Source of the DNA: Yoonia sp. SS1-5
GTDB lineage: Bacteria; Pseudomonadota; Alphaproteobacteria; Rhodobacterales; Rhodobacteraceae
Length of the DNA: 64,000 nucleotides
Direction: 5' to 3'
NCBI RefSeq assembly: GCF_038443705.2
Contig: NZ_CP151767.2
Location: forward strand, 3,277,501 to 3,341,500
The position numbers and the translations under genes are program-made. This document shows, piece after piece, positions 1 through 64,000 of the stretch. Each line of letters starts with the position of its first letter. The first letter of the stretch is position 1. Below the pieces are notes generated by a model that did not search any database, had not been told where the DNA came from, and worked only from the letters and a program-made list of their open reading frames with translations.

Positions 1-936
1 GGTAAACCCAAAGACAAACCCGTCATAATATTCAAGCGTCGTGCGACCATAGGACCCTTCGAAATCGAGCGCCTCGACAGCCACGCCACGTTTGGACAGC
101 GCATCGGTGCGCGCCTGCATCACGGCCACCGCATCGCCAATGGCGGGCATATCGACGGCGATATCGCGTAGCGCGCTAAGCACATGGGGTGTTGTTTCGC
201 GCAGCGACAGGATCGCGTCGAGCAAGGCGATCTCCTCGGCCGCAATAGGGGCCGCAGCGGCGTCCGCACGCAAGGCTGCAATTCGCGCCGCGACCTCGGC
301 CCGGCTGCGCAAGCCGATATCGGGTCCGGCCCCTTCAAAAGGGTCCGCAGCATCAAGCAATGCAGCCCGGGTTGGCGGGATCGTATCCGACCCAAACCGC
401 TTTAACAGCGCCTTGAACCGCCCAGGTCGCCAGATATGACGCAATAAGGCGGCCTTGCGCGCATCGGTGGTGCGCAACCCGCGCACGGCGGCGGTCAGAA
501 TGCCGATGTCGCCGGTAATTGCCCGCACAGGCAACTCGGCTAGCGCATTGGCAATGGTTGCAAATACCTCTGCATCGGCTGCGGCCGGGTTTTGGCCGTC
601 AAACACCTCATACCCGACCTGCACGTATTCATTGGCCCGCGCCTCGTCGCTTTCCTGCTTGCGAAAAACCTTGCCTGCATAGGTGTAGCGCGCGGGGTCT
701 GCGTGGCTTTCCATATGCATCTGCACGACGGGCACCGTGAAATCAGGGCGCAGCACCATTTCACCGCGCAAAGGATCGGCCGTCAGATAGGCGCGGGCGC
801 GGATATCCTCGCCATAGAGATCAAGGAGCGTCTCCGCCGGTTGCAGCACGTCTGCCTTGACCACTTGCGCGCCGAGCGCGGCGAACTGGTCGCGCAGATC
901 CCGCGCTTTGGTGAGTGTTTCGGGGGATATCGGCAT
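1..936 (-). CDS. hisZ: ATP phosphoribosyltransferase regulatory subunit HisZ (partial)
   Basis: Open frame of 312 codons on the minus strand that runs off the left edge, so the C-terminus is missing. The translation begins [18 protein letters not shown] and resembles a class II histidyl-tRNA synthetase core: a motif-2-like segment (LRPDFTVPVVQMH, then RYTYAGKVFRKQE) and the later GYEVFDGQ. HisZ is the catalytically inactive HisRS paralogue that binds short-form HisG and allows histidine feedback control of the first step of histidine biosynthesis. The start ATG at 936-934 overlaps the stop of the upstream 71-residue gene as ATGA, implying translational coupling. hisG is expected just beyond the left edge (inference). 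Confidence 0.9.
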   Translation of the reverse strand, partial: MPISPETLTKARDLRDQFAALGAQVVKADVLQPAETLLDLYGEDIRARAYLTADPLRGEMVLRPDFTVPVVQMHMESHADPARYTYAGKVFRKQESDEARANEYVQVGYEVFDGQNPAAADAEVFATIANALAELPVRAITGDIGILTAAVRGLRTTDARKAALLRHIWRPGRFKALLKRFGSDTIPPTRAALLDAADPFEGAGPDIGLRSRAEVAARIAALRADAAAAPIAAEEIALLDAILSLRETTPHVLSALRDIAVDMPAIGDAVAVMQARTDALSKRGVAVEALDFEGSYGRTTLEYYDGFVFGFT

Positions 937-1151
937 CAGACGAAGTGTTTCATGCACAAAAAGAAGCCCACAAACATCATGATTATCCCGATGCCAGTGA
1001 TCATGCCAGCGACGATCATGCCGTCGATCGACTGGCCGTAAATCACTGCGACGAACCCCAACAGGACAAGCACACCGCCGATGACGATCTTGCCGACTTC
1101 TGCAACCACTCTGCCCGAAAGCCGGAGGAGTCCTTTGAAAAAACCGGTCAT
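936..1151 (-). CDS. Small membrane protein between hisS and hisZ
   Basis: This 71-residue protein has a short basic N-terminus ([20 protein letters not shown]) followed by two hydrophobic stretches, roughly residues 21-38 and 46-66, enough for a two-helix hairpin in the inner membrane. Its start overlaps the hisS stop (ATGA, 1151-1148), and its stop overlaps the hisZ start in the same way, so it is locked into the operon. I do not recognise a family. The overlaps on both sides and the codon use argue for a real gene, but a role in tRNA charging or histidine synthesis is not shown. Confidence 0.75.
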
Positions 1152-2623
1152 GACTTGTCCAAAATCTCGCGCACCTTCGCCAGCATCTCATCACGCGGCA
1201 CTTCATATTGGCTGGGCCGGTCTTTCCATTCCTCCAGCGTGGCGTTCTTGGCAATCTCGGCCCCTAGGATCAGGTCCTTGATCTGTACAACACCTTGATC
1301 AAACTCATCCCCGCCCGCGATGATCGCGATGGGGGAATGGCGTTTATCCGCATATTTCAGCTGATTGCCAAAGTTCTTGGGATTGCCCAGATAAACCTCC
1401 GACCGGATGCCCGCGTTGCGCAATTCGGCAACCATGGACTGATAGTCAGCCATCCGGTCACGGTCCATGACGGTGATGATGACGGGGCCCTGGGCGGTGG
1501 TATCGGTGCGGCCCTTGGCGTGGAGCGCGGCCAGCAGCCGGTCAACCCCGATAGAGACCCCGGTGGCCGGCACAGCCTGCCCGGTGAAGCGCTTGACCAG
1601 GTCATCATAACGCCCGCCGCCAGCGACAGAGCCGAAATTGCGGGGGCGGCCTTTTTCGTCTTCGATCTCGAAGGTCAATTCGGCCTCGTAGACGGGACCG
1701 GTGTAATAGCCAAGACCACGGACGACAGAAGGGTCGATGACGATGCGGTTGCTACCGTAGCTTTGGGCGTCGAGAAGCCCGGCAATATCTTCCAGTTCGG
1801 CGACCCCATCGCCACCAATATTCGAACCTTGGACGAGTTGACGCAGACGGCTGACGGTGGCGGCACCTTCGTCGCGTTTGGCATCCATGAACCCCATGAT
1901 GATGTCTGCCTGTTCGCCGCCGAGCCCCGCACCCTTCGTAAAGTCGCCGCTTTCATCCTTGCGGCCCTCACCGAGCAGCGCACGCACACCCTCAAGGCCC
2001 AGCCGGTCCAGCTTGTCAATCGCGCGCAGCACGATCCCGCGTTCGGCCTCTTTGTCGTCGCCGGACAGCCCGGCAACCTCCATGACGCCGTTCAGCACTT
2101 TCCGGTTATTTACCCGGATCACGTAGTCATCCTTGTCGATCCCAACGGCTTCCAGCGTATCCGCCAGCATCGCGCAGATCTCGGCATCTGCAGCGACGCT
2201 TGCGGCCCCAACGGTATCCGCATCGCATTGATAAAACTGCCGAAACCGGCCCGGCCCTGGCTTTTCATTACGCCAGACCGGCCCCATCGTGTAGCGCCGG
2301 TAGGGGGATGGCAGGTCGTTGCGATATTGCGCGGCGACGCGGGCCAAAGGGGCCGTCATGTCATAGCGCAGCGCCAGCCAATCCTTGTCCTCTTCCCAGG
2401 CAAAGACGCCTTCATTCGGGCGGTCCACATCCGGCAGGAACTTGCCCAGCGCCTCAACCGTCTCCACGGCCGATGTCTCAAGCGCGTCGAACCCGTAGCG
2501 ATGATAAACCCCGGCGATCTTGGTCAGCATTTCGGTGCGCGCGGTCACCTCTGCACCAAAATAATCGCGGAAACCCTTGGGCGTTACGGGTTTGGGGCGG
2601 GGCTGTTTCTTGTCCTTCGCCAT
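1148..2623 (-). CDS. hisS: Histidyl-tRNA synthetase
   Basis: Class II aminoacyl-tRNA synthetase of 491 residues that charges tRNA-His in the cytoplasm. Motif 2 lies at about residues 110-131 ([20 protein letters not shown], then RQFYQ). The histidine-binding signature [12 protein letters not shown], the loop [12 protein letters not shown] and motif 3 ([14 protein letters not shown]) follow in the right order, and the C-terminal 100 residues form the anticodon-binding domain. The N-terminal lysine/proline-rich tail ([20 protein letters not shown]) leads straight into motif 1. It is the first gene of a minus-strand run with the small membrane gene and hisZ. Full length and unbroken. Confidence 0.97.
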
Positions 2624-2665
2624 GGTCCTGTCCTTGTCATTCGTGCGCCGTTTAACGCGCCAATG

Positions 2666-3124
2666 TCACAGGGGCAATGCAGTCGTGTATTTCAGCTCTT
2701 TGAGGCTGAAGGACGATACAACCGATTTGACAAGCGGCGAGCGGAGGAGGGTATGTGTCATGAACCCCTCATAAGCCTCAACATCCTTGCAGCGGATTTT
2801 CAGGATATAGTCGGCGGTGCCCGATATGGCATGGGCCTCCATGATCTGCGGATACGCGCGGATGACGGTGGCAAAGCCGTTGATCGACGCCTCGGCATGA
2901 TCGGCCAGACGGACGGTGGCAAAAACACACAGCCGGGCATCGGCCTTGGCCGGGTCCAGCAGGGCGACACGGCCCCGGATCAGGCCCAGCTTTTCAAACT
3001 CCTGCACTTTACGCCAAACGGTTGACGTTGCCATACCGGACTGCGCCGCAACATCAGCCAATGACAGGGCCGCATCCGCCTGCAAAACCTGCAGCAACGC
3101 CCGCTCTTGATCAGAAAATTTCAC
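2666..3124 (-). CDS. Lrp/AsnC-family transcriptional regulator
   Basis: This 152-residue protein has an N-terminal winged helix-turn-helix (DQERALLQVLQADAALSL, recognition helix around SGMATSTVWRKVQEFEKLGL) and a C-terminal RAM/effector domain ending SSFSLKELKYTTALPL. A GTG start at 3124-3122 is preferred: the product then begins VKFSDQERALL, as is usual for the family, and leaves an intergenic region for the divergent phhA. An ATG at 3217 in the same frame would add 31 residues with no Lrp character and consume the phhA promoter. Lrp-type regulators often control an adjacent amino-acid gene, so control of phhA by phenylalanine or tyrosine is likely (inference). Confidence 0.88.
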   Translation of the reverse strand: MKFSDQERALLQVLQADAALSLADVAAQSGMATSTVWRKVQEFEKLGLIRGRVALLDPAKADARLCVFATVRLADHAEASINGFATVIRAYPQIMEAHAISGTADYILKIRCKDVEAYEGFMTHTLLRSPLVKSVVSSFSLKELKYTTALPL

Positions 3125-3232
3125 AAATAGCGCTCTTTCAATATCATCTTGCCAAAAATACTCAAATTCTGACGGCAAAGGAACAAAAATCCACCTCGGG
3201 TGCACGAAACTGATCAAAATGGAGGTCGAACC
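3125..3232. promoter_or_regulatory. Divergent regulatory region between the Lrp-type gene and phhA
   Basis: This A+T-richer 108-bp spacer contains an inverted repeat with arms TTGCC (3149-3153) and GGCAA (3174-3178) around an A/T-rich centre. That layout is compatible with an Lrp-family operator, but the match is by eye only. The phhA ribosome binding site GGAGG is at 3221-3225, seven bases before the ATG. No confident -35/-10 pair was assigned. Confidence 0.45.
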
Positions 3233-4024
3233 ATGCCCAAAGATACCAGTTACACATCATTGCACCCTGATGAGAACGGATTGTTCCCCTACAGCGCCGA
3301 TGACGATGCGGTCTGGGGCGAGTTGTTCAATCGGCAGATGGCGTTCCTGCCGGGCAAGGTTGCGCCGGAATATCTGGACGGGGTGGGAAAGCTGGGGCTG
3401 ACGGCCGACAAGACACCGCAGGTCAAGGATATTGACGCAAGGCTTGGCGCCCTGACCGGGGCAGGGGCCCACGGCGTACCTGCAATCATTCCGCCTTCGC
3501 AGTTTTATGATCTGCTAAGCCAGCGCAAATTCCCTGTTGCGACCTTCCTGCGGCGGCGCGAACACATGGACTACATCGAAGAGCCGGACCTGTTTCACGA
3601 GGTCTTTGGCCATTGCCCGATGTTGGCACATCCCGACTATGCCGATTTCATCGAAGGGTTCGGCAAACGGGCCATCGCACTCGGCAAGGGATATTCATGG
3701 CACATGTTCCGGCTGTTCTGGTTCACGGTTGAGTTCGGGATGATCCGAACAAAAGACGGGCTGCGGGCCTATGGGGCGGGTATCGTGTCGTCACCCAGCG
3801 AGGCGGCACATGCGATGTCGGACGCGCCGCTCATGCAGGAATTCGATCTGTTGACCGTCTTCCGGACGCCATACCGGATCGACATCGTGCAACCGACCTA
3901 TTTTGTGATCGACAGCTTCGAACAGCTTGCACGGGTGCTTGACGCTGATTTCGCGGCCCTGATCGACAAGGCCAAGGAAATGGGCGATCTGCCCGCCCTT
4001 TTCGCGGCAGCCAAAGCGGTATAG
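3233..4024 (+). CDS. phhA: Phenylalanine 4-monooxygenase (phenylalanine hydroxylase)
   Basis: Monomeric bacterial aromatic amino acid hydroxylase of 263 residues that converts phenylalanine to tyrosine using tetrahydropterin and O2. The iron facial triad is visible: His122 and His127 in FHEVFGH and Glu167 in FTVEFGM. The surrounding sequence PDLFHEVFGHCPMLAHPDYA is typical of the family. The start at 3233 is chosen because GGAGG precedes it by seven bases; an upstream in-frame GTG at 3200 lacks this. A nine-base gap separates it from slyX, so the two are probably co-transcribed. The divergent Lrp-type gene is the likely regulator. Confidence 0.96.
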   Translation: MPKDTSYTSLHPDENGLFPYSADDDAVWGELFNRQMAFLPGKVAPEYLDGVGKLGLTADKTPQVKDIDARLGALTGAGAHGVPAIIPPSQFYDLLSQRKFPVATFLRRREHMDYIEEPDLFHEVFGHCPMLAHPDYADFIEGFGKRAIALGKGYSWHMFRLFWFTVEFGMIRTKDGLRAYGAGIVSSPSEAAHAMSDAPLMQEFDLLTVFRTPYRIDIVQPTYFVIDSFEQLARVLDADFAALIDKAKEMGDLPALFAAAKAV

Positions 4025-4033
4025 ACAGCGGCG

Positions 4034-4237
4034 ATGGCCGATATCACTGCATTGGAAGAACAGATCGCACACCTCACCCGCACGGTTGAGGAATTGTCGG
4101 ATATTGTTGCGCGTCAGGAAACAGAACTGGCCATCGCGACCCGCCGCCTTGCCATGCTGATGGAACGTGAGGCGACCCGCGAACTGGATGCAGGCGGCAC
4201 AGTTCCGCTGGCAGATCAGCGGCCACCGCATTGGTGA
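4034..4237 (+). CDS. slyX: SlyX-like coiled-coil protein
   Basis: This 67-residue protein has a heptad-rich N-terminal half (LEEQIAHLTRTVEELSDIVA) predicted as coiled coil. It ends with PLADQRPPHW, the conserved Pro-Pro-His tail of the SlyX family. The molecular function of SlyX is not established. It lies nine bases behind phhA. Confidence 0.88.
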   Translation: MADITALEEQIAHLTRTVEELSDIVARQETELAIATRRLAMLMEREATRELDAGGTVPLADQRPPHW

Positions 4238-4362
4238 TTTTCGTCGCGTGAGGCCGCACATATTGGCCCGGTAAAAGACCGCCCGCCGGGGCGTTGCCAA
4301 AACATTTCCCTTGCCATTCCGCTCAATGAGCCTCACACGCTAGGGTGCAGACGTTACCAACT

Positions 4363-4463
4363 CGACCCACTGTTTTCCATTTTGGCCGCAGTCTTTCGAT
4401 ATTGCACTGACGACGCCGGGCTGCCGCAACACCGCGGGCAGCGCAAACGAAAAGGAATACACG
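4363..4463 (+). promoter_or_regulatory. Probable 5' untranslated leader of the first cold-shock gene
   Basis: This leader contains CGACCCACTGT near 4363, CAGTCTTTCGAT at 4389-4400 and TGACGACGCCGG at about 4408-4419. The same blocks in the same order precede the second cold-shock gene at 4812-4866. A hairpin GCTGCC (4420-4425) / GGCAGC (4437-4442) follows. Conserved long leaders that control mRNA stability and translation on cold shift are known for csp genes elsewhere; that role here is inferred. Confidence 0.5.
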
Positions 4464-4670
4464 ATGGCGAATGGCACCGTGAAATGGTTCAATACTACCA
4501 AAGGCTTCGGCTTTATCGCACCTGATGGTGGCAGCAAGGACGTCTTCGTCCATATCTCTGCTGTCGAGCGTTCGGGCCTGACCGGTCTGGCCGACGACCA
4601 AAAGGTCACTTTTGATATCGAGGCCGGTCGTGACGGTCGCGAATCAGCTGTGAACCTCGCGCTGGTTTAA
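4464..4670 (+). CDS. Cold-shock domain protein (CspA family), copy 1
   Basis: Single cold-shock domain of 68 residues. RNP1 (KGFGFIAP) and RNP2 (VFVHIS) are intact, and it begins [17 protein letters not shown]. It binds single-stranded nucleic acid and is expected to act as an RNA chaperone. An AAAAGG ribosome binding site lies upstream of the ATG. It is one of two tandem copies; bases 4508-4570 are identical to 4953-5015 in the next gene. A strong intrinsic terminator follows, so each copy is its own transcription unit. Confidence 0.95.
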
Positions 4671-4691
4671 GTCCGACGCGATGAAGCAAGG

Positions 4692-4721
4692 GGCGCGCAA
4701 TTTCATGCGCGCCTTTTTTTT
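4692..4721 (+). terminator. Intrinsic terminator after cold-shock gene 1
   Basis: Perfect 8-bp stem GGCGCGCA (4692-4699) / TGCGCGCC (4706-4713) with loop ATTTCA, followed by eight T residues. Confidence 0.92.
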
Positions 4722-4811
4722 GCGCCATTCATCGCTGATTCTATTACAATTCTGCAATTTTCTTGATTTTGTTGCGGCAGATGGCATTCTGAAGCTGCTC
4801 CGTTAATCTAT

Positions 4812-4908
4812 CGACCACTGTCTCCTCTGCGGCCCAGTCTTTCGATCACGTTTGACGCGCCGGCCCGCTGCACTCCCGCGAGCGGAGAATTTGAAGGAAG
4901 ACAAGGAC
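4812..4908 (+). promoter_or_regulatory. Probable 5' untranslated leader of the second cold-shock gene
   Basis: CGACCACTGT (from 4812), CAGTCTTTCGAT (4835-4846) and TTTGACGCGCCGG (to about 4863) repeat the blocks seen upstream of cold-shock gene 1, while the DNA between them differs. The ribosome binding site AAGGAAG is at 4894-4900. Selective conservation of blocks suggests a shared regulatory RNA or promoter element. Confidence 0.5.
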
Positions 4909-5118
4909 ATGGCTTCAGGCACTGTCAAATGGTTCAACACAACAAAAGGCTACGGCTTTATCGCACCTGATGGTGGCAGCAAGGACGTCTTCGTCCATAT
5001 CTCTGCTGTCGAGCGGTCCGGCCTGACCGGTTTGAAAGACGACCAGAAAGTCAATTTTGATATCGAAGCAGGTCGTGATGGTCGCGAAAGCGCTGTCAAT
5101 CTGACACTGGCCGACTGA
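4909..5118 (+). CDS. Cold-shock domain protein (CspA family), copy 2
   Basis: Cold-shock domain protein of 69 residues ([17 protein letters not shown]) with both RNP motifs. The start at 4909 has AAGGAAG eight bases upstream; a longer in-frame reading from 4852 adds residues with no cold-shock character and would run through the leader. It differs from copy 1 at only a handful of positions (FG/YG in RNP1, [17 protein letters not shown]-terminal TLAD). This indicates recent tandem duplication or ongoing gene conversion. Confidence 0.95.
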
Positions 5119-5137
5119 CATAGCGATATCGCGAAAT

Positions 5138-5171
5138 GCAAAAGGGCGCCCTTGGTCGGGCGCCCTTTTGC
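5138..5171. terminator. Bidirectional-type intrinsic terminator between csp and dodecin genes
   Basis: A 14-bp perfect stem (5138-5151 with 5158-5171; core AAAAGGGCGCCC / GGGCGCCCTTTT) with loop TTGGTC. The A and T tracts lie within the stem, so it can work on both strands and serves the convergent cold-shock and dodecin genes. Confidence 0.85.
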
Positions 5172-5192
5172 GTTTGTGCGGATCAGGGGGTG

Positions 5193-5396
5193 TCAGTCCT
5201 GCAGCACGAAGGTGATTTTCAGGACAACCCGGTATTCGTCAATCTTGCCGTCATTGACGGTGACTTTTTGGTCGGAAACCCAGGCTCCGGTGATCCCTTT
5301 GAGCGTCTTGGATGCCTTTGCGATCCCGTTTTCAACCGCGTCATCAAAGGATTTTGACGAGGATGAGATGATTTCTGTGACTTTTGCGACGGACAT
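5193..5396 (-). CDS. Dodecin family flavin-binding protein
   Basis: This 67-residue protein (MSVAKVTEIISSSSKSFDDA) follows the dodecin pattern: a short N-terminal strand, one helix with SFDDAVENGIAKASKT, then a beta sheet including GAWVSDQKVTVNDGKIDEYR. Dodecins form hollow dodecamers that store or buffer flavins in the cytoplasm. It is a single-gene unit, with the shared terminator behind it. Confidence 0.92.
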   Translation of the reverse strand: MSVAKVTEIISSSSKSFDDAVENGIAKASKTLKGITGAWVSDQKVTVNDGKIDEYRVVLKITFVLQD

Positions 5397-5437
5397 GGTG
5401 TCGTTCCTCCCGATTTGTTGAGACGCCTACCCTAGCG

Positions 5438-6019
5438 CTACGGGCTGTCCCAGTCCACATCATCGGCCTTTTCGACAATCAAGGTTCCGTCGGGTAGGGG
5501 GCGCATCAAATCCGATGCCGCATCGTCGTCTTCACCAAGCCAAATGTCGATCTGATCTGCGGTCAGGATCACCCCCATTCGGTGGTGAATATCCCGCACA
5601 TCCGCCGAGGGCGCGCAGGTAATTGTTGCCACCTGATGCACCAGAATGCCGCCCGGTCCGTTCCAGACGTCAAAGATGGCCGCAAAATACAGCATACCGC
5701 CATCCTTGCGGGTGATCCGCCATGGTTGTTTGCGCCGCTTTTCGCCGGTCCATTCATACCAGCCATTGGCCGGCACAATTGCCCGCCCGACATCGGCAAA
5801 GGCCGATTTGTCAAACACGGTCTCTGACCGCGCGTTGACAATCGTCTCCATCACCGGCCGGCCGCGCGCGTTGACCCGCCCCACGGGGATCATCCCCCAT
5901 CGCATATGCCGCACCTCATCGGATACGCGCACGATCACCTCTTGCCCGGGCGCGATATTGCGGCGTGGCGGATCGGTGATCCCAAAAACCGGTCCTGTCA
6001 GGAAAAACCGGCCGGGCAT
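5438..6019 (-). CDS. SRAP-domain protein (YedK/HMCES family) lacking the catalytic Cys2
   Basis: This 193-residue protein has the SRAP layout: IAPGQ, RWGMIPVG, the NARSET segment, PANGWYEW with its conserved Glu, and DIHHRMG. Family members normally begin Met-Cys-Gly-Arg; after Met removal the Cys crosslinks covalently to abasic sites in single-stranded DNA. Here the start reads MPGRFFLTG, with Pro where the nucleophile should be, and the usual HHRMP is HHRMG. The ATG at 6019 lies one base after the tesA-like stop, which supports this start. The fold is probably intact, but the classical crosslink chemistry cannot be (inference). Confidence 0.88.
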   Translation of the reverse strand: MPGRFFLTGPVFGITDPPRRNIAPGQEVIVRVSDEVRHMRWGMIPVGRVNARGRPVMETIVNARSETVFDKSAFADVGRAIVPANGWYEWTGEKRRKQPWRITRKDGGMLYFAAIFDVWNGPGGILVHQVATITCAPSADVRDIHHRMGVILTADQIDIWLGEDDDAASDLMRPLPDGTLIVEKADDVDWDSP

Positions 6020-6682
6020 CTAGTCGACCCCGTCCAGCAGCGCCAGCACCGATGGCCCGAGTGCTGCGACAATTGCGGCCACCCCTTCCTTGTTGGGATG
6101 AATGCCATCGGGCTGCATATAGGCCCCAAATTGATCCTGACTACCTGCGGCTGCCCGGATCCCGTCAAAGAAACCGTCATAAAGCGGAATGTCATAGTCC
6201 GTGGCAAGATCGGCGTAATTCGCGTCAAACGCCTCTTTGTAAGCCGGTCCGTAATTCCCGCCGGCCTTCAGCCCGACAAGCAGCATGGCCACGCCCGCAT
6301 CCCGGCCAGCGGCCAGAATACCATCAAGATTGGCCCGACTGACGGCCGGGTCCAGCCCGCGCAGATAATCATTGCCCCCCAAGGTGACGATCATCGCGTC
6401 TACGTCATCGGTCAGTGTCCAGGCGACACGCGACAGCCCGCCTGCGGTTGTATCCCCTGACACACCTGCGTTCAGGACCTTTACATCGGCGCCCTGATCA
6501 TCCAGCCAGGCCTGCAATTGGGGCACGAACCCCTCATCCTGCGCCAGGCCGTACCCCGCTGTCAGACTGTCGCCAAGCGCGGCGATGGTCACAGTTTCGG
6601 CATGTGCAGACCCTGCAAGGGCCAAAACACCGATGCTCAGGTTGCGCATCCGGCGCGCAGCCCCATATCCCAGTGAAAGCAT
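6020..6682 (-). CDS. tesA: Secreted GDSL arylesterase / lysophospholipase (TesA-like)
   Basis: SGNH/GDSL hydrolase. Block I is AALGDSLTAGYGL with Ser39, the Asn block is LGGNDYLRGLDP, and the catalytic Asp-His block is PDGIHPNKEG. A signal peptide (RRMRNLSIGVLALAGSAHA, cleaved before ETVTIA) sends it to the periplasm. The start is uncertain: ATG at 6682 gives 220 residues and a signal of normal length, while ATG at 6649 gives a short 17-residue signal. Longer readings run into the divergent ABC gene. As in E. coli, tesA is divergent from a YbbA/YbbP-type ABC pair. The SRAP-like gene follows one base downstream in the same operon. Confidence 0.9.
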   Translation of the reverse strand: MLSLGYGAARRMRNLSIGVLALAGSAHAETVTIAALGDSLTAGYGLAQDEGFVPQLQAWLDDQGADVKVLNAGVSGDTTAGGLSRVAWTLTDDVDAMIVTLGGNDYLRGLDPAVSRANLDGILAAGRDAGVAMLLVGLKAGGNYGPAYKEAFDANYADLATDYDIPLYDGFFDGIRAAAGSQDQFGAYMQPDGIHPNKEGVAAIVAALGPSVLALLDGVD

Positions 6683-6701
6683 CTGCCCAAAGGTCCCGCC
6701 T

Positions 6702-7394
6702 ATGACTGACCCCGTTTTGACAATTACAGATGCCAGCCTGTCGCTGGATGGCAATGCAGGGCGCGTCGATATCCTGCACGACATATCATTGGATGTCGCG
6801 GGCGGTGAAACCTTGGGTCTGGTAGGGCCAAGTGGATCTGGCAAATCGTCGCTCCTTATGCTGATGGGCGGGCTGGAACAGGCCACATCGGGTAAGATCA
6901 CCGCACTGGGGCAGGATCTGACCGCAATGAACGAAGACCAGCTGGCCCGCTTTCGCAGGGACAATATGGGGGTGGTTTTCCAATCTTTCCACCTGATCCC
7001 CACAATGACCGCGCTTGAGAATGTCGCAACCCCACTGGAATTGGCTGGCGCGCGGGACGCGTTTGATCGGGCAGAGGCTGAATTGCAGGCTGTTGGGCTT
7101 GCCGACCGGATGGATCATTACCCCAGCCAGATGTCGGGCGGCGAACAGCAACGCGTCGCACTTGCCCGCGCGTCTGCGCCGCGACCGCGGCTTCTTTTGG
7201 CGGATGAACCCACGGGCAATCTGGATGAGACGAATGGTCAGGCGATCATGGACCTGTTGTTTACCTTGCGTGACCGGCACGGCGCGACCCTGATCATGGT
7301 GACCCATTCCGGCGCGCTTGCCCGCCGTTGCGACCGGATCGTCAGGTTGCGCGATGGTCGTATCGACACCGGCGTCGTGCGGGCTGCCGAATGA
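6702..7394 (+). CDS. ABC transporter ATP-binding protein (YbbA/LolD-like)
   Basis: ABC ATPase of 230 residues with Walker [11 protein letters not shown]-loop [18 protein letters not shown], signature [14 protein letters not shown], Walker [13 protein letters not shown] and the switch His in VTHSG. This is the MacB/LolD/YbbA subfamily, which drives FtsX-like permeases. The adjacent permease gene begins inside its stop codon (ATGA), so the two subunits are made together. In E. coli the tesA-ybbA-ybbP trio is likewise divergent; the substrate of the pair is not firmly known. Confidence 0.93.
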
Positions 7395-9907
7395 GCCTGC
7401 GGATCGCAACCCGTTTTGCGATGCGCGAGCTGCGCGGCGGGCTGCGCGGGTTTCGCGTGTTTCTGGTATGTCTGGCCCTTGGGGTTGCGGCGATTGCCGC
7501 CGTGGGCACTGTCCGTGCCGGTATCGAGGCGGGTCTGAAACGGGATGGTGCCGCCCTGCTGGGCGGCGATGCAGAGGTGGAATTCACCTACCGTTTCGCG
7601 CGCGAGGACGAGTTGGCGTGGCTGAACAGCATCGCGTCAGATATCTCTGAGACCGTCGATTTCAGGTCCATGGCCGTGGTGCAGCGGGACGATGCGGCCG
7701 AGCGCGGTCTGACCCAGATCCGTGCGGTGGATGACGCCTATCCGCTGGTGGGTGCCGTACGCCTTGACCCCAATATGCCGCTGGATGAGGCTTTGGCTGA
7801 CCATGGCGGGGTCATGGAACGGGTCCTGGCCGACCGGCTGGGCCTGCAACCGGGCGATACGTTTGCATTGGGCGAGCAGGATTTCACCTTGCGCGCGATC
7901 CTTGATCGCTACCCGGACAATGCCGCTGGCGGTTTTGGTCTGGGCCCCCGCACGATCGTGCGCACCAGTGATCTTGCGCAATCCGGCCTCTTGCGGGAAG
8001 GCACGCTGTTTTCAACGCAATATCGGTTGGATTTGCCCGATGACGCGGATCTGCAGCAGCTTGAGGATAGCGCAGGGGCCCGGTTCCGCGATAGCGGCTT
8101 GCGCTGGCGTGACAGTCGCCGGGGCGCCGGTGGCACAGCTGAATTCGTTGACCGGATCGGCGCCTTTTTGATTTTGGTAGGCCTTTCCGGGCTGGCCGTG
8201 GGTGGTGTGGGCGTATCAGCCGCCGTGCGCGCCTATCTTGCGGGCAAAACGGGTGTCATCGCGACGCTCAAGACCCTCGGGGCGACCCGCGCTACAATTT
8301 TCCAAACCTATTTTGTGCAGGTTGCGGTTCTGACCCTTTTGGGTGTGCTGATCGGGGTCGTTTTGGGGGCCGGTTTACCGCTACTGCTGGCGCCGGTGAT
8401 AGAGGCACGGCTGCCGATCCCGGCTGTTTTTGCGATCTATCCGGCACCATTGGTCGAGGCGGGCATCTACGGGCTTTTGGCGGCGATGATCTTTACCCTC
8501 TGGCCGCTGGCCCGGACCGAAGACATCAAGGCGGCCACCTTGTTTCGCGATGCGTTTTCCGCTGCATCCAATCTTCCCGCACCGCGCTACCTTGTGGCGA
8601 TGGCTGTGCTGATCGGGCTGCTGCTGGGGGCGGCGATCTGGTTTTCCGGCACAGCATTTCTGACCTTGTGGACGGCTGGCGGGATCGCGGGGTCATTGTT
8701 GATACTGGTTGTCGCGGCGTTGATCATACGCTGGGTGGCCAGACGGTTCCGGCGGCCGGCCCGGGGGCGTCCCGCGTTGCGGCTGGCCTTTGGTGCAATC
8801 GGCGCGCGGGGGGGGGAGGCCACATCCGTGGTGCTTTCCCTTGGCCTTGGGCTGACCGTTCTGGCCGCCGTCGGTCAGATTGATGGCAACCTGCGCAGCG
8901 CCTTTGCCGAAGACCTGCCCGAAGTGGCCCCAAGCTATTTCTTTGTGGATATCCAGCCCGACCAGATCGACGGGTTCCGCAACCGACTGGACACGGATGA
9001 TGCCGTCAGCCGGGTTGATACAGCGCCAATGCTGCGCGGGATCATCACCCAGATCAATGGGCGGCCTGCCGAGGAAACCGGTGGCGGGCATTGGGTGCTG
9101 CAAGGTGATCGCGGCATTACCTATGCCGATCGCCAGCCCGAGGGTACCGAAGTAACCGAAGGCAGTTGGTGGCCTGATGGTTATGACGGCCCGCCGCAGG
9201 TCAGTTTTGCCGAAGAAGAGGCCCGCGAAATCGGTTTGCAGTTGGGTGACATGCTGACGGTGAACGTTCTGGGGCGGGACATCACCGCCGAGCTGACCAG
9301 CTTTCGCAATGTCAGTTGGGAGGATGCGGGAATCGGGTTTGTGCTTGCCATGAACGAGGCCGCGCTTGCCGGCGCCCCGCATAGCTGGATTTCCACCGTC
9401 TATGCCGAACCGGAGGCAGAGGCCGCCATTCTGCGCGATCTGGCGACGGCCTATCCAAATATTACGGCCATCCGAATCCGGGATGCCATAGATCAGGTGA
9501 TCGAGCTTGTGGGCGGGATTTCTGCCGCCACACGCTATGGCGCCTTGATCACGCTGATCACGGGCTTTCTGGTGCTGATCGGTGCTGCCGCAGCCGGCGA
9601 ACGTGCCCGCACGTTTGAGGCGGCAGTGCTCAAGACAATCGGGGCCTCGAGGGGGCGTATTCTGACCAGTTTCGCGCTCCGGGCTGCATTGCTGGGGCTG
9701 GCAGCCGGGGTTGTGGCCCTTGGGGCGGGCATTCTGGGTGGCTGGGCTGTGTCCACCTATATCATGGAGACATCCTATCAGATCATCTGGGCCAATGCCT
9801 TGCTGATCATCGGGGGTGGTGTGCTGGCCTCGCTCTTGGCTGGTCTCGCCTTTGCCTGGCAACCGCTTGCCGCCCGTCCTGCACAGGTGCTAAGAGCCCG
9901 CGAATGA
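7391..9907 (+). CDS. FtsX-like ABC transporter permease (YbbP-like)
   Basis: Large 838-residue integral membrane protein with two FtsX/MacB-type permease regions. One N-terminal helix (FRVFLVCLALGVAAIAAVGT) is followed by a large periplasmic domain, a first group of helices around residues 250-440, a second periplasmic domain and a final helix group ending near LAGLAFAWQPLAARPAQVLR. This double layout matches YbbP. The start is the ATG at 7391 that overlaps the ATPase stop; a longer reading from 7328 would overlap the ATPase by 60 bases. The next gene again overlaps by ATGA. Confidence 0.92.
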   Translation: MSLRIATRFAMRELRGGLRGFRVFLVCLALGVAAIAAVGTVRAGIEAGLKRDGAALLGGDAEVEFTYRFAREDELAWLNSIASDISETVDFRSMAVVQRDDAAERGLTQIRAVDDAYPLVGAVRLDPNMPLDEALADHGGVMERVLADRLGLQPGDTFALGEQDFTLRAILDRYPDNAAGGFGLGPRTIVRTSDLAQSGLLREGTLFSTQYRLDLPDDADLQQLEDSAGARFRDSGLRWRDSRRGAGGTAEFVDRIGAFLILVGLSGLAVGGVGVSAAVRAYLAGKTGVIATLKTLGATRATIFQTYFVQVAVLTLLGVLIGVVLGAGLPLLLAPVIEARLPIPAVFAIYPAPLVEAGIYGLLAAMIFTLWPLARTEDIKAATLFRDAFSAASNLPAPRYLVAMAVLIGLLLGAAIWFSGTAFLTLWTAGGIAGSLLILVVAALIIRWVARRFRRPARGRPALRLAFGAIGARGGEATSVVLSLGLGLTVLAAVGQIDGNLRSAFAEDLPEVAPSYFFVDIQPDQIDGFRNRLDTDDAVSRVDTAPMLRGIITQINGRPAEETGGGHWVLQGDRGITYADRQPEGTEVTEGSWWPDGYDGPPQVSFAEEEAREIGLQLGDMLTVNVLGRDITAELTSFRNVSWEDAGIGFVLAMNEAALAGAPHSWISTVYAEPEAEAAILRDLATAYPNITAIRIRDAIDQVIELVGGISAATRYGALITLITGFLVLIGAAAAGERARTFEAAVLKTIGASRGRILTSFALRAALLGLAAGVVALGAGILGGWAVSTYIMETSYQIIWANALLIIGGGVLASLLAGLAFAWQPLAARPAQVLRARE

Positions 9908-10452
9908 ACGATCCGGCATTTTTTGGCTATGGCAGCCTGGTAAACCTCGACACGCATGACTATGCCGACCCGCGTCCGGCAAAATTGCATGGATGGCGGC
10001 GCGAATGGCGCCATACCGATCTGCGCGATCTGGCGTTTCTGTCGGTCAGGCAGGATGCCGATAGCGTGATTGCGGGCGTGGCAGCCAAGGTGCCCGGCGG
10101 TGACTGGTCCTCGCTTGATTTACGAGAAACGGGCTATCGGCGCCACGATGTCACTGATCAGTTGTCGGTAGACGGGCATCGTGCTGTCACGGCTGTTTAT
10201 CAGGTTGATCCGACCTATGGCGTGCCGCCTGAACCGCAAGGCATTCTGCTTAGCTACCTCGATGTGGTCGTGCAGGGCTTTTACCGTCTTTACGGCGCGT
10301 CTGGTGTCAGCGACTTCTTTGCGACGACAGATGGCTGGCAGGCCCCGATTATCGACGACAGGGCCGAACCCCGCTATCCCCGACATCGGATATTATCGGC
10401 GGAGGAACGATCACTGGTGGACCGGCACCTGATGCAGGTCGGTGCCTGCTAG
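9904..10452 (+). CDS. Gamma-glutamylcyclotransferase-fold protein
   Basis: This 182-residue protein starts MNDPAFFGYGSLVN. The GYGSL motif at the N-terminus and the following ARL..W..-type strand (AKLHGWRREWRHTD) mark the GGCT/AIG2 fold. Family members release 5-oxoproline from gamma-glutamyl compounds, but many bacterial members are uncharacterised, so substrate is open. It overlaps the permease gene by four bases and converges on the MATE gene four bases away. Confidence 0.8.
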   Translation: MNDPAFFGYGSLVNLDTHDYADPRPAKLHGWRREWRHTDLRDLAFLSVRQDADSVIAGVAAKVPGGDWSSLDLRETGYRRHDVTDQLSVDGHRAVTAVYQVDPTYGVPPEPQGILLSYLDVVVQGFYRLYGASGVSDFFATTDGWQAPIIDDRAEPRYPRHRILSAEERSLVDRHLMQVGAC

Positions 10453-10456
10453 TCGC

Positions 10457-11848
10457 CTATCGCCGATGATGAAACAGGCTGAACAGCCGGGCCTGTCTGG
10501 CGAATGGTTCTTCCTTCGGTGTTGTGCCTTGTTGTGACAGGACCCGCAGCGCCAGTAAAAGTGCGATGCCCGCAAAAACGGCCCCGCCCACATATTGCCC
10601 GATCAGCACCCCCGGTGCGCCGAACCACGCCGCGCCGACCAGCACAAACGGAATGGTCCCCAAAGTGTGTCGCCCCCAGTTGACGATGGTTGAATAGAAC
10701 GGATGGCCCAGATTGTTGAAGGCTGCGTTGGTCACAAAGATCACACCGTTGAAAAAGAACATCAGCGACAATGGCCCCGCGAATAAAAAAACAATGGTCA
10801 GCGCCATACCATCAAGCTGAAACAGGCTTTGCAACGCGGGTCTGGCCAGAAAAAACAGCCCCGATACAACCAGCACGACGAGGGCGGTGAACATCAGACC
10901 TTCGCGAAAGGCTGCTTGTACCCGGTCAGATAAACCTGCTCCTGCATTCTGGCCGATAATCGGCCCGATGGCCCCGGACAGCGCAAAGATAATCCCAAAT
11001 CCGACCGGCGTCATCCGCGCCACAATGGCCATGCCGGCCACAGCCTCTTCACCGAATTCAGCCATGGCGCGCGTGACATAGGCCTGTCCGATCGGGGTCG
11101 CGAGCTGGGTCAGGATCGCGGGAACGGCGATTGCCAGAATAGGCCGCAAATCAATTGTCAGGCTGGCGGCGGTCGGTCTGTCAAAGCCACCATAATGCCG
11201 GATGAGTGGCAGCAGGGCGACATAGGCGATTGTCAGTCGCGCCGCGACGCTGGCAAGGGCTGCACCTGTCAGTTCCAGATCAAGTCCGAAAATCAGAATG
11301 GGGTCCAGAACCGCGTTGACGACACCGCCCCAAATCGTCGCCATCATCGCGCGGCGCGCATCCCCATGCGCCCGCAGGATCGCACCACCCACCATGCCCA
11401 CCATCAGGAACGGCAGTGATGGGACAATGATCTGCAGATATTGCACTGCCAGATCAAGCGTCGCACCCGACGCCCCCAGAAGCGAGACAAGAAAGGCGAG
11501 GTTCAGCCAGACCAAAAGTGCAAAGATTGCCCCGAATGCAACCCCGTAGATCAGCGCGTTTGTGGCGCGGCGTCGCGCCTCTTCGGCAGCGCCGGCCCCA
11601 AGCGCGCGGGCAACAAGCGCACCTGCTGCAATTGCCATGCCAATCCCAAAGGATGTGGTGAAAAACAGCACGGCACCGGCATATCCGACCGCCGCCGCAA
11701 GTTCCGCCTTGCCCAGCGTCGAGATGAAAATCATGTCGACAAAATCGACCAGAAAAACCGCCATCAGTCCGACCGACGATGTCAGCGACATCACCGAGAT
11801 ATGACGAAACAGGCTTCCTTGGGTGAATTTGGCCTGCGTGTCTGTCAA
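10457..11848 (-). CDS. MATE family multidrug efflux transporter
   Basis: This 463-residue integral membrane protein has about twelve hydrophobic segments in two related halves, typical of MATE (MatE) exporters that use a Na+ or H+ gradient. Recognisable stretches include LMAVFLVDFVDMIFISTLGK near the N-terminus and GMAIVARMTPVGFGIIFALS in the second half. The start at 11848 is three bases after the gltX stop, so the two are probably co-transcribed. Substrate cannot be inferred. Confidence 0.93.
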   Translation of the reverse strand: MTDTQAKFTQGSLFRHISVMSLTSSVGLMAVFLVDFVDMIFISTLGKAELAAAVGYAGAVLFFTTSFGIGMAIAAGALVARALGAGAAEEARRRATNALIYGVAFGAIFALLVWLNLAFLVSLLGASGATLDLAVQYLQIIVPSLPFLMVGMVGGAILRAHGDARRAMMATIWGGVVNAVLDPILIFGLDLELTGAALASVAARLTIAYVALLPLIRHYGGFDRPTAASLTIDLRPILAIAVPAILTQLATPIGQAYVTRAMAEFGEEAVAGMAIVARMTPVGFGIIFALSGAIGPIIGQNAGAGLSDRVQAAFREGLMFTALVVLVVSGLFFLARPALQSLFQLDGMALTIVFLFAGPLSLMFFFNGVIFVTNAAFNNLGHPFYSTIVNWGRHTLGTIPFVLVGAAWFGAPGVLIGQYVGGAVFAGIALLLALRVLSQQGTTPKEEPFARQARLFSLFHHRR

Positions 11849-11851
11849 CTT

Positions 11852-13174
11852 TTATCCTAACGTGGGTTTGGTCTGCAAAAGTGGCATGACATCGGCCATC
11901 TCTGGCCCGCGCTCGCGACCGGTGACGGCCTTGCGCAGCGGCATGAACAGCCCCTTGCCCTTCCGGCCGGTTTCCTCTTTGACGGCTGCGGTCCAGTTTG
12001 CCCAAGTGTCCGACGTGTAGGGCGGGCTGTCGAGCAGAAAGAATGCCTTGGCGATGAAATCGCGATCCTCGTCTGCGACCAGCGGCGTCGCCCCATCGCG
12101 AAACAGCTGCCACCAGCCCACCACATCATCAAGCCCGTTGATATTGTCGCGGACCACATTCCAGAACGGTGCTGCCAGATCGTCCGGCACGCCAGCCGAC
12201 GTTAAAACGTCGGCGACGGCGTCGTGGCCCAGTGTCGCCAGATGCCGTGCCGTCAACGGCCCCAGATCAGCGGCGTCAAATTTCGTCGGCGCAGAGCCGA
12301 ATTTGGACAGGTCGAACCCGGCCACAACCTCATCCACGGATGCCCGCAATTCAACCGGATCGGATGACCCCAGCCGTGCCATCAGCGACAGGATTGCCTC
12401 GGGCGCGATCCCCTGCTTGCGCAGGTCCCGCAGCGCCAATGTGCCCAGACGCTTTGACAAAGCCTCGCCCTGTGGTCCTGTCAGCAAGGAGTGATGCGCA
12501 AATCGTGGCACCGCACCGCCCAGTGCCGTGATCATCTGGATCTGGGTTGCGGTGTTCGTCACATGGTCAGACCCACGCACGATATCAGTGATCCCCATGT
12601 CGATATCATCGACCACCGAGGCCAGAGTATAAAGGATCTGCCCATCGTTCTTGAACAGGACCGGGTCCGACACGGATGCTGCGTCAATCGAGATATCCCC
12701 GATAATCCCGTCGGTCCATTCGATCCGCGCATGATCCAGTTTGAACCGCCAGTGTGATCCCCGGTCGGCCCGCAATTTGTCTTTCTCGTCCTCTGAAAGA
12801 TCAAGCGCTGCCCGGTCATAGACAGGTGGCCTGCCCATATTGAGCTGCTTTTTGCGTTTCAGATCAAGCTCGGTCGGGGTTTCGAAACACTCGTAGAGCC
12901 GCCCCAAGTCGATCAGCCTTCGCTTGGCTGCCAGATACTGGTCCATACGCTTGGACTGAAAGGCGATCTTGTCCCAGGTCAGGCCGAGCCAGGTCAGGTC
13001 ATCCTTGATCCCGTCAATATATTCGGGCTTGGACCGTTCCGCATCGGTGTCGTCAATCCGCAGGACAAATGTGCCGCCGCTCTGCCGGGCGATGCAGTAG
13101 TTGAACAATGCGGCCCGCAGGTTGCCGATATGCAGCCAGCCAGTGGGAGAGGGCGCGAATCTGGTGGTGGTCAT
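11852..13174 (-). CDS. gltX: Glutamyl-tRNA synthetase
   Basis: Class I aminoacyl-tRNA synthetase of 440 residues. The HIGH motif is HIGN at residues 15-18 (RFAPSPTGWLHIGNLRAAL), the KMSKR equivalent is ALSKR near residues 238-243, and GSDHVTNTATQIQM lies between them. At 440 residues it resembles the shorter of the two GltX paralogues found in many alphaproteobacteria; whether it charges tRNA-Glu, tRNA-Gln or both (with GatCAB correcting) is not visible. Residues 321-327 (ADVLTSA) are encoded by a 20-nt inverted repeat that also occurs in leuA. AAGGATG precedes the start. Confidence 0.96.
   Translation of the reverse strand: MTTTRFAPSPTGWLHIGNLRAALFNYCIARQSGGTFVLRIDDTDAERSKPEYIDGIKDDLTWLGLTWDKIAFQSKRMDQYLAAKRRLIDLGRLYECFETPTELDLKRKKQLNMGRPPVYDRAALDLSEDEKDKLRADRGSHWRFKLDHARIEWTDGIIGDISIDAASVSDPVLFKNDGQILYTLASVVDDIDMGITDIVRGSDHVTNTATQIQMITALGGAVPRFAHHSLLTGPQGEALSKRLGTLALRDLRKQGIAPEAILSLMARLGSSDPVELRASVDEVVAGFDLSKFGSAPTKFDAADLGPLTARHLATLGHDAVADVLTSAGVPDDLAAPFWNVVRDNINGLDDVVGWWQLFRDGATPLVADEDRDFIAKAFFLLDSPPYTSDTWANWTAAVKEETGRKGKGLFMPLRKAVTGRERGPEMADVMPLLQTKPTLG
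12195..12214. repeat. 20-nt inverted repeat, copy in gltX
   Basis: GCCGACGTTAAAACGTCGGC: 9-nt arms around AA. The exact 20-mer recurs at 26897-26916 inside leuA. On the gltX coding strand it reads A-D-V-L-T-S-A, in the same codon phase as the A-D-V-K-T-S-A of leuA. Confidence 0.85.
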
Positions 13175-13323
13175 GGGATCATCCTTTGTTATGCGGCTTT
13201 GAGCATGCGGGCGGGCAGATGTCCAGTTTGCGCCCGGTCCGGTGGCCGTTCACGAAACTGTCGGTTGAAGCTGCGGCCTGTCGTACTACCGTTCTGTCCG
13301 CAAACACATGAAAGGTTAAACGC

Positions 13324-14235
13324 ATGACCCTGACACGTCGCCAAACGCTCCTGTCCGGAGCCGCCCTGCCGCTTGCCGCTGCCCCGCAAATCGCCCTTGC
13401 CGATGGGCATGCGGCGTCAGCGGCCCCGACCCACCGCCACTTTAACCTTGGCGAATTTCAGGTCACCACCTTGCTTGCCGGTCAGCGCAGCGTCGAAAAC
13501 CCGCACCAGATCTTTGGGTTGAATGTTGATGACGAGACCTTTGAAACCGTCAGCGCCGACAACTTTCTGCCAACTGACGCGGCCCAGTTCTTTTTCACCC
13601 CAACGGTGGTGAATACCGGGGCGGAGGTCATTCTGTTTGATACCGGCACCGCCGCTGCCGGGCTGACTGCTGCCCTCGCTGCCGCAGGGTATGCGCCTGA
13701 TCAGGTCACCCATGTTGTCATCACGCATATGCATGGCGATCATATTGGCGGGCTGACCGACGCCAGTGGCAACGAAACCTTCGCCAACGCGGCCTATGTG
13801 ACGGGTCAGGTCGAATATGATGCCTGGGCGCAGGCCGAAAATGAAGGGTTCGAGGCCAAGGTCCGCCCGCTGGTTGAAAAGTTCAGTTTCATCGGTGGTG
13901 GTGACGCCGTTCGATCAGGCGTGACAGCCGTCGAGGCCTTCGGACACACGCCTGGCCACATGGGGTATATGCTTGAAAGCGGCGGCAAGCAGCTGTTTTT
14001 GATGGCCGACGCGGCCAACCATTATGTCTGGTCGGTTGCCTACCCGGATTGGGAGGTTCGGTTCGATATGGATAAGGCTGCCGCCGCCGCGACGCGCAGG
14101 ACCCTGATGGATATGGCCGCAGCGGACAAATTCCCGGTGATCGGTTATCACATGCCATTCCCCGGCATGGGCTATATCGACACCCGCGGCGAAGGCGGGT
14201 TCCACTACGTGCCGCATAGCTATCAGCTACTTTAG
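13324..14235 (+). CDS. Tat-exported metallo-beta-lactamase-fold hydrolase
   Basis: This 303-residue protein begins MTLTRRQTLLSGAALPLAAA, a twin-arginine signal, so it is exported folded to the periplasm. The metal-binding motif HMHGDH is at residues 135-140, followed by the third-ligand region FGHTPGHMGYMLE and an Asp in LFLMADAANHYV. The overall layout resembles quorum-quenching lactonases and related MBL-fold hydrolases, but substrate cannot be assigned. The stop codon lies inside a 16-nt palindrome, and the gene converges on a DUF1801 gene. Confidence 0.9.
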   Translation: MTLTRRQTLLSGAALPLAAAPQIALADGHAASAAPTHRHFNLGEFQVTTLLAGQRSVENPHQIFGLNVDDETFETVSADNFLPTDAAQFFFTPTVVNTGAEVILFDTGTAAAGLTAALAAAGYAPDQVTHVVITHMHGDHIGGLTDASGNETFANAAYVTGQVEYDAWAQAENEGFEAKVRPLVEKFSFIGGGDAVRSGVTAVEAFGHTPGHMGYMLESGGKQLFLMADAANHYVWSVAYPDWEVRFDMDKAAAAATRRTLMDMAAADKFPVIGYHMPFPGMGYIDTRGEGGFHYVPHSYQLL

Positions 14236-14249
14236 GGTCCTGACCCTAG
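14234..14249. repeat. Stop-codon palindrome, copy 1
   Basis: AGGGTCCTGACCCTAG, with arms AGGGTC/GACCCT. The TAG stop of the metallo-hydrolase gene is formed by T14233 plus its first two bases. The identical 16-mer is at 35080-35095, where it includes the TAG stop of the SseB-like gene. No T-tract follows, so it is not a standard intrinsic terminator. Confidence 0.75.
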
Positions 14250-14674
14250 GTCCCGCTGACCGGCCAGCGGGTTTTGAGATCTTCGAGACCCGCGGCCACC
14301 AGCTCTTCGACCACTGCCAGATCCACATCGGCCAGCTTGTTGATGTAAAGGCAGCATTTGCCGGTCTTGCACTTCCCCAGCCGGTCCAGAATTGGGCCGA
14401 AATCCTGATATCCGGGCATGATATACAAGACCTGATTGGCCTTGCGCGGGCTAAAGCCGGTGGCCTGACACACGCCGGAATGCCCACTTTCATAGGTATA
14501 GGCATATTGCCCATAGCCGATGATGGTTGGGCCAAACATCCGTGGTTTCCAGCCGGTCACCCGCTGGAACATCGCATCAAGCGCGCGTGCATCCGCCTGC
14601 CGCACCGGATGCGGCACCGCATTCAGGAAATCGGCAACGGAGACGTCGTTAAACTGTGTCTTGTTCTCGGCCAT
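14246..14674 (-). CDS. DUF1801 domain protein
   Basis: This 142-residue cytoplasmic protein begins MAENKTQFNDVSVADFLNAV. It carries the DUF1801/YdhG-like core (FGPTIIGYGQYAYTY, then GFSPRKANQVLYIMPGY and GKCKTGKCCLYINKLADVD). Some relatives have been called iron chaperones, which is not testable here. The ATG at 14674 is the natural start; a longer reading through 14974 is the antisense of the esterase gene. It lies 25 bases behind the esterase on the same strand. Confidence 0.82.
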   Translation of the reverse strand: MAENKTQFNDVSVADFLNAVPHPVRQADARALDAMFQRVTGWKPRMFGPTIIGYGQYAYTYESGHSGVCQATGFSPRKANQVLYIMPGYQDFGPILDRLGKCKTGKCCLYINKLADVDLAVVEELVAAGLEDLKTRWPVSGT

Positions 14675-14699
14675 GCGCAAAACATAGCATGGGGCTGGT

Positions 14700-15512
14700 C
14701 TATTGGGAAATCTGCCCGGCCTGCACAAACCGGTTCCACGCATCCTGCACGTAGTTCCGGCTGAAGGAATGACCGCCTTCGAATTGGCAGAACTCCAGAA
14801 TGTCGCCGGCAGGATTGGTCCGGCCATCGCAGGACAGGCCCGGGCCGGGGCGGGTATAGGTATCCGTAAACCCGCCAAACGCCTGATAGAACCCAAGTGC
14901 TTCGGCCACATCGCCTTGCTTGGTGTTGGCAATCTGGCGTCCGCCCAGCGGAACAGTTGTGTCGCGGTCACCATGCATATGGATGATACTTGCAGCGGGA
15001 TTTGCGCATGTGTCTGGCGGGGTCAGCCAGAAGGTGCCCGAAACCGGGGCAAAACCACCCGCCAGATCAGGCCGTGCGCAGGCGAGGTTCCAGACCAGCA
15101 TGCCACCGGCCGAAAACCCGGTGATCATGATCTGATCGCGGCCCAACCCGTATTTCGATGCCAGATCATCCACCACAGCGGCAACATAGGCAAAGTTTGC
15201 TTGGCCGTCGGCGGCATTGTCACCCGGGGCGTTGGGCAATTGCCAATCATCACCCGGCCCTGCATCCAGCGCGACAAAGGCCAGCCCCATATCTGTAGCC
15301 ATGCTGCGAAACCGCCCATTGCGCATCGTGCCTGCAGCTGTCCCGCGATACCCATGCGCAAAGAGTATCGCCCCGGTCGGCCCGCCACCTGGCGTATCAA
15401 TGCGATATGTTCCGCCTGCGACGTTGCAGTCAGTCTCGATACCGCATGCCGCGCCGGCATTTGGCAGAAAGGCAATCAGGGCAATCGAGAGAAGATATCG
15501 GGCAAACTGCAT
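14700..15512 (-). CDS. Secreted alpha/beta hydrolase, PHB-depolymerase / LpqC-like esterase
   Basis: This 270-residue protein has a signal peptide (MQFARYLLSIALIAFLPNAG, cleaved near Ala22). The esterase core has the oxyanion motif FAHGYRG, the nucleophile elbow GFSAGG with Ser134, the acid in HMHGDRDTTVP and the catalytic His in FEGGHSF. Paired cysteines suggest disulfides in the periplasm. Members range from poly(3-hydroxybutyrate) depolymerases to feruloyl esterases, so substrate is open. It is 68 bases behind nadE on the same strand. Confidence 0.87.
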   Translation of the reverse strand: MQFARYLLSIALIAFLPNAGAACGIETDCNVAGGTYRIDTPGGGPTGAILFAHGYRGTAAGTMRNGRFRSMATDMGLAFVALDAGPGDDWQLPNAPGDNAADGQANFAYVAAVVDDLASKYGLGRDQIMITGFSAGGMLVWNLACARPDLAGGFAPVSGTFWLTPPDTCANPAASIIHMHGDRDTTVPLGGRQIANTKQGDVAEALGFYQAFGGFTDTYTRPGPGLSCDGRTNPAGDILEFCQFEGGHSFSRNYVQDAWNRFVQAGQISQ

Positions 15513-15580
15513 CGGGGCCTCATCTGTCTGGTCGGTCCCAATGTCGGCCCGGATCAGCCGGTAGGCAAATCACGAGCCTG

Positions 15581-17242
15581 TCAGGTGCTGTCGCGCCACC
15601 GGTTGGCGATAGGATAGCGCCGGTCCAGCCAGAAGGCACGCTGGGACAGGCGCGGGCCGGGGGCAGACTGGAACCGCTTGTATTCGCTGATATAGATCAG
15701 GTGTTCGACCTTCTTGACGATGTCCCGGTCATAGCCGGCGGCCACACATTCAGCGACCGAAAGCTCGTCATCGACCAGCATTTTCAGGATACCGTCGAGG
15801 ATATCATAAGGCGGCAGGCTGTCTTCATCCTTTTGATCCGGGCGCAGCTCGGCCGACGGGGGTTTGTCGATAATCGCCGTGGGGATGACCTTGCCCGCGG
15901 GGCCTTTCATCCAGGGGCGGTGGTTGGCATTACGCCAGCGGCACGTCGCAAAGACGCGGGTCTTGTACATATCCTTGATCGGGTTGTAGCCGCCTGCCAT
16001 GTCGCCATAGATCGTGGCATAGCCCACGGCGACCTCGGATTTGTTGCCTGTGGTCAGCAGCATTTCGCCAAATTTGTTCGACTGCGCCATCAGCAGCAAG
16101 CCGCGCAGGCGGGACTGAATATTCTCTTCGGTCAGATCGGCAGGCAACCCTTCGAACAGGGGGGCCAATGACGCGGTGACGGCATCGCGCGGGCCGGAAA
16201 TCGGCACTGTGTCATAGCGGCATCCCAGCGCATCTGCAGCGGCCGCCGCATCATCCAGCGACCCTTGCGAGGTGTATTCAGACGGCAGCATCACGCAGCG
16301 CACATTCTCGGCGCCGATTGCATCGGTGGCGATTGTGGCCACGATCGCGCTGTCGATACCGCCCGACAGGCCCAGCAGGACCTTGCCAAATCCCGTTTTG
16401 CGCAGGTAGTCGCGCAACGCCTCGACCATGACCCGGTAGTCCTGTTCCAGACTGTCGGGCAGGGTTGCCTTGTCGCCGGGCTGTGCTTCCCAGCCCTGCT
16501 TGGTCAGCGTGAAATCAACATGTGCAAGCCCGGTTTCAAAGACCGGCATCTGCAAGGCCAGATGACCACCGCGGTTCAGCACAAACGACCCGCCATCGAA
16601 CATCTGGTCATCCTGACCGCCCACCATGTTCAAATAGACCAAGGGCACGTCATTCTCGACCACCCTTGCGACCATCTTGTTCATGCGGATGGGGAACTTG
16701 TCGCGGAAGTAAGGTGACCCGTTGGGGATCACCAGAATTTCGGCGCCGCTTTCGACCATCGCCTCGCAGACATCAGGATACCAGGCGTCTTCGCAGATGG
16801 GGCATCCGATCCGGACATCGTTACCAACCGAAACCGGCCCCGCGATATCGGCGCTTTTGAACAGCCGGACTTCATCAAAGACGTTGAAGTTCGGCAGGAA
16901 GTGCTTGCGCATGGTCGCGGCGATCTTGCCGCCCTTGAGGATGAAATAGGCGTTATAAAGCCGATCCTCTTCCCAGAGCGGGCCGCCTATACCGATGGCC
17001 GGTCCATCCGCGCAATCCAGTGCAAGGGTCCGGATATGCAGCATCGCCTCGGCGCCAAAGGCCGGTCTGCGGATCAGGTCCTGCGCCTGATAGCCGGTGA
17101 TGAACATCTCGGGCAGTGCAACCATATCGGCGCTGGCGGCCTTTGCTTCGGCCCAGGCGGCGCGAACCTGTGTCGCATTTCCCACAATATCGCCCACAGT
17201 CGGATTTAACTGTGCCATCGTCAGTCGATACGTTTTTGTCAT
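15581..17242 (-). CDS. nadE: Glutamine-dependent NAD+ synthetase
   Basis: This 553-residue two-domain enzyme performs the last step of NAD synthesis. The N-terminal nitrilase-type glutaminase domain shows the Glu-Lys-Cys triad: Glu45 in ALPEMF, Lys113 in RKHFLPN and Cys150 in GCPICEDAW. The C-terminal ligase domain carries the pyrophosphatase P-loop SGGIDSA at about residues 293-299 and NKSEVAVGYATIYGDMAGGY. The start at 17242 (MTKTYRLTMAQLNPTVGD) fits the family better than the ATG eight codons upstream. Confidence 0.96.
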   Translation of the reverse strand: MTKTYRLTMAQLNPTVGDIVGNATQVRAAWAEAKAASADMVALPEMFITGYQAQDLIRRPAFGAEAMLHIRTLALDCADGPAIGIGGPLWEEDRLYNAYFILKGGKIAATMRKHFLPNFNVFDEVRLFKSADIAGPVSVGNDVRIGCPICEDAWYPDVCEAMVESGAEILVIPNGSPYFRDKFPIRMNKMVARVVENDVPLVYLNMVGGQDDQMFDGGSFVLNRGGHLALQMPVFETGLAHVDFTLTKQGWEAQPGDKATLPDSLEQDYRVMVEALRDYLRKTGFGKVLLGLSGGIDSAIVATIATDAIGAENVRCVMLPSEYTSQGSLDDAAAAADALGCRYDTVPISGPRDAVTASLAPLFEGLPADLTEENIQSRLRGLLLMAQSNKFGEMLLTTGNKSEVAVGYATIYGDMAGGYNPIKDMYKTRVFATCRWRNANHRPWMKGPAGKVIPTAIIDKPPSAELRPDQKDEDSLPPYDILDGILKMLVDDELSVAECVAAGYDRDIVKKVEHLIYISEYKRFQSAPGPRLSQRAFWLDRRYPIANRWRDST

Positions 17243-17395
17243 AGTTTTGTCCCAAAGCGCTGCCATGCTTTACCAGAATTGGAATTGAGTGAAAGCCGAA
17301 TGCGGCCTGAACCTGTGAAACGCATGACCTTAAGCGTTGTCAGGATGCAGACCCTGATCTAGGCTGCTTCAGCGAATAGCCGAGGGGAGAGAGGA

Positions 17396-18808
17396 ATGAC
17401 GATGTTTGGTGTGAGGCGGGGTGTAGCCATTACCCTTGTGACAGCAGGGTTGGCAGTGGGTGCACAGGCCCAAGATGTCCAAACAAAACAATACGATGAC
17501 GGTGGCATCTACGAAGGAACCTTCGTCGATGGCAAGCAGGATGGTATCGGGACATATCGTCTGCCGAATGGCTTTGAGTACACTGGCGAGTGGGTCGCCG
17601 GAGAGATTCGCGGCCAGGGCACAGCCCGGTTCCCCAACGGCTCGCTATACGAAGGCAGCTTTGTGGCGGGCAAGCCGGAAGGCGTCGGAACCATGACATT
17701 TGCCGATGGCAGCGTCTTTGAGGGCGACTGGGTCGACGGCAACATGACCGGTAACGGAAAGATGACCTACACCAACGGTGTGGTGTACGAAGGCGAATTC
17801 CGCAACGCGATGCATAATGGCACTGGCACCATGACCAGCCCTGATGGCTATGTCTACGAAGGCGCATGGGTCAATGGCGTCAAGGAAGGCACCGGCAAGA
17901 TCACTTACCCTGATGGGTCCGTCTATGAAGGCGACATTGTCGCCGGCGAGCGGGACGGAAACGGCAGCATGCAGATGGCTGACGGTGTCATCTATGTCGG
18001 CGAATGGGTTGATGGCCGGATCGAGGGCGCGGGCATCCTGACCCATGCCAATGGTGACATCTATGAAGGCCAGCTGGTTGACAGCCAGCGCCAGGGCGAC
18101 GGCAAGGTCACCTATGTGAATGGCGACACGTATGAAGGATCATTTGCAAATGACCGGCGCGACGGCACCGGAACGTTTCAGGGGACCAACGGATACCGCT
18201 ATGTCGGCCAATGGGTAGACGGCCAGATCGAAGGCGAGGGCGAAGTCACCTATCCTGATGGGTCCGTCTATGTCGGCACATTTGCCGCCGATGTTGCGGA
18301 TGGGACCGGCAAGATCACTTATCCGGACGGGTCTGTCTATGAAGGCACCTGGGTTGGTGGCGTGATCAACGGGACGGGCAAGCTGAGCTATGAAAGCGGA
18401 CTTGTCTACGAAGGCGAGTTCAAGGACGGCAAGACCCACGGCACCGGCACGATGACCTACGCTGATGGCTACGTCTACGAAGGCGAATGGGCCGATGGGC
18501 AGCGTAACGGCACCGGCACCGCAACCTATGCTGACGGCACAGTCTACGAAGGGGCCTTCCTGAATGGGCAACGCCACGGCACCGGAACAATCACGATGCC
18601 CGATGGTTTCACCTATGTGGGTGAATGGGCTGATGGTGATATCAACGGCCAAGGTGTCGCGACCTATGCCAATGGCGATGTCTATGAAGGCGCATTTGTC
18701 CGCAGCCGCCGCGAAGGCGAAGGCACAATGACATTTGCCAACGGTCAGGAAAGCGAAGGCATCTGGTCGGACGGCGCGCTTGTCTCGGAGACAAATGGCG
18801 GCAACTGA
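17396..18808 (+). CDS. Secreted MORN-repeat protein
   Basis: This 470-residue protein has a signal peptide (about residues 1-25, ending VGAQAQ). From residue 33 it contains 18 consecutive units of exactly 23 residues with the pattern Y.DG..YEGE(W/F).G...G.G..., plus a partial nineteenth ending SETNGGN. Bacterial MORN arrays form elongated beta-sheet rods that may bind lipid or protein. With the signal peptide it should be periplasmic or surface-exposed. Two starts six bases apart (17396, 17402) both have purine-rich ribosome binding sites. It forms a single-gene unit closed by a strong terminator. Confidence 0.93.
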   Translation: MTMFGVRRGVAITLVTAGLAVGAQAQDVQTKQYDDGGIYEGTFVDGKQDGIGTYRLPNGFEYTGEWVAGEIRGQGTARFPNGSLYEGSFVAGKPEGVGTMTFADGSVFEGDWVDGNMTGNGKMTYTNGVVYEGEFRNAMHNGTGTMTSPDGYVYEGAWVNGVKEGTGKITYPDGSVYEGDIVAGERDGNGSMQMADGVIYVGEWVDGRIEGAGILTHANGDIYEGQLVDSQRQGDGKVTYVNGDTYEGSFANDRRDGTGTFQGTNGYRYVGQWVDGQIEGEGEVTYPDGSVYVGTFAADVADGTGKITYPDGSVYEGTWVGGVINGTGKLSYESGLVYEGEFKDGKTHGTGTMTYADGYVYEGEWADGQRNGTGTATYADGTVYEGAFLNGQRHGTGTITMPDGFTYVGEWADGDINGQGVATYANGDVYEGAFVRSRREGEGTMTFANGQESEGIWSDGALVSETNGGN

Positions 18809-18835
18809 TCGCGGCCATACAACGCATTTGAAACG

Positions 18836-18863
18836 GCCCCGCCTGTCTCAGGCGGGGCTTTTT
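18836..18863 (+). terminator. Intrinsic terminator after the MORN gene
   Basis: Perfect 10-bp stem GCCCCGCCTG (18836-18845) / CAGGCGGGGC (18849-18858) with loop TCT and five T residues. Confidence 0.93.
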
Positions 18864-18903
18864 CATGCGCTGGTGATGCGGAAAGGCTTTATCATGTCAT
18901 ATT

Positions 18904-19821
18904 TCAGGACCGGGCGATAAGGCTGGACCATCCGTCTTTGTCCAGTTCCGCGGCGAGGTGATCAAATGTCAGCCGGATGCGCCGGTTGGTCTGGATTTCG
19001 CGATGGGTGACAAGCCATGTTTCCATATTAAAGGTCGGTGCATCCGGCAGGATACGTTTTAGTCCAAGGCGGCCCTCGGCAACCACGGTCGGCAGAAAGG
19101 CTATGCCGGCACCGTCACGCACAAGCTCGTACATTGTGCTGCCGTTCGAGGTTGTGATCCCGAAATTCTGCTTTGTGACCGGTATACCCATCGCGGTGAT
19201 CTGCGGGACAAGTCGTTCGGGTTGCTGGTATCCAATGAAATCCGCACCGGCGAAATCAGCAAGAGTCGCCGGTGCGCCCAAGGCATCAAGATACTGCGCC
19301 GATGCAAATAGCGATATTTCTATATCTGCGATCCGACGGGCCACAAGATCCGGCTGCGCGGGGCGGACGTGGCGAATGGCAATATCGGCATCGCGCCGTG
19401 TCAGGTCGCTTACCTCGTTTGACGGCACCAGCTCAATGCTGATCCCGGGATGGGTGCGCCGCAATGATATCAGGCAGCGCGGCAGCGCATAGGCGGCCAT
19501 CGCATCGCTTGACGTGATCCGGACGATGCCTTCGACGGATTGACTTTGGCCCGCAGCAACACGCGACACCTGGGTGGCGGCATCCGCCATGCCGCGCACA
19601 TGCGCCAGCAGTTCTGACCCGGCATCGGTCAGTTGCATGACCCGGGTTCCCCTTTCGAACAGCGTCAGCTGCAAGGCATCTTCCAGCATTGAAATCTGGC
19701 GGCTGAGGGTCGGTTGGGTCTGCCGAAGCACGCGTGCAGCACCTGACAGCGACCCTTGTTCCACCGTCGCAAGGAACGCCCTGATATGGTTCCAGTCAAA
19801 TGAGATCGCATCCCAGTTCAT
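18904..19821 (-). CDS. LysR-family transcriptional regulator
   Basis: This 305-residue protein has an N-terminal winged helix (residues about 8-65: FDWNHIRAFLATVEQGSLSG, then RQTQPTLSRQISMLE) and a substrate-binding-fold effector domain. The start MNWDAISFDW at 19821 is preferred over an ATG at 19929, which would cover the divergent promoter. It is divergent from the small membrane protein / methyltransferase pair, its probable target (inference). Confidence 0.92.
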   Translation of the reverse strand: MNWDAISFDWNHIRAFLATVEQGSLSGAARVLRQTQPTLSRQISMLEDALQLTLFERGTRVMQLTDAGSELLAHVRGMADAATQVSRVAAGQSQSVEGIVRITSSDAMAAYALPRCLISLRRTHPGISIELVPSNEVSDLTRRDADIAIRHVRPAQPDLVARRIADIEISLFASAQYLDALGAPATLADFAGADFIGYQQPERLVPQITAMGIPVTKQNFGITTSNGSTMYELVRDGAGIAFLPTVVAEGRLGLKRILPDAPTFNMETWLVTHREIQTNRRIRLTFDHLAAELDKDGWSSLIARS

Positions 19822-19916
19822 GGTTTTTCGTATATCAATGATCGGAATTTGGTCAATTCCATTCGAAAATAGAATAAACGAGATGTGGCTCCAGTGTAAT
19901 TTCACCGGAGAGAATG

Positions 19917-20351
19917 ATGTTTCGATCAAACCATCCCGATGATCGCGGGAAAATCCTGTCGCTGTTATGGCTCTTTGCGATCCTCAACATGCTGTTTCGC
20001 GATATCCATGAAATGACGATGGCTGCGACCATCAATGAAATCCTGTCGGGTTACGTGAATGGCAACCCGATGTCCGAGAGCGTGCTGTTTTTTGGCGCGT
20101 TTGCGGTTGAACTGTTGCTGCTGGTTTTCCTGCTGTCTGGCTTGCTTGCCCCATATTGGGCCCGCCTGTTGAACCTTGTGATGGTACCCGTCGCCATTCT
20201 GGGGACGTTTTATATCGCGCCAAACGACCCCGATGACTACTTTTTTGCGGTGGTGGAAATCTGCGCGTTCATCACCATCTTTGTCATGGCCTGGCGGTGG
20301 CAGACCGCCCCCCGTGCCACCAGGCAGATCGGAGGTCACCATGCGACCTGA
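19917..20351 (+). CDS. Four-helix membrane protein (DUF6326-like)
   Basis: This 144-residue protein has four hydrophobic segments: ILSLLWLFAILNMLF, LFFGAFAVELLLLVFLLSGL, LNLVMVPVAILGTFYI and FFAVVEICAFITIFVMAW. The order and spacing resemble the DUF6326 family of small bacterial membrane proteins of unknown function. ATG at 19917 is used because GGAG at 19907-19910 is better spaced for it than for the ATG three bases earlier. The methyltransferase gene starts inside its last 11 bases. Confidence 0.75.
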   Translation: MFRSNHPDDRGKILSLLWLFAILNMLFRDIHEMTMAATINEILSGYVNGNPMSESVLFFGAFAVELLLLVFLLSGLLAPYWARLLNLVMVPVAILGTFYIAPNDPDDYFFAVVEICAFITIFVMAWRWQTAPRATRQIGGHHAT

Positions 20352-21096
20352 AAGGTTTTTGCCGGATGCGCCGCAGGCCTCCCCACCGTATTTGCCGGTC
20401 TACTCGCGGTCATTTGGAAGCTGGAAATTGTCTATTGATCGCCAGCCTTACGATCCCGACATCCTGGCCAGCCGATATGACCGGCAATCCGACAGCTGGC
20501 ACGCCATGATCCAGCATCACGGGTTCGAGCAAGCCTATGAGCGTCTGATTGCCCGAATATTTCGGCAACCGCGCTATCAGCAGCCTACCGGCAACCTGCG
20601 GGTCCTCGATGCAGGCATCGGCACGGGCGCCATGACAGAGGCATTCCATCGCTGTATCGGCAGGCGGTTCGAGGCGGCGGGCGTGGATATTTCGACCGGT
20701 ATGTTGCGGGCGGCCGCAGCGCGGTTGGGCCAACTGGGCATGGATGTCAGCCTCGCAAAGGCCGATCTGACCGCACTTCCCTATGCGGATGACAGCTTTG
20801 ATGTCGTTCTTGCCGCACATGTGATCGAACATTTGCCACAGCCGCAGCAGGCCATTGCCGAGATATTCCGGGTTCTGCGCCCCGGGGGGATCCTGATCTG
20901 CTGTATTACCCGGCAGTCATCAACCGGCGCCTATATCCAGTTGAAATGGCGCACCCACAAGGCTGATACGCCCACCGCAATCGGCTGGCTACGGCACGGC
21001 GGGCTGACATCCGTTCGCGCAATCCCGCTGGACAAGCAATCCGCCACGCGTCGTTTCAGTATCGGCTATGTCGGGCGCAAACCGCTGGTTGATTGA
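20341..21096 (+). CDS. Class I SAM-dependent methyltransferase
   Basis: This 251-residue enzyme has motif I VLDAGIGTGAMTEAF at residues 88-102, an acidic post-motif (AAGVDISTGMLRAA), ALPYADDSFDVVLAAHVIEH and LRPGGILI. This is the ubiE/methyltransf_11 type; substrate unknown. GGAGGT at 20331-20336 sets the ATG at 20341, which lies within the end of the preceding membrane protein gene, so the two are coupled. Confidence 0.88.
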   Translation: MRPERFLPDAPQASPPYLPVYSRSFGSWKLSIDRQPYDPDILASRYDRQSDSWHAMIQHHGFEQAYERLIARIFRQPRYQQPTGNLRVLDAGIGTGAMTEAFHRCIGRRFEAAGVDISTGMLRAAAARLGQLGMDVSLAKADLTALPYADDSFDVVLAAHVIEHLPQPQQAIAEIFRVLRPGGILICCITRQSSTGAYIQLKWRTHKADTPTAIGWLRHGGLTSVRAIPLDKQSATRRFSIGYVGRKPLVD

Positions 21097-21131
21097 TCCG
21101 CGGGGTATGTTCTGCCTTAATGTGTCGCCCG

Positions 21132-22310
21132 TTAGGGCAAACGTTTCCGGGCCATTTCGTCCAGCTTTGCGGCAAAGCTGGACGGGCTCATCCCGTCTGC
21201 CAGTGCGCGGTGAAAGAATGCCTGCTGGCTTTCCGGGGCCAGTCCGCCGACCGGCGGGTCGCTGTCAAGATTGGTCGGAAACGCGTAACCCTCGGCAGTG
21301 GCGGCGATCAGGGCGGCGACCTCTGCGGGGTCCAGCTGCCCATCTTTCCGGGCCGCGGCAAGGATCGGGTAGATCGTCTTGCACATGCCGTGCCGATCAA
21401 CCGCTTCTGTGGCGCGCCCGAAGGCGGAAGAGACCTGCAACAGATTGGCCAGCCTGTGGATGTTGCCGGTTTTATTGGCCCCCGCGGCGTGAAACACCGC
21501 CGGGTTGAAAAACACGGCATCGCCCTTGGTCAGCGGGATTTGGACCGCGTGCGCATCAAATAATGCGCGAAAGGGGTCTTGCCGAAACGCCACATAGCCG
21601 GGGCGGTAGGCCTGCGAGAATGGCAAAAGCTGGGTTGGCCCGCTTTCGACAGGCATGTCGCAATGGGCGATGGCCCCCTGTAGCGTCAGCAGTGGCGACA
21701 GATCATGTGCATGAACCGGAAAGTGGGCGGCTGCCGATGCAGACTGAAAGCCCAGATGATAGTCGCGGTGGGCCTGCTGCGCGGCGCCACCCGGATGGAC
21801 CAGATTGACCTGCGCGGTCATCTGATAGCCCGGGCCAAGCCAGGCTTCGCAAATTGCGGCAATGGCCGGGTTCGCGAAATAGCGCGCGTAGACTGACGGT
21901 GCCTGCACGCACAGCTTTTGCAGCGCATTCCAGACCCGGTCATTTGCACCGGCAGCGGCAAAATGATCGCCGCCGGAACCCGATAGCTTTTCAGCCGCAA
22001 TAATTGCCTCATAGACCTTTGTCGCCTCATCCAACACGCCGGTATCCGCATAGGCCCCCTGCAGCACCACGATACCGGCACCCGACAGCATGACCCTGGC
22101 CCATTCGGCCATCAGCGCCTTGCGGCGGGCCGGATCGGCCAGCACATCAGCAAGCGTTTGAACCGCGTAAATCGGAATCTTCTTTTGGATATCAGATGCA
22201 AACGGCACCTGTTCGGCCGTCGTATCCTGCGCGATCAGCGCGGCAAATGCTGCGGCATCGCAATCCGCCGGGTCAAAATAGCCCCGCGTCGTTGTGTTAT
22301 TGTCTTTCAT
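21132..22310 (-). CDS. Phytanoyl-CoA dioxygenase (PhyH) family protein
   Basis: This 392-residue protein has the PhyH-type Fe(II)/2-oxoglutarate oxygenase layout: an N-terminal EWARVMLSGAGIVVLQGAY, the iron motif H-x-D in QQAHRDYHLGF, DMPVESGPTQLLPFSQ, and a distal His in FFNPAVFHAAGANKTGNIHR followed by the 2-oxoglutarate Arg. Many bacterial members hydroxylate small metabolites, and the substrate is not evident. It stands alone, between a convergent methyltransferase gene and the photolyase operon. Confidence 0.82.
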   Translation of the reverse strand: MKDNNTTTRGYFDPADCDAAAFAALIAQDTTAEQVPFASDIQKKIPIYAVQTLADVLADPARRKALMAEWARVMLSGAGIVVLQGAYADTGVLDEATKVYEAIIAAEKLSGSGGDHFAAAGANDRVWNALQKLCVQAPSVYARYFANPAIAAICEAWLGPGYQMTAQVNLVHPGGAAQQAHRDYHLGFQSASAAAHFPVHAHDLSPLLTLQGAIAHCDMPVESGPTQLLPFSQAYRPGYVAFRQDPFRALFDAHAVQIPLTKGDAVFFNPAVFHAAGANKTGNIHRLANLLQVSSAFGRATEAVDRHGMCKTIYPILAAARKDGQLDPAEVAALIAATAEGYAFPTNLDSDPPVGGLAPESQQAFFHRALADGMSPSSFAAKLDEMARKRLP

Positions 22311-22386
22311 CTGCGTCCCCCCGACCTGCAGCGCAGCTTAGCGGGTCTTGCGTGATTTGTCTGGTCCCTGATGCGACGGTCTTTGA

Positions 22387-23913
22387 TCAGACCGGCGCGC
22401 CATCATCCAGTTTCGCCAGCCAGGCATCTGCATCGGCAAGAACAGTGTCTTGACGGTCATCCGCCATCCTGTCCCAGACCCGGTACATATTTCCCATGCG
22501 CGGATTGCCCTCGAACCGGTCGCGATGGCGCACCAGAAAGTGCCAATAAAGCAGATTGAACGGGCAGGCATCCGCGCCGGTCTTGTCTTTGACCTTGTAG
22601 GCGCAGCCGCCACAATAATCGGACATTTTGTGAATGTAGTTACCCGACGAGATATAGGGTTTGGATGCAATGATCCCGTCATCGGCAAATTGGGACATAC
22701 CAATCACATTCGGGGCCTCGACCCATTCATAGGCATCGGCATAGACGGCCAAATACCATTCATGCACTTCGGCAGGGTCTATCCCGGCCAATAGCGCAAA
22801 ATTGCCGGTCACCATCAGACGTTGAATATGATGTGCATAGGCTTCGGCCTTTGTCTGGCCGATTGCCTTTGCCATACAGGCCATCTTGGTGTCACCGCCC
22901 CAATACATCGCCGGCAGCTTGCGCATATGCCCTAGGCCGTTGCGCGCGACATAGTCGGGACCTTCGCGAAAATAGATGCCGCGCATATATTCACGCCAAC
23001 CGATGATTTGACGGATGAACCCCTCAACCGCGTTCAGGGGGGCGTCACCATCGCGGTAGGCCTGTTCGACCTGCCGGCAGACGTCCAACGGATCAAGCAA
23101 ACCTGCGTTGATATAAAGGCCGATCACCGCGTGATAGAGAAAGGCGTTGTCGTCAAGCATGGCATCCTGAAAATCGCCGAATTTTGGCAGGCCGCGTTTG
23201 ATCCAATGGGCCAGATGCCGTCTGGCGGACCCGCGATCGGTTGCAAACCAGAAGGGGCGCAGCGTTCCGAAATTATCGCCAAACCGCACCTCGACCAGGT
23301 CCAGAACCTGGGCCACGATGTCGTCGGGCTGAAAGGACATCGGCCCGCCAAAATCAACGGCGTCGGGGGGTGGCTTGCGGTTGTCGTGGTCGTAGTTCCA
23401 TTTGCCGCCTTCGGGCTGGTCGCCATCCATCAACAACCCGGTTTTACGACGCATCTCGCGGTAGAAATATTCCATCCGCAATTGCTTGCGGCCATCCGCC
23501 CAGGCCTCAAAATCAGCATGTGTTGCGATAAATCGCGTGTCCGGCAGTTGATGGGTTTTTAGCGGCATCTCACCCAAGGCGGTGATCAGCCGCCATTCGC
23601 CCGGTTCGGTAAAGACGACGCCGGCCGCATCATGTTCGGACGCACGCCGGATCAGTTCACCTGTGATAGAGCCGGTATTCTCGGGATCGTCGAGGCGCGT
23701 GTAGGCGACCTGCCATCCATCATCGCGCAATTGGGCGGCGAATTTACGCATCGCCGCAAAGGTGAACGCGATTTTCTTGGGGTGATGCGGGACATAGGCC
23801 GCTTCTTCGCCAACCTCTGCCATGATAACGATATCATTGGTCTTGTCGGCCTTTTCCAATGCCGACAGGTTTGGCGACAATTGATCGCCCAGAACCAGAA
23901 CCAATCTCACCAA
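22387..23913 (-). CDS. FeS-containing photolyase/cryptochrome (PhrB/CryB type, probable (6-4) photolyase)
   Basis: This 508-residue protein has an N-terminal Rossmann domain (LVLVLGDQLSPNLSAL) and a helical FAD domain. Four cysteines for a [4Fe-4S] cluster are present: Cys346 (DTKMACMAKA), Cys434 and Cys437 (YCGGCAYK) and Cys450 (GADACPFNLLYW). The spacing equals that of Agrobacterium PhrB (350/438/441/454), a bacterial (6-4) photolyase carrying dimethylribityllumazine. Its start lies inside the last seven bases of the SDR gene, indicating coupled translation. Confidence 0.93.
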   Translation of the reverse strand: MVRLVLVLGDQLSPNLSALEKADKTNDIVIMAEVGEEAAYVPHHPKKIAFTFAAMRKFAAQLRDDGWQVAYTRLDDPENTGSITGELIRRASEHDAAGVVFTEPGEWRLITALGEMPLKTHQLPDTRFIATHADFEAWADGRKQLRMEYFYREMRRKTGLLMDGDQPEGGKWNYDHDNRKPPPDAVDFGGPMSFQPDDIVAQVLDLVEVRFGDNFGTLRPFWFATDRGSARRHLAHWIKRGLPKFGDFQDAMLDDNAFLYHAVIGLYINAGLLDPLDVCRQVEQAYRDGDAPLNAVEGFIRQIIGWREYMRGIYFREGPDYVARNGLGHMRKLPAMYWGGDTKMACMAKAIGQTKAEAYAHHIQRLMVTGNFALLAGIDPAEVHEWYLAVYADAYEWVEAPNVIGMSQFADDGIIASKPYISSGNYIHKMSDYCGGCAYKVKDKTGADACPFNLLYWHFLVRHRDRFEGNPRMGNMYRVWDRMADDRQDTVLADADAWLAKLDDGAPV

Positions 23914-24569
23914 GGCACCTCTTGACCGGAATAGTCGTAAAAGCCACCGGTCTGCGCAGGGGTCAGCTTTTTCATCACCTTGATCAGGTTTTGCGCGGCC
24001 TCTGTCGCCGGGACCGTCTTGTGCCGTCCGGCATAATCTTCGGTGAACTTTGTTTCGACCGTGCCGGGATGCAGGGCCACACAGATGCTGTCCTTATGGG
24101 TGCGCGCCAGTTCGATGGCGGCGCCATGCACGATCTGGTTCAGCGCCGCCTTTGACGCCCGGTAGGAATACCATCCGCCGATCTGGTTATCGCCGATGGA
24201 CCCCACCCGCGCCGACAGCGTGGCAATCACCGCGCGGCTATCCTTGGGCATCAGGCGCGCGGCATGGCGCATGATCAGCGCCGGGCCGATGGCGTTGACC
24301 GACATCACCCGCGCCATGTCTTCGGCCTTGATCGCGCTCAGGGTCTTTTCCGGCGACCCCCAGAGTGGGGCCAAAATGCCGATCGCGACAAAGATCAGGT
24401 CAAACGGGCCGCTCAGCCGTTCCAACGCCCGATCAACGGAGCCCGGGTTGCCCGCGTCAAACCCGTCTGCGGATCGGGACAAACGCGTGACGTCGACCCG
24501 GTCATGTTCCAATTGATCTGCGATTGCACTGCCTATGCCGCCACTCGCCCCGATAATTAACGCTTTCAC
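23907..24569 (-). CDS. Short-chain dehydrogenase/reductase (CsgA-like)
   Basis: This 220-residue protein has the NAD(P)-binding motif GASGGIGSAIAD, the NAIGPALIMRHAARL segment, an active-site Ser upstream (ATLSARVGSIGDNQIGG) and Y-x-x-x-K in SYRASKAAL. The start is a GTG at 24569 preceded by AAGAGGTG, so the product begins with KALIIGASGG after the initiator; longer readings have no SDR character. The partner photolyase overlaps its 3' end. Substrate unknown. Confidence 0.88.
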   Translation of the reverse strand: MKALIIGASGGIGSAIADQLEHDRVDVTRLSRSADGFDAGNPGSVDRALERLSGPFDLIFVAIGILAPLWGSPEKTLSAIKAEDMARVMSVNAIGPALIMRHAARLMPKDSRAVIATLSARVGSIGDNQIGGWYSYRASKAALNQIVHGAAIELARTHKDSICVALHPGTVETKFTEDYAGRHKTVPATEAAQNLIKVMKKLTPAQTGGFYDYSGQEVPW

Positions 24570-24634
24570 CGGACACCTCTTTCTTTGACTCTCGGGCACA
24601 TAGCGCCACCTTGTTGTATGACAAGGAGGTGACA

Positions 24635-25396
24635 ATGCGCGCAATCCTGACTTCGCTTATTGCGCTGGGCACATCCGCGCCCGCGCTGGAACTGACCTAT
24701 CAGGACAGCTACGACCTCAACAGACCTGCCAGTCTGGATTATGATCCGACATTTTGCGGCCTGTGGATCGCCAATGAAGGCCCCGAGGTCATCCTGGTCA
24801 CATTGCAAGGCGAGGAACTGCGCCGCTTTGACAGCGACCTGACCCGGATCAAGGCGGTGACGCTGGAAGGGGACAACCTTTTGGTCGCCGATGGGCTTGG
24901 CGGTTTTCAACGATTGACCAAGGACGGCACGGCGCTTGCGGATCCTTTCCGGTCAGACCTGCAATGGGCGGATACGGAAGGGTTGGCCATTGATGCCGAT
25001 GGCAGCGTCATCATGGTCGAGGATGACCCCGAAAGAATGACCTGGCTACGCCCGGACGGGACGGTCATCCGGCAAATCAATACGCTGGACATGGATCCAC
25101 CCCTGACCGAGGCGCAGGGCATCGCCCGGGATCCACGGACCGGATATCTATTGATTGTGGATGATTGGGAAGGCAGCAACAGCCTTTATGAATTCGACGC
25201 AGAAGGGCGTCTTTTGGGGACAACGTCCCTTTTGCCATATGGGCAGGACCCTGAAGGCATCGCTATTCGTCCGGGATCCAACCAGCTGTTCATTGCATTT
25301 GACGGTGGCGCAAGTATCGCGTCTTTCGACTACCAACCCACATTGCCACAGGGGGCGCCTGCGCTGCCATCCGTGCCGGATTGCCTGCTCTTCTAG
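24635..25396 (+). CDS. Secreted beta-propeller protein (SdiA-regulated/NHL-like)
   Basis: This 253-residue protein has a short signal (MRAILTSLIALGTSAPA). Repeated strands of the D.(T)..LWI.NEGP, DTEGLAIDADGSVIMVEDD and DPEGIAIRPGSNQLFIAFD type are characteristic of a six-bladed propeller. AAGGAGGTG directly precedes the ATG at 24635, a strong ribosome binding site that decides the start. A role in binding or hydrolysing an extracytoplasmic ligand is possible but not shown. The stop TAG begins a degenerate version of the stop-codon palindrome seen at 14234 and 35080. Confidence 0.75.
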   Translation: MRAILTSLIALGTSAPALELTYQDSYDLNRPASLDYDPTFCGLWIANEGPEVILVTLQGEELRRFDSDLTRIKAVTLEGDNLLVADGLGGFQRLTKDGTALADPFRSDLQWADTEGLAIDADGSVIMVEDDPERMTWLRPDGTVIRQINTLDMDPPLTEAQGIARDPRTGYLLIVDDWEGSNSLYEFDAEGRLLGTTSLLPYGQDPEGIAIRPGSNQLFIAFDGGASIASFDYQPTLPQGAPALPSVPDCLLF

Positions 25397-25464
25397 CGTC
25401 CTGACACCGGCGACACCGCGCGTCTCGATTTTCAAAAAATGCGCAGCTTAATGTTATTCGTGAC

Positions 25465-25492
25465 TTTTCAATGCGCAAAACGATTGTATAGT
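25465..25492 (+). promoter_or_regulatory. Candidate leuA promoter
   Basis: -10 box TATAGT at 25487-25492 and a weaker -35 TTTTCA at 25465-25470, 16 bp apart. Transcription would start at about 25498-25500, exactly at the first ATG of the leader peptide, so the leader mRNA would be leaderless. Confidence 0.55.
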
Positions 25493-25499
25493 CGCGCCC

Positions 25500-25580
25500 A
25501 TGATGAACCGCGCACATATCCTGACAACAGCCCCCAACGGGCTGCTTTTGCGCGACATCCTACTTCTTAGCAGCCTCTGA
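25500..25580 (+). CDS. Leucine-rich leader peptide (leu attenuator)
   Basis: This 26-codon reading frame starts ATG ATG at 25500 and ends TGA at 25578-25580. It contains eight Leu codons, clustered as NGLLLRDILLLSSL at the C-terminal end. Such runs are the sensor in leucine attenuation: scarcity of charged tRNA-Leu stalls the ribosome and changes the downstream RNA fold. No Shine-Dalgarno sequence is present and the -10 box ends eight bases before the ATG, so translation probably starts on a 5'-terminal AUG. It lies 71 bases upstream of leuA. Confidence 0.8.
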   Translation: MMNRAHILTTAPNGLLLRDILLLSSL

Positions 25581-25609
25581 GCGTGCCATTTGGCGCGACC
25601 GCTCAGAGG
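25528..25609 (+). promoter_or_regulatory. Hairpins of the leu leader
   Basis: Two candidate structures are visible. CAGCCC (25528-25533) / GGGCTG (25539-25544) is followed by CTTTTG and lies inside the leader peptide frame. CCTCTGAGCG (25574-25583) / CGCTCAGAGG (25600-25609) begins at the leader stop codon. Neither has a classical long T-tract after it, so the mechanism (terminator, Rho or ribosome-access control) is not clear. Confidence 0.5.
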
Positions 25610-25651
25610 GGACCAGCGCCAGCACAAGCTAAGAAATAAGGAACCAGAAAG

Positions 25652-27211
25652 ATGACAGATACAAACGATGTGTTGATTTTCGACACAACCCTGCGCGATG
25701 GCGAACAGTCCCCGGGCGCTACAATGACACATGCCGAAAAGCTGGAAATCGCCGAACTGCTGGATGAGATGGGCGTGGATATCATCGAGGCCGGGTTTCC
25801 CATCGCCTCGGAAGGTGATTTCAAGGCGGTCAGCGAGATCGCTGCAGCCGCGAAATCGGCAACCATTTGCGGGTTGGCGCGCGCCAACTACAAGGATATC
25901 GACCGCTGCTGGGAGGCCGTGAAACACGCCAAATCCCCGCGCATCCATACCTTTATCGGGACCTCGCCGCTGCACCGCGCGATCCCGAACCTGAATATGG
26001 ATGAAATGGCCGAGCGTATTCATGACACGGTCACCCATGCGCGCAACCTGTGCGACAACGTGCAATGGTCGCCGATGGATGCCACCCGCACCGAATGGGA
26101 TTACCTGTGCCGTGTGGTTGAGATTGCGATCAAGGCCGGCGCGAGCACGATCAATATTCCCGATACGGTTGGCTATACGGCCCCTGTGGAAAGCGCCGAT
26201 CTGATCCGCAACCTGATCGCCACGGTGCCCGGCGCCGATGAGGTGATCTTTGCCACCCATTGCCACAATGATCTGGGCATGGCGACGGCGAACTCGCTGG
26301 CCGCCGTCGAAGGTGGGGCCCGTCAGGTCGAATGCACCATCAACGGTTTGGGCGAACGGGCGGGCAATACCGCGCTGGAAGAGGTCGTGATGGCCTTGAA
26401 AGTACGCGCTGACATCATGCCCTACACGACCAAGATCGACACGACGAAGATCATGAACATCTCGCGCCGTGTGGCCACCGTGTCCGGGTTTGCGGTGCAG
26501 TTCAACAAGGCCATCGTCGGCAAGAACGCCTTTGCCCATGAAAGCGGTATCCATCAGGATGGCATGCTGAAGAACCGCGAAACATTCGAGGTGATGAAAC
26601 CCGAGGATGTGGGTCTGACCGGGACGTCGCTGCCCCTGGGCAAGCATTCCGGCCGTGCCGCGTTGCGCGCCAAATTATCCGAGCTGGGGTTTGATCTGGC
26701 CGACAATCAGCTGAAAGATGTTTTTGTCCGCTTCAAGGATCTGGCCGATCGCAAGAAGGAAGTTTTTGACGACGACCTGATGGCGCTGGTGTCGCAAAAT
26801 GAGACCGGAGAGGATCGTCTGAAACTGAAATCCCTGCGCGTTGTCTGCGGCACAGATGGCCCGCAGACCGCCGATATGGAAATGGAGATCGACGGGGCCG
26901 ACGTTAAAACGTCGGCAACGGGCGATGGTCCTGTGGATGCGACCTTCAATGCCGTCAAGGCGCTGTTTGCGCATACAGCCCGTTTGCAGCTGTATCAGGT
27001 CAGTGCCGTGACAGAAGGCACTGATGCGCAGGCAACCGTGTCCGTCCGAATGGAAGAGGACGGTCGTATCGCCACGGGCCAATCGGCCGACACAGATACG
27101 GTCGTTGCCAGTGCCAAGGCCTATATTAATGCGTTGAACAGATTGCTTGTCCGGCGCGAGCAGTCCGAGCCGGGCTATGACATCAAAGGTGTCAGCTACA
27201 AGGACGTCTGA
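25652..27211 (+). CDS. leuA: 2-isopropylmalate synthase
   Basis: This 519-residue enzyme condenses acetyl-CoA with 2-oxoisovalerate in the first committed step of leucine synthesis. The catalytic domain starts with IFDTTLRDGEQSPGATM, carries the metal-binding ATHCHNDLGMATANSLAAV and the HMGL signature, and has GIHQDGMLKNRETFEVM. The C-terminal LeuA dimer domain (from about residue 370) binds leucine for feedback inhibition. Residues 416-422 (ADVKTSA) in this domain are encoded by the 20-nt repeat shared with gltX. Expression is probably controlled by the leader peptide upstream; a terminator follows. Confidence 0.97.
   Translation: MTDTNDVLIFDTTLRDGEQSPGATMTHAEKLEIAELLDEMGVDIIEAGFPIASEGDFKAVSEIAAAAKSATICGLARANYKDIDRCWEAVKHAKSPRIHTFIGTSPLHRAIPNLNMDEMAERIHDTVTHARNLCDNVQWSPMDATRTEWDYLCRVVEIAIKAGASTINIPDTVGYTAPVESADLIRNLIATVPGADEVIFATHCHNDLGMATANSLAAVEGGARQVECTINGLGERAGNTALEEVVMALKVRADIMPYTTKIDTTKIMNISRRVATVSGFAVQFNKAIVGKNAFAHESGIHQDGMLKNRETFEVMKPEDVGLTGTSLPLGKHSGRAALRAKLSELGFDLADNQLKDVFVRFKDLADRKKEVFDDDLMALVSQNETGEDRLKLKSLRVVCGTDGPQTADMEMEIDGADVKTSATGDGPVDATFNAVKALFAHTARLQLYQVSAVTEGTDAQATVSVRMEEDGRIATGQSADTDTVVASAKAYINALNRLLVRREQSEPGYDIKGVSYKDV
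26897..26916. repeat. 20-nt inverted repeat, copy in leuA
   Basis: GCCGACGTTAAAACGTCGGC, identical to 12195-12214. It encodes A-D-V-K-T-S-A in a variable loop just before the conserved ATGDGPVDATF of the regulatory domain. Confidence 0.85.
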
Positions 27212-27238
27212 GCCACAGACTCAGCAAGGAATGATATG

Positions 27239-28547
<1,309 letters not shown>

Positions 28548-28562
28548 CGACCGAGGGACGCC

Positions 28563-29471
28563 TTGGCCAAGGATAAGAACAGCGAAGATTTCATCGGCCC
28601 GATCCGGCGTTTGCTGGTTGGGGTGCTGGTGCTTGCCTTGCTGGGGTTGTTTCTGGTGTGGCGGATCGACAGCCCGCGGGTCGAACGTTTTCGCGCCATG
28701 GCGATTGACAAGGTGGTTCCGTCTTTCGATTGGGCCATGGCGCCGATCACCGGGATGGCAAATCTGATCAGCGATTTTCAGAGCTATCAGCAGCTGGCTG
28801 CCCAAAATCAGGACCTGCGCCGCGAATTGCAGCAGATGAAAGCCTGGAAAGAGGCCGCGCTGCAACTCGAACAGGAGAATGCCAAGCTGCTGGGGCTGAA
28901 CAATGTCCAGCTTGATCCGCAATTCACCTATGTGACCGGCGTGGTGATTACCGATAGCGGATCACCATTCCGCCAGTCGGTCTTGGTGAATGTGGGTGCG
29001 CGTGACGGGATTATTGACGGCTGGCCCACCATGGACGGGATCGGGCTGGTGGGCCGTATTGCCGGTGTGGGCCAGGAAACCAGCCGTGTGATGCTGCTGA
29101 CCGATAGCTCAAGCCGGATCCCCGTGACGATCCAGCCGTCCGGCCAAAAGGCGATTTTGGGCGGCGATAACACGTTGAACCCACCGCTGGAATTTCTTGA
29201 GGACCCGGGCACTATCCGTCCCGGCGACAGGGTCGTGTCATCGGGCGATGGCGGTGTGTTCCCGGCCGATCTGCTGGTCGGGCAGGTGGCCCTTGGCACG
29301 GATCGGCGCTTGCGGGTGCGGCTGGCGGCGGACTATCAGCGCCTTGAATTCCTGCGGGTCCTGCGCGCCCAGCCACATGAGGATATCAACGACCCCGGCA
29401 GTCTGCTCGCCCCCGAGGACGAATATTTCGGCCCCGCCGCCCTGACGGTGTTGGAGAGTGCGGATGGCTGA
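28563..29471 (+). CDS. mreC: Rod shape-determining protein MreC
   Basis: This 302-residue protein has one N-terminal membrane helix (LLVGVLVLALLGLFLVWRI), a periplasmic coiled coil (SYQQLAAQNQDLRRELQQMK) and two beta domains (VVITDSGSPFRQSVLVNVGA, then GVFPADLLVGQV). It links PBP2 and MreB in the elongasome. The start is TTG at 28563 behind CGAGGGACG, giving MAKDKNSEDFIGPIRR. Its stop lies eight bases inside mreD. Confidence 0.95.
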   Translation: MAKDKNSEDFIGPIRRLLVGVLVLALLGLFLVWRIDSPRVERFRAMAIDKVVPSFDWAMAPITGMANLISDFQSYQQLAAQNQDLRRELQQMKAWKEAALQLEQENAKLLGLNNVQLDPQFTYVTGVVITDSGSPFRQSVLVNVGARDGIIDGWPTMDGIGLVGRIAGVGQETSRVMLLTDSSSRIPVTIQPSGQKAILGGDNTLNPPLEFLEDPGTIRPGDRVVSSGDGGVFPADLLVGQVALGTDRRLRVRLAADYQRLEFLRVLRAQPHEDINDPGSLLAPEDEYFGPAALTVLESADG

Positions 29472-30003
29472 TATCCCCAACACACGCATCTGGATCAACC
29501 GGACTGTTTTTGTCCTGATCGCCTTTGTCATCATTGTCGTGCAATTGGTCCCGCTTGATATGCGCCCGGTGATTTGGGCCTGGCCCGATGTCTTGCTGGC
29601 CGCAACGCTAGCCTGGGTCGCCCGGCGGCCCGATTATCTGCCCGTGATTGTGATCGCGATTGTTTTTCTGCTGACGGATTTGCTGTTTCAGCGTCCGCCC
29701 GGGCTTTGGGCGGCGCTGGTGGTTCTGCTGACCGAGGCTGTGCGCAAACGTGCGCGGGGGATCCGCAATATGCCGCTTTTGCTGGAATGGGGCATGATCG
29801 CGTTTGGGATCGTCGGGATTACGCTGGCCAATCGGCTGGTTTTGGCGGTGGTGATGACGCCGCAGGCACCGCTGGGGCTGACCCTGATCCAAATGATTGC
29901 CACAATTCTTTCCTATCCTCTGGTGGTGGCAATTGCGCATTTTGTATTTGGTGTGACCCGGCCGGCCCCCGGTCAGGTTGATGGCAGAGGACAGAGGCTA
30001 TGA
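29464..30003 (+). CDS. mreD: Rod shape-determining protein MreD
   Basis: This 179-residue integral membrane protein has five to six hydrophobic helices beginning with TVFVLIAFVIIVVQLVPLDM and containing the conserved WPDVLLAATLAWVARRP and PDYLPV region. It belongs to the elongasome. ATG at 29464 (MADIPNTRIW) overlaps the end of mreC; a GTG two codons earlier is the alternative. The mrdA start overlaps its stop (ATGA). Confidence 0.92.
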   Translation: MADIPNTRIWINRTVFVLIAFVIIVVQLVPLDMRPVIWAWPDVLLAATLAWVARRPDYLPVIVIAIVFLLTDLLFQRPPGLWAALVVLLTEAVRKRARGIRNMPLLLEWGMIAFGIVGITLANRLVLAVVMTPQAPLGLTLIQMIATILSYPLVVAIAHFVFGVTRPAPGQVDGRGQRL

Positions 30004-31940
30004 AACGCAGCCCCAAGGACGTGATCGAAAGCGCCCGCACGGTCAGCCGCCGTGCGCTGGTCGTTGGTGGCGCGCAGGTGGCTGTGATCGGCGCGCTGGG
30101 ATGGCGTTTGCAATCCATGCAGGTCGAACAGGCAGATCAGTTCCGTTTGCTGGCCGAGGAAAACCGGATCAATATCCGGCTTCTGCCGCCCGCCCGCGGG
30201 ATGATCTTTGATCGCAACGGCATTCCGATTGCTGCAAACGAGCAGAATTACCGCGTTGTCATGGTCCGCGAGGATGCGGGCGACATCGGCGAAGTGCTCG
30301 CCCGTCTGACCGAACTGGTCGAGATTGATCCCGATGATCTGACCCGTGCCATGGACGAGATGAAACGCCGCTCGCCTTTTGTGCCGGTGACCATCGCGGA
30401 TCGTCTATCGTGGGAGGATGTGGCCCGGATTAACCTGAACACACCGGCCCTTCCGGGTATTCAGGCCGATGTGGGCCTCAGCCGGGTTTATCCAGCCGGG
30501 GCTGATTTGGCCCATGTGGTGGGTTATGTCGGTCCTGTCAGCGATTATGACCTCAGCCGGATCGACGATCCCGATCCATTGCTGCAAATCCCCAAATTTC
30601 AGATCGGCAAGACCGGTGCGGAAAACAAGCTGGAACAAACCCTGCGCGGCAGTGCCGGCACCCGCCGCATTGAGGTTAACGCCGCGGGCCGCATCATGCG
30701 CGAGCTTGACCGGCAGGAAGGCACGTCCGGCAAGGATGTCCAACTGACCATCGACAGCCGCCTGCAGTCTTATGTGCAGGCCCGGCTGGATGGGGAAAGT
30801 GCAGGCGCGGTTCTGATTGATCTGGAACATGGCGATTTGCGCGCCATCGCATCCGCCCCCGCCTTTGATCCCAACCTGTTTGTGCGCGGGATTTCTGTCA
30901 GGGACTGGACGGACCTGAACGAAAACAAGTACCGGCCGCTTGCCGCCAAGGCCATTCAGGGGGCTTACCCGCCCGGATCAACATTCAAGATGGTCACGGC
31001 CCTTGCCGCCTTTGAGGCGGGTGTGGTTGGCCCCAACGAAACGGTCTATTGCCCCGGGCATACGGATGTTTTCGGCATCCGGTTCCACTGCTGGAAACGC
31101 GGCGGCCATGGCAATATCAACCTGCATGAAAGCCTCAAGCAATCCTGCGATTGCTACTATTACGAAATCGCCCAGCGGGTGGGCATCGACAAGATGGCCG
31201 AGATGGCCCGCAAATTGGGATTGGGGATCAAGCATGATCTGCCCCTGTCTGCTGTCGCAAGTGGCCTTGCCCCCGACAAGGCCTGGAAATCGGAAGTACG
31301 CGGCGAGGATTGGCGGATCGGTGATACGGTCAACGCCTCAATCGGGCAGGGATATGTTCTGGCCTCCCCCCTGCAGCTTGCCGTGATGTCCGCACGGATC
31401 GCCACCGGGCGCGAAGTCACGCCGCGCCTTGTCCGGCTGATTGACGGGGTCGAGCAGCCCAGCGGGTTGGGCGAAAACCTTGGGATCAATGAAAACGTGC
31501 TGCGCCGGGTGCGCGCCTCAATGAATGATGTCTGTAACCACAGACGCGGCACGGCCTACCGGTCGCGCATTCTGGGGGACGACGTCAAGATGGCGGGCAA
31601 GACTGGCACTAGTCAGGTGCGCCGGATTACGCCAGAGGAACGCGCCGCCGGTGTTACCAAGAACGAGGATCTGCCCTGGGAGCGCCGCGATCACGCGTTA
31701 TTTGTCAGTTTCGCCCCTTTCGACAAACCCCGCTATGCGCTGTCAGTTGTGGTCGAACATGGCGGTGGTGGTTCAAAGGCCGCCGCACCGATTGCGCGTG
31801 ATATCATGTTGCAGGCGCTTTATGGCGGACCGCCACCGCTTGATGCGTATCCAGAGGCGGACAGAGACCGGATTGCAGATCAGCAGCGCCGGATCGAGGC
31901 GCGCATCCCGCCGGGGTCTCGCGGATCGGGCCGCGCATGA
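30000..31940 (+). CDS. mrdA: Penicillin-binding protein 2 (elongasome transpeptidase)
   Basis: This 646-residue class B PBP has an N-terminal membrane anchor (ALVVGGAQVAVIGALGWRL), a PBP dimer domain starting LLPPARGMIFDRNGIPIAAN and a transpeptidase domain. The active-site serine is in PGSTFKM, the second motif is SCD (KQSCDCYYYEIA) as in other PBP2s, and the third is KTGTSQ. It crosslinks side-wall peptidoglycan with RodA. Overlaps on both sides (ATGA with mreD and with rodA) mark a coupled operon. Confidence 0.96.
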   Translation: MKRSPKDVIESARTVSRRALVVGGAQVAVIGALGWRLQSMQVEQADQFRLLAEENRINIRLLPPARGMIFDRNGIPIAANEQNYRVVMVREDAGDIGEVLARLTELVEIDPDDLTRAMDEMKRRSPFVPVTIADRLSWEDVARINLNTPALPGIQADVGLSRVYPAGADLAHVVGYVGPVSDYDLSRIDDPDPLLQIPKFQIGKTGAENKLEQTLRGSAGTRRIEVNAAGRIMRELDRQEGTSGKDVQLTIDSRLQSYVQARLDGESAGAVLIDLEHGDLRAIASAPAFDPNLFVRGISVRDWTDLNENKYRPLAAKAIQGAYPPGSTFKMVTALAAFEAGVVGPNETVYCPGHTDVFGIRFHCWKRGGHGNINLHESLKQSCDCYYYEIAQRVGIDKMAEMARKLGLGIKHDLPLSAVASGLAPDKAWKSEVRGEDWRIGDTVNASIGQGYVLASPLQLAVMSARIATGREVTPRLVRLIDGVEQPSGLGENLGINENVLRRVRASMNDVCNHRRGTAYRSRILGDDVKMAGKTGTSQVRRITPEERAAGVTKNEDLPWERRDHALFVSFAPFDKPRYALSVVVEHGGGGSKAAAPIARDIMLQALYGGPPPLDAYPEADRDRIADQQRRIEARIPPGSRGSGRA

Positions 31941-33076
31941 GTTATCTTGAGTATAACACCAAATTTGTCCCGACCGGGTTTCGCAAGCTTTGGTATCTGC
32001 ATTGGCCGGTCATCATGCTGCTGACGGCTGTGGCATGCGCTGGTTTCCTGATGCTTTATTCGGTCGCAGGCGGTGATCCGGCCCCGTGGATGGAACCGCA
32101 GATGAAGCGCTTTGCGCTTGGTATGGTCCTGATGGTGATCGTTGCCATGGTGCCGATCTGGTTCTGGCGCAACATGGCCGGTCTGGCCTTTGGCGGATCG
32201 CTTCTGCTTTTGCTGGCGGTCGAGTTTTTTGGCGAAGTGAACATGGGCGCGCAACGCTGGATCAATCTGGGCTTTATGCGCCTGCAGCCTTCGGAGCTGA
32301 CCAAAATCACCTTGGTGATGTTTCTCGCCGCCTATTACGACTGGTTGCCCAATAACAAGACATCGCACCCGTTTTGGGTGCTTTTGCCGGTCCTTTTCAT
32401 TCTGGCCCCAACCGCACTTGTCCTTAATCAACCTGATCTGGGGACGGCACTTTTGTTGTTGATGGGGGGCGCCACGGTGATGTTTCTGGCCGGGGTTCAC
32501 TGGGCCTATTTCGCGACAGTCATTGGGGCAGGCGTCGGCGCGGTGGTCGCGGTTTTCCAGACGCGGGGGACGGAATGGCAATTGATCAAGGATTATCAAT
32601 ACAGGCGCATCGACACGTTCCTTGATCCGGCCAACGACCCGCTTGGGGCGGGCTATCACATCACGCAGGCAAAGATCGCGTTGGGCTCAGGCGGCTGGAC
32701 AGGCCGGGGCTTTATGCAAGGCACGCAAAGCCGGCTGAACTTTCTGCCCGAAAAGCATACCGATTTTATTTTCACCACGCTGGCCGAAGAGTTCGGCTTT
32801 GTCGGCGCGTTCACGCTGTTGGGGCTGTACCTGCTGATCGTGGCCTTTTGCGTGATCTCCGCCATGACCAACCGGGACCGGTTTGCAGCGTTGCTGACAT
32901 TGGGGGTCGCGATGACCTTCTTTTTGTTCTTTGCGGTCAATATGGCCATGGTCACCGGGCTGGCGCCGGTTGTCGGGGTGCCGCTGCCGCTTGTCAGCTA
33001 TGGTGGGTCTGCCATGCTTGTATTGCTCGTCGCTTTTGGACTTGTACAAAGCGCCCATGTCCATAAACCACGCTAA
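31937..33076 (+). CDS. rodA: Rod shape-determining protein RodA (SEDS glycosyltransferase)
   Basis: This 379-residue SEDS-family membrane protein has about ten helices. Typical stretches are LMLYSVAGGDP, the large loop with GAQRWINLGFMRLQPSEL, QPDLGTALLL, the catalytic-Asp region KHTDFIFTTLAEEFGF and GVPLPLVSYGGSAML. It polymerises glycan strands together with PBP2. The gene begins in the mrdA stop and its TAA overlaps the next ATG (TAATG). Confidence 0.96.
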   Translation: MSYLEYNTKFVPTGFRKLWYLHWPVIMLLTAVACAGFLMLYSVAGGDPAPWMEPQMKRFALGMVLMVIVAMVPIWFWRNMAGLAFGGSLLLLLAVEFFGEVNMGAQRWINLGFMRLQPSELTKITLVMFLAAYYDWLPNNKTSHPFWVLLPVLFILAPTALVLNQPDLGTALLLLMGGATVMFLAGVHWAYFATVIGAGVGAVVAVFQTRGTEWQLIKDYQYRRIDTFLDPANDPLGAGYHITQAKIALGSGGWTGRGFMQGTQSRLNFLPEKHTDFIFTTLAEEFGFVGAFTLLGLYLLIVAFCVISAMTNRDRFAALLTLGVAMTFFLFFAVNMAMVTGLAPVVGVPLPLVSYGGSAMLVLLVAFGLVQSAHVHKPR

Positions 33077-34008
33077 TGATTAACGTTCTCTTTTCCGCCG
33101 AACCTGACATGTGGGCCGTTTACGAGGGGCCGCTGAATGCGGGCTTTGTGGCGGCCGGGCTGGATGTCGATCTTGCCCGGGACCATGCCCCGGATGATGT
33201 GGACTATATTGTCTTTGCGCCCAACGGGCCGGTTCAGGATTTCCGGCCATACCGCAATGCCAAGGCCGTGATGAGCCTTTGGGCCGGGGTTGAGACGGTG
33301 GTGGATAACGCGACCCTGACCCAGCCGCTGTGCCGGATGGTCGATGAGGGCCTGACAACCGGGATGGTCGAATGGGTGACCGCCCATACGATGCGCCATC
33401 ATATCGGGATGGACAGGCATATCCATGGCCAGGATGGCCTGTGGCGCAACACGGTTTATCCGCCGACCGCCGCCGACCGTCCTGTGACCATATTGGGCCT
33501 TGGTGCGCTTGGCGCGGCCTGCGGTCAGGCATTGGTCCATCTTGGTTTTCCCGTGACCGGGTGGAGCAGACGCCCGAAGTCCGTACCCGACATCCAGTGT
33601 CTGCATGGAGATGCCGGCCTGACAGAGGCGCTGACGGGCGCGCAAATCGTCATCACGCTGTTGCCGCAAACCCCGCAGACCAATGATATCCTGAACGCCG
33701 ATACATTGGCGTTGCTCGCCCGCGGTGCGTTTGTGATCAATCCCGGTCGCGGTCCGCTGATTGACGATGCGGCCCTTCTTGCGGCCCTTGACAACGGGCA
33801 GGTGGGCCATGCCACGCTCGATGTCTTTCGCGAAGAGCCCTTGCCGGTCGATCATCCCTATTGGGCGCACCCGCAGGTCACCGTGACGCCGCATATCGCC
33901 GCGACCACCCGGCCGGAAACGGCCGTGCGCAGCATTGCCGAGAATATTCGCCTTGGTGAGGCTGGCCTGCCCTTGCTGCATGTTGTGGATCGGACGCGTG
34001 GATACTGA
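33076..34008 (+). CDS. D-2-hydroxyacid dehydrogenase (glyoxylate/hydroxypyruvate reductase A-like)
   Basis: This 310-residue NAD(P)-dependent reductase has the nucleotide-binding motif ILGLGALGAACGQALVHLGF, a substrate Arg in NPGRGPLIDD, the paired Glu in FREEPLP and the catalytic His in TPHIAATT. It is most like GhrA, which reduces glyoxylate and hydroxypyruvate. It overlaps the rodA stop by one base and so may be expressed by read-through from the mre operon, although its function is unrelated. Confidence 0.88.
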   Translation: MINVLFSAEPDMWAVYEGPLNAGFVAAGLDVDLARDHAPDDVDYIVFAPNGPVQDFRPYRNAKAVMSLWAGVETVVDNATLTQPLCRMVDEGLTTGMVEWVTAHTMRHHIGMDRHIHGQDGLWRNTVYPPTAADRPVTILGLGALGAACGQALVHLGFPVTGWSRRPKSVPDIQCLHGDAGLTEALTGAQIVITLLPQTPQTNDILNADTLALLARGAFVINPGRGPLIDDAALLAALDNGQVGHATLDVFREEPLPVDHPYWAHPQVTVTPHIAATTRPETAVRSIAENIRLGEAGLPLLHVVDRTRGY

Positions 34009-34660
34009 CAATCCGGCCTATATGCGCTGGTACAGCGACATCACGGAACCCGCGCAATTTGTCATCTATCCCGACGGGTGCAGGGACATCATTCTGACCA
34101 CAGATCGCAATGGTTCTGTATCGGCGGAACTGACATCGTTTGATTTCAAGCCCCGATCCATCACCTTGCATCCGGGGCAAAGGATGACCGGTTTTCGGTT
34201 GCGTCCCGGGCTTTGCGTTGATCAGGCCGGTTTGGCCGGGATACGGGATGAAAAAGATGCGACCGACCTGATCCATGATGCGGATACCCGTTTGGCCGAG
34301 ACAAGCGCGGCCCTCGCAGCCCTTGGCACCGGTGGCGCAACAGTGGCGCAGGTCGCGCGCGGAAGCGGGGTCAGCCCGCGAACACTGCAACGGCGATTTC
34401 GAACCCTTGGATTGCCAATGCCCGAGTTCTGGCGGCTATTGGCCCGCGCCCGCCGTGCTGCAATTGATCTGGCATCCGATCATCCACTGGTAGATATCGC
34501 AGGCATACATGGATATGCCGATCAGGCACATATGAGCCGGGCCTGCAAATACTGGTTCTCACACACGCCCGGCCAGATCCGCAGAAACCGCCGGATCCTG
34601 TCCGATATCAATCAGCCCGCACTGGGAACCTGGACGGGCGAGCAAATCTCGATCAGGTAG
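33998..34660 (+). CDS. AraC-family transcriptional regulator
   Basis: The C-terminal half of this roughly 220-residue protein holds the double helix-turn-helix of AraC regulators: VARGSGVSPRTLQRRFRTLG and VDIAGIHGYADQAHMSRACK followed by YWFSHTPGQIRR. The N-terminal half resembles DUF6597-type sensing domains (FVIYPDGCRDIILTT). The start is uncertain: GTG at 33998 overlaps ghrA slightly, and ATG at 34022 is possible. The 3' end overlaps the convergent VOC gene by 49 bases. Confidence 0.8.
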   Translation: MDTDNPAYMRWYSDITEPAQFVIYPDGCRDIILTTDRNGSVSAELTSFDFKPRSITLHPGQRMTGFRLRPGLCVDQAGLAGIRDEKDATDLIHDADTRLAETSAALAALGTGGATVAQVARGSGVSPRTLQRRFRTLGLPMPEFWRLLARARRAAIDLASDHPLVDIAGIHGYADQAHMSRACKYWFSHTPGQIRRNRRILSDINQPALGTWTGEQISIR

Positions 34661-35016
34661 CCATCCGGATCGCTGACGGATGCGGTTGTTTGCCCCCAGG
34701 GTTCTTCCTTGACCTGATGTTCCAGCGTCGCACCGGCAGACACTGCGCGGGCGAGGTCAGCGGCAATGTCTGATGTCTCGAATGACAGGCCAAAGGCCGG
34801 GGTCGCGGGTGACTGTGCTTGTGGCGCCCTGCCTTGCTGCCGGATCAGATCTTTTGCGGCAAAGGCCAGTTTCGTTTCGCCGGTCTTGAGTTCGCCGTAA
34901 TCCTTGCCCGCATGCAGGAATGCGATCTCGAACCCAAAGGCAGCCTGATAGAAGGTTAGCGAGGCGGGTACATCGGCCACGTAAAGAATGGTGTAGCGAA
35001 ACTGCATCTGGATCAT
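34612..35016 (-). CDS. VOC-family (glyoxalase/bleomycin-resistance fold) protein
   Basis: This 134-residue protein begins MIQMQFRYTILYVADVPASL. Paired beta-alpha-beta-beta-beta units are evident (FYQAAFGFEIAFLHAG and SFETSDIAADLARAVSAGA), with the end motif SVSDPDGYLIEICSPV carrying a conserved Glu. Metal-binding residues cannot be assigned with certainty. It is convergent and overlapping with the AraC-type gene, hinting that both are expressed at modest levels. Confidence 0.85.
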   Translation of the reverse strand: MIQMQFRYTILYVADVPASLTFYQAAFGFEIAFLHAGKDYGELKTGETKLAFAAKDLIRQQGRAPQAQSPATPAFGLSFETSDIAADLARAVSAGATLEHQVKEEPWGQTTASVSDPDGYLIEICSPVQVPSAG

Positions 35017-35079
35017 CCCTGTTGCGTTGGTCCGCGCACCATGCCCGGCATTTGCGCGCTGGTCTTGAATGATTGCGAC

Positions 35080-35095
35080 AGGGTCCTGACCCTAG
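35080..35095. repeat. Stop-codon palindrome, copy 2
   Basis: AGGGTCCTGACCCTAG, identical to 14234-14249. On the minus strand it contains the TAG stop codon of the SseB-like gene (35094-35092). Confidence 0.75.
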
Positions 35096-35868
35096 CGCAG
35101 CTTTGGTGGCGTGTTGGGGTCTGTACCCGGCGCGGTGGGGGCTTGCGGTGTGACGGGTTCAGGCAGGTCAAATCGCAAACCGACCTTGGCAAGGTGGGCG
35201 GCCATCGGATCACTTGCGCGCACAAAGAGCACGTCCATGACACCGGCCTCGATCCCCGAGAATGTCAGCGCTTCGCCGGCTGCGGATGCAAGCGCATCTT
35301 CGGCACCAGGTGCGGCATCGACAAAGGCCAGTATATGCCCCTGCGCCCCATTGTCGTAAGTCGCCGCCGCCAGATAGGCAAAGCGGGCGCGCCCTGCTGC
35401 AATCGCCAGTTTGCGGTCCAACCCGGTTACAACAGCCTCAGGCAGGCCCGCAGGCGGGCTGATCTCGGTCAGTCGTGCTTCGGCAGCTTCTGGTCCATGC
35501 GATAGTGTTTGCATCAGCCAATCAACCGCCTCGGCCGGGATCAGCATGGCCGATGGCGCAACTTCAAGGTTCAGCGCAAGGCCGACCCCTTGCCCGGTCA
35601 GCATCTTGACCAGATCGCGACCGGGCACACCTGCATAAGGGGCGGCGCGCCCGACGAATTGCGCCAGCCGTGCCTCGCGGTCAAAAATCAAGGCAAAACG
35701 CTGATCTTCAATCTCGAATAATTCGGGGGTGACCTGATCGCCGGCGGCTTCTTCGCCCAGCAGCATGAACAGTTCGGTATCGGCCAGACGTTCGTAAAAC
35801 CGCAAACGGGCCACGTCGTCATCAGGTGCAGCATCCATCGCCGCATGCGCAAGATCAAGATCAGTCAT
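35092..35868 (-). CDS. SseB-like protein
   Basis: This 258-residue soluble protein begins MTDLDLAHAAMDAAPDDDVA. It carries two SseB-type regions: RFYERLADTELFMLLGEEAA with FALIFDREARLAQFVG, and a C-terminal enhanced-domain segment GHILAFVDAAPGAEDALAS. The SseB N-terminal family is found in many bacteria without a defined biochemical role. The start is ATG at 35868; an upstream ATG at 35916 would overlap the divergent gene. The C-terminus is proline-rich (PVTPQAPTAPGTDPNTPPKL). Confidence 0.8.
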   Translation of the reverse strand: MTDLDLAHAAMDAAPDDDVARLRFYERLADTELFMLLGEEAAGDQVTPELFEIEDQRFALIFDREARLAQFVGRAAPYAGVPGRDLVKMLTGQGVGLALNLEVAPSAMLIPAEAVDWLMQTLSHGPEAAEARLTEISPPAGLPEAVVTGLDRKLAIAAGRARFAYLAAATYDNGAQGHILAFVDAAPGAEDALASAAGEALTFSGIEAGVMDVLFVRASDPMAAHLAKVGLRFDLPEPVTPQAPTAPGTDPNTPPKLR

Positions 35869-35926
35869 GTCACCCGACCTAGGCCGCCAAATCAGGAAAG
35901 ACAAGTTCGGGGCCACATGTTACGCC

Positions 35927-36538
35927 ATGTGGATGGAAGACCCGGATTTGATCAATGAAATCAATGGTTGCAGATTGTGCGCGGACAGGTTTGCGCAAAC
36001 GGCCACACAGCACCGTCCGCGCCCTGTCCCATGGTTCGGGCAGGACCCGGCCATTCTGGTCGCAGGCCAGGCCCCCGGCATGCGGGTGCATGTCGAGGGC
36101 AAGCCATTCTGGGATCGGTCGGGCGACCGGCTACGCGACTGGATGGGGATTGACCGGGCGACTTTCTATGACCGGGCGGTGGTCTCTGTTCTGCCGACAG
36201 CTTTCTGCTTTCCGGGCTATGACGCAAAAGGTGCGGATCTGCCCCCACCCGCAATCTGTTGGGAGACATGGCACGCCAGAGCGCTTGATCATATCGGCAC
36301 GCCAGGATTGCGGTTGCTGATCGGGGCCTATGCGATCCGCCGGCATCTAGGCCTGCGCGGGTCGCTGTCTGACATTGTCGGGCATTGGCGGGACCACGCG
36401 CCGGGGACCTTCGTTCTACCGCATCCTTCATGGCGCAACACCGGTTGGCTACGAAAGCACTCCTGGTTTGAGACCGACCTGCTTCCGGCCTTGCAAAAGG
36501 CGGTTCAGGATGCGCTTGAGGTCGCAAAACAGCGCTGA
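35927..36538 (+). CDS. Uracil-DNA glycosylase family protein
   Basis: This protein of about 203 residues has the UDG-superfamily motif I AGQAPGMRVHVEGKPFWDR, a central PTAFCFPGYDAKGADLPPP and motif II LPHPSWRNTGW. The early CRLC pair could be part of an iron-sulfur site, as in family 4/5 enzymes, but a full four-Cys set is not obvious. Base-excision repair of deaminated cytosine is the family role. Start choice is open: 35927 (MWMEDPDLINEINGCRLC) or 35933 fit relatives, while 35867 would overlap the divergent SseB start. Confidence 0.8.
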   Translation: MWMEDPDLINEINGCRLCADRFAQTATQHRPRPVPWFGQDPAILVAGQAPGMRVHVEGKPFWDRSGDRLRDWMGIDRATFYDRAVVSVLPTAFCFPGYDAKGADLPPPAICWETWHARALDHIGTPGLRLLIGAYAIRRHLGLRGSLSDIVGHWRDHAPGTFVLPHPSWRNTGWLRKHSWFETDLLPALQKAVQDALEVAKQR

Positions 36539-36691
36539 ATCGCGCGCCTGCTTCACGCAATAACAGTTTTGTCGCTGTATTCATGCCGTATTTTCGGGAT
36601 AATATCCGAAAAAACAGGCGATTGTGATCGGGTATTAACCTATTATCGTCATGACAGGCATGGGCCCGCGTGGGTCATATCGGGACGAAAG

Positions 36692-37351
36692 ATGTTAGAA
36701 TTTGCCGATGTCAGCAAGTCGTTCTGGACTGGAACGCAACGCAAGGTGATCCTTGACCGGGTGTCCTTCCGGGTGGAGCTTGGGCATTCGCTGGGTATTC
36801 TGGCGCCAAATGGCACCGGCAAGACGACCTTGATCCGGATGATGGCCGGGCTGGAAAAGCCTGATGAGGGCACGATCACCCGCACCAGCAAAATCTCGTT
36901 TCCGCTGGGTTTCATGGGTGGGGTGGTGCCCAAGCTGACGGCGATGGAAAATGCCCGCTACATCGCCCGGCTCTATGATCTGGACCCCGATTATGTCGAG
37001 GCGTTCTGCCGCTGGCTATGTGGGTTGGAAGAGTATTTTGACCAACCGGTCGGGGTTTATTCGACAGGTATGGCGCAGCGCTTTACCTTTGCGTTGATGC
37101 TGGCGCTGGATTTTGACATCTACCTGATCGACGAAGGCATGCCCAACGCGACAGATGCCGAATTCAATCGCAAGGCGGGCAAGATATTACGCGACCGTTT
37201 GGAAAAAACCACGATTATCATCGTGTCACATCAGGCATCGACGCTGGAAAGATTTGCGCGGTCTGCGGCGGTACTGCGTCACGGCAAGCTGCATATGTTT
37301 GACACCTTGGAAGAGGCGAAAGTTCTATATGACTACGAAACCCAAGGTTAA
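36692..37351 (+). CDS. Capsule polysaccharide export ABC ATPase (KpsT-like)
   Basis: This 219-residue ABC ATPase has Walker A APNGTGKTT, a short divergent signature (VYSTGMAQRFTFALMLAL) and Walker B FDIYLIDEGM. The YSTGM...FALMLAL and short length are diagnostic of KpsT/Wzt-type exporters of capsular or surface polysaccharide. The KpsE-like gene begins in its last 23 bases. No KpsM-type permease gene is in the window, although an ATPase of this class needs one. Confidence 0.9.
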   Translation: MLEFADVSKSFWTGTQRKVILDRVSFRVELGHSLGILAPNGTGKTTLIRMMAGLEKPDEGTITRTSKISFPLGFMGGVVPKLTAMENARYIARLYDLDPDYVEAFCRWLCGLEEYFDQPVGVYSTGMAQRFTFALMLALDFDIYLIDEGMPNATDAEFNRKAGKILRDRLEKTTIIIVSHQASTLERFARSAAVLRHGKLHMFDTLEEAKVLYDYETQG

Positions 37352-38855
37352 GAAGTTCCGGATCAGACGGGGCAACGCCACGCCTGCCGCGCCGCCGGTG
37401 GACGATGTGGATGACGTTGAAGAAGGCGCCACGCCGCTGGAACGCGAGCTTGCCGAAATCGCCGAAGAGGGCCTGACCGGGCGGCAATTGCGCATGGCCC
37501 GCCGGGTCGCGCAGAAACATGGTCTGAACGTCATCAATGACTTCGACGCCGTCCGGCAATTGCGGGCGGCAGGTGTTGATCCGTTTCAGCGCAATTCGGT
37601 GCTGGAGCTTGTGGCCCCACAGGCCGGATCGAAGGGTGGTACCGACCTGCTGCAAACGGCGGCGGGGGGCGGGCGTGCACTGACCACGCCCAAGATGCCC
37701 GACCAGCCGATGAATGAAATTCGCAAGATACAACGCGATATTGCCCGCAGACGGCGGCGCAAGCTTGCGCTTTTGTTCACCCGCCTGTCGTTCTTTGTGT
37801 TGCTGCCGACGGTTGTTGTCGGTTGGTATTACTTCAAGATTGCGACGCCCATGTATGCGACCAATTCAGAGATTGTGATCCAGCAGGCCCAATCCCAACA
37901 AGCCGCGGGCGGTTTTGCCAATCTTTTCCAAGGCACCTCGATCGCGACCCAGCAGGACAGTATCGCGGTGCAATCCTATCTTGCATCGCGCGAGGCGATG
38001 TTGCGTCTGGATCAGGATCATGGCTTTAAGACGCATTTTTCAAATACCGAAATTGATGAAATTCAGCGGCTTCCGGCAGATGCGACAAATGAAACCGCCT
38101 TTAAGCTATACGCAGATCATGTCCGTATCAGCTATGACCCGACCGAAGGGATCATCCGGATGGAGGTGATCGCAGCCGACCCGCAAACCAGCGTCCAGTT
38201 TTCTGATGCCCTGATCGGTTACGCCGAAGAGCAGGTGGATCAGCTGACCAGCCGTCTGCGGGATGACCAGATGAGTGGCGCGCGCGCCAGCTATGAAGCC
38301 GCAGAGGCGCGCAGGGCCGAAGCACTGGCCGCTTGGCTTGCGATCCAGGAGGATGTGCAACAGATCGACCCCGTCAGCGAGACTGCCGCCCGGATGAGCC
38401 AGATTGGCGCATTAGAGAGCGAGCGACAGCGGCTGAACCTGGTCCTGCAATCGCGCCTGAATGTGGCCCGCCCCAGCGAGGTGCAGGTGCAAACCCTGCG
38501 GGATCAGATTGCGAATATCGACGACCTGATCGACGATCTGCGCCGGGAAATGACCGGCACGGAAAGTGCCAGCGCATCGCTTGCGGCCCGGAACACTGAA
38601 TTGCGGACGGCCGAGGAAAATTACAGCTTTCAGACGGTGTTGGTACAGCAGGCCCTGACCCAGATGGAAACGGCACGGATTGAAGCAAACCGGCAGGTCC
38701 GCTATCTGTCGCAAAGTGTCAGTCCGGTTGCGCCGGACGAACCGACCTATCCACGGGCGTTGGAAAACACAATTCTCGCGTTTCTTATCTTTTCAGGGAT
38801 TTATCTGATGCTTTCACTTACTGCTTCGATCCTGCGTGAACAGGTCAGTTCCTGA
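37329..38855 (+). CDS. Capsule export inner-membrane protein (KpsE/BexC-like PCP)
   Basis: This 508-residue protein has a cytoplasmic, acidic and Ala-rich N-terminal extension of about 145 residues (with GLTGRQLRMARRVAQKHGLN) before the first helix (LSFFVLLPTVVVGWYYF). A long periplasmic coiled-coil region follows, rich in Gln, Arg and Glu, and a second helix closes the protein (NTILAFLIFSGIYLMLSLTA). Two helices bracketing a coiled coil is the polysaccharide co-polymerase layout of KpsE, which spans the periplasm to the outer-membrane KpsD. The ATG at 37329 overlaps the ATPase gene; kdsA starts at its stop (TGATG). Confidence 0.9.
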   Translation: MTTKPKVKKFRIRRGNATPAAPPVDDVDDVEEGATPLERELAEIAEEGLTGRQLRMARRVAQKHGLNVINDFDAVRQLRAAGVDPFQRNSVLELVAPQAGSKGGTDLLQTAAGGGRALTTPKMPDQPMNEIRKIQRDIARRRRRKLALLFTRLSFFVLLPTVVVGWYYFKIATPMYATNSEIVIQQAQSQQAAGGFANLFQGTSIATQQDSIAVQSYLASREAMLRLDQDHGFKTHFSNTEIDEIQRLPADATNETAFKLYADHVRISYDPTEGIIRMEVIAADPQTSVQFSDALIGYAEEQVDQLTSRLRDDQMSGARASYEAAEARRAEALAAWLAIQEDVQQIDPVSETAARMSQIGALESERQRLNLVLQSRLNVARPSEVQVQTLRDQIANIDDLIDDLRREMTGTESASASLAARNTELRTAEENYSFQTVLVQQALTQMETARIEANRQVRYLSQSVSPVAPDEPTYPRALENTILAFLIFSGIYLMLSLTASILREQVSS

Positions 38856-39688
38856 TGCATGATGTGACGATTGGCGCGCTGACTGTCAGCAATGATCGCC
38901 CATTGCTTGTCATTGCGGGGCCTTGCCAGCTGGAAAGCACCGACCACGCCCAGATGATCGCCGGCCAGATGGCAGAACATTGTGCGGCGCATGGGGCGCA
39001 GTTCATCTTCAAGGGCAGCTATGACAAGGCCAACAGGACATCCCTTTCCGGCAAGCGCGGTTTGGGCATGGATGAGGGTCTGAAGGTGATGCAGTCGGTA
39101 AAGTCCGCCATTGGGTGCCCTGTTCTGACCGACGTTCATACAACGCAACAATGCGCCCCGGTTGCAGCGGTTTGCGATGTGCTGCAGATCCCGGCCTATC
39201 TGTGCCGGCAAACCGATCTGCTGCTTGCCGCGGGCGAAACAGGTGCGGCAATCAATATCAAAAAGGGGCAGTTCCTGGCCCCCTGGGACATGACGAATGT
39301 TGTGACCAAGGTCGAAAGCACCGGTAACCGGCGCATCCTGCTGACAGAGCGTGGCGCGACATTCGGCTATAATACGATGGTGGCCGATATGCGGTCTTTG
39401 CCGATCATGGCGCGCACGGGCTATCCGGTTGTTATGGACGCGACCCATTCCGTGCAACAGCCGGGCGGGCAGGGTGGATCCTCTGGTGGTCAACGCGAAT
39501 TTGCGCCCGTGATGGCCCGCGCGGCGGTCTCGTTGGGGATTGCGGCGGTTTTCATTGAAACGCACGAGGACCCGGACAATGCGCCATCTGACGGGCCAAA
39601 TATGATACCTCTGGCTAAAATGGGCGCATTGGTTCAGAATTTGATGGGTTTCGACGCGCTGGCCAAGGACGCGCCATTGCGGGTCTAG
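38855..39688 (+). CDS. kdsA: 3-deoxy-8-phosphooctulonate synthase (KDO-8-phosphate synthase)
   Basis: This 277-residue enzyme condenses arabinose 5-phosphate with phosphoenolpyruvate to give KDO-8-phosphate. Motifs are IAGPCQLES, KGSYDKANRTS, DVHTTQQ and DATHSVQQPGGQGG. Cys24 in GPCQLES, with the later His, Glu (FIETHEDPD) and Asp, indicates the metal-dependent type of KdsA; the metal-free E. coli type has Asn at that place. KDO is used in lipid A core and is also the linker sugar of KpsMTE-type capsules, which fits the coupling to kpsT and kpsE. Confidence 0.96.
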   Translation: MHDVTIGALTVSNDRPLLVIAGPCQLESTDHAQMIAGQMAEHCAAHGAQFIFKGSYDKANRTSLSGKRGLGMDEGLKVMQSVKSAIGCPVLTDVHTTQQCAPVAAVCDVLQIPAYLCRQTDLLLAAGETGAAINIKKGQFLAPWDMTNVVTKVESTGNRRILLTERGATFGYNTMVADMRSLPIMARTGYPVVMDATHSVQQPGGQGGSSGGQREFAPVMARAAVSLGIAAVFIETHEDPDNAPSDGPNMIPLAKMGALVQNLMGFDALAKDAPLRV

Positions 39689-39725
39689 AACCAGGACGGC
39701 CTGTTCAGAATTTGCGGATTTGAGA

Positions 39726-41012
39726 ATGCGTTTTTTTGTGTCTTTTCTGTTGTTTTGCGTTCTGGCGCTGCCTGCGCACACGCAGGAAGGGGCCGGACCG
39801 ATCGCGGCCCAAAGCAGCGATCAGGATGACGCGAATATCGCCACACGGATGCGCGAAATCCTTGCAGAGCTTGGCAACTACGAGGACGTGACAGTCACCG
39901 TCAGCGAGGGGGTCATCAGGCTGCGCGGGACCACCACGTCGTCAACCGAAGCACAGGCGCTGGACACGCTGGCCAACCGGATCGAAGGGGTCGTCGCTGT
40001 CAAGAATGAGGTCACGCAGACAGCCGATATCAGTCAACGCCTTGATCCCGCCTTGGACCGGTTTCGCGCCCGCCTTGATCAGGTCATTGTCTTTTTGCCA
40101 CTGGCCGCCATCGCGGGGCTGGTCTTTGCATTTGTCGTTTTGCTGGGGTTCACGATCGCGCGGATGCGACAACCTTGGGAGCGTCTTGCCCCAAACGCAT
40201 TTATTGCGGAAATCTACCGGCAATTGCTGCGGATCGCCTTTGTTGTCATGGGGATCGTCATCGCGCTTGATATTGTAAATGCAACTGCGCTGCTCAGCAC
40301 GATCCTTGGGGCGGCGGGGATCATCGGCCTGGCATTGGGCTTTGCGGTGCGTGACACGGTCGAGAACTTTATCGCCTCGGTCATGCTGTCCTTTCGCCAA
40401 CCGTTTCGGCCAAATGACACGGTTGAAATCAATGGCGATCAGGGCAAGGTGATCCGCTTGACAAGCCGGGCGACGATCCTTCTGTCATTTGATGGCAACC
40501 ATATCCGGATCCCCAATGCCACGGTCTTCAAAAGCCGGATTATTAATTACAGCCAGAACGCCGAACGGCGGTTCATGTTTTCGATCATGATCGAACGCGA
40601 GGCTGACTTGCAGGCGACCCGCAACCTTGTGGCTGACACCGTGCAAAGCCTGCCCTTCATACTGGCCGAGCCTGCAGCACAGACCTGGATTGAGGCGCTG
40701 CATCCTGCAGGGATCGAACTGGTGGTGACCGGCTGGGTTGATCAGAACGAAACCTCGATCGTGCGCGGCAAGGGGGAGGCTCTGCGTCAGGTCAAATTGG
40801 CGATCCAGGCGGCGGGCGTCACCATTCCTGACGCAAGCCAGGCCATCACCCTGACAAGGGATATTCAGGTCGCGCCACCGCACCCGGATGAGAGCACGCA
40901 GGTCGAAACCGTCGATGCCACCGAAGATCAGGCGCTGGAGCGTATCGTGACTGCCGAACGTGACATGGACAGCGCCGAAGATCTTCTGCGCGAGGATGGC
41001 CCAAAGGAATAG
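39726..41012 (+). CDS. BON-domain mechanosensitive channel (MscS family)
   Basis: This 428-residue protein has a signal peptide (MRFFVSFLLFCVLALPAHTQ), a periplasmic BON domain at residues 35-98 (DVTVTVSEGVIRLRGTTTSS), three membrane helices (about 120-145, 168-185, 190-222) and the MscS cytoplasmic beta domain (FRQPFRPNDTVEINGDQGKV). The third helix is Ala/Gly-rich (ILGAAGIIGLALGFAVRDTV) as in the MscS pore. The channel opens on membrane tension to release solutes; the BON domain suggests contact with lipid or cell wall. ATG at 39726 is preferred over a TTG two codons upstream. Confidence 0.92.
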   Translation: MRFFVSFLLFCVLALPAHTQEGAGPIAAQSSDQDDANIATRMREILAELGNYEDVTVTVSEGVIRLRGTTTSSTEAQALDTLANRIEGVVAVKNEVTQTADISQRLDPALDRFRARLDQVIVFLPLAAIAGLVFAFVVLLGFTIARMRQPWERLAPNAFIAEIYRQLLRIAFVVMGIVIALDIVNATALLSTILGAAGIIGLALGFAVRDTVENFIASVMLSFRQPFRPNDTVEINGDQGKVIRLTSRATILLSFDGNHIRIPNATVFKSRIINYSQNAERRFMFSIMIEREADLQATRNLVADTVQSLPFILAEPAAQTWIEALHPAGIELVVTGWVDQNETSIVRGKGEALRQVKLAIQAAGVTIPDASQAITLTRDIQVAPPHPDESTQVETVDATEDQALERIVTAERDMDSAEDLLREDGPKE

Positions 41013-41074
41013 GTATTTTTGTTGAAACGGGGCTTGAACCGGTGTCAGCTTCGCAGTATTCAGCGGCTCGCTGC

Positions 41075-41149
41075 TGGGATGTAGCCAAGTGGTAAGGCAA
41101 CTGTTTTTGGTACAGTGTACCGTAGGTTCGAATCCTACCATCCCAGCCA
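41075..41149 (+). tRNA. tRNA-Gln (anticodon TTG)
   Basis: Acceptor stem TGGGATG (41075-41081) pairs with CATCCCA (41139-41145). The D arm is GCCAAGTGGTAAGGC, the anticodon arm ACTGT-TTTTGGT-ACAGT with anticodon TTG, and the T arm GTAGG-TTCGAAT-CCTAC. The discriminator is G and CCA is encoded. It lies at the edge of an accessory patch, so its 3' end is a plausible integration site, although no direct repeat of it was found in the window. Confidence 0.97.
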
Positions 41150-41491
41150 GCAATTTCCCTTTTGTGTCGTCCGGCATGAATTGGAACTCGTCCGGCGAGA
41201 CATGCAACTTTTGTCGGGTAGGAACGCAACTTTCGCCGAATTTGGCAGATTTTGGGTTAAACTCCTCGCCTAGGTGGCTGGTTGCCTCGTTTCCAAGAAC
41301 TGCCCCCAATAACTGGAGCGTTCCGGGCCTAGATTCGGCACCCAGGGCGGGAAGCGGACTTTAGCCGCGCTTGCAAAGAGCTTATGTTGGTGGTCGTGGA
41401 ACCGGACATTCGACTCCTTCCGTGTCCGAAACTTGCCACGGTAAAATAGTTCGTCCGGCCAATATGCCGACTTTAGTGAGGGTGCCGTCGA
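41150..41491 (+). other. Non-coding spacer between tRNA-Gln and an orphan membrane gene
   Basis: There is no convincing gene in this stretch. The motif TCGTCCGGC occurs three times (near 41167, 41188 and 41451), and composition is patchy. It may be decayed mobile or gene-fragment DNA, but no family could be recognised. A purine-rich GTGAGGG near 41477 is the likely ribosome binding site of the next gene. Confidence 0.5.
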
Positions 41492-42856
41492 ATGCCTCAC
41501 TTTGCGAGTTCAAGGGATATCAATATCGAACAGTTTCTCACTTGGTTGCAGGAATCCTTCAACAACCGTGAAATTGCAATTGGCCTTTGGATCATCCTTG
41601 GCCTATTGTTTTTTCTGTTCAGGGCAGACCTCCGAAGCAGTCTCTGGACCGTTGCCAGTGCACTGATTGCGCCAAAGCTCCTGTTGTTCTTCGGCATAGT
41701 TGCCATCAACGTGGTCGCTCTGTGCTGGCTACTGGCAGAAATTGGATTGTGCTCGAAGCCCCAGATGCCACCCACTTTTCGGTGGTTTGCGATGGGCGGC
41801 TGCGTTTTTGCAGCTCGAGCATTGCAATCGAAGAAAGATGACCAGTATTTCCGCAACCTGTTTCGCGGCAGCTTGAGGCTCGGCGGCATCTTTGAGTTTA
41901 TCGTCGTTGCCTACACTTTCAGCTTCGTAACCGAGTTGGTCTTGGCCCCCGTCCTCTTTTTCTTGGCCGCCACTCTGGCTTTTGCAGACACAAAGCCAGA
42001 GTATTCGAAGGCAAACACGCTGCTGGAGTTCGTTTTCGCGGCCATTGCCATCGTTTTGGTCTGGAACTCCGTATCCTCGATTTGGTCACAGCCAGACCAG
42101 TTCTTCACAACAGATACGGGGCGCAACTTCGTTCTACCGATCCTGCTCACCGTCGGAAGCATCCCAGTTTTCTACCTGCTGTTTTGCTACTCGCACATTG
42201 AACAAGCCCGTATTCAGGTTGATCAAAAGACCTTCCAGTCTGACGACCTGAAGGAGTATGCACGTAAACGCTTCTTTCTAATCTTCCCGTTGCGGCCCTG
42301 GCTTCTACGGCGGGCAACACGTCAATTCCACGTGCTTCCTGCAAGAACCAATGAAGATGTGGACCAGATCATCTCCGACATACTCAACTACGAGCAAGAT
42401 GAAGAAGCTCCGCCAATCGTGGACCCGATGGAGGGCTGGAGCCCTTTTGTAGCCAGAGATTTCCTCAGGGAGAAGGGATTGAGGACAAACGATTACCAGA
42501 AGGGCTACGATGAATACTGGGCCAGTTCAGAATATGTCGATCTTGACAGCCACATCCTTCCGAACAAGGCGGTGTTCTACATCGAAGGACAGGAAGGCGT
42601 TGTTACCATGCTCAAACTGACGGGGAAGTTCATGGATGACTTCGACAGTAGAGAAGCAATCGAAAAGCTCAGAGTGATCGGCGCATTGCTTTGCGAAAAA
42701 GCTGTCGGGCATGGCGATGTCGCAATTGGTTCACTCATTCCACACTCCCAAGTATTTGAGAGCGAAATGGTCGTCGATGGCGCGGCAATAAGGGCTTGGG
42801 GTGAAAGATATCCGAGCAACGGGGGCTTCGAAGTGTTTCTTACGCTGTCTCGATGA
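41492..42856 (+). CDS. Orphan polytopic membrane protein with a large C-terminal soluble domain
   Basis: This 454-residue protein is not recognised. The first 230 residues contain about six hydrophobic segments: IAIGLWIILGLLFFLF, LLLFFGIVAINVVALCWLLA, FIVVAYTFSFVTELVLAPVL, FFLAATLAFA, FVFAAIAIVLVWNSV and LPILLTVGSIPVFYLLFC. A basic stretch follows (KRFFLIFPLRPWLLRRATRQ). The C-terminal 200 residues are soluble and mixed alpha/beta. Base composition is visibly more A+T-rich than the neighbours and codon use differs, suggesting acquisition. It sits alone between tRNA-Gln and IS3 remnants. A stress, defence or signalling role would be guesswork. Confidence 0.75.
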   Translation: MPHFASSRDINIEQFLTWLQESFNNREIAIGLWIILGLLFFLFRADLRSSLWTVASALIAPKLLLFFGIVAINVVALCWLLAEIGLCSKPQMPPTFRWFAMGGCVFAARALQSKKDDQYFRNLFRGSLRLGGIFEFIVVAYTFSFVTELVLAPVLFFLAATLAFADTKPEYSKANTLLEFVFAAIAIVLVWNSVSSIWSQPDQFFTTDTGRNFVLPILLTVGSIPVFYLLFCYSHIEQARIQVDQKTFQSDDLKEYARKRFFLIFPLRPWLLRRATRQFHVLPARTNEDVDQIISDILNYEQDEEAPPIVDPMEGWSPFVARDFLREKGLRTNDYQKGYDEYWASSEYVDLDSHILPNKAVFYIEGQEGVVTMLKLTGKFMDDFDSREAIEKLRVIGALLCEKAVGHGDVAIGSLIPHSQVFESEMVVDGAAIRAWGERYPSNGGFEVFLTLSR

Positions 42857-42890
42857 GCAAGTGGAGTCGAATTCCTCTGGACCTGTCCCG

Positions 42891-43029
42891 TATTTGTGCC
42901 GCAAGCACGGGGTCAGCGATGCGACGTTTTGCAAGTGGCGTTCCAAGTATGGCGGCATGGCATATCGACCTCAACCACCACCGACCACATTCCAGCCTTG
43001 CTGGAATTACACCAACGGAATACATTATC
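42891..43029 (+). mobile_element. IS3-family remnant (orfA fragment joined to orfB C-terminal fragment)
   Basis: In one frame (42891-42959) the translation is YLCRKHGVSDATFCKWRSKY followed by GGM, the helix-turn-helix region of an IS3-family OrfA. In another frame from 42958 it reads WHIDLNHHRPHSSLAGITPT then EYI, the C-terminal end of the OrfB DDE transposase. The middle, including most of the catalytic domain, is missing, so this is an internally deleted, inactive element. Confidence 0.8.
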
Positions 43030-43099
43030 GGGTCAAGGGAAGGCCACAACCTGAATAGAGCCAACCTAAATTAGCGGACGCTAAGGAGAGCAGGTCAAC

Positions 43100-43250
43100 T
43101 GCGACGACGATCAATGCAGGCACGACGACGTGCGGCGCTTGGACGTTTTCCTTTGCTGCCGCCGCCGGAATTAACTTGTCCAAGCTCAAATCAGACACGG
43201 CCTTACGCAATCTCTCGTGTTACCGCTGAAGGCGCTTGAGTTCTTTCAAT
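43100..43250 (-). mobile_element. Second IS3-family remnant (end of orfA, start of orfB), opposite strand
   Basis: On the minus strand the sequence reads LKELKRLQR, a stop, then HERLRKAVSDLSLDKLI, the typical OrfA C-terminus. It is followed in a shifted frame by PSAARRRACID, the start of an OrfB. The in-frame stop shows decay. It faces the first remnant, so either two insertions or an inversion took place. The remaining bases 43251-43392 contain nothing recognisable. Confidence 0.7.
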
Positions 43251-43392
43251 TGGTCTATGCCCGTATCCAGTTGCGCATTATCAATGTTGACCTGAGACCC
43301 ATTTCTTGCAAGAGTTTCTCGCCAGGTTTTCCTGCACCTTGAAAAAAGTGGCGCCAAATTACGACAGGTCCTCCTTTGGTCTGCCAAGCATC

Positions 43393-44286
43393 TCAGGTGA
43401 ATTTGCGAAAGAGTTTGGTTTGATCAAACATGTCTTCAAGCTCTTCAATGCGGGCCTTTGTCTGCGCCCAGTTGAGTGTCTGAACCGCCGAAATCATTGT
43501 TTCAAGCAGCAGCATCGTGGTGGTCGCTGAATCCCACGCGGATGGGACGACGATGCGATTGCTGAGGCAGACCGTCGCCATCTGATGGACAGGCGAGCGC
43601 CACTGGTCCGTCATCAGAACAATCTCTGCCCCGCGCTGATGCGCGAATTCTGCCAAACGCAGCGTGTTGTTTTCGTACCGCCGGACATCAAAAATGACAA
43701 AAACGTCGCCCTCCGCGGCATTCAGCAGATAGTGCGGCCATGTATTCGAGGTTGATTGCACATGGGTCAAATTTGGCCGGATCACCTGCATATGCAAAAA
43801 CAGATATTCCGCAAGCGTGTGCGTGATCCGTCCCCCAACGATATACAGATGCCGCTTTTCATCGGCGATCAAGGCGCAGGCGTCATCGAATGCTTGCGGG
43901 TCAATCTGGCCCAGCGTCAGCCGGATATTGTCAATGACGGCATCGGTGAACCGGTTCAGGATATGTTCGGACGGGGCCGCCTCTGCCCAGGTGTCGTGTT
44001 TGGCAATCGGCGTCTTGACCCGCGCCTTGAGCTCCTCGCGCAAGCCCGCCTGAAATTCCGGATACCCTTTATAGCCAAGCTTTTGCACCATCCGCGCCAC
44101 GGTCGGCACCGACACCCCTGCAGCTTTGGCCAATGCGGTCAGCGGGCCCAGACCTGAGGCCGGGTAGTTTTCAAGGATCGAGAGGGCCAGCTGGCGCTCT
44201 GCACGGGTAAGATCGTCCAGCATTTCGTGGATGCGGTCAGAGATCGTTTGTGCAGCCTCAGCCATCATCGCCTCCCATTTGTTCAA
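43393..44286 (-). CDS. MurR/RpiR-family transcriptional regulator
   Basis: This 297-residue protein has an N-terminal helix-turn-helix of the RpiR type (LTRAERQLALSILENYPASG, ALAKAAGVSVPTVARMVQKL) and a SIS domain (HLYIVGGRITHTLAEYLFLH, DVFVIFDVRRYENNTLRLAE, GAEIVLMTDQW). SIS domains usually bind phosphosugars, but RpiR members also control amino-acid and amine catabolism. It is divergent from the amidohydrolase/TRAP operon and is its probable regulator. An ATG six codons downstream (MMAEAAQ) is a possible alternative start. Confidence 0.92.
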   Translation of the reverse strand: MNKWEAMMAEAAQTISDRIHEMLDDLTRAERQLALSILENYPASGLGPLTALAKAAGVSVPTVARMVQKLGYKGYPEFQAGLREELKARVKTPIAKHDTWAEAAPSEHILNRFTDAVIDNIRLTLGQIDPQAFDDACALIADEKRHLYIVGGRITHTLAEYLFLHMQVIRPNLTHVQSTSNTWPHYLLNAAEGDVFVIFDVRRYENNTLRLAEFAHQRGAEIVLMTDQWRSPVHQMATVCLSNRIVVPSAWDSATTTMLLLETMISAVQTLNWAQTKARIEELEDMFDQTKLFRKFT

Positions 44287-44290
44287 AATA

Positions 44291-44327
44291 TTATCACTCT
44301 GATATGTCGTGTGATAAATTTTTCACA
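44291..44327. promoter_or_regulatory. Candidate operator for the RpiR-type regulator
   Basis: Two interlocking inverted repeats lie between the divergent genes: TTATCAC (44291-44297) / GTGATAA (44311-44317), and TGTGA (44310-44314) / TCACA (44323-44327). A TTGACA -35-like box at 44334-44339 points toward the amidohydrolase gene, but no good -10 is at 17 bp. Position and symmetry suit an autoregulating repressor. Confidence 0.6.
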
Positions 44328-44379
44328 ATTTTGTTGACAGCTGCGCCATATGGCAAGCAGTTTATTCGGAGGGGGCGCG

Positions 44380-45135
44380 ATGGATCACGGGGACTACGAT
44401 TCCAGCATTGTCGATATCTCTCGCCCGGCGGGTGGATCGCCGGTGGTTTTGATTTGCGAACATGCCAGCAATTTCATTCCCGCGGAGCTGAAAGATCTTG
44501 GGCTAAGTGCCGATGCCAAACGCAGCCATGTTGCCTGGGACCCCGGCGCATTGGGTGTGGCGCAGGCGATGTCAGACGGTCTGGATGCCACGCTGGTTGC
44601 CTCACGCGTGTCGCGCCTTGTCTATGATTGCAACCGCCCCCCAGACGCCGCCGACGCCATGCCCGCCCAAAGCGAGGCATTCGCCGTGCCGGGAAATAGG
44701 GGCCTGACGGACCGGCAGCGACAAGCCCGGGTGACCAGCTACTATACCCCCTTCCGCACAGCCCTCGAGGCCACGCTGGCACAGCGCATAGCGCCAATTT
44801 TGGTGACAATTCATAGCTTTACCCCGATCTATAATGGCCAAAGACGGGACGTCGAAATCGGGATATTGCACGATACGGACAGCCGGCTTGCGGATGTCAT
44901 GCTTGATGTCGCCGATACTTACGATGTGCAGCGCAACGCGCCCTATGGGCCGCAGGATGGTGTCACACACACATTGCGCCATCATGCGGTGCCCGGCGGG
45001 CATCTGAACGTCATGATCGAAATCCGCAACGACCTGATCGCGGATGACACCGCACAGGTTGCAATGGGCAAGACGCTGACATCTTGGCTTTTGCAGGCGC
45101 TAGACCGGCTGGAGGTCACCGCATGCAGGGCGTAA
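44380..45135 (+). CDS. N-formylglutamate amidohydrolase family protein
   Basis: This 251-residue protein of the FGase family has VVLICEHASNFIPAEL, AWDPGALGVA, RLVYDCNRPPDAADAMP, TIHSFTPIYNGQRRDVEIGI and HLNVMIEIRNDLI, which carry the conserved His, Glu, Asp and Arg residues. The classical reaction removes formate from N-formylglutamate in histidine breakdown, but no hut gene is near. In this operon cleavage of a gamma-glutamyl amide, or another N-acyl compound, is more likely (inference). GGAGGGGG at 44368-44375 sets the start. The TRAP small-subunit gene overlaps its end. Confidence 0.87.
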   Translation: MDHGDYDSSIVDISRPAGGSPVVLICEHASNFIPAELKDLGLSADAKRSHVAWDPGALGVAQAMSDGLDATLVASRVSRLVYDCNRPPDAADAMPAQSEAFAVPGNRGLTDRQRQARVTSYYTPFRTALEATLAQRIAPILVTIHSFTPIYNGQRRDVEIGILHDTDSRLADVMLDVADTYDVQRNAPYGPQDGVTHTLRHHAVPGGHLNVMIEIRNDLIADDTAQVAMGKTLTSWLLQALDRLEVTACRA

Positions 45136-45692
45136 TGCGCGGATATATTCGGGGTGTCGATGCGGTCAATTACCGGCTGGGCCGGGTGATGATGTACGGC
45201 ATCTTTGTCCTGATGGGCATCTTGTTGTGGTCGTCGATCAGCAAAACCTTCTTTCTGCCGACGCTCTGGACGCTGGAAATGGCCCAATTCGTGATGGTTG
45301 GCTACTACATCCTGGGCGGCCCATATTCATTGCAGTTGGGGTCAAATGTGCGCATGGACCTGCTCTATGGCAGTTGGTCGTTGCGCCGGAAGGCATGGTT
45401 TGACGCGATCACCGTGTTGTTCCTGATCTTCTATCTTTGCGTCCTGCTCTACGGGGCGGTCAGTTCGACGGCCTATTCGCTGGGATACTGGAAGGATGCG
45501 CCGTTCTCTTACCTGCTGGGTGTTGTGATCGGCACCGAAGAGGTCGGGCGGCTAGAGCAATCATCATCTGCATGGCGCCCGTATATGTGGCCTGTCAAAC
45601 TGGTGATGATTATCGGCTTCTTTCTGATGATCCTGCAATGTGTGTCGGAATTGTTCAAAGACATCCTGCGTCTCAAAGGTGCTGATATCTGA
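45123..45692 (+). CDS. TRAP transporter small membrane subunit (DctQ family)
   Basis: This 189-residue protein has four hydrophobic helices (MMYGIFVLMGILLWSSI, MAQFVMVGYYILGGPYSL, WFDAITVLFLIFYLCVLLYG, LVMIIGFFLMILQCVSELF) and the DctQ feature WTLEMAQF before helix 2. GGAGGTCACCGC precedes the ATG at 45123, inside the amidohydrolase gene end. The larger distance between helices 3 and 4 (GYWKDAPFSYLLGVVIGTEE) is unusual but not disruptive. It pairs with the following DctM subunit (TGATG). Confidence 0.9.
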   Translation: MQGVMRGYIRGVDAVNYRLGRVMMYGIFVLMGILLWSSISKTFFLPTLWTLEMAQFVMVGYYILGGPYSLQLGSNVRMDLLYGSWSLRRKAWFDAITVLFLIFYLCVLLYGAVSSTAYSLGYWKDAPFSYLLGVVIGTEEVGRLEQSSSAWRPYMWPVKLVMIIGFFLMILQCVSELFKDILRLKGADI

Positions 45693-47017
45693 TGCCTTAC
45701 GAGATGATCGCGACCCTCATGTTTTCGACCATGATGTTGATGCTGCTGACAGGGCAGCGGGTCTTTGGGGCGATTGGCTTTGTCGCCGTGGTTGCGGCCC
45801 TGCTGCTCTGGGGGGATCGGGGTGGATACGATATCGGGTTTGCCGCCGCGATGAAGCTGATGAAGTGGTATCCGCTGCTGACCCTGCCGATGTTCATTTT
45901 CATGGGCTATGTGTTAAGCGAATCCAAGATTGCGGATGATCTGTACCGGATGTTCCATGTCTGGATGGGCGGGCTACGTGGCGGGCTTGCGATTGGCACA
46001 ATCGGTCTGATGGTCCTGATTTCTGCAATGAATGGGTTAAGCGTTGCAGGCATGGCCATCGGGGCGACAATCGCACTGCCCGAGCTGCTGAAACGCGGCT
46101 ACGACAAACGCATGGTGACCGGGGTGATCCAGGCCGGATCATCGCTTGGCATTTTGGTGCCGCCCTCGGTCGTGCTTGTCCTTTACGCGATGATCGCGCG
46201 CCAACCCGTGGGGCAGCTATGGCTGGCCGGGATCGTGCCGGGGCTGATGATGGCCGCAATGTTTGTGGCCTATATCGCGATCCGCTGTCGGATGAACCCC
46301 GGCCTTGGGCCGGTGTTAAGCGCCCAGGATCGGGACATGCCCCGCGCCGAGAAACTGCGCCTGCTGCGGGCGGGCCTTCTGCCATTGGTTATCTTTGCGG
46401 TGATGATGGTGCCATTTGTGAATGGCTGGACGTCACTGGTCGAAAGTTCGGCCATTGGCGCACTGGCCGCGTTCGTCGCTGCGGTTCTCAAGGGCCGAAT
46501 GACCCGGGAAGTGTTCGAAAATTCGGTGCGAAACACGCTTGGCATCACATGCATGTTCATGTGGATCATCCTCGCCGCACTTGCCTTTGGGGCCGTGTTT
46601 GACGGGTTGGGTGCAGTCAAGGCAATAGAAAGCCTGTTTACAGAGCGCTTGAACCTGAGCCCGTGGATGATCCTTATCCTGATGCAGCTCAGCTTTATCC
46701 TGATGGGGACCTTTCTTGATGACACGGCGATGCTGGTCATCGTTGCCCCGCTTTATGTCCCACTTGTGGATGCGCTGGGGTTTGATCTGATCTGGTACGG
46801 GATCCTCTACACGATCACGACCCAGATCGCCTATATGACGCCGCCCTTTGGCTATAATCTGTTCCTGATGCGGGCCATGGCGCCGCCCGAAATATCGCTG
46901 CGTGACATTTACAGCTCCATTACGCCGTTTGTGCTTGTCATGGTATTTGCCCTGACACTGGTGATGGTCTTTCCGGGCCTTGCCACGTGGCTCCCCGATT
47001 TCGTCTACGGAAAATGA
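45692..47017 (+). CDS. TRAP transporter large membrane subunit (DctM family)
   Basis: This 441-residue protein has about twelve helices. Typical DctM stretches are LTLPMFIFMGYVLSESKIAD, MNGLSVAGMAIGATIALPEL, GVIQAGSSLGILVPPSVVLV and TTQIAYMTPPFGYNLFLMRA. It forms the Na+-coupled channel of the importer. The ATG at 45692 overlaps the small-subunit stop. The substrate is set by the binding protein encoded next. Confidence 0.95.
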   Translation: MPYEMIATLMFSTMMLMLLTGQRVFGAIGFVAVVAALLLWGDRGGYDIGFAAAMKLMKWYPLLTLPMFIFMGYVLSESKIADDLYRMFHVWMGGLRGGLAIGTIGLMVLISAMNGLSVAGMAIGATIALPELLKRGYDKRMVTGVIQAGSSLGILVPPSVVLVLYAMIARQPVGQLWLAGIVPGLMMAAMFVAYIAIRCRMNPGLGPVLSAQDRDMPRAEKLRLLRAGLLPLVIFAVMMVPFVNGWTSLVESSAIGALAAFVAAVLKGRMTREVFENSVRNTLGITCMFMWIILAALAFGAVFDGLGAVKAIESLFTERLNLSPWMILILMQLSFILMGTFLDDTAMLVIVAPLYVPLVDALGFDLIWYGILYTITTQIAYMTPPFGYNLFLMRAMAPPEISLRDIYSSITPFVLVMVFALTLVMVFPGLATWLPDFVYGK

Positions 47018-47063
47018 ACCATAAGCCGGGCCAACCGGCATCTTGCAACAAGGAGAAACGAAG

Positions 47064-48095
47064 ATGACGACAAGACGTAAGTTTATCAAAGGGGCGGCAC
47101 TGACAGCGCCGGCCGCATTGGCCGCGCCAGCCCTGGCGCAAAGCACAATTACATGGCGGATGCAGACCTATGCGGGGGCCGCATTGGCCGCCGAAGTGAT
47201 CGACCCCGCGATCAAGATGTTCAACGACATCGCCGGCGACCGGATGCAGATAGAGCTGTTCTACGCCGATCAGCTTGTCCCCACGGGCGAGCTTTTTCAG
47301 GCCATGCAGCGCGGCACGATTGATGCGGTGCAATCGGATGATGACAGCATGGCGTCACCGACCGAAGTCACTGTTTTCGGGGGGTATTTCCCATTCGGCT
47401 CGCGGTATTCGCTTGACGTGCCGGTGCTGTTCAACCGCTACGGCCTGAACGAAATCTGGGCCGAAGAATACGCAGCCGTTGGCGTCAAACATATCAGTGC
47501 CGGCGCGTGGGATCCCTGCCATTTTGCCACCAAGGATCCAATCCGCAGTCTTGCGGATCTGGAAGGCAAGCGGGTCTTCACGTTCCCGACAGCGGGTCGG
47601 TTCCTCAGCCAGTTTGGCGTCGTCCCGGTCAACCTGCCTTGGGAGGATATCGAGGTCGCGGTCCAGACCGGCGAGCTTGATGGTATCGCCTGGTCAGGCA
47701 TCACCGAAGACTACACCGTGGGTTGGGCAGACGTGACCAACTATTTCCTGACCAACAACATCTCGGGCGCGTGGATTGGACACTTCTTTGCCAATATGGA
47801 CCGCTGGAATGAGCTGCCCGAAGACTTGCAGAAGCTGTTCCAAGTCTGCTGCGAACAGTCGCACTACTACCGCCAGCATTGGTATTGGGGTGGGGAGGCC
47901 GACTTGCGGGTCAACGGCACCAAGATGGAACTGACAACGATCCCGGATGAGGAATGGGCGCAGGTCGAAAACGCAGCCCAAGAATTCTGGGAAGAGATTG
48001 CCGCCGAAAGTGACACCAAGCGGCGCGTCGTGGACATCTTCAAAAAGTACAACGCCGATATGGTGAAGGCTGGACGGCCCTATCGTTACGGCTGA
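47064..48095 (+). CDS. TRAP transporter substrate-binding protein (DctP/TakP type), Tat-exported
   Basis: This 343-residue periplasmic protein begins MTTRRKFIKGAALTAPAALA, a twin-arginine signal. The mature part has the DctP features MQTYAGAALAAEVIDPAIKM, ELFQAMQRGTIDAVQSDDD and DLEGKRVFTFPTAGRFLSQF, with the conserved Arg that normally binds a carboxylate. AAGGAGA at 47050-47056 is the ribosome binding site. Several acidic and Trp residues (HWYWGGEADL) suggest a large or zwitterionic ligand, but this is not decisive. Confidence 0.92.
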   Translation: MTTRRKFIKGAALTAPAALAAPALAQSTITWRMQTYAGAALAAEVIDPAIKMFNDIAGDRMQIELFYADQLVPTGELFQAMQRGTIDAVQSDDDSMASPTEVTVFGGYFPFGSRYSLDVPVLFNRYGLNEIWAEEYAAVGVKHISAGAWDPCHFATKDPIRSLADLEGKRVFTFPTAGRFLSQFGVVPVNLPWEDIEVAVQTGELDGIAWSGITEDYTVGWADVTNYFLTNNISGAWIGHFFANMDRWNELPEDLQKLFQVCCEQSHYYRQHWYWGGEADLRVNGTKMELTTIPDEEWAQVENAAQEFWEEIAAESDTKRRVVDIFKKYNADMVKAGRPYRYG

Positions 48096-48150
48096 TACAT
48101 TGGCGGGGGCGGCCACGATCCGCCCCCGCCCTGCATGAAAGAGGATGACT

Positions 48151-49515
48151 ATGCCCGGAAATCTCAGCTTTGATGACCTGAAGGCCCGTGTCGCCGACGG
48201 CACGATCGACACCGTTCTGGCCTGCTTTCCCGACATGCAGGGGCGGCTGATGGGCAAACGGTTTCATGCCGTCAACTTTGTCGAGACATCGTTCAAGGAA
48301 ACCCATTGCTGCAATTACCTGCTGGCCACCGATCTGGAAATGGCAACACCCGATGGATATGCGGCCACGAGTTGGGAAAAGGGGTATGGCGACTATGTGA
48401 TGGCGCCTGATCTGACGACCATCCGCCTTTTGCCATGGCTGGAAGGGACAGCCATGGTGATCTGCGATATTCTGGATCACCACACACATGCACCGGTACC
48501 CCATGCACCCAGACAGGTTCTGAAAACCCAGATCGCCCGACTCAAGGCGCTGGGCTTTGATGCGATGATGGCGACCGAGCTTGAGTTCTTCCTCTTTGAG
48601 CAAAGCTTTGACGATATCCGCAAGGGGGGCTTTCGCGATCTGACCCCGATCAGCGGCTATAACGAGGATTATCACATCCTGCAGACCACGAAGGAAGAAG
48701 GCGTGATGCGCCCGATCCGCAATCATCTTTTTGGTGCTGGCCTGCCTGTCGAGAATTCCAAAGGCGAAGCCGAAACCGGTCAGGAAGAAATCAACATCCG
48801 CTACGCAGAGGCATTGGCCTGTGCGGACCACCACACGATTGCAAAAAACGCGATCAAGGAAATCGCATGGCAGCACGGATGTGCGGCCTCCTTCTTGCCA
48901 AAGTGGCACCATGACAAGGTGGGCAGTTCATCGCATGTGCATCAATCCCTTTGGACGGGTGAAACACCGGCCTTCTACGATCCCGAAGCTGATCTGGGCA
49001 TGTCGGAACTGATGAAAAACTATATGGCCGGGCTGATCGCCTACGCACCCGACTACACCTTTTTTCTGGCCCCCTACATCAACAGCTACAAACGCTTTGC
49101 CAAGGGTACCTTCGCGCCAACCAAAACCGTGTGGTCTGTGGACAATCGCACCGCCGGTTTCCGGCTTTGCGGCGATGGCACCAGCGGCGTGCGCGTTGAA
49201 TGCCGTATCGGTGGGTCGGATCTGAACCCCTATCTGGCGCAGGCCGCGATGCTGGCTGCCGGCATCAAGGGGATCGCGGACAAGATGGAACTGGCCCCGC
49301 CAACACGCGGCGACGTCTACGAAGATGCCAAGGCCCAAGACATCCCGCAAACCCTGCGCGCCGCCACCGAAACCCTGCGCAATTCGGCATTTCTGCGCGC
49401 CGCGATGGGCGATGATGTGATTGATCACTACACCCGCTGCGCCGAATGGGAACAGGAAGAATTTGACCGCGTGGTGACCGATTGGGAAATCGCCCGCGGG
49501 TTTGAAAGGGCATAG
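48151..49515 (+). CDS. Glutamine synthetase family ligase (gamma-glutamylamide/polyamine synthetase-like)
   Basis: This 454-residue protein is related to glutamine synthetase but closer to PuuA/IpuC-type gamma-glutamylamide synthetases: ATDLEMATPDGYAATSWEKG, MMATELEFFLFEQS, GEAETGQEEINIRYAEAL, KWHHDKVGSSSHVHQSLW and EC-RIGGSDLNPYLAQAA. Such enzymes use ATP to link glutamate to an amine other than ammonia. GAGG at 48141-48144 touches the ATG at 48145, so the next in-frame ATG at 48151 (MPGNLSFDDLKARV) is taken as the start. It is followed by the two dehydrogenases. Confidence 0.88.
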   Translation: MPGNLSFDDLKARVADGTIDTVLACFPDMQGRLMGKRFHAVNFVETSFKETHCCNYLLATDLEMATPDGYAATSWEKGYGDYVMAPDLTTIRLLPWLEGTAMVICDILDHHTHAPVPHAPRQVLKTQIARLKALGFDAMMATELEFFLFEQSFDDIRKGGFRDLTPISGYNEDYHILQTTKEEGVMRPIRNHLFGAGLPVENSKGEAETGQEEINIRYAEALACADHHTIAKNAIKEIAWQHGCAASFLPKWHHDKVGSSSHVHQSLWTGETPAFYDPEADLGMSELMKNYMAGLIAYAPDYTFFLAPYINSYKRFAKGTFAPTKTVWSVDNRTAGFRLCGDGTSGVRVECRIGGSDLNPYLAQAAMLAAGIKGIADKMELAPPTRGDVYEDAKAQDIPQTLRAATETLRNSAFLRAAMGDDVIDHYTRCAEWEQEEFDRVVTDWEIARGFERA

Positions 49516-49517
49516 AC

Positions 49518-50885
49518 ATGATCCGCTGTATCTCTCCGATTGACGGGTCGGTCTATGCCGAACGCCCCACGCTTTCGACCGACGACGCCACTGCTGCAGT
49601 GGCGCGGGCGCAAGCGGCCCAGGCCGCCTGGGCCGCCCGACCGCTGGCCGAACGGATCGCACTTGTGCAGGAAGGCGTGGCGGCGGTTGGTCAGATGAAT
49701 GATGCAATCGTCCCCGAACTGGCCCATCAGATGGGGCGTCCCATCCGCTATGGCGGCGAATTTGGCGGCTTTCACGAGCGCGCCAGTTATATGGCCCAGA
49801 TCGCCGAGGATGCTCTGGCCGATATCGTGGTCGAGGACAGCGCCGATTTTCGCCGCGTGATCAAGCGGGTTCCGCATGGTGTTGTTCTGGTGGTGGCCCC
49901 CTGGAACTATCCCTACATGACCGCGATCAACACCGTCGCCCCCGCCCTGATTGCGGGTAATTCTGTTATGCTGAAACATGCCAGCCAGACCCCATTGGTC
50001 GGCGAACGGATGGCGCAGGCATTCCACGACGCCGGCGTTCCCGAGGACGTCTTTATCAATGTGTTTCTGGATCATCAGACCACATCAGACCTGATCGCCG
50101 CCCGATCCTTTGGTTTTGTCAATTTCACAGGCTCCGTCGCCGGGGGGCAGGCCATTGCCGCCGCGGCCGCGGGCAGCTTTACCGGCGTTGGGCTCGAACT
50201 GGGGGGCAAGGATCCGGGCTATGTTTGCGATGACGCCGATCTGGACGCAGCCGCTGATACGCTGATTGACGGGGCGATGTTCAATTCCGGGCAATGCTGC
50301 TGCGGGATCGAACGGATTTATGTGGCTGAACGGCATTTTGATGCATTTGTCCAAAAGGCCGTCGGCATTGTGCAAAACTACAAGCTGGGCAACCCGCTGT
50401 ATCCCGAGACCACGCTTGGGCCCATGGCGCATAAACGATTTGCCGATGAAGTGCGCGCCCAGATCGCCGAGGCGACTGCGCAAGGCGCCAAGGCCCATAT
50501 CGCGACTTTTGCCGAAGATGATGGCGGGGCGTATCTGTCCCCGCAGATCCTGACCCATGTGACCCACGACATGCGCGTGATGCGCGATGAAAGCTTTGGC
50601 CCGGTTGTGGGCATCATGCCCGTGAAGGATGACGCCGAAGCGGTCCGGCTGATGAATGACAGCAATTTCGGTCTGACCGCATCGGTCTGGACACAGGACG
50701 TGACCCGTGCCGAAGCGATCGCGGATCAGATCGACACCGGAACGGTCTTTATGAACCGGGCAGATTACCTTGATCCGGGTCTGTGCTGGACCGGCTGCAA
50801 AGATACCGGTCGCGGCGGCGGCCTGTCTGTGATCGGCTATCACAACCTGACCCGCCCGAAATCCTACCATCTCAAGAAGGCCTGA
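49518..50885 (+). CDS. NAD(P)-dependent aldehyde dehydrogenase
   Basis: This 455-residue ALDH-superfamily enzyme has APWNYPYMTAINTVAPALIA, a Rossmann segment NFTGSVAGGQAIAAAA, the general-base Glu in LELGGKDPGYVCDD and the catalytic Cys in FNSGQCCCGIER. It is two bases behind the GS-like ligase and three bases before the alcohol dehydrogenase, so the three act in sequence. The proposed substrate is a gamma-glutamyl-masked aldehyde (inference). Confidence 0.93.
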   Translation: MIRCISPIDGSVYAERPTLSTDDATAAVARAQAAQAAWAARPLAERIALVQEGVAAVGQMNDAIVPELAHQMGRPIRYGGEFGGFHERASYMAQIAEDALADIVVEDSADFRRVIKRVPHGVVLVVAPWNYPYMTAINTVAPALIAGNSVMLKHASQTPLVGERMAQAFHDAGVPEDVFINVFLDHQTTSDLIAARSFGFVNFTGSVAGGQAIAAAAAGSFTGVGLELGGKDPGYVCDDADLDAAADTLIDGAMFNSGQCCCGIERIYVAERHFDAFVQKAVGIVQNYKLGNPLYPETTLGPMAHKRFADEVRAQIAEATAQGAKAHIATFAEDDGGAYLSPQILTHVTHDMRVMRDESFGPVVGIMPVKDDAEAVRLMNDSNFGLTASVWTQDVTRAEAIADQIDTGTVFMNRADYLDPGLCWTGCKDTGRGGGLSVIGYHNLTRPKSYHLKKA

Positions 50886-50888
50886 CAG

Positions 50889-52034
50889 ATGTCACTTACT
50901 GCAAATTGGTCCTACCCCACTGCCGTGCGTTTTGGCGCAGGGCGCATCGCCGAGATCGCCGATGCCTGCGCGGCGGCCGGCATCACCAAGCCGCTGCTGG
51001 TCACTGACAGGGGGCTGGCGGATATGCCGATTACAACGCGCACGCTTGATCTGTTAGAGGCTGCGGGCCTTGGCCGCGCGATCTTTGCAGATGTAGACCC
51101 GAACCCGAATGAAAAAAACGCCGCCGCCGGTGTGCAGGCCTTCAAGGACGGCGGACATGACGGGGTGGTTGCATTCGGGGGCGGCTCTGGTCTGGATCTG
51201 GGCAAGCTTGTGGCCTTTCTTGCGGGCCAGACCCGCCCGTTATGGGATTTTGAGGATATCGGCGATTGGTGGACCCGCGCGGATGCCGATGCCATTGCCC
51301 CTATCGTAGCCGTCCCCACAACTGCCGGAACAGGGTCAGAGGTCGGGCGCGCGTCGGTCATCACCAATTCCGAGACCGCAGAAAAGAAAATTATCTTTCA
51401 CCCCAAATTCCTGCCAAGCGTTGTCATCTGTGACCCCGAGCTGACGGTTGGCATGCCGCAATTCATCACCGCCGGAACCGGCCTTGATGCATTCGCACAT
51501 TGTGTCGAGGCGTTCTGCTCGCCCCACTACCACCCGATGTCGCAGGGGATGGCGCTGGAAGGGATGCGGTTGGTCAAAGACTACCTGCCGCGCGCTTATG
51601 CGGATGGCGCGGATATCGAGGCCCGCGCGCATATGATGTCAGCAGCGGCGATGGGGGCCACGGCCTTTCAAAAGGGGCTGGGCGCGATACATGCGCTGTC
51701 CCACCCCATTGGCGCGATGTATCATACGCATCACGGGACAACGAACGCAGTCTGCATGCCGGCAGTCCTGCAGTTCAACAAACCGGCCATCACAAAAGTA
51801 ATCGGGCAGGCGGCCGATTATCTGGGGATTGCAGGCGGTTTTGACGGGTTCTGCGCCTATGTTGATGAATTGAATGCCTCACTTGCAATTCCCAAAACCC
51901 TTGGCGGGCTGGGTGTGACCGATCCTGATATCGACCGGATTGTTGCAGGCGCGCTGAACGATCCCAGTACCGGCGGGAACCCCATAACCATGACGGCGGA
52001 CAACACACGCAAATTGTTACTTGCCTGTCTGTAG
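50889..52034 (+). CDS. Iron-containing (group III) alcohol dehydrogenase
   Basis: This 381-residue protein has the NAD-binding GGGSGLDLGKLVAFLAG and TTAGTGSEVGRASVIT. The metal ligands are Asp and His in GTGLDAFAHCVEAFCSP and two His in HALSHPIGAMYHTHHGTTNA, the classical Fe-ADH signature. It lies between the aldehyde dehydrogenase gene and the glycine riboswitch. An alcohol-to-aldehyde step ahead of the ALDH fits the operon order (inference). Confidence 0.94.
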   Translation: MSLTANWSYPTAVRFGAGRIAEIADACAAAGITKPLLVTDRGLADMPITTRTLDLLEAAGLGRAIFADVDPNPNEKNAAAGVQAFKDGGHDGVVAFGGGSGLDLGKLVAFLAGQTRPLWDFEDIGDWWTRADADAIAPIVAVPTTAGTGSEVGRASVITNSETAEKKIIFHPKFLPSVVICDPELTVGMPQFITAGTGLDAFAHCVEAFCSPHYHPMSQGMALEGMRLVKDYLPRAYADGADIEARAHMMSAAAMGATAFQKGLGAIHALSHPIGAMYHTHHGTTNAVCMPAVLQFNKPAITKVIGQAADYLGIAGGFDGFCAYVDELNASLAIPKTLGGLGVTDPDIDRIVAGALNDPSTGGNPITMTADNTRKLLLACL

Positions 52035-52059
52035 GCGTTTCCGATAGGAAACATCTCAA

Positions 52060-52216
52060 CGAGATATCGGGAGAACCAGACCACTGGTGCCGAAGGAGCA
52101 ACCGCCTCGGAAACTCTCAGGCTACAGGACCGATATCGGGAAACGACAACTCTGGAGAGTGGTGCCACATGCACCCGCCGAAGGGATAACGATCTCAGGC
52201 GCCCGGACAGAGGAGG
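52060..52216 (+). promoter_or_regulatory. Tandem glycine riboswitch
   Basis: Aptamer 1 has a P1 helix GATATCGG (52063-52070) / CCGATATC (52130-52137) and the core GGTGCCGAAGGAGCAACCGC followed by ACTCTCAGGC. Aptamer 2 has P1 CTCTG (52150-52154) / CAGAG (52208-52212) and the core CCGCCGAAGGGATAACGATC followed by TCAGGC. These are the hallmark sequences of the double-aptamer glycine riboswitch, normally an ON switch for glycine cleavage genes. A small hairpin GTTTCC/GGAAAC (52037-52052) precedes it. The expression platform should lie in 52217-52302, before gcvT. Confidence 0.96.
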
Positions 52217-52302
52217 CACTGGCGCGCAGGTCTGACCCTGCGCAAATGTGGTGCCGCTTGATTGATCTGAAATCTCGCTGGCTTGAAGAAAGCGAGGGCG
52301 CG

Positions 52303-53427
52303 ATGTCAGACCTCAAGACCACGCCACTGCATGCATTGCATCTGGCAAACGGGGCCAAGATGGTTCCTTTTGCCGGTTATGACATGCCGGTCCAGTATCC
52401 GCTGGGCGTGATGAAAGAACACCTTCATACCCGCGCCAAGGCCGGTCTTTTTGATGTAAGCCATATGGGCCAGGTGAGTGTGCGCGGCCCCCGTTATGCA
52501 GACGCCGCTCGCGGACTGGAAGCGCTTGTGCCTGTCGATATTCTGGGGCTTGCCGAAGGCAGGCAGCGCTATGGCTTTTTCACAAATGACGCAGGCGGGA
52601 TTTATGATGATCTGATGCTGGCCAATCGGGGGGACCACATTTTTGTGGTTGTGAATGCGGCCTGCAAAGCTGCTGACATTGCCCGAATGAAAGCGGCGCT
52701 GGAACCGGGGCTGACAGTGACCGAGATCGCCGATCGCGCATTGCTCGCGTTGCAGGGGCCAATGGCGCAGGATGTTCTGGCGGCACTGGATCCGCGGGCA
52801 GCGGCGATGACATTCATGGATGTCGCAACACTTGATTTGAACGGTGTGGCGGCCTGGGTGTCACGCTCGGGCTATACGGGTGAGGACGGGTACGAGATTT
52901 CGGTGCCTGCCGCGGCAGCCGAAGATATCGCAGGCGCGCTTCTGGCGCATCCGGATGTGGAACTGATCGGGTTGGGCGCGCGCGACTCGCTGCGGTTGGA
53001 AGCCGGGCTTTGTCTTTATGGTCACGATATTGATGCCGGCACATCCCCGGTTGAGGGGGCGCTGACATGGGCGATCCAAAAGGTGCGTCGCGCTGGTGGT
53101 GACCGGGCAGGGGGCTTTCCGGGGGCTGTGCGGATCCTTGAACAATTGGCCAATGGCGCAACGCGCAAGCGGGTCGGGTTGCTGCCGGAAGGCCGTGCGC
53201 CCATGCGCGCAGGCGTGCCCCTGTTTGCAGGCGCGGACGGGGGTGATCCGATTGGTGCCGTCACCTCGGGCGGCTTTGGCCCGACGGTCGGCGGACCGGT
53301 CGCGATGGGGTACGTCGCGGCGGATCACACGACAATCGGCCAGACCATCTATGGTGAATTGCGGGGCAAGCGCCAACCGCTGACGGTCACAAAGATGCCG
53401 TTCACGCCAGCCAATTTCAAAAGATAG
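52303..53427 (+). CDS. gcvT: Glycine cleavage system T protein (aminomethyltransferase)
   Basis: This 374-residue protein begins MSDLKTTPLHALHLANGAKM. Family motifs are MVPFAGYDMPVQYPLGVMKE, FDVSHMGQVSVRGP, SRSGYTGEDGYEISVP and LGARDSLRLEAGLCLYGHDI with the folate-binding Asp/Glu. It releases ammonia and passes methylene to tetrahydrofolate. The ATG at 52303 is the family start; a longer reading back to 52087 would translate the riboswitch. Confidence 0.96.
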   Translation: MSDLKTTPLHALHLANGAKMVPFAGYDMPVQYPLGVMKEHLHTRAKAGLFDVSHMGQVSVRGPRYADAARGLEALVPVDILGLAEGRQRYGFFTNDAGGIYDDLMLANRGDHIFVVVNAACKAADIARMKAALEPGLTVTEIADRALLALQGPMAQDVLAALDPRAAAMTFMDVATLDLNGVAAWVSRSGYTGEDGYEISVPAAAAEDIAGALLAHPDVELIGLGARDSLRLEAGLCLYGHDIDAGTSPVEGALTWAIQKVRRAGGDRAGGFPGAVRILEQLANGATRKRVGLLPEGRAPMRAGVPLFAGADGGDPIGAVTSGGFGPTVGGPVAMGYVAADHTTIGQTIYGELRGKRQPLTVTKMPFTPANFKR

Positions 53428-53439
53428 CAAGGGAGAGAC

Positions 53440-53802
53440 ATGATGAAATACACCGAAGAACATGAATGGCTGCGCGCCGAGGACGATGTTTATGTTGTTG
53501 GCATTACGGAACACGCGACAACGCAATTGGGCGATCTGGTCTTTGTCGAATTGCCCGAAGTTGGCGACACAGTTGTCAAAGATGACGAGATTGTCGTGAT
53601 CGAAAGCGTCAAGGCGGCCTCGGACATTCTGGCGCCGATTGATGGCGAAATTACCGAAGTGAATACCGCACTGGTTGATGACCCAAGCCTTGCCAATAGT
53701 GACGCCGTTGGCGCCGGCTGGTTCTTCAAGATCAGACCGTCCGACCCCGCGCAGCTTGACGCGATGATGGATGAAGCCGCCTATAACGCGATGATTGGCT
53801 AG
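53440..53802 (+). CDS. gcvH: Glycine cleavage system H protein
   Basis: This 120-residue lipoyl carrier begins [20 protein letters not shown]. The lipoylated Lys58 is in [12 protein letters not shown]. It shuttles the aminomethyl group between GcvP and GcvT. It is 12 bases behind gcvT and 12 bases before gcvP. Confidence 0.97.
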
Positions 53803-53814
53803 GAGACCGCAGCA

Positions 53815-56658
53815 ATGACCTTCACGCCGACTGACTATCTGCCCTATGATTTCGCCAATCGTCGCCATATCGGACCGTCACCTGCCGAAATGGACGCGAT
53901 GTTGCAGGTTGTCGGGGCAAAGGACCTGGATGCGCTGATTGACGACACCCTTCCGCCAAAAATCCGGCAGAAGGCGCCACTTGATTTCGGCAAGGCCAAG
54001 TCCGAACGGGAATTGCTGCATCATATGCGTGTCACCGCATCAAAAAACAGGGTGCTGACCTCTTTGATCGGGCAGGGCTATCATGGCACGGTCACGCCCC
54101 CGGCTATTCAACGGAATATCCTGGAAAACCCGGCCTGGTACACGGCCTATACGCCATATCAGCCCGAGATATCGCAGGGGCGCCTTGAGGCGCTGTTGAA
54201 CTACCAGACCATGATATCCGATCTGACGGGTTTGGATATCGCCAACGCCTCACTCCTCGATGAGGCGACCGCCTGCGCCGAGGCGATGACCATGGCGCAG
54301 CGGATCAGCAAATCCAAGCAGCCCGGCTTTTTCGTCGATGAAAATTGCCATCCGCAAAATATCGCGGTGATGCGGACACGGGCGCAACCGCTGGGGATCG
54401 AGATTGTTGTCGGCAATCCTGATACGCTGGATCCGACGCAGGTTTTCGGGGCGATTTTCCAGTATCCGGGAACGCATGGGCATATCCGCGACTTTACGCC
54501 CGAAATCGCAAAGCTACATGAGAATAAGGCGATCGGCGTTGTCTCGGCTGATCCGCTGTCATTGACCTTGTTGAAAGAACCCGGTGCCATGGGGGCCGAT
54601 ATCGCGGTGGGGACCACCCAACGCTTTGGCGTGCCGATTGGCTATGGTGGGCCACATGCGGCCTATATGGCGACCAAGGCCAGCTATGCGCGCAACATGC
54701 CCGGACGCATTGTGGGCGTTTCCGTCGACAGTCACGGCAACCGGGCTTACCGGCTGTCATTGCAAACGCGTGAACAACATATTCGCCGTGAAAAGGCGAC
54801 ATCGAATGTCTGTACCGCGCAGGCACTCTTGGCCGTTATGGCCGGGTTTTACGCGGTGTTTCATGGCCCCGAAGGCCTTAAGGCAATTGCCCAACGCATC
54901 CACCGCAAAACCGCCCGCCTTGCCGAAGGGCTAAAGCAGGCAGGTTTTGCGGTGCGTCCGGCCAGCTTTTTTGACACGATCACCGTTGATGTAGGCCCGC
55001 TGCAGGCAGCCGTGATCAAATCGGCGCTGGACGAGGGGATCAATCTGCGTGCTGTCGGGACGACCCAGGTTGGCATCACCCTTGATGAACGGACCCGCCC
55101 TGCCACAATTGAAGGCGTCTGGCGCGCCTTCGGGATTGACCGCAAGGACAAGGACTACACCCCGCATTACCAGATGCCAGAAAAGCTGATCCGGACAACC
55201 GATTTCCTGACCCATCCGGTCTTTCACATGAACCGGGCCGAAACAGAGATGATGCGTTACATGCGACGTCTGGCGGACAGGGATCTGGCACTGGATCGGG
55301 CGATGATACCGCTGGGATCCTGCACGATGAAGCTGAACGCGGCTGCCGAGATGATGCCGGTCAGCTGGCGCGAATTCTCGCAGTTGCATCCGTTCTGCCC
55401 CAAGGATCAGGCGGCGGGGTATACTGAAATGATTGATGATCTGTCCGCAAAGCTCTGTGACATCACAGGCTATGATGCGATTTCGATGCAGCCAAATTCG
55501 GGCGCACAAGGCGAATATGCAGGTCTGTTGACCATCGCAAGCTATCATCGCGCCAACGGGCAGGGCCATCGCAATATCTGCCTGATCCCGATGAGCGCGC
55601 ATGGCACAAATCCGGCCTCTGCCCAGATGGTGGGATGGAAGGTCGTGCCGGTCAAATCGGCCGAGAATGGCGATATTGATGTGGCGGATTACAAAGCCAA
55701 GGTTGCAGAACACAAAGATAACCTTGCCGGGTGCATGATCACCTATCCATCTACCCACGGGGTCTTCGAGGAAACCGTGATCGAGGTATGCAAGATCACC
55801 CATGCGGCGGGCGGGCAGGTCTATATCGACGGTGCGAATATGAATGCCATGGTCGGCCTGAGCCGCCCCGGTGATCTGGGCGGGGATGTCAGCCATCTGA
55901 ACCTGCACAAGACCTTTTGCATCCCGCATGGCGGGGGTGGTCCGGGTATGGGGCCGATTGGTGTCAAGGATCACCTGATCGCCCATTTGCCGGGCGATCC
56001 CAATGACGGCGAAGGTGCGGTCAGTGCGGCGCCTTACGGGTCCCCATCGCTGCTGCCGATCTCATGGGCATATTGCCTGATGATGGGTGGGGAGGGGCTG
56101 ACCCAGGCGACGCGGGTGGCGATCCTGAATGCCAACTATATTGCCAAACGCCTCGAAGGGGCGTTTGACGTTCTTTACAAGGGCCCTTCGGGCCGGGTGG
56201 CCCATGAATGTATCATTGATACCCGCCCCTTTGCTGACAGTGCGGGGGTCACCGTCGATGACATTGCAAAGCGTCTGTCTGATTGCGGTTTTCACGCGCC
56301 CACCATGTCTTGGCCGGTTGCAGGCACATTGATGATTGAACCCACCGAGTCCGAGACCAAGGCCGAACTCGACCGTTTTTGCGATGCGATGCTGGGGATC
56401 AGGGACGAGATCCGTGCGATTGAGGATGGCGCAATGGACCCGTTGAACAACCCGCTGAAGAACGCACCGCACACGATGGAAGACCTCGTCAAGGATTGGG
56501 ACCGTCCCTACACCCGGGAAACGGGGTGTTTTCCGCCCGGTGCCTTTCGGGTGGACAAATACTGGCCGCCGGTCAATCGCGTCGACAATGTCTGGGGCGA
56601 CCGCAACCTGACCTGCACATGCCCACCCATGACCGACTATGCCGAGGCCGCAGAATGA
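53815..56658 (+). CDS. gcvP: Glycine dehydrogenase (decarboxylating), single-chain P protein
   Basis: This 947-residue PLP enzyme decarboxylates glycine. The N-terminal half contains [34 protein letters not shown] and the C-terminal half carries [35 protein letters not shown] and the PLP-binding Lys699 in [19 protein letters not shown]. Single-chain length matches proteobacterial P proteins. It is the last gene of the riboswitch-controlled gcvTHP unit; no terminator was found behind it. Confidence 0.97.
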
Positions 56659-56790
56659 AGTTCGGCCCGGCTGCAGGCAAGGGCGTGATCACGCATTAAC
56701 ATGGACAGCACGACCGGAGTTTGACTTAATGCTGTTACGCATTGCTGATCAACGTCATCAAGTCGTGGATCCAATAGGGGGAAGTATTTC

Positions 56791-57852
56791 ATGAGACTAT
56801 CTATGGTTTCGTCAGTCGTCGTCGCAACAGTGATCGGCGCATCAACCGCGCAGGCCGAAACGCTGCGGCTGCTGACATGGGGCGGCTATGCGCCCGAAGA
56901 CGTGATTGCGATGTTCGAGGCCGAGACCGGCCATACCGTCGAGGTGACCACCTCCAACAACGAGGAAATGATCGCCAAGCTGCGTGCCACAAATGGGGGT
57001 GGCTTTGATCTTGCGCAGCCAAGTCAGGACCGGATCACAAGCGCCCAGGAAGAGTTCGGCATTTACAAGCCCATCGACATGTCCCGTGTGAATGCGGATT
57101 TGTTCATTCCGTCGATGTTGTCCGCAACGGCCGGGAACACCACCTATGACGGCGAGGTTTACGGCCTGCCGCATGTCTGGGGAACCAGTGGTCTGGTGGT
57201 GAACACCGCAATGGCTGGCGATGTGCAGGACTATGTCGATCTGTGCGATGCATCGGTTGCGGGCAAGGTGTCTTACCGCCTCAAGCGCCCGACTTTGATC
57301 GGGTTTGCCTATTCCATGGGCCTTGATCCTTTTGCCGCCTATGGCGACACCGACGCCTATCAGGGCATCCTTGACGCGGTTGAGACAAAGCTGACCGACT
57401 GCAAGCAGAACGTAAAGACCTATTGGGATGGCGGGGATGAGATCAAGAACCTGCTCCGCTCGGGCGAGGTTGTGGCCTCGATGGCCTGGGATACGGGCGG
57501 CTGGCAGCTGAACGCGGACAATCCCGATATCACGTTTGTCGCCCCCAAAGCCGGTGCATTGGGCTGGATCGACACGTTTGTGCTGCCTGCCCGCGGACGG
57601 GCTGATGATGCGGCTTATGACTGGATCAACTTTGTGATGCGTCCGGATGTTGCCGCGATGATCACCAATACTGCGGGCAACTTCACGGCGGCCGTTGATG
57701 GCGATGCAGGGGTCAGTGCTGATCTCAAGGCCCGTTATCAGCGCAGCTTTGATCAGACCGCGATTGATAACATCAAGTGGTACCCGCCCGTGCCTGCCGG
57801 GCTGGAAGCGCTGGAAGGCGCCACGCTCGACCGGATCAACGCGGCGAACTGA
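56791..57852 (+). CDS. ABC transporter periplasmic binding protein, spermidine/putrescine (PotD/F) type
   Basis: This 353-residue protein has a Sec signal (MRLSMVSSVVVATVIGASTA, cleaved before ETLRLLTW). Type II binding-protein features include LLTWGGYAPEDVIAMFEAET, YGLPHVWGTSGLVVNT and GALGWIDTFVLPARG. The acidic and aromatic residues expected for a polyamine-like cation are present in places but were not aligned. The upstream 130 bases contain a TTGACT box at 56721, a weak promoter candidate. A terminator-like hairpin separates it from the transporter genes. Confidence 0.9.
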   Translation: MRLSMVSSVVVATVIGASTAQAETLRLLTWGGYAPEDVIAMFEAETGHTVEVTTSNNEEMIAKLRATNGGGFDLAQPSQDRITSAQEEFGIYKPIDMSRVNADLFIPSMLSATAGNTTYDGEVYGLPHVWGTSGLVVNTAMAGDVQDYVDLCDASVAGKVSYRLKRPTLIGFAYSMGLDPFAAYGDTDAYQGILDAVETKLTDCKQNVKTYWDGGDEIKNLLRSGEVVASMAWDTGGWQLNADNPDITFVAPKAGALGWIDTFVLPARGRADDAAYDWINFVMRPDVAAMITNTAGNFTAAVDGDAGVSADLKARYQRSFDQTAIDNIKWYPPVPAGLEALEGATLDRINAAN

Positions 57853-57871
57853 ACCCGTCTAATCAATCGGC

Positions 57872-57898
57872 AAAAGGGCACCCTGCGGTGCCCTTTTT
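57872..57898 (+). terminator. Terminator/attenuator between the binding protein gene and the ABC genes
   Basis: Stem AAAAGGGCACC (57872-57882) / GGTGCCCTTTT (57887-57897), loop CTGC, followed by T. Partial termination here would give more binding protein than membrane components, as is common in ABC importer operons. Confidence 0.85.
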
Positions 57899-57918
57899 GA
57901 TCCTGCGAGGTTGCAGAT

Positions 57919-59016
57919 TTGGCAAGCGCCCATCCCGATCTGGTATGTCAGGACCTGACCAAGGATTTTGACGCGTTCCGCGCGGTTGATCATGTCAGTT
58001 TCGAGGTGCCGCAAGGGTCCTTCTTTTCCATCCTCGGCCCTTCGGGCTGCGGGAAGACAACATTGCTGCGGATGATTGCGGGGTTCCAGTCACCGACTGG
58101 TGGCGATCTGCGGATCAAAGGCAAGTCGATGATCGGGGTGCCGCCCAACAGGCGGCCGGTGTCGATGGTGTTTCAACATCTGGCGTTGTTTCCGACGATG
58201 AATATCGGGGATAATGTGGGCTTTGGGTTGCGGCAGCGCGGCCTTGCCAAGGCCGAGATCAAGACCCGCGTCGGCGAGGTTCTGGAACGGGTCGGCCTGC
58301 CCGGGGTGTCGGCCCGCCGGGTGGATCAGCTTTCAGGTGGCCAAAAGCAGCGGGTGGCCATCGCCCGGTGCATGGTGCTGGAACCTGATTTGCTGCTGCT
58401 GGATGAACCACTGGGCGCGCTTGACCTGAAGCTGCGAGAACACATGAAGGTCGAGTTGAAATCGCTTCAGGCCGCGTTCAACACAACCTTTGTCTACATC
58501 ACCCATGACCAGTCCGAAGCGCTGGTGATGAGCGACAATATCGCCGTGATGAACAAAGGCCGGTTCGAACAGATCGGCCCGCCACACGCGGTTTATCACG
58601 CACCTGACACGCCCTTTGTCGCGGGGTTCGTTGGCGAGGCGAACAAGATCAACGCGACCATCACCGCGATCAACGGCCAGATGATGACCCTTGCGACCGC
58701 CGGGGCCGAGGTCAAGGTGCAGCGGGCGGGTGCCGACCTTGCGATTGGCCAGGATGTGCAGGTCTTTCTGCGTCCCGAGGCGATTGAATTGCTTGCCGCC
58801 GATCCGGGCGATGCGCTGAATGTCTGCCGGGGTGTGGTGGATACAGTGCTGTTCAACGGGGCCAACAGCAGCGTGACCATACGCGATGATCGTGGTGGTT
58901 TGCTGAAAGTTGCGCTGCCGCAGACCGGCAGTTTCGCAAGCCTGCGCAAAGGTGACACCGTCTTCACCCGCTGGCAGCCGGATCAGGCCCGCTGCTATCC
59001 GGCGACGAAGGGGTAG
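57919..59016 (+). CDS. ABC importer ATPase, spermidine/putrescine (PotA) type
   Basis: This 365-residue ABC ATPase has Walker A GPSGCGKTT, Q-loop MVFQHLALFPTMNIGDNVGF, signature LSGGQKQRVAIARC, Walker B LLLLDEPLGALD, switch ITHDQSEAL and a C-terminal TOBE domain (FLRPEAIELLAADPGD...). The start is TTG at 57919 after GCGAGG; no earlier ATG is suitable. It energises the two permeases encoded next. Confidence 0.94.
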   Translation: MASAHPDLVCQDLTKDFDAFRAVDHVSFEVPQGSFFSILGPSGCGKTTLLRMIAGFQSPTGGDLRIKGKSMIGVPPNRRPVSMVFQHLALFPTMNIGDNVGFGLRQRGLAKAEIKTRVGEVLERVGLPGVSARRVDQLSGGQKQRVAIARCMVLEPDLLLLDEPLGALDLKLREHMKVELKSLQAAFNTTFVYITHDQSEALVMSDNIAVMNKGRFEQIGPPHAVYHAPDTPFVAGFVGEANKINATITAINGQMMTLATAGAEVKVQRAGADLAIGQDVQVFLRPEAIELLAADPGDALNVCRGVVDTVLFNGANSSVTIRDDRGGLLKVALPQTGSFASLRKGDTVFTRWQPDQARCYPATKG

Positions 59017-59019
59017 GCC

Positions 59020-59886
59020 ATGAACGCTGACGCCTCTCGTCTGGGGTTCTACCTATTGCTTGCGCCCATCCTTCTATGGCTGGTCGTGCTGATCATTCTG
59101 CCGCATATCGGCCTGTTTGTGGTGTCCATCAGCGAACGTGTCGGCCCGCGCGAGTACGAGACCGGCCTTGGGAACTACGCGGCCTTCTTTGGTGAACCAC
59201 TTTATTGGCGGACTTTTGCGCGCACGGCGATCATGTCGATCCTTGCGACAGCCCTGACGCTGATCCTCGGCTTTCCGATTGCCTATTACATCGCCAAGCT
59301 GACCCGGGGGCGGACCAAAACAACCTTGTTTTTGATGTGCATGATCCCGTTCTGGGTGTCCGAGCTGGTGCGCACATTCGGCTGGATGATCCTGTTGCGC
59401 GAAACAGGCGTGATCTCGAACCTCTTGCAATATCTCGGGCTGGTCACCGGCCCGGTTGAGATGCTGTATAATGACGCCGCCATCATGGTGGGGCTTGTCT
59501 ATACGTCGATCCTGTTCATGGTTGTGCCGCTGGTGACGACCCTGGACAGCCTTGACGACAGCCTGATCGAGGCGGGTTATGATCTGGGTGGCACAAGCAC
59601 GTCCATCATGCGCGAGATCGTGATCCCGCATGCAATGCCGGGGATCGTGTCGGGGTGCATCGTCGTCTTTATGCTGTCACTGGGGAACTACCTGACGCCG
59701 ATCCTGTTGGGGGGAAAGGACAGCCTGTGGTTCACAGGCATGATCTATACGCAATTCATCACCCGCTTTAATTGGGAACTGGGGTCGGCGTTCGGGTTTT
59801 TGTTGCTGGCGCTTTCGTCCTTGGTGGTTTTTGTGGGGCTTAAACTGTCCGGGCAGTCGCTGTCTGAAACGATGGGGCGCCGATGA
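59020..59886 (+). CDS. ABC importer permease, PotB type
   Basis: This 288-residue protein has six hydrophobic helices, starting FYLLLAPILLWLVVLIILPH. The EAA loop contacting the ATPase is DSLIEAGYDLGGTSTSIMRE followed by IVIPHAMPGI. It is four bases behind the ATPase gene and overlaps the second permease by ATGA. Confidence 0.93.
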   Translation: MNADASRLGFYLLLAPILLWLVVLIILPHIGLFVVSISERVGPREYETGLGNYAAFFGEPLYWRTFARTAIMSILATALTLILGFPIAYYIAKLTRGRTKTTLFLMCMIPFWVSELVRTFGWMILLRETGVISNLLQYLGLVTGPVEMLYNDAAIMVGLVYTSILFMVVPLVTTLDSLDDSLIEAGYDLGGTSTSIMREIVIPHAMPGIVSGCIVVFMLSLGNYLTPILLGGKDSLWFTGMIYTQFITRFNWELGSAFGFLLLALSSLVVFVGLKLSGQSLSETMGRR

Positions 59887-60737
59887 TCCCCACCGTCCCG
59901 CAGCCCGGCTTTGCCAAGTGGTGCTACCGCGCCTATGTGACGCTGTTCTTTGTCTATCTTGCGCTGCCATTGACGGTTGTTTGCGTTTTTGCCTTCAACA
60001 ACAGCGTTTTCCCGTCGCTTCCATGGGAAGGGTTCACGCTGGCGTGGTTTTTCGGAACCGAGGCACCGTTTATCGGCGTTTTTCAAGAGCGGGCGATCAT
60101 GCGGTCGATCGGGACATCCGCGTTTGTTGCCTTTTGGGTGTCGGGGTTTGCCGTGGCCGTCGGGACCTGCAACGCGTTCCTGTTTGTGCGCCATGATTTT
60201 CGGGGCAAGGCGGTGCTATATATGCTGATGCTGTTGCCGCTGATCATTCCGGGCGTGATCCTGGGCATTTCGATCTTGGTCTTTTCCAGCTCTGTTGCGA
60301 ACGCGCTGGAGGATGCGACTGACATGTGGTTCGACGGGCTGCGCCCCGGCCTGATCCTTGTTATTCTAGGGCAGTTTTCGTTCATCACGACCTTCGCCAC
60401 GCTGGTGATTTCGGCACGCCTGCAAAAGTTCGATCCAAGCCTCGAGGAAGCCGCATTGAACCTTGGTGCAAGCAAATGGGGGGCGATCCGTCAGATCACG
60501 TTGCCGTTTCTGCTGCCGGCGATTGTGGCCTCTGCGGTGGTGTCGGTCCTGATGAGTTTCGAGAATTTCAACACCACGTTAATGCTGGTGGGTTCGGATT
60601 CGCCGCTGACAATCACCATGTTCGATAAACTGAAACAAGGATCAACGCCGGTTTTGAATGCGGTCTCGCTTCTCTTGATCATTGTGTCTGCGGCACTTGG
60701 GCTTTTGTCGCTATTATTTCAAAACGCCCGGCGCTAA
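59883..60737 (+). CDS. ABC importer permease, PotC type
   Basis: This 284-residue permease has six helices. Its EAA loop is SLEEAALNLGASKWGAIRQI followed by TLPFLLPAI. It begins in the stop of the first permease. Its stop overlaps the convergent regulator gene by four bases. Confidence 0.93.
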   Translation: MIPTVPQPGFAKWCYRAYVTLFFVYLALPLTVVCVFAFNNSVFPSLPWEGFTLAWFFGTEAPFIGVFQERAIMRSIGTSAFVAFWVSGFAVAVGTCNAFLFVRHDFRGKAVLYMLMLLPLIIPGVILGISILVFSSSVANALEDATDMWFDGLRPGLILVILGQFSFITTFATLVISARLQKFDPSLEEAALNLGASKWGAIRQITLPFLLPAIVASAVVSVLMSFENFNTTLMLVGSDSPLTITMFDKLKQGSTPVLNAVSLLLIIVSAALGLLSLLFQNARR

Positions 60738-62302
60738 TCCGTAATAATGTCGTCTTTCGGCGCGTCCATGGCCACATGCAGACCGGCCTTTCGCCAGCCC
60801 TCAAACGCCTTTTGAACAAGTGGCCCGGTGAAATAGTGAAAGACCATTTCGCGAGGGATATCCTGCTCAAAGCTCGGGAACACCTTTAGCAGGGATTGCT
60901 TTGCGTCTTCAGCCGCCGCCGCATTCCCAAGTTCGGCATGAAACCATGCCAGATGGGCGTAGTACCATGCAAAGCCCGGCATCGGCACCTTTTCGATTTC
61001 AAGCAGTGCAGCCTGCCAGAAGTCACCCAGCGCAAACCGCCATGCATGCGCATAGTGATACCAGCCGGGGTGAATAGGGCTCAACGCGATGGCCTTGTCC
61101 AACAGGGGGATAGCCTTGTCAAATTCGCCCAGAAACGCGTGGCAATGGCCGATTTCGGCAAGGATGTCGGCATGCCCGGGATTAAGATCAAGCGCGGTGC
61201 GGGCCGCGTCCCGAAACCCGGGCAGATCCCCGCTGTGAAACTGGCACAGCGCAAGGGCCATATAAGCGAACCCGCTTTGCGGGTCGCTGGCAACCGCATG
61301 TTTGGCCGCGTCCAGCCCCAGCAAGGTTGCGTTGACATCGAAGCGTTCGTTCAGGTGGTATCGCTGTTCCTCCAGCAATAGCAGCGCGTAGGCAGCCCAG
61401 CCGTCAGATGAGGACGGATCGTTCTTTAACAGCGCTGGCAGTCGGTCGCGCAGTTCAAAATGCAGGGCCGGGTCATAGGTCTTGTAGAATTCGTAGAACT
61501 GGCCGACAGCAGCATAGACATCCCATGTGGTCGTTTGCCCTGCCCGGGTCCGTGCGCGCAGGCGACTGCCCAGATCCCCATGCTGGCTAGCCACACGCCC
61601 GGCCGTCAAAAGGCCGATTTCGTTTTGCACCTCAAAGATGGCGTCGGGCGTACAGGGCCGGTCGAACTGCTCGGACAGCGCGATGTCACCGGTATGCGCA
61701 TCGCTGACCTGAACAGTGACGCGCATGCGTTCCGGCGCGCGGCGCAGACTGCCCTCGACGATAAAGTCGACGTCATAGGTGGTCACAAGGTCCGCATGCG
61801 CGGCACCGGTGGTCTGATGATGGATTGCCGTCAGATGGGACAATACCTTGAGATTGCGAAAGCGGGTCAGGCTGCTGATCACCTCTTCGCTAAGGCCGTC
61901 GGCGATGCATCTATCCGCGTCAGATGTGCTGAGGCTGCGAAACGGCAGGACCGCAATCAGGGGCCTGTCCGCCTTGGGGCGATCGGTTGAGGGTATCGGT
62001 GTCACCGGCGCCGCAAGCCGAAATCCCACACCATGCACTGTTTCAATGACCGCTTGTGCAGCGCCAGTATCGCCGACGGCGCGCCGGGCCTCTTTTATGG
62101 CGGTCGATAATGTTGCGTCGGTGACGATCCGGCCGTCCCAGACCTGGGCGATCAGATCATCCTTGCTGACGATTTGCCCGTTGACTGCGATCAGGGCACG
62201 CAGAATGCCCAGCGATTGGCGCGTCAGCCGTGTCACCCGCCCTGCACGGGTAGCTGTCATCTGGTCGAGATCAATCGCGGTATCTGCGAGCATGATTTTC
62301 AT
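60734..62302 (-). CDS. Winged-helix (OmpR/CadC-type) regulator with TolB-like and TPR domains, soluble
   Basis: This 522-residue protein has residues 1-100 forming an OmpR-type winged helix (LTRQSLGILRALIAVNGQIV, SKDDLIAQVWDGRIVTDATL, VIETVHGVGFRLAAPV). Residues about 113-250 resemble the TolB-like domain common in such regulators (IAVLPFRSLSTSDADRCIAD, GLSEEVISSLTRFRNLKVLS). The C-terminal half is TPR-like (GFAYMALALCQFHSGDLPGF, DILAEIGHCHAFLGEFDKAI). No transmembrane helix is visible, unlike CadC. It is convergent with the importer and probably signals through TPR contacts; the target is unknown. Confidence 0.85.
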   Translation of the reverse strand: MKIMLADTAIDLDQMTATRAGRVTRLTRQSLGILRALIAVNGQIVSKDDLIAQVWDGRIVTDATLSTAIKEARRAVGDTGAAQAVIETVHGVGFRLAAPVTPIPSTDRPKADRPLIAVLPFRSLSTSDADRCIADGLSEEVISSLTRFRNLKVLSHLTAIHHQTTGAAHADLVTTYDVDFIVEGSLRRAPERMRVTVQVSDAHTGDIALSEQFDRPCTPDAIFEVQNEIGLLTAGRVASQHGDLGSRLRARTRAGQTTTWDVYAAVGQFYEFYKTYDPALHFELRDRLPALLKNDPSSSDGWAAYALLLLEEQRYHLNERFDVNATLLGLDAAKHAVASDPQSGFAYMALALCQFHSGDLPGFRDAARTALDLNPGHADILAEIGHCHAFLGEFDKAIPLLDKAIALSPIHPGWYHYAHAWRFALGDFWQAALLEIEKVPMPGFAWYYAHLAWFHAELGNAAAAEDAKQSLLKVFPSFEQDIPREMVFHYFTGPLVQKAFEGWRKAGLHVAMDAPKDDIITD

Positions 62303-62448
62303 GGCCCGCAGGCTACCCCGCCGGCCCGCAATAGCAAAGCCTCAGCAAATCTCAGATACTTCTCAGGTTTCTCTCAAGCTTGGCGGGTCCGGGCGGCGTA
62401 TCTGCTTTCTCAACCCCGCGCTGGGGCGCATGATGGAAAGGATCGCAG

Positions 62449-63387
62449 ATGAAATATCGTAACGCCTTGCCGCAGCTTGCCGGCAAACAGATGATCACAG
62501 ATGGCGGGCTGGAAACCAGCCTGATTTTTCGCGACGGCATTGAACTACCCCTTTTTGCGGCGTTCAAGGCGCTTGAGACTGATGCGGGTATGGCCGCAAT
62601 CGACAGCTACATGACACAGTTCGCCGAAATGGCGCGGCGCGAAAAACGCGGGTTTGTGATGGACACGCCGACCTGGCGGGCCAGTGCAAGATGGGCTGCC
62701 GAACTGGGCATGACAGAGGATATGCTGCGCGCGCTGCACCGCGAAACCGTGTGCTATCTGGATGGATTGCGGGACCGGCTAGAGGTGTCAGGCGACAGCC
62801 CGTTTGTGATCAATGGTGTCATTGGGCCGCAGGATGATGGCTATGCCCCAGCCCGGATACTCAGCGTGGCGCAGGCCGAGGCTTATCACGCCGCACAGGT
62901 CGGCTGGTTTGATGCGTTTGGCGCCGATATGATCTCGGCGCTGACCATGACCTACACCGCCGAGGCGCATGGCATTACCCGCGCTGCCAAAGCCCGCAAC
63001 ATGCCTGTTGCGATTGCGTTCACCGTTGAGACCGACGGGCGGTTGCCATCGGGTGAACCGCTTGGCAACGCGATTGCCGCGATTGACGCCTGCACCGACA
63101 GCTATCCGGCCTATTACATGATCAATTGCGCCCATCCCGATCACTTTGCCCATGTGTTGCAGGGCGATTGGACGGGTCGGATCATGGGGATGCGCGCCAA
63201 TGCATCACGCATGAGCCATGCAGAGCTGGACGCGGCCGAGGCGCTGGATGATGGCGACCCGGCTGAGCTGGGCGCGCTTTACGCCAGTCTGTTATCCGTG
63301 TTGCCGAACCTGCGGGTTCTGGGCGGCTGCTGTGGGACCGACCACCGGCATGTGGCAGCAATCTGCGCGGCCACCAGCGGCACCTGA
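62449..63387 (+). CDS. Homocysteine S-methyltransferase family protein
   Basis: This 312-residue barrel protein begins MKYRNALPQLAGKQMITDGG. The zinc-binding cysteines are in YYMINCAHPDHF and LGGCCGTDHRH, as in betaine-homocysteine and S-methylmethionine-homocysteine methyltransferases. The N-terminal ITDGGLETSLIFRDGIELP is also typical. It makes methionine from a small methyl donor; the donor is not evident. Two hairpins without T-tracts (63402-63418, 63434-63453) lie behind it. Confidence 0.9.
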   Translation: MKYRNALPQLAGKQMITDGGLETSLIFRDGIELPLFAAFKALETDAGMAAIDSYMTQFAEMARREKRGFVMDTPTWRASARWAAELGMTEDMLRALHRETVCYLDGLRDRLEVSGDSPFVINGVIGPQDDGYAPARILSVAQAEAYHAAQVGWFDAFGADMISALTMTYTAEAHGITRAAKARNMPVAIAFTVETDGRLPSGEPLGNAIAAIDACTDSYPAYYMINCAHPDHFAHVLQGDWTGRIMGMRANASRMSHAELDAAEALDDGDPAELGALYASLLSVLPNLRVLGGCCGTDHRHVAAICAATSGT

Positions 63388-63499
63388 AATATCGAAATGC
63401 CGGGTGCGACACGCACCCCCAAAAGAACTGCCGCCTGCGAATTTCACCGCAGGTGTTCAGTGAACATGACCCCAAAACACATGATTGAAAGGAAACGAA

Positions 63500-64000
63500 A
63501 TGTTCAAATCTACGCTCTCTGCTCTGGCCCTGGTGGCCAGTACCGGTTTTGCCACTGCCGGTGGCGCGCCCATGTCCTTTGACGTGGCCGAAGACCTGTC
63601 GCGCTTTGTCTTTGCCCAAGCGCCGGTTTTTGATGACGGCATGCCCGCTTTTGGCAATGCCTTTATTACCCAAGGCTATATCTACGAAGACGGCACACTT
63701 GATGGCGGCGCCGAAGGTACGCTTGCCGATGGCAGCTCGGCTTTTCCCGATAAGGTCATCGGTCGCTGGACCTGTGACGGCTACTTTGTGGGCGAGGGGG
63801 CGCGCACCACGTCCGGCGCAATGGTGATTACGCGGCAGGTTTTCGAATTCGACACGGGTGAAATCCTGATCAATCAGGGCGCTGAACTGGCGGATGTCAA
63901 TGTGATTGCCCCCCGGGTGATTACCGGCGGTACAGGTGCCTTTGCCAAGCTCAGCGGTGAGATGACACAGACGCTGCTGGGCATGACTGACGGCTATGGC
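63500..64000 (+). CDS. Secreted protein of unknown function (partial)
   Basis: A frame of 167 codons is open to the right edge. It begins MFKSTLSALALVASTGFATA, a Sec signal, and the mature part contains GRWTCDGYFVGEGARTTSGA and VNVIAPRVITGGTGAFAKLS. The GGTGAFA..SG pattern near the end resembles the allene-oxide-cyclase-like barrel seen in some secreted bacterial proteins, which is only a suggestion. GAAAGGAAA precedes the ATG at 63500. Confidence 0.7.
   Translation, partial: MFKSTLSALALVASTGFATAGGAPMSFDVAEDLSRFVFAQAPVFDDGMPAFGNAFITQGYIYEDGTLDGGAEGTLADGSSAFPDKVIGRWTCDGYFVGEGARTTSGAMVITRQVFEFDTGEILINQGAELADVNVIAPRVITGGTGAFAKLSGEMTQTLLGMTDGYG

Follow-up and report, generated by a model that had tools for sequence, protein, structure and literature searches.

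GS-like ligases differ in substrate, and the Csal_0678 pathway of Chromohalobacter salexigens was reportedly described by Vetting et al. in 2015. Published accounts of ethanolamine use through gamma-glutamylation, cited throughout for the accessible portions of their texts, cover three bacteria. The C. salexigens pathway is demonstrated according to PMC10132767, predicted in silico according to PMC6529630 and made up of proposed steps according to PMC9397018; its binding protein Csal_0678 lacks the carboxylate Arg and binds ethanolamine (PMC4646407). In Streptomyces, GlnA4 performs the first step on ethanolamine, and SCO1615, of the formylglutamate-amidohydrolase family, has been proposed to hydrolyse gamma-glutamylglycine (PMC6529630). 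In Phaeobacter sp. MED193, EtoX binds ethanolamine with a Kd of 7.9 uM, the operon's genes rise on phosphoethanolamine and the gene at the hydrolase position has been named gamma-glutamylglycine amidohydrolase, by assignment (PMC10132767). For the alcohol, aldehyde and hydrolase steps, the accessible parts of these accounts give annotation and induction as the basis.

All three systems resemble the locus described here. C. salexigens, although it belongs to a different bacterial class, shares an Arg-less ethanolamine-binding EtoX and the gamma-glutamylation route (PMC10132767, PMC4646407). Streptomyces coelicolor SCO1611-1615 comprises a GS-like ethanolamine ligase, two dehydrogenases and the proposed FGase-family hydrolase (PMC6529630), a likeness drawn by description; its regulator is EpuRI (PMC9397018), whereas ours is of the RpiR family. 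The closest counterpart is the MED193 operon (L070 in our survey), in which genes, order and strand pattern are the same and the proteins are 50-85% identical. Unlike our locus, it has no gcvTHP match 3' of the alcohol dehydrogenase within the stretch examined.

Layout and conservation of the eto genes

The window is the whole stretch of DNA analysed, 64,000 nucleotides of Yoonia sp. SS1-5. Open frames and profile matches place on its + strand an FGase-family hydrolase (44350 or 44380..45135, the start having two ATG candidates; PF05013, 151.4 bits), likely a gamma-glutamylglycine amidohydrolase (GGAH); the TRAP small permease DctQ (EtoV, ~45123..45692; PF04290), large permease DctM (EtoW, 45692..47017; PF06808) and solute-binding protein DctP (EtoX, 47043 (TTG) or 47064 (ATG)..48095; PDB 4uab/4xf5); a GS-like ligase (48145..49515; PF00120), likely the gamma-glutamylethanolamide synthetase (ETAGA); an aldehyde dehydrogenase (ALDH, GAADDH; 49518..50885; PF00171, 77% to MED193); and an Fe-type alcohol dehydrogenase (ADH, GETADH; 50889..52034; PF00465 and PF25137, 78% to MED193), with a tandem glycine riboswitch and then gcvTHP coming after it. 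The co-directional run that the first-pass annotation had described is confirmed: the frames are open and the families are as expected. Divergently, on the - strand, lies an RpiR-family regulator (43393..44286; HTH_6 and SIS, PF01418 and PF01380), the counterpart of RpiR MED193_10021. It is situated just beyond 44380..56658, the range to which the first-pass annotation had been confined.

That annotation had also called for a search for the same gene order in other genomes. The order RpiR(-)-FGase-DctQ-DctM-DctP-GS-ALDH-ADH is common to 62 of the 68 relatives with enough DNA on both sides, and the arrangement is therefore not due to chance. A gene was counted as missing if tblastn at 1e-15 returned nothing for it within 9 kb, and some paralogues may have entered the underlying EtoX survey, for which the threshold was 1e-60. 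Within the 68 loci, ALDH has no match in L055 and L074. PotD stands directly 3' of ADH in five loci, the PotD tally in our 69-locus neighbour count having taken either side of eto. Gene set and order also fit the MED193 gene list in the accessible text of PMC10132767. We are highly confident that 44350-52034, together with the divergent RpiR gene, represents the published EtoVWX-type operon for ethanolamine uptake and gamma-glutamylation, and that the gcvTHP genes 3' of it are a general gene set.

Substrates of the transporter and the enzymes

In this operon EtoVWX would take up ethanolamine, which the GS-like ligase would couple to glutamate at the expense of ATP. The Fe-type ADH would convert the resulting gamma-glutamylethanolamide into an aldehyde and the ALDH would turn this into gamma-glutamylglycine, from which the FGase-family enzyme would release glutamate and glycine; the glycine could then be burned by the downstream gcvTHP products. 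The first-pass annotation had arrived at the same route from ethanolamine to Glu and Gly. It stands as the assignment that the literature makes for this operon, which supports it, and does not stand as anything new; in other words, ethanolamine is very likely the correct reading and is already known.

The binding protein is the best-anchored component. It matches PDB 4uab, which we take to be Csal_0678, with 638.7 bits (the next PDB match scores 74.3 bits). In 80 of 80 relatives, Phe replaces the Arg that typically binds carboxylates in TRAP proteins. Since the Arg site holds Phe, the earlier caveat about a preference of TRAP proteins for anions no longer applies. Judged by its sequence, the protein is an EtoX, very likely with ethanolamine as its ligand.

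Against the models for GlnA, type III GS and PuuA, the ligase stays below cut-off. We rejected GlnA (TIGR00653, 236.4 against 429.15 bits), as well as the gamma-glutamylputrescine synthetase PuuA (NF045547, 196.7 against 650 bits). In the PGFEAP loop the ligase carries Phe where the GlnA of the same genome has Glu, presumably the ammonium-site residue of GlnA. A housekeeping GlnA (645.4 bits) is encoded elsewhere in the genome, and the ligase itself matches PDB 5dm3 with 745.3 bits. These features point to a likely gamma-glutamylethanolamide synthetase.

Gene identity, order, conservation and residue changes are read from the DNA, and we infer from relatives what each enzyme acts on in this organism. 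This leaves some room for another small amine or amino alcohol, such as propanolamine or a methylated ethanolamine, the more so as the accessible text of PMC9397018 names both polyamine and ethanolamine ligases. Such a substrate is nevertheless very unlikely, given that EtoX finds its best PDB match in 4uab and shares 85% identity with its MED193 counterpart, for which ethanolamine binding has been measured (PMC10132767). For the hydrolase, membership of the FGase Pfam family would also be compatible with N-formylglutamate hydrolysis in histidine breakdown, the gene having been placed here by accident. We find this hardly credible: the protein reaches 26.1 bits with the HutG model TIGR02017 (cut-off 278.75), by which we rejected it as an N-formylglutamate deformylase, it occupies the same place in 65 of the 68 covered loci, and its MED193 counterpart is induced together with the operon (PMC10132767).

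The FGase-family protein matches PDB 2odf with 257.3 bits, and a search of the whole genome gave no match above the TIGR02017 cut-off. It is the least conserved of the enzymes, with 43-63% identity to 74 relatives and 53% to its positional counterpart in MED193, GGAH. It has no match in three covered loci (L053, L055 and L071), and therefore another hydrolase can serve. The use of such an enzyme for this step had been put forward as novel, a claim that fails because the role is already in print for MED193 (PMC10132767) and Streptomyces (PMC6529630). Accordingly, we rejected both a new pathway and a novel FGase role, each of which has been proposed in the accessible texts of PMC10132767, PMC6529630 and PMC9397018. 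EutB of the canonical Eut route has no match in the one genome searched, that of the window, with a positive E. coli control, and so there is no sign of the ammonia-lyase route.

The gcvTHP genes next to eto

The unusual feature of the window is that gcvTHP lies next door to eto. Among the papers listed by our literature search we saw no printed report of this adjacency, and the terms gcv, glycine cleavage and riboswitch are all absent from the accessible part of PMC10132767. The genes gcvT (52303..53427; NF010093, 561.2 bits, cut-off 459), gcvH (53440..53802; PF01597 and TIGR00527, 145.8 bits, cut-off 115.85) and gcvP (53815..56658; TIGR00461, 1393.6 bits, cut-off 859.2) are all on the + strand. 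They are preceded by two aptamers of RF00504 (gathering score 32), aptamer 1 at 52058..52142 (62.8 bits) and aptamer 2 at ~52142..52220 (contig 3329642-3329720; 46.3 bits), both on the + strand; a first scan gave aptamer 1 only. The tandem-type family RF03166 matches 52055-52214 with 63.4 bits, short of the 110 set as gathering score for that family.

Aptamer 1 starts 24 bases 3' of the ADH stop. A putative -35 box, TTGCCT (52021..52026, + strand; position checked), falls 37 bases ahead of aptamer 1, in the codons (LACL-stop) that end the ADH gene. The word TTGCC occurs at -31 to -37 in all five ADH-adjacent leaders and in 14 of 24 others (L096, L097, L099, L100 and L104-L123), the controls being single-base shuffles and one upstream stretch; in nine of the 24 the final 65 bases contain no TTGCC. 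Aptamer starts were set by motif in L096, L097, L099 and L100, and two leaders were left out, L098 (the core word chose the wrong place) and L103 (gcvT only 46% alike). L104, the leader of genome G338, is near eto without being behind ADH and has no TTGCC box. A sigma-70 promoter scan found nothing, and the box is known from the leader comparison alone. Elsewhere in the family, aptamers likewise precede gcvT and many leaders have the same promoter-like box; the window differs in that the leader directly follows the eto ADH and the box is inside that gene. By sequence comparison, the leader seems to have retained a promoter for gcv alone, with the putative -35 box inside the ADH end.

The word GGGAGAA[CT]C was found in six of 72 post-ADH stretches (~0.001 expected per stretch). 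Four of these are gcv-bearing loci, with the word 29-34 bases past the ADH stop. The other two, L025 and L029, are sister rows without gcv and carry it 27 and 26 bases past the stop, where neither Rfam nor a custom model detected an aptamer; the word hints at a decayed one.

Adjacency is rare. Among 69 informative loci gcv adjoins eto in four and does not in 65. Of 222 EtoX-positive genomes, the 149 with places listed were used, and four without a gcvP match at 1e-200 were set aside. In the remaining 145, the two gene sets are adjacent in two, the window included, and on different contigs in 114. One of the two has a different geometry: in G338, gcv is on the opposite side of eto, behind RpiR, and a single find of this kind among some 145 genomes is close to the outcome of random placement (for a 12 kb target in 4 Mb we estimate about 0.4). 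The genome has one gcvP match, and 11 further gcvT matches score far lower (at most 87 bits against 828), which led us to reject the idea of an extra gcv set reserved for ethanolamine. With a single gcvP copy, gcv must also serve general glycine metabolism.

It is nonetheless tempting to regard eto and gcv as one functional unit, in which read-through starting at the promoter of eto and entering the riboswitch would let gcv be made once ethanolamine yields glycine. Between ADH and gcvT, the + strand showed no terminator-like site, and the aptamer follows the ADH stop closely. Moreover, the ADH-gcv arrangement, present in five loci including the window, needs four label changes, at least three of them forced by well-supported branches, on a quick tree, built without bootstrap from the window and 66 of 80 loci (five proteins, each at least 90% full length). 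We still consider a single unit unlikely. The adjacency label clusters weakly on the tree, 48 of 500 shuffles needing as few changes; gcv is apart from eto in most informative loci and in 143 of the 145 family genomes, and the same-genus genome G294 has the two on separate contigs; the putative promoter box is kept, and the sole gcvP copy has general duties. The link from the operon to Gcv and the riboswitch drawn in the first-pass annotation is chemically sensible, but it is not conserved, involves the only gcvP and leads to a leader with an apparent promoter of its own. Because adjacency is rare and the leader appears to keep its promoter, the coupling of eto and gcv is probably metabolic and lineage-bound and not that of one dedicated operon. 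On this view gcvTHP, behind its own tandem riboswitch and probably its own promoter, is a general gene set that in one lineage has come to stand here.

Meaning for ethanolamine use

Ethanolamine of membrane lipids is a marine source of nitrogen and carbon (PMC10132767), and the window provides a well-resolved further example of the published operon for its uptake and breakdown. It further illustrates to what extent the glycine product is or is not wired to glycine cleavage, adjacency occurring in a few loci and not generally. In one roseobacter lineage, eto and gcvTHP would overlap in DNA, the putative -35 box lying in ADH codons, and we offer as a doubtful suggestion that read-through and the riboswitch could together make gcv a glycine-gated extension of eto. 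If true, this extension would take ethanolamine to CO2, ammonia and one-carbon units.

The probable ethanolamine operon and its published counterpart

The window (G000:C2:3277501-3341500) lies in a genome of 4.47 Mb (2 contigs); among named genomes, those closest to it are Rhodobacteraceae assemblies and roseobacters. The gene run described in the first-pass annotation is sound: on the plus strand, all of the named genes are found in the order FGase-family hydrolase, DctQ, DctM and DctP of a TRAP transporter, GS-like ligase, ALDH and Fe-ADH (together the probable ethanolamine operon, eto, 44350-52034), glycine riboswitch, and gcvT, gcvH and gcvP (52303-56658). A divergent RpiR-family gene (43393-44286) precedes the FGase gene. 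The same order is found in Phaeobacter sp. MED193, whose locus (L070) belongs to the set sampled below, and identities to the window are 50% for RpiR, 53% for FGase, 60% for DctQ, 70% for DctM, 85% for DctP, 74% for GS, 77% for ALDH and 78% for ADH. The available parts of PMC10132767 describe the MED193 genes, with ascending locus tags, as RpiR, GGAH (gamma-glutamylglycine amidohydrolase), EtoV, EtoW, EtoX, ETAGA (ethanolamine gamma-glutamylase), GAADDH and GETADH. Five proteins (GGAH, EtoX, ETAGA, GAADDH and GETADH) were raised on phosphoethanolamine, and EtoX binds ethanolamine with a Kd of 7.9 uM (PMC10132767). Streptomyces GlnA4 has been characterised as an ethanolamine ligase, and SCO1615, of the formylglutamate-amidohydrolase family, has been proposed for the gamma-glutamylglycine step (PMC6529630). 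The route suggested earlier, from ethanolamine via gamma-glutamylethanolamide, the aldehyde and gamma-glutamylglycine to Glu and Gly, agrees at each step with one proposed in print, as far as the available parts of these two papers go. Ethanolamine is a sound guess for the substrate. The FGase-family step, offered as the novelty, is already in print for both GGAH (PMC10132767) and SCO1615 (PMC6529630). Pathway and operon, too, are already published. In these accessible texts, the standing of the C. salexigens pathway varies from demonstrated (PMC10132767) to predicted in silico (PMC6529630) and proposed (PMC9397018).

Binding protein, enzymes and spread of the locus

Against the PDB, the window DctP scores 638.7 bits with 4uab/4xf5 and 74.3 with the next match. 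We take 4uab to be Csal_0678 of Chromohalobacter salexigens with ethanolamine. Csal_0678 binds ethanolamine and has no equivalent of Arg-147, for which Phe is the commonest replacement in the wider family (PMC4646407, available parts). Phe179 of the window DctP (numbered from 47043) aligns with an Arg in a different TRAP protein, 4yzz, and we read this column as the Arg-147 position. Phe occupies it in all 80 related loci (best 80 of at least 586), so that the earlier worry about TRAP proteins preferring anions falls.

The ligase scores under the cut-offs for GlnA, type III GS and PuuA, and the true GlnA is encoded elsewhere in the genome (645.4 bits). The ligase has KGTFAP where this GlnA has PGFEAP, and has therefore lost the loop Glu of the ammonium site. 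Among the best 80 of at least 586 loci, two have no GS match; 74 of the other 78 have GTFAPT or GSFAPT in the loop, the motif search being blank in four. As HutG, the window FGase reaches 26.1 bits against a cut-off of 278.75, which no gene in the whole genome exceeds, and a search of the genome for EutB found none.

EtoX-like proteins (E up to 1e-60) are present in 222 of 394 Rhodobacteraceae genomes. The sample comprised 80 loci of named genomes, those ranking best among at least 586 confirmed; 68 extend far enough both ways to judge the full gene order, which 62 keep. In the six exceptions, matches are lacking for RpiR in L047, for RpiR plus FGase in L053, for FGase plus ALDH in L055, for FGase in L071, for ALDH in L074 and for ADH in L079. 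In L055 and L074, where the gap falls between ligase and ADH, a different dehydrogenase may substitute for ALDH, or another route may be used.

Proximity of eto to gcv

The unusual feature is a local, lineage-bound neighbourhood, eto beside gcv. Among the best 80 of at least 586 loci, 69 have at least 3 kb past ADH, and gcvTHP lies directly 3' of ADH in four of these (L001, L004, L011, L028). Of 145 family genomes having both genes, drawn from 149 of the 222 EtoX-positive ones, only that of the window and G338 have eto and gcv within 6 kb. The geometry of G338 differs, with gcvTHP on the opposite side of eto, downstream of RpiR (G338:C29:90000-107000). In G294, of the same genus as the window, the two are on separate contigs.

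Placing the five adjacent loci (the window and the four above) on a 67-row tree takes 4 changes, at least 3 of them forced by well-supported branches. As 48 of 500 shuffles needed no more changes, clustering is weak. Adjacency may have been gained several times. A single old gain followed by repeated losses fits two hints. One is GGGAGAACC, found 26-27 bases past the ADH stop in L025 and L029, which have no gcv there; intact loci have a glycine aptamer at this place. These aptamer-like words are possibly a decayed riboswitch, and neither Rfam nor model R1, a riboswitch model built here, finds one in the stretch. The other hint is a PotD-like gene, directly 3' of ADH in five loci (L018, L019, L040, L044, L049; best 80 of at least 586) and 3' of gcvP in L001 and in the window, where a PotD/A/B/C-like polyamine-type ABC transporter (56791-60737) scores below equivalog cut-offs.

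Expression of gcv

The glycine riboswitch of the window is tandem, with plus-strand aptamers at 52058-52142 (62.8 bits) and 52142-52220 (46.3 bits). Some 120 bases ahead of the gene for a D-amino acid dehydrogenase (L091:6480-7721, minus strand; 647.7 bits with NF009074 against a cut-off of 494) there is a further glycine aptamer (G000:C2:2359841-2359935, minus strand; L091:7842-7936; 63.2 bits), and the genome thus senses glycine outside gcv too.

Of 24 non-adjacent gcv leaders in the family, 15 carry TTGCC in the 65 bases preceding aptamer 1, and in 14 of these it stands at -31 to -37. The control stretch gave 1 of 24, and 2000 single-base shuffles averaged 1.4 (maximum 6). All five ADH-adjacent leaders keep it at -32 to -37, within the final ADH codons (CTT GCC TGT CTG TAG in the window). 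Thus gcv seems to retain its own promoter, overlapping the ADH 3' end. No terminator-like site was found on the plus strand between ADH and gcvT, so read-through from eto into gcv is possible as well. As the genome has one copy of gcvP, the gcv operon must also serve general glycine cleavage.
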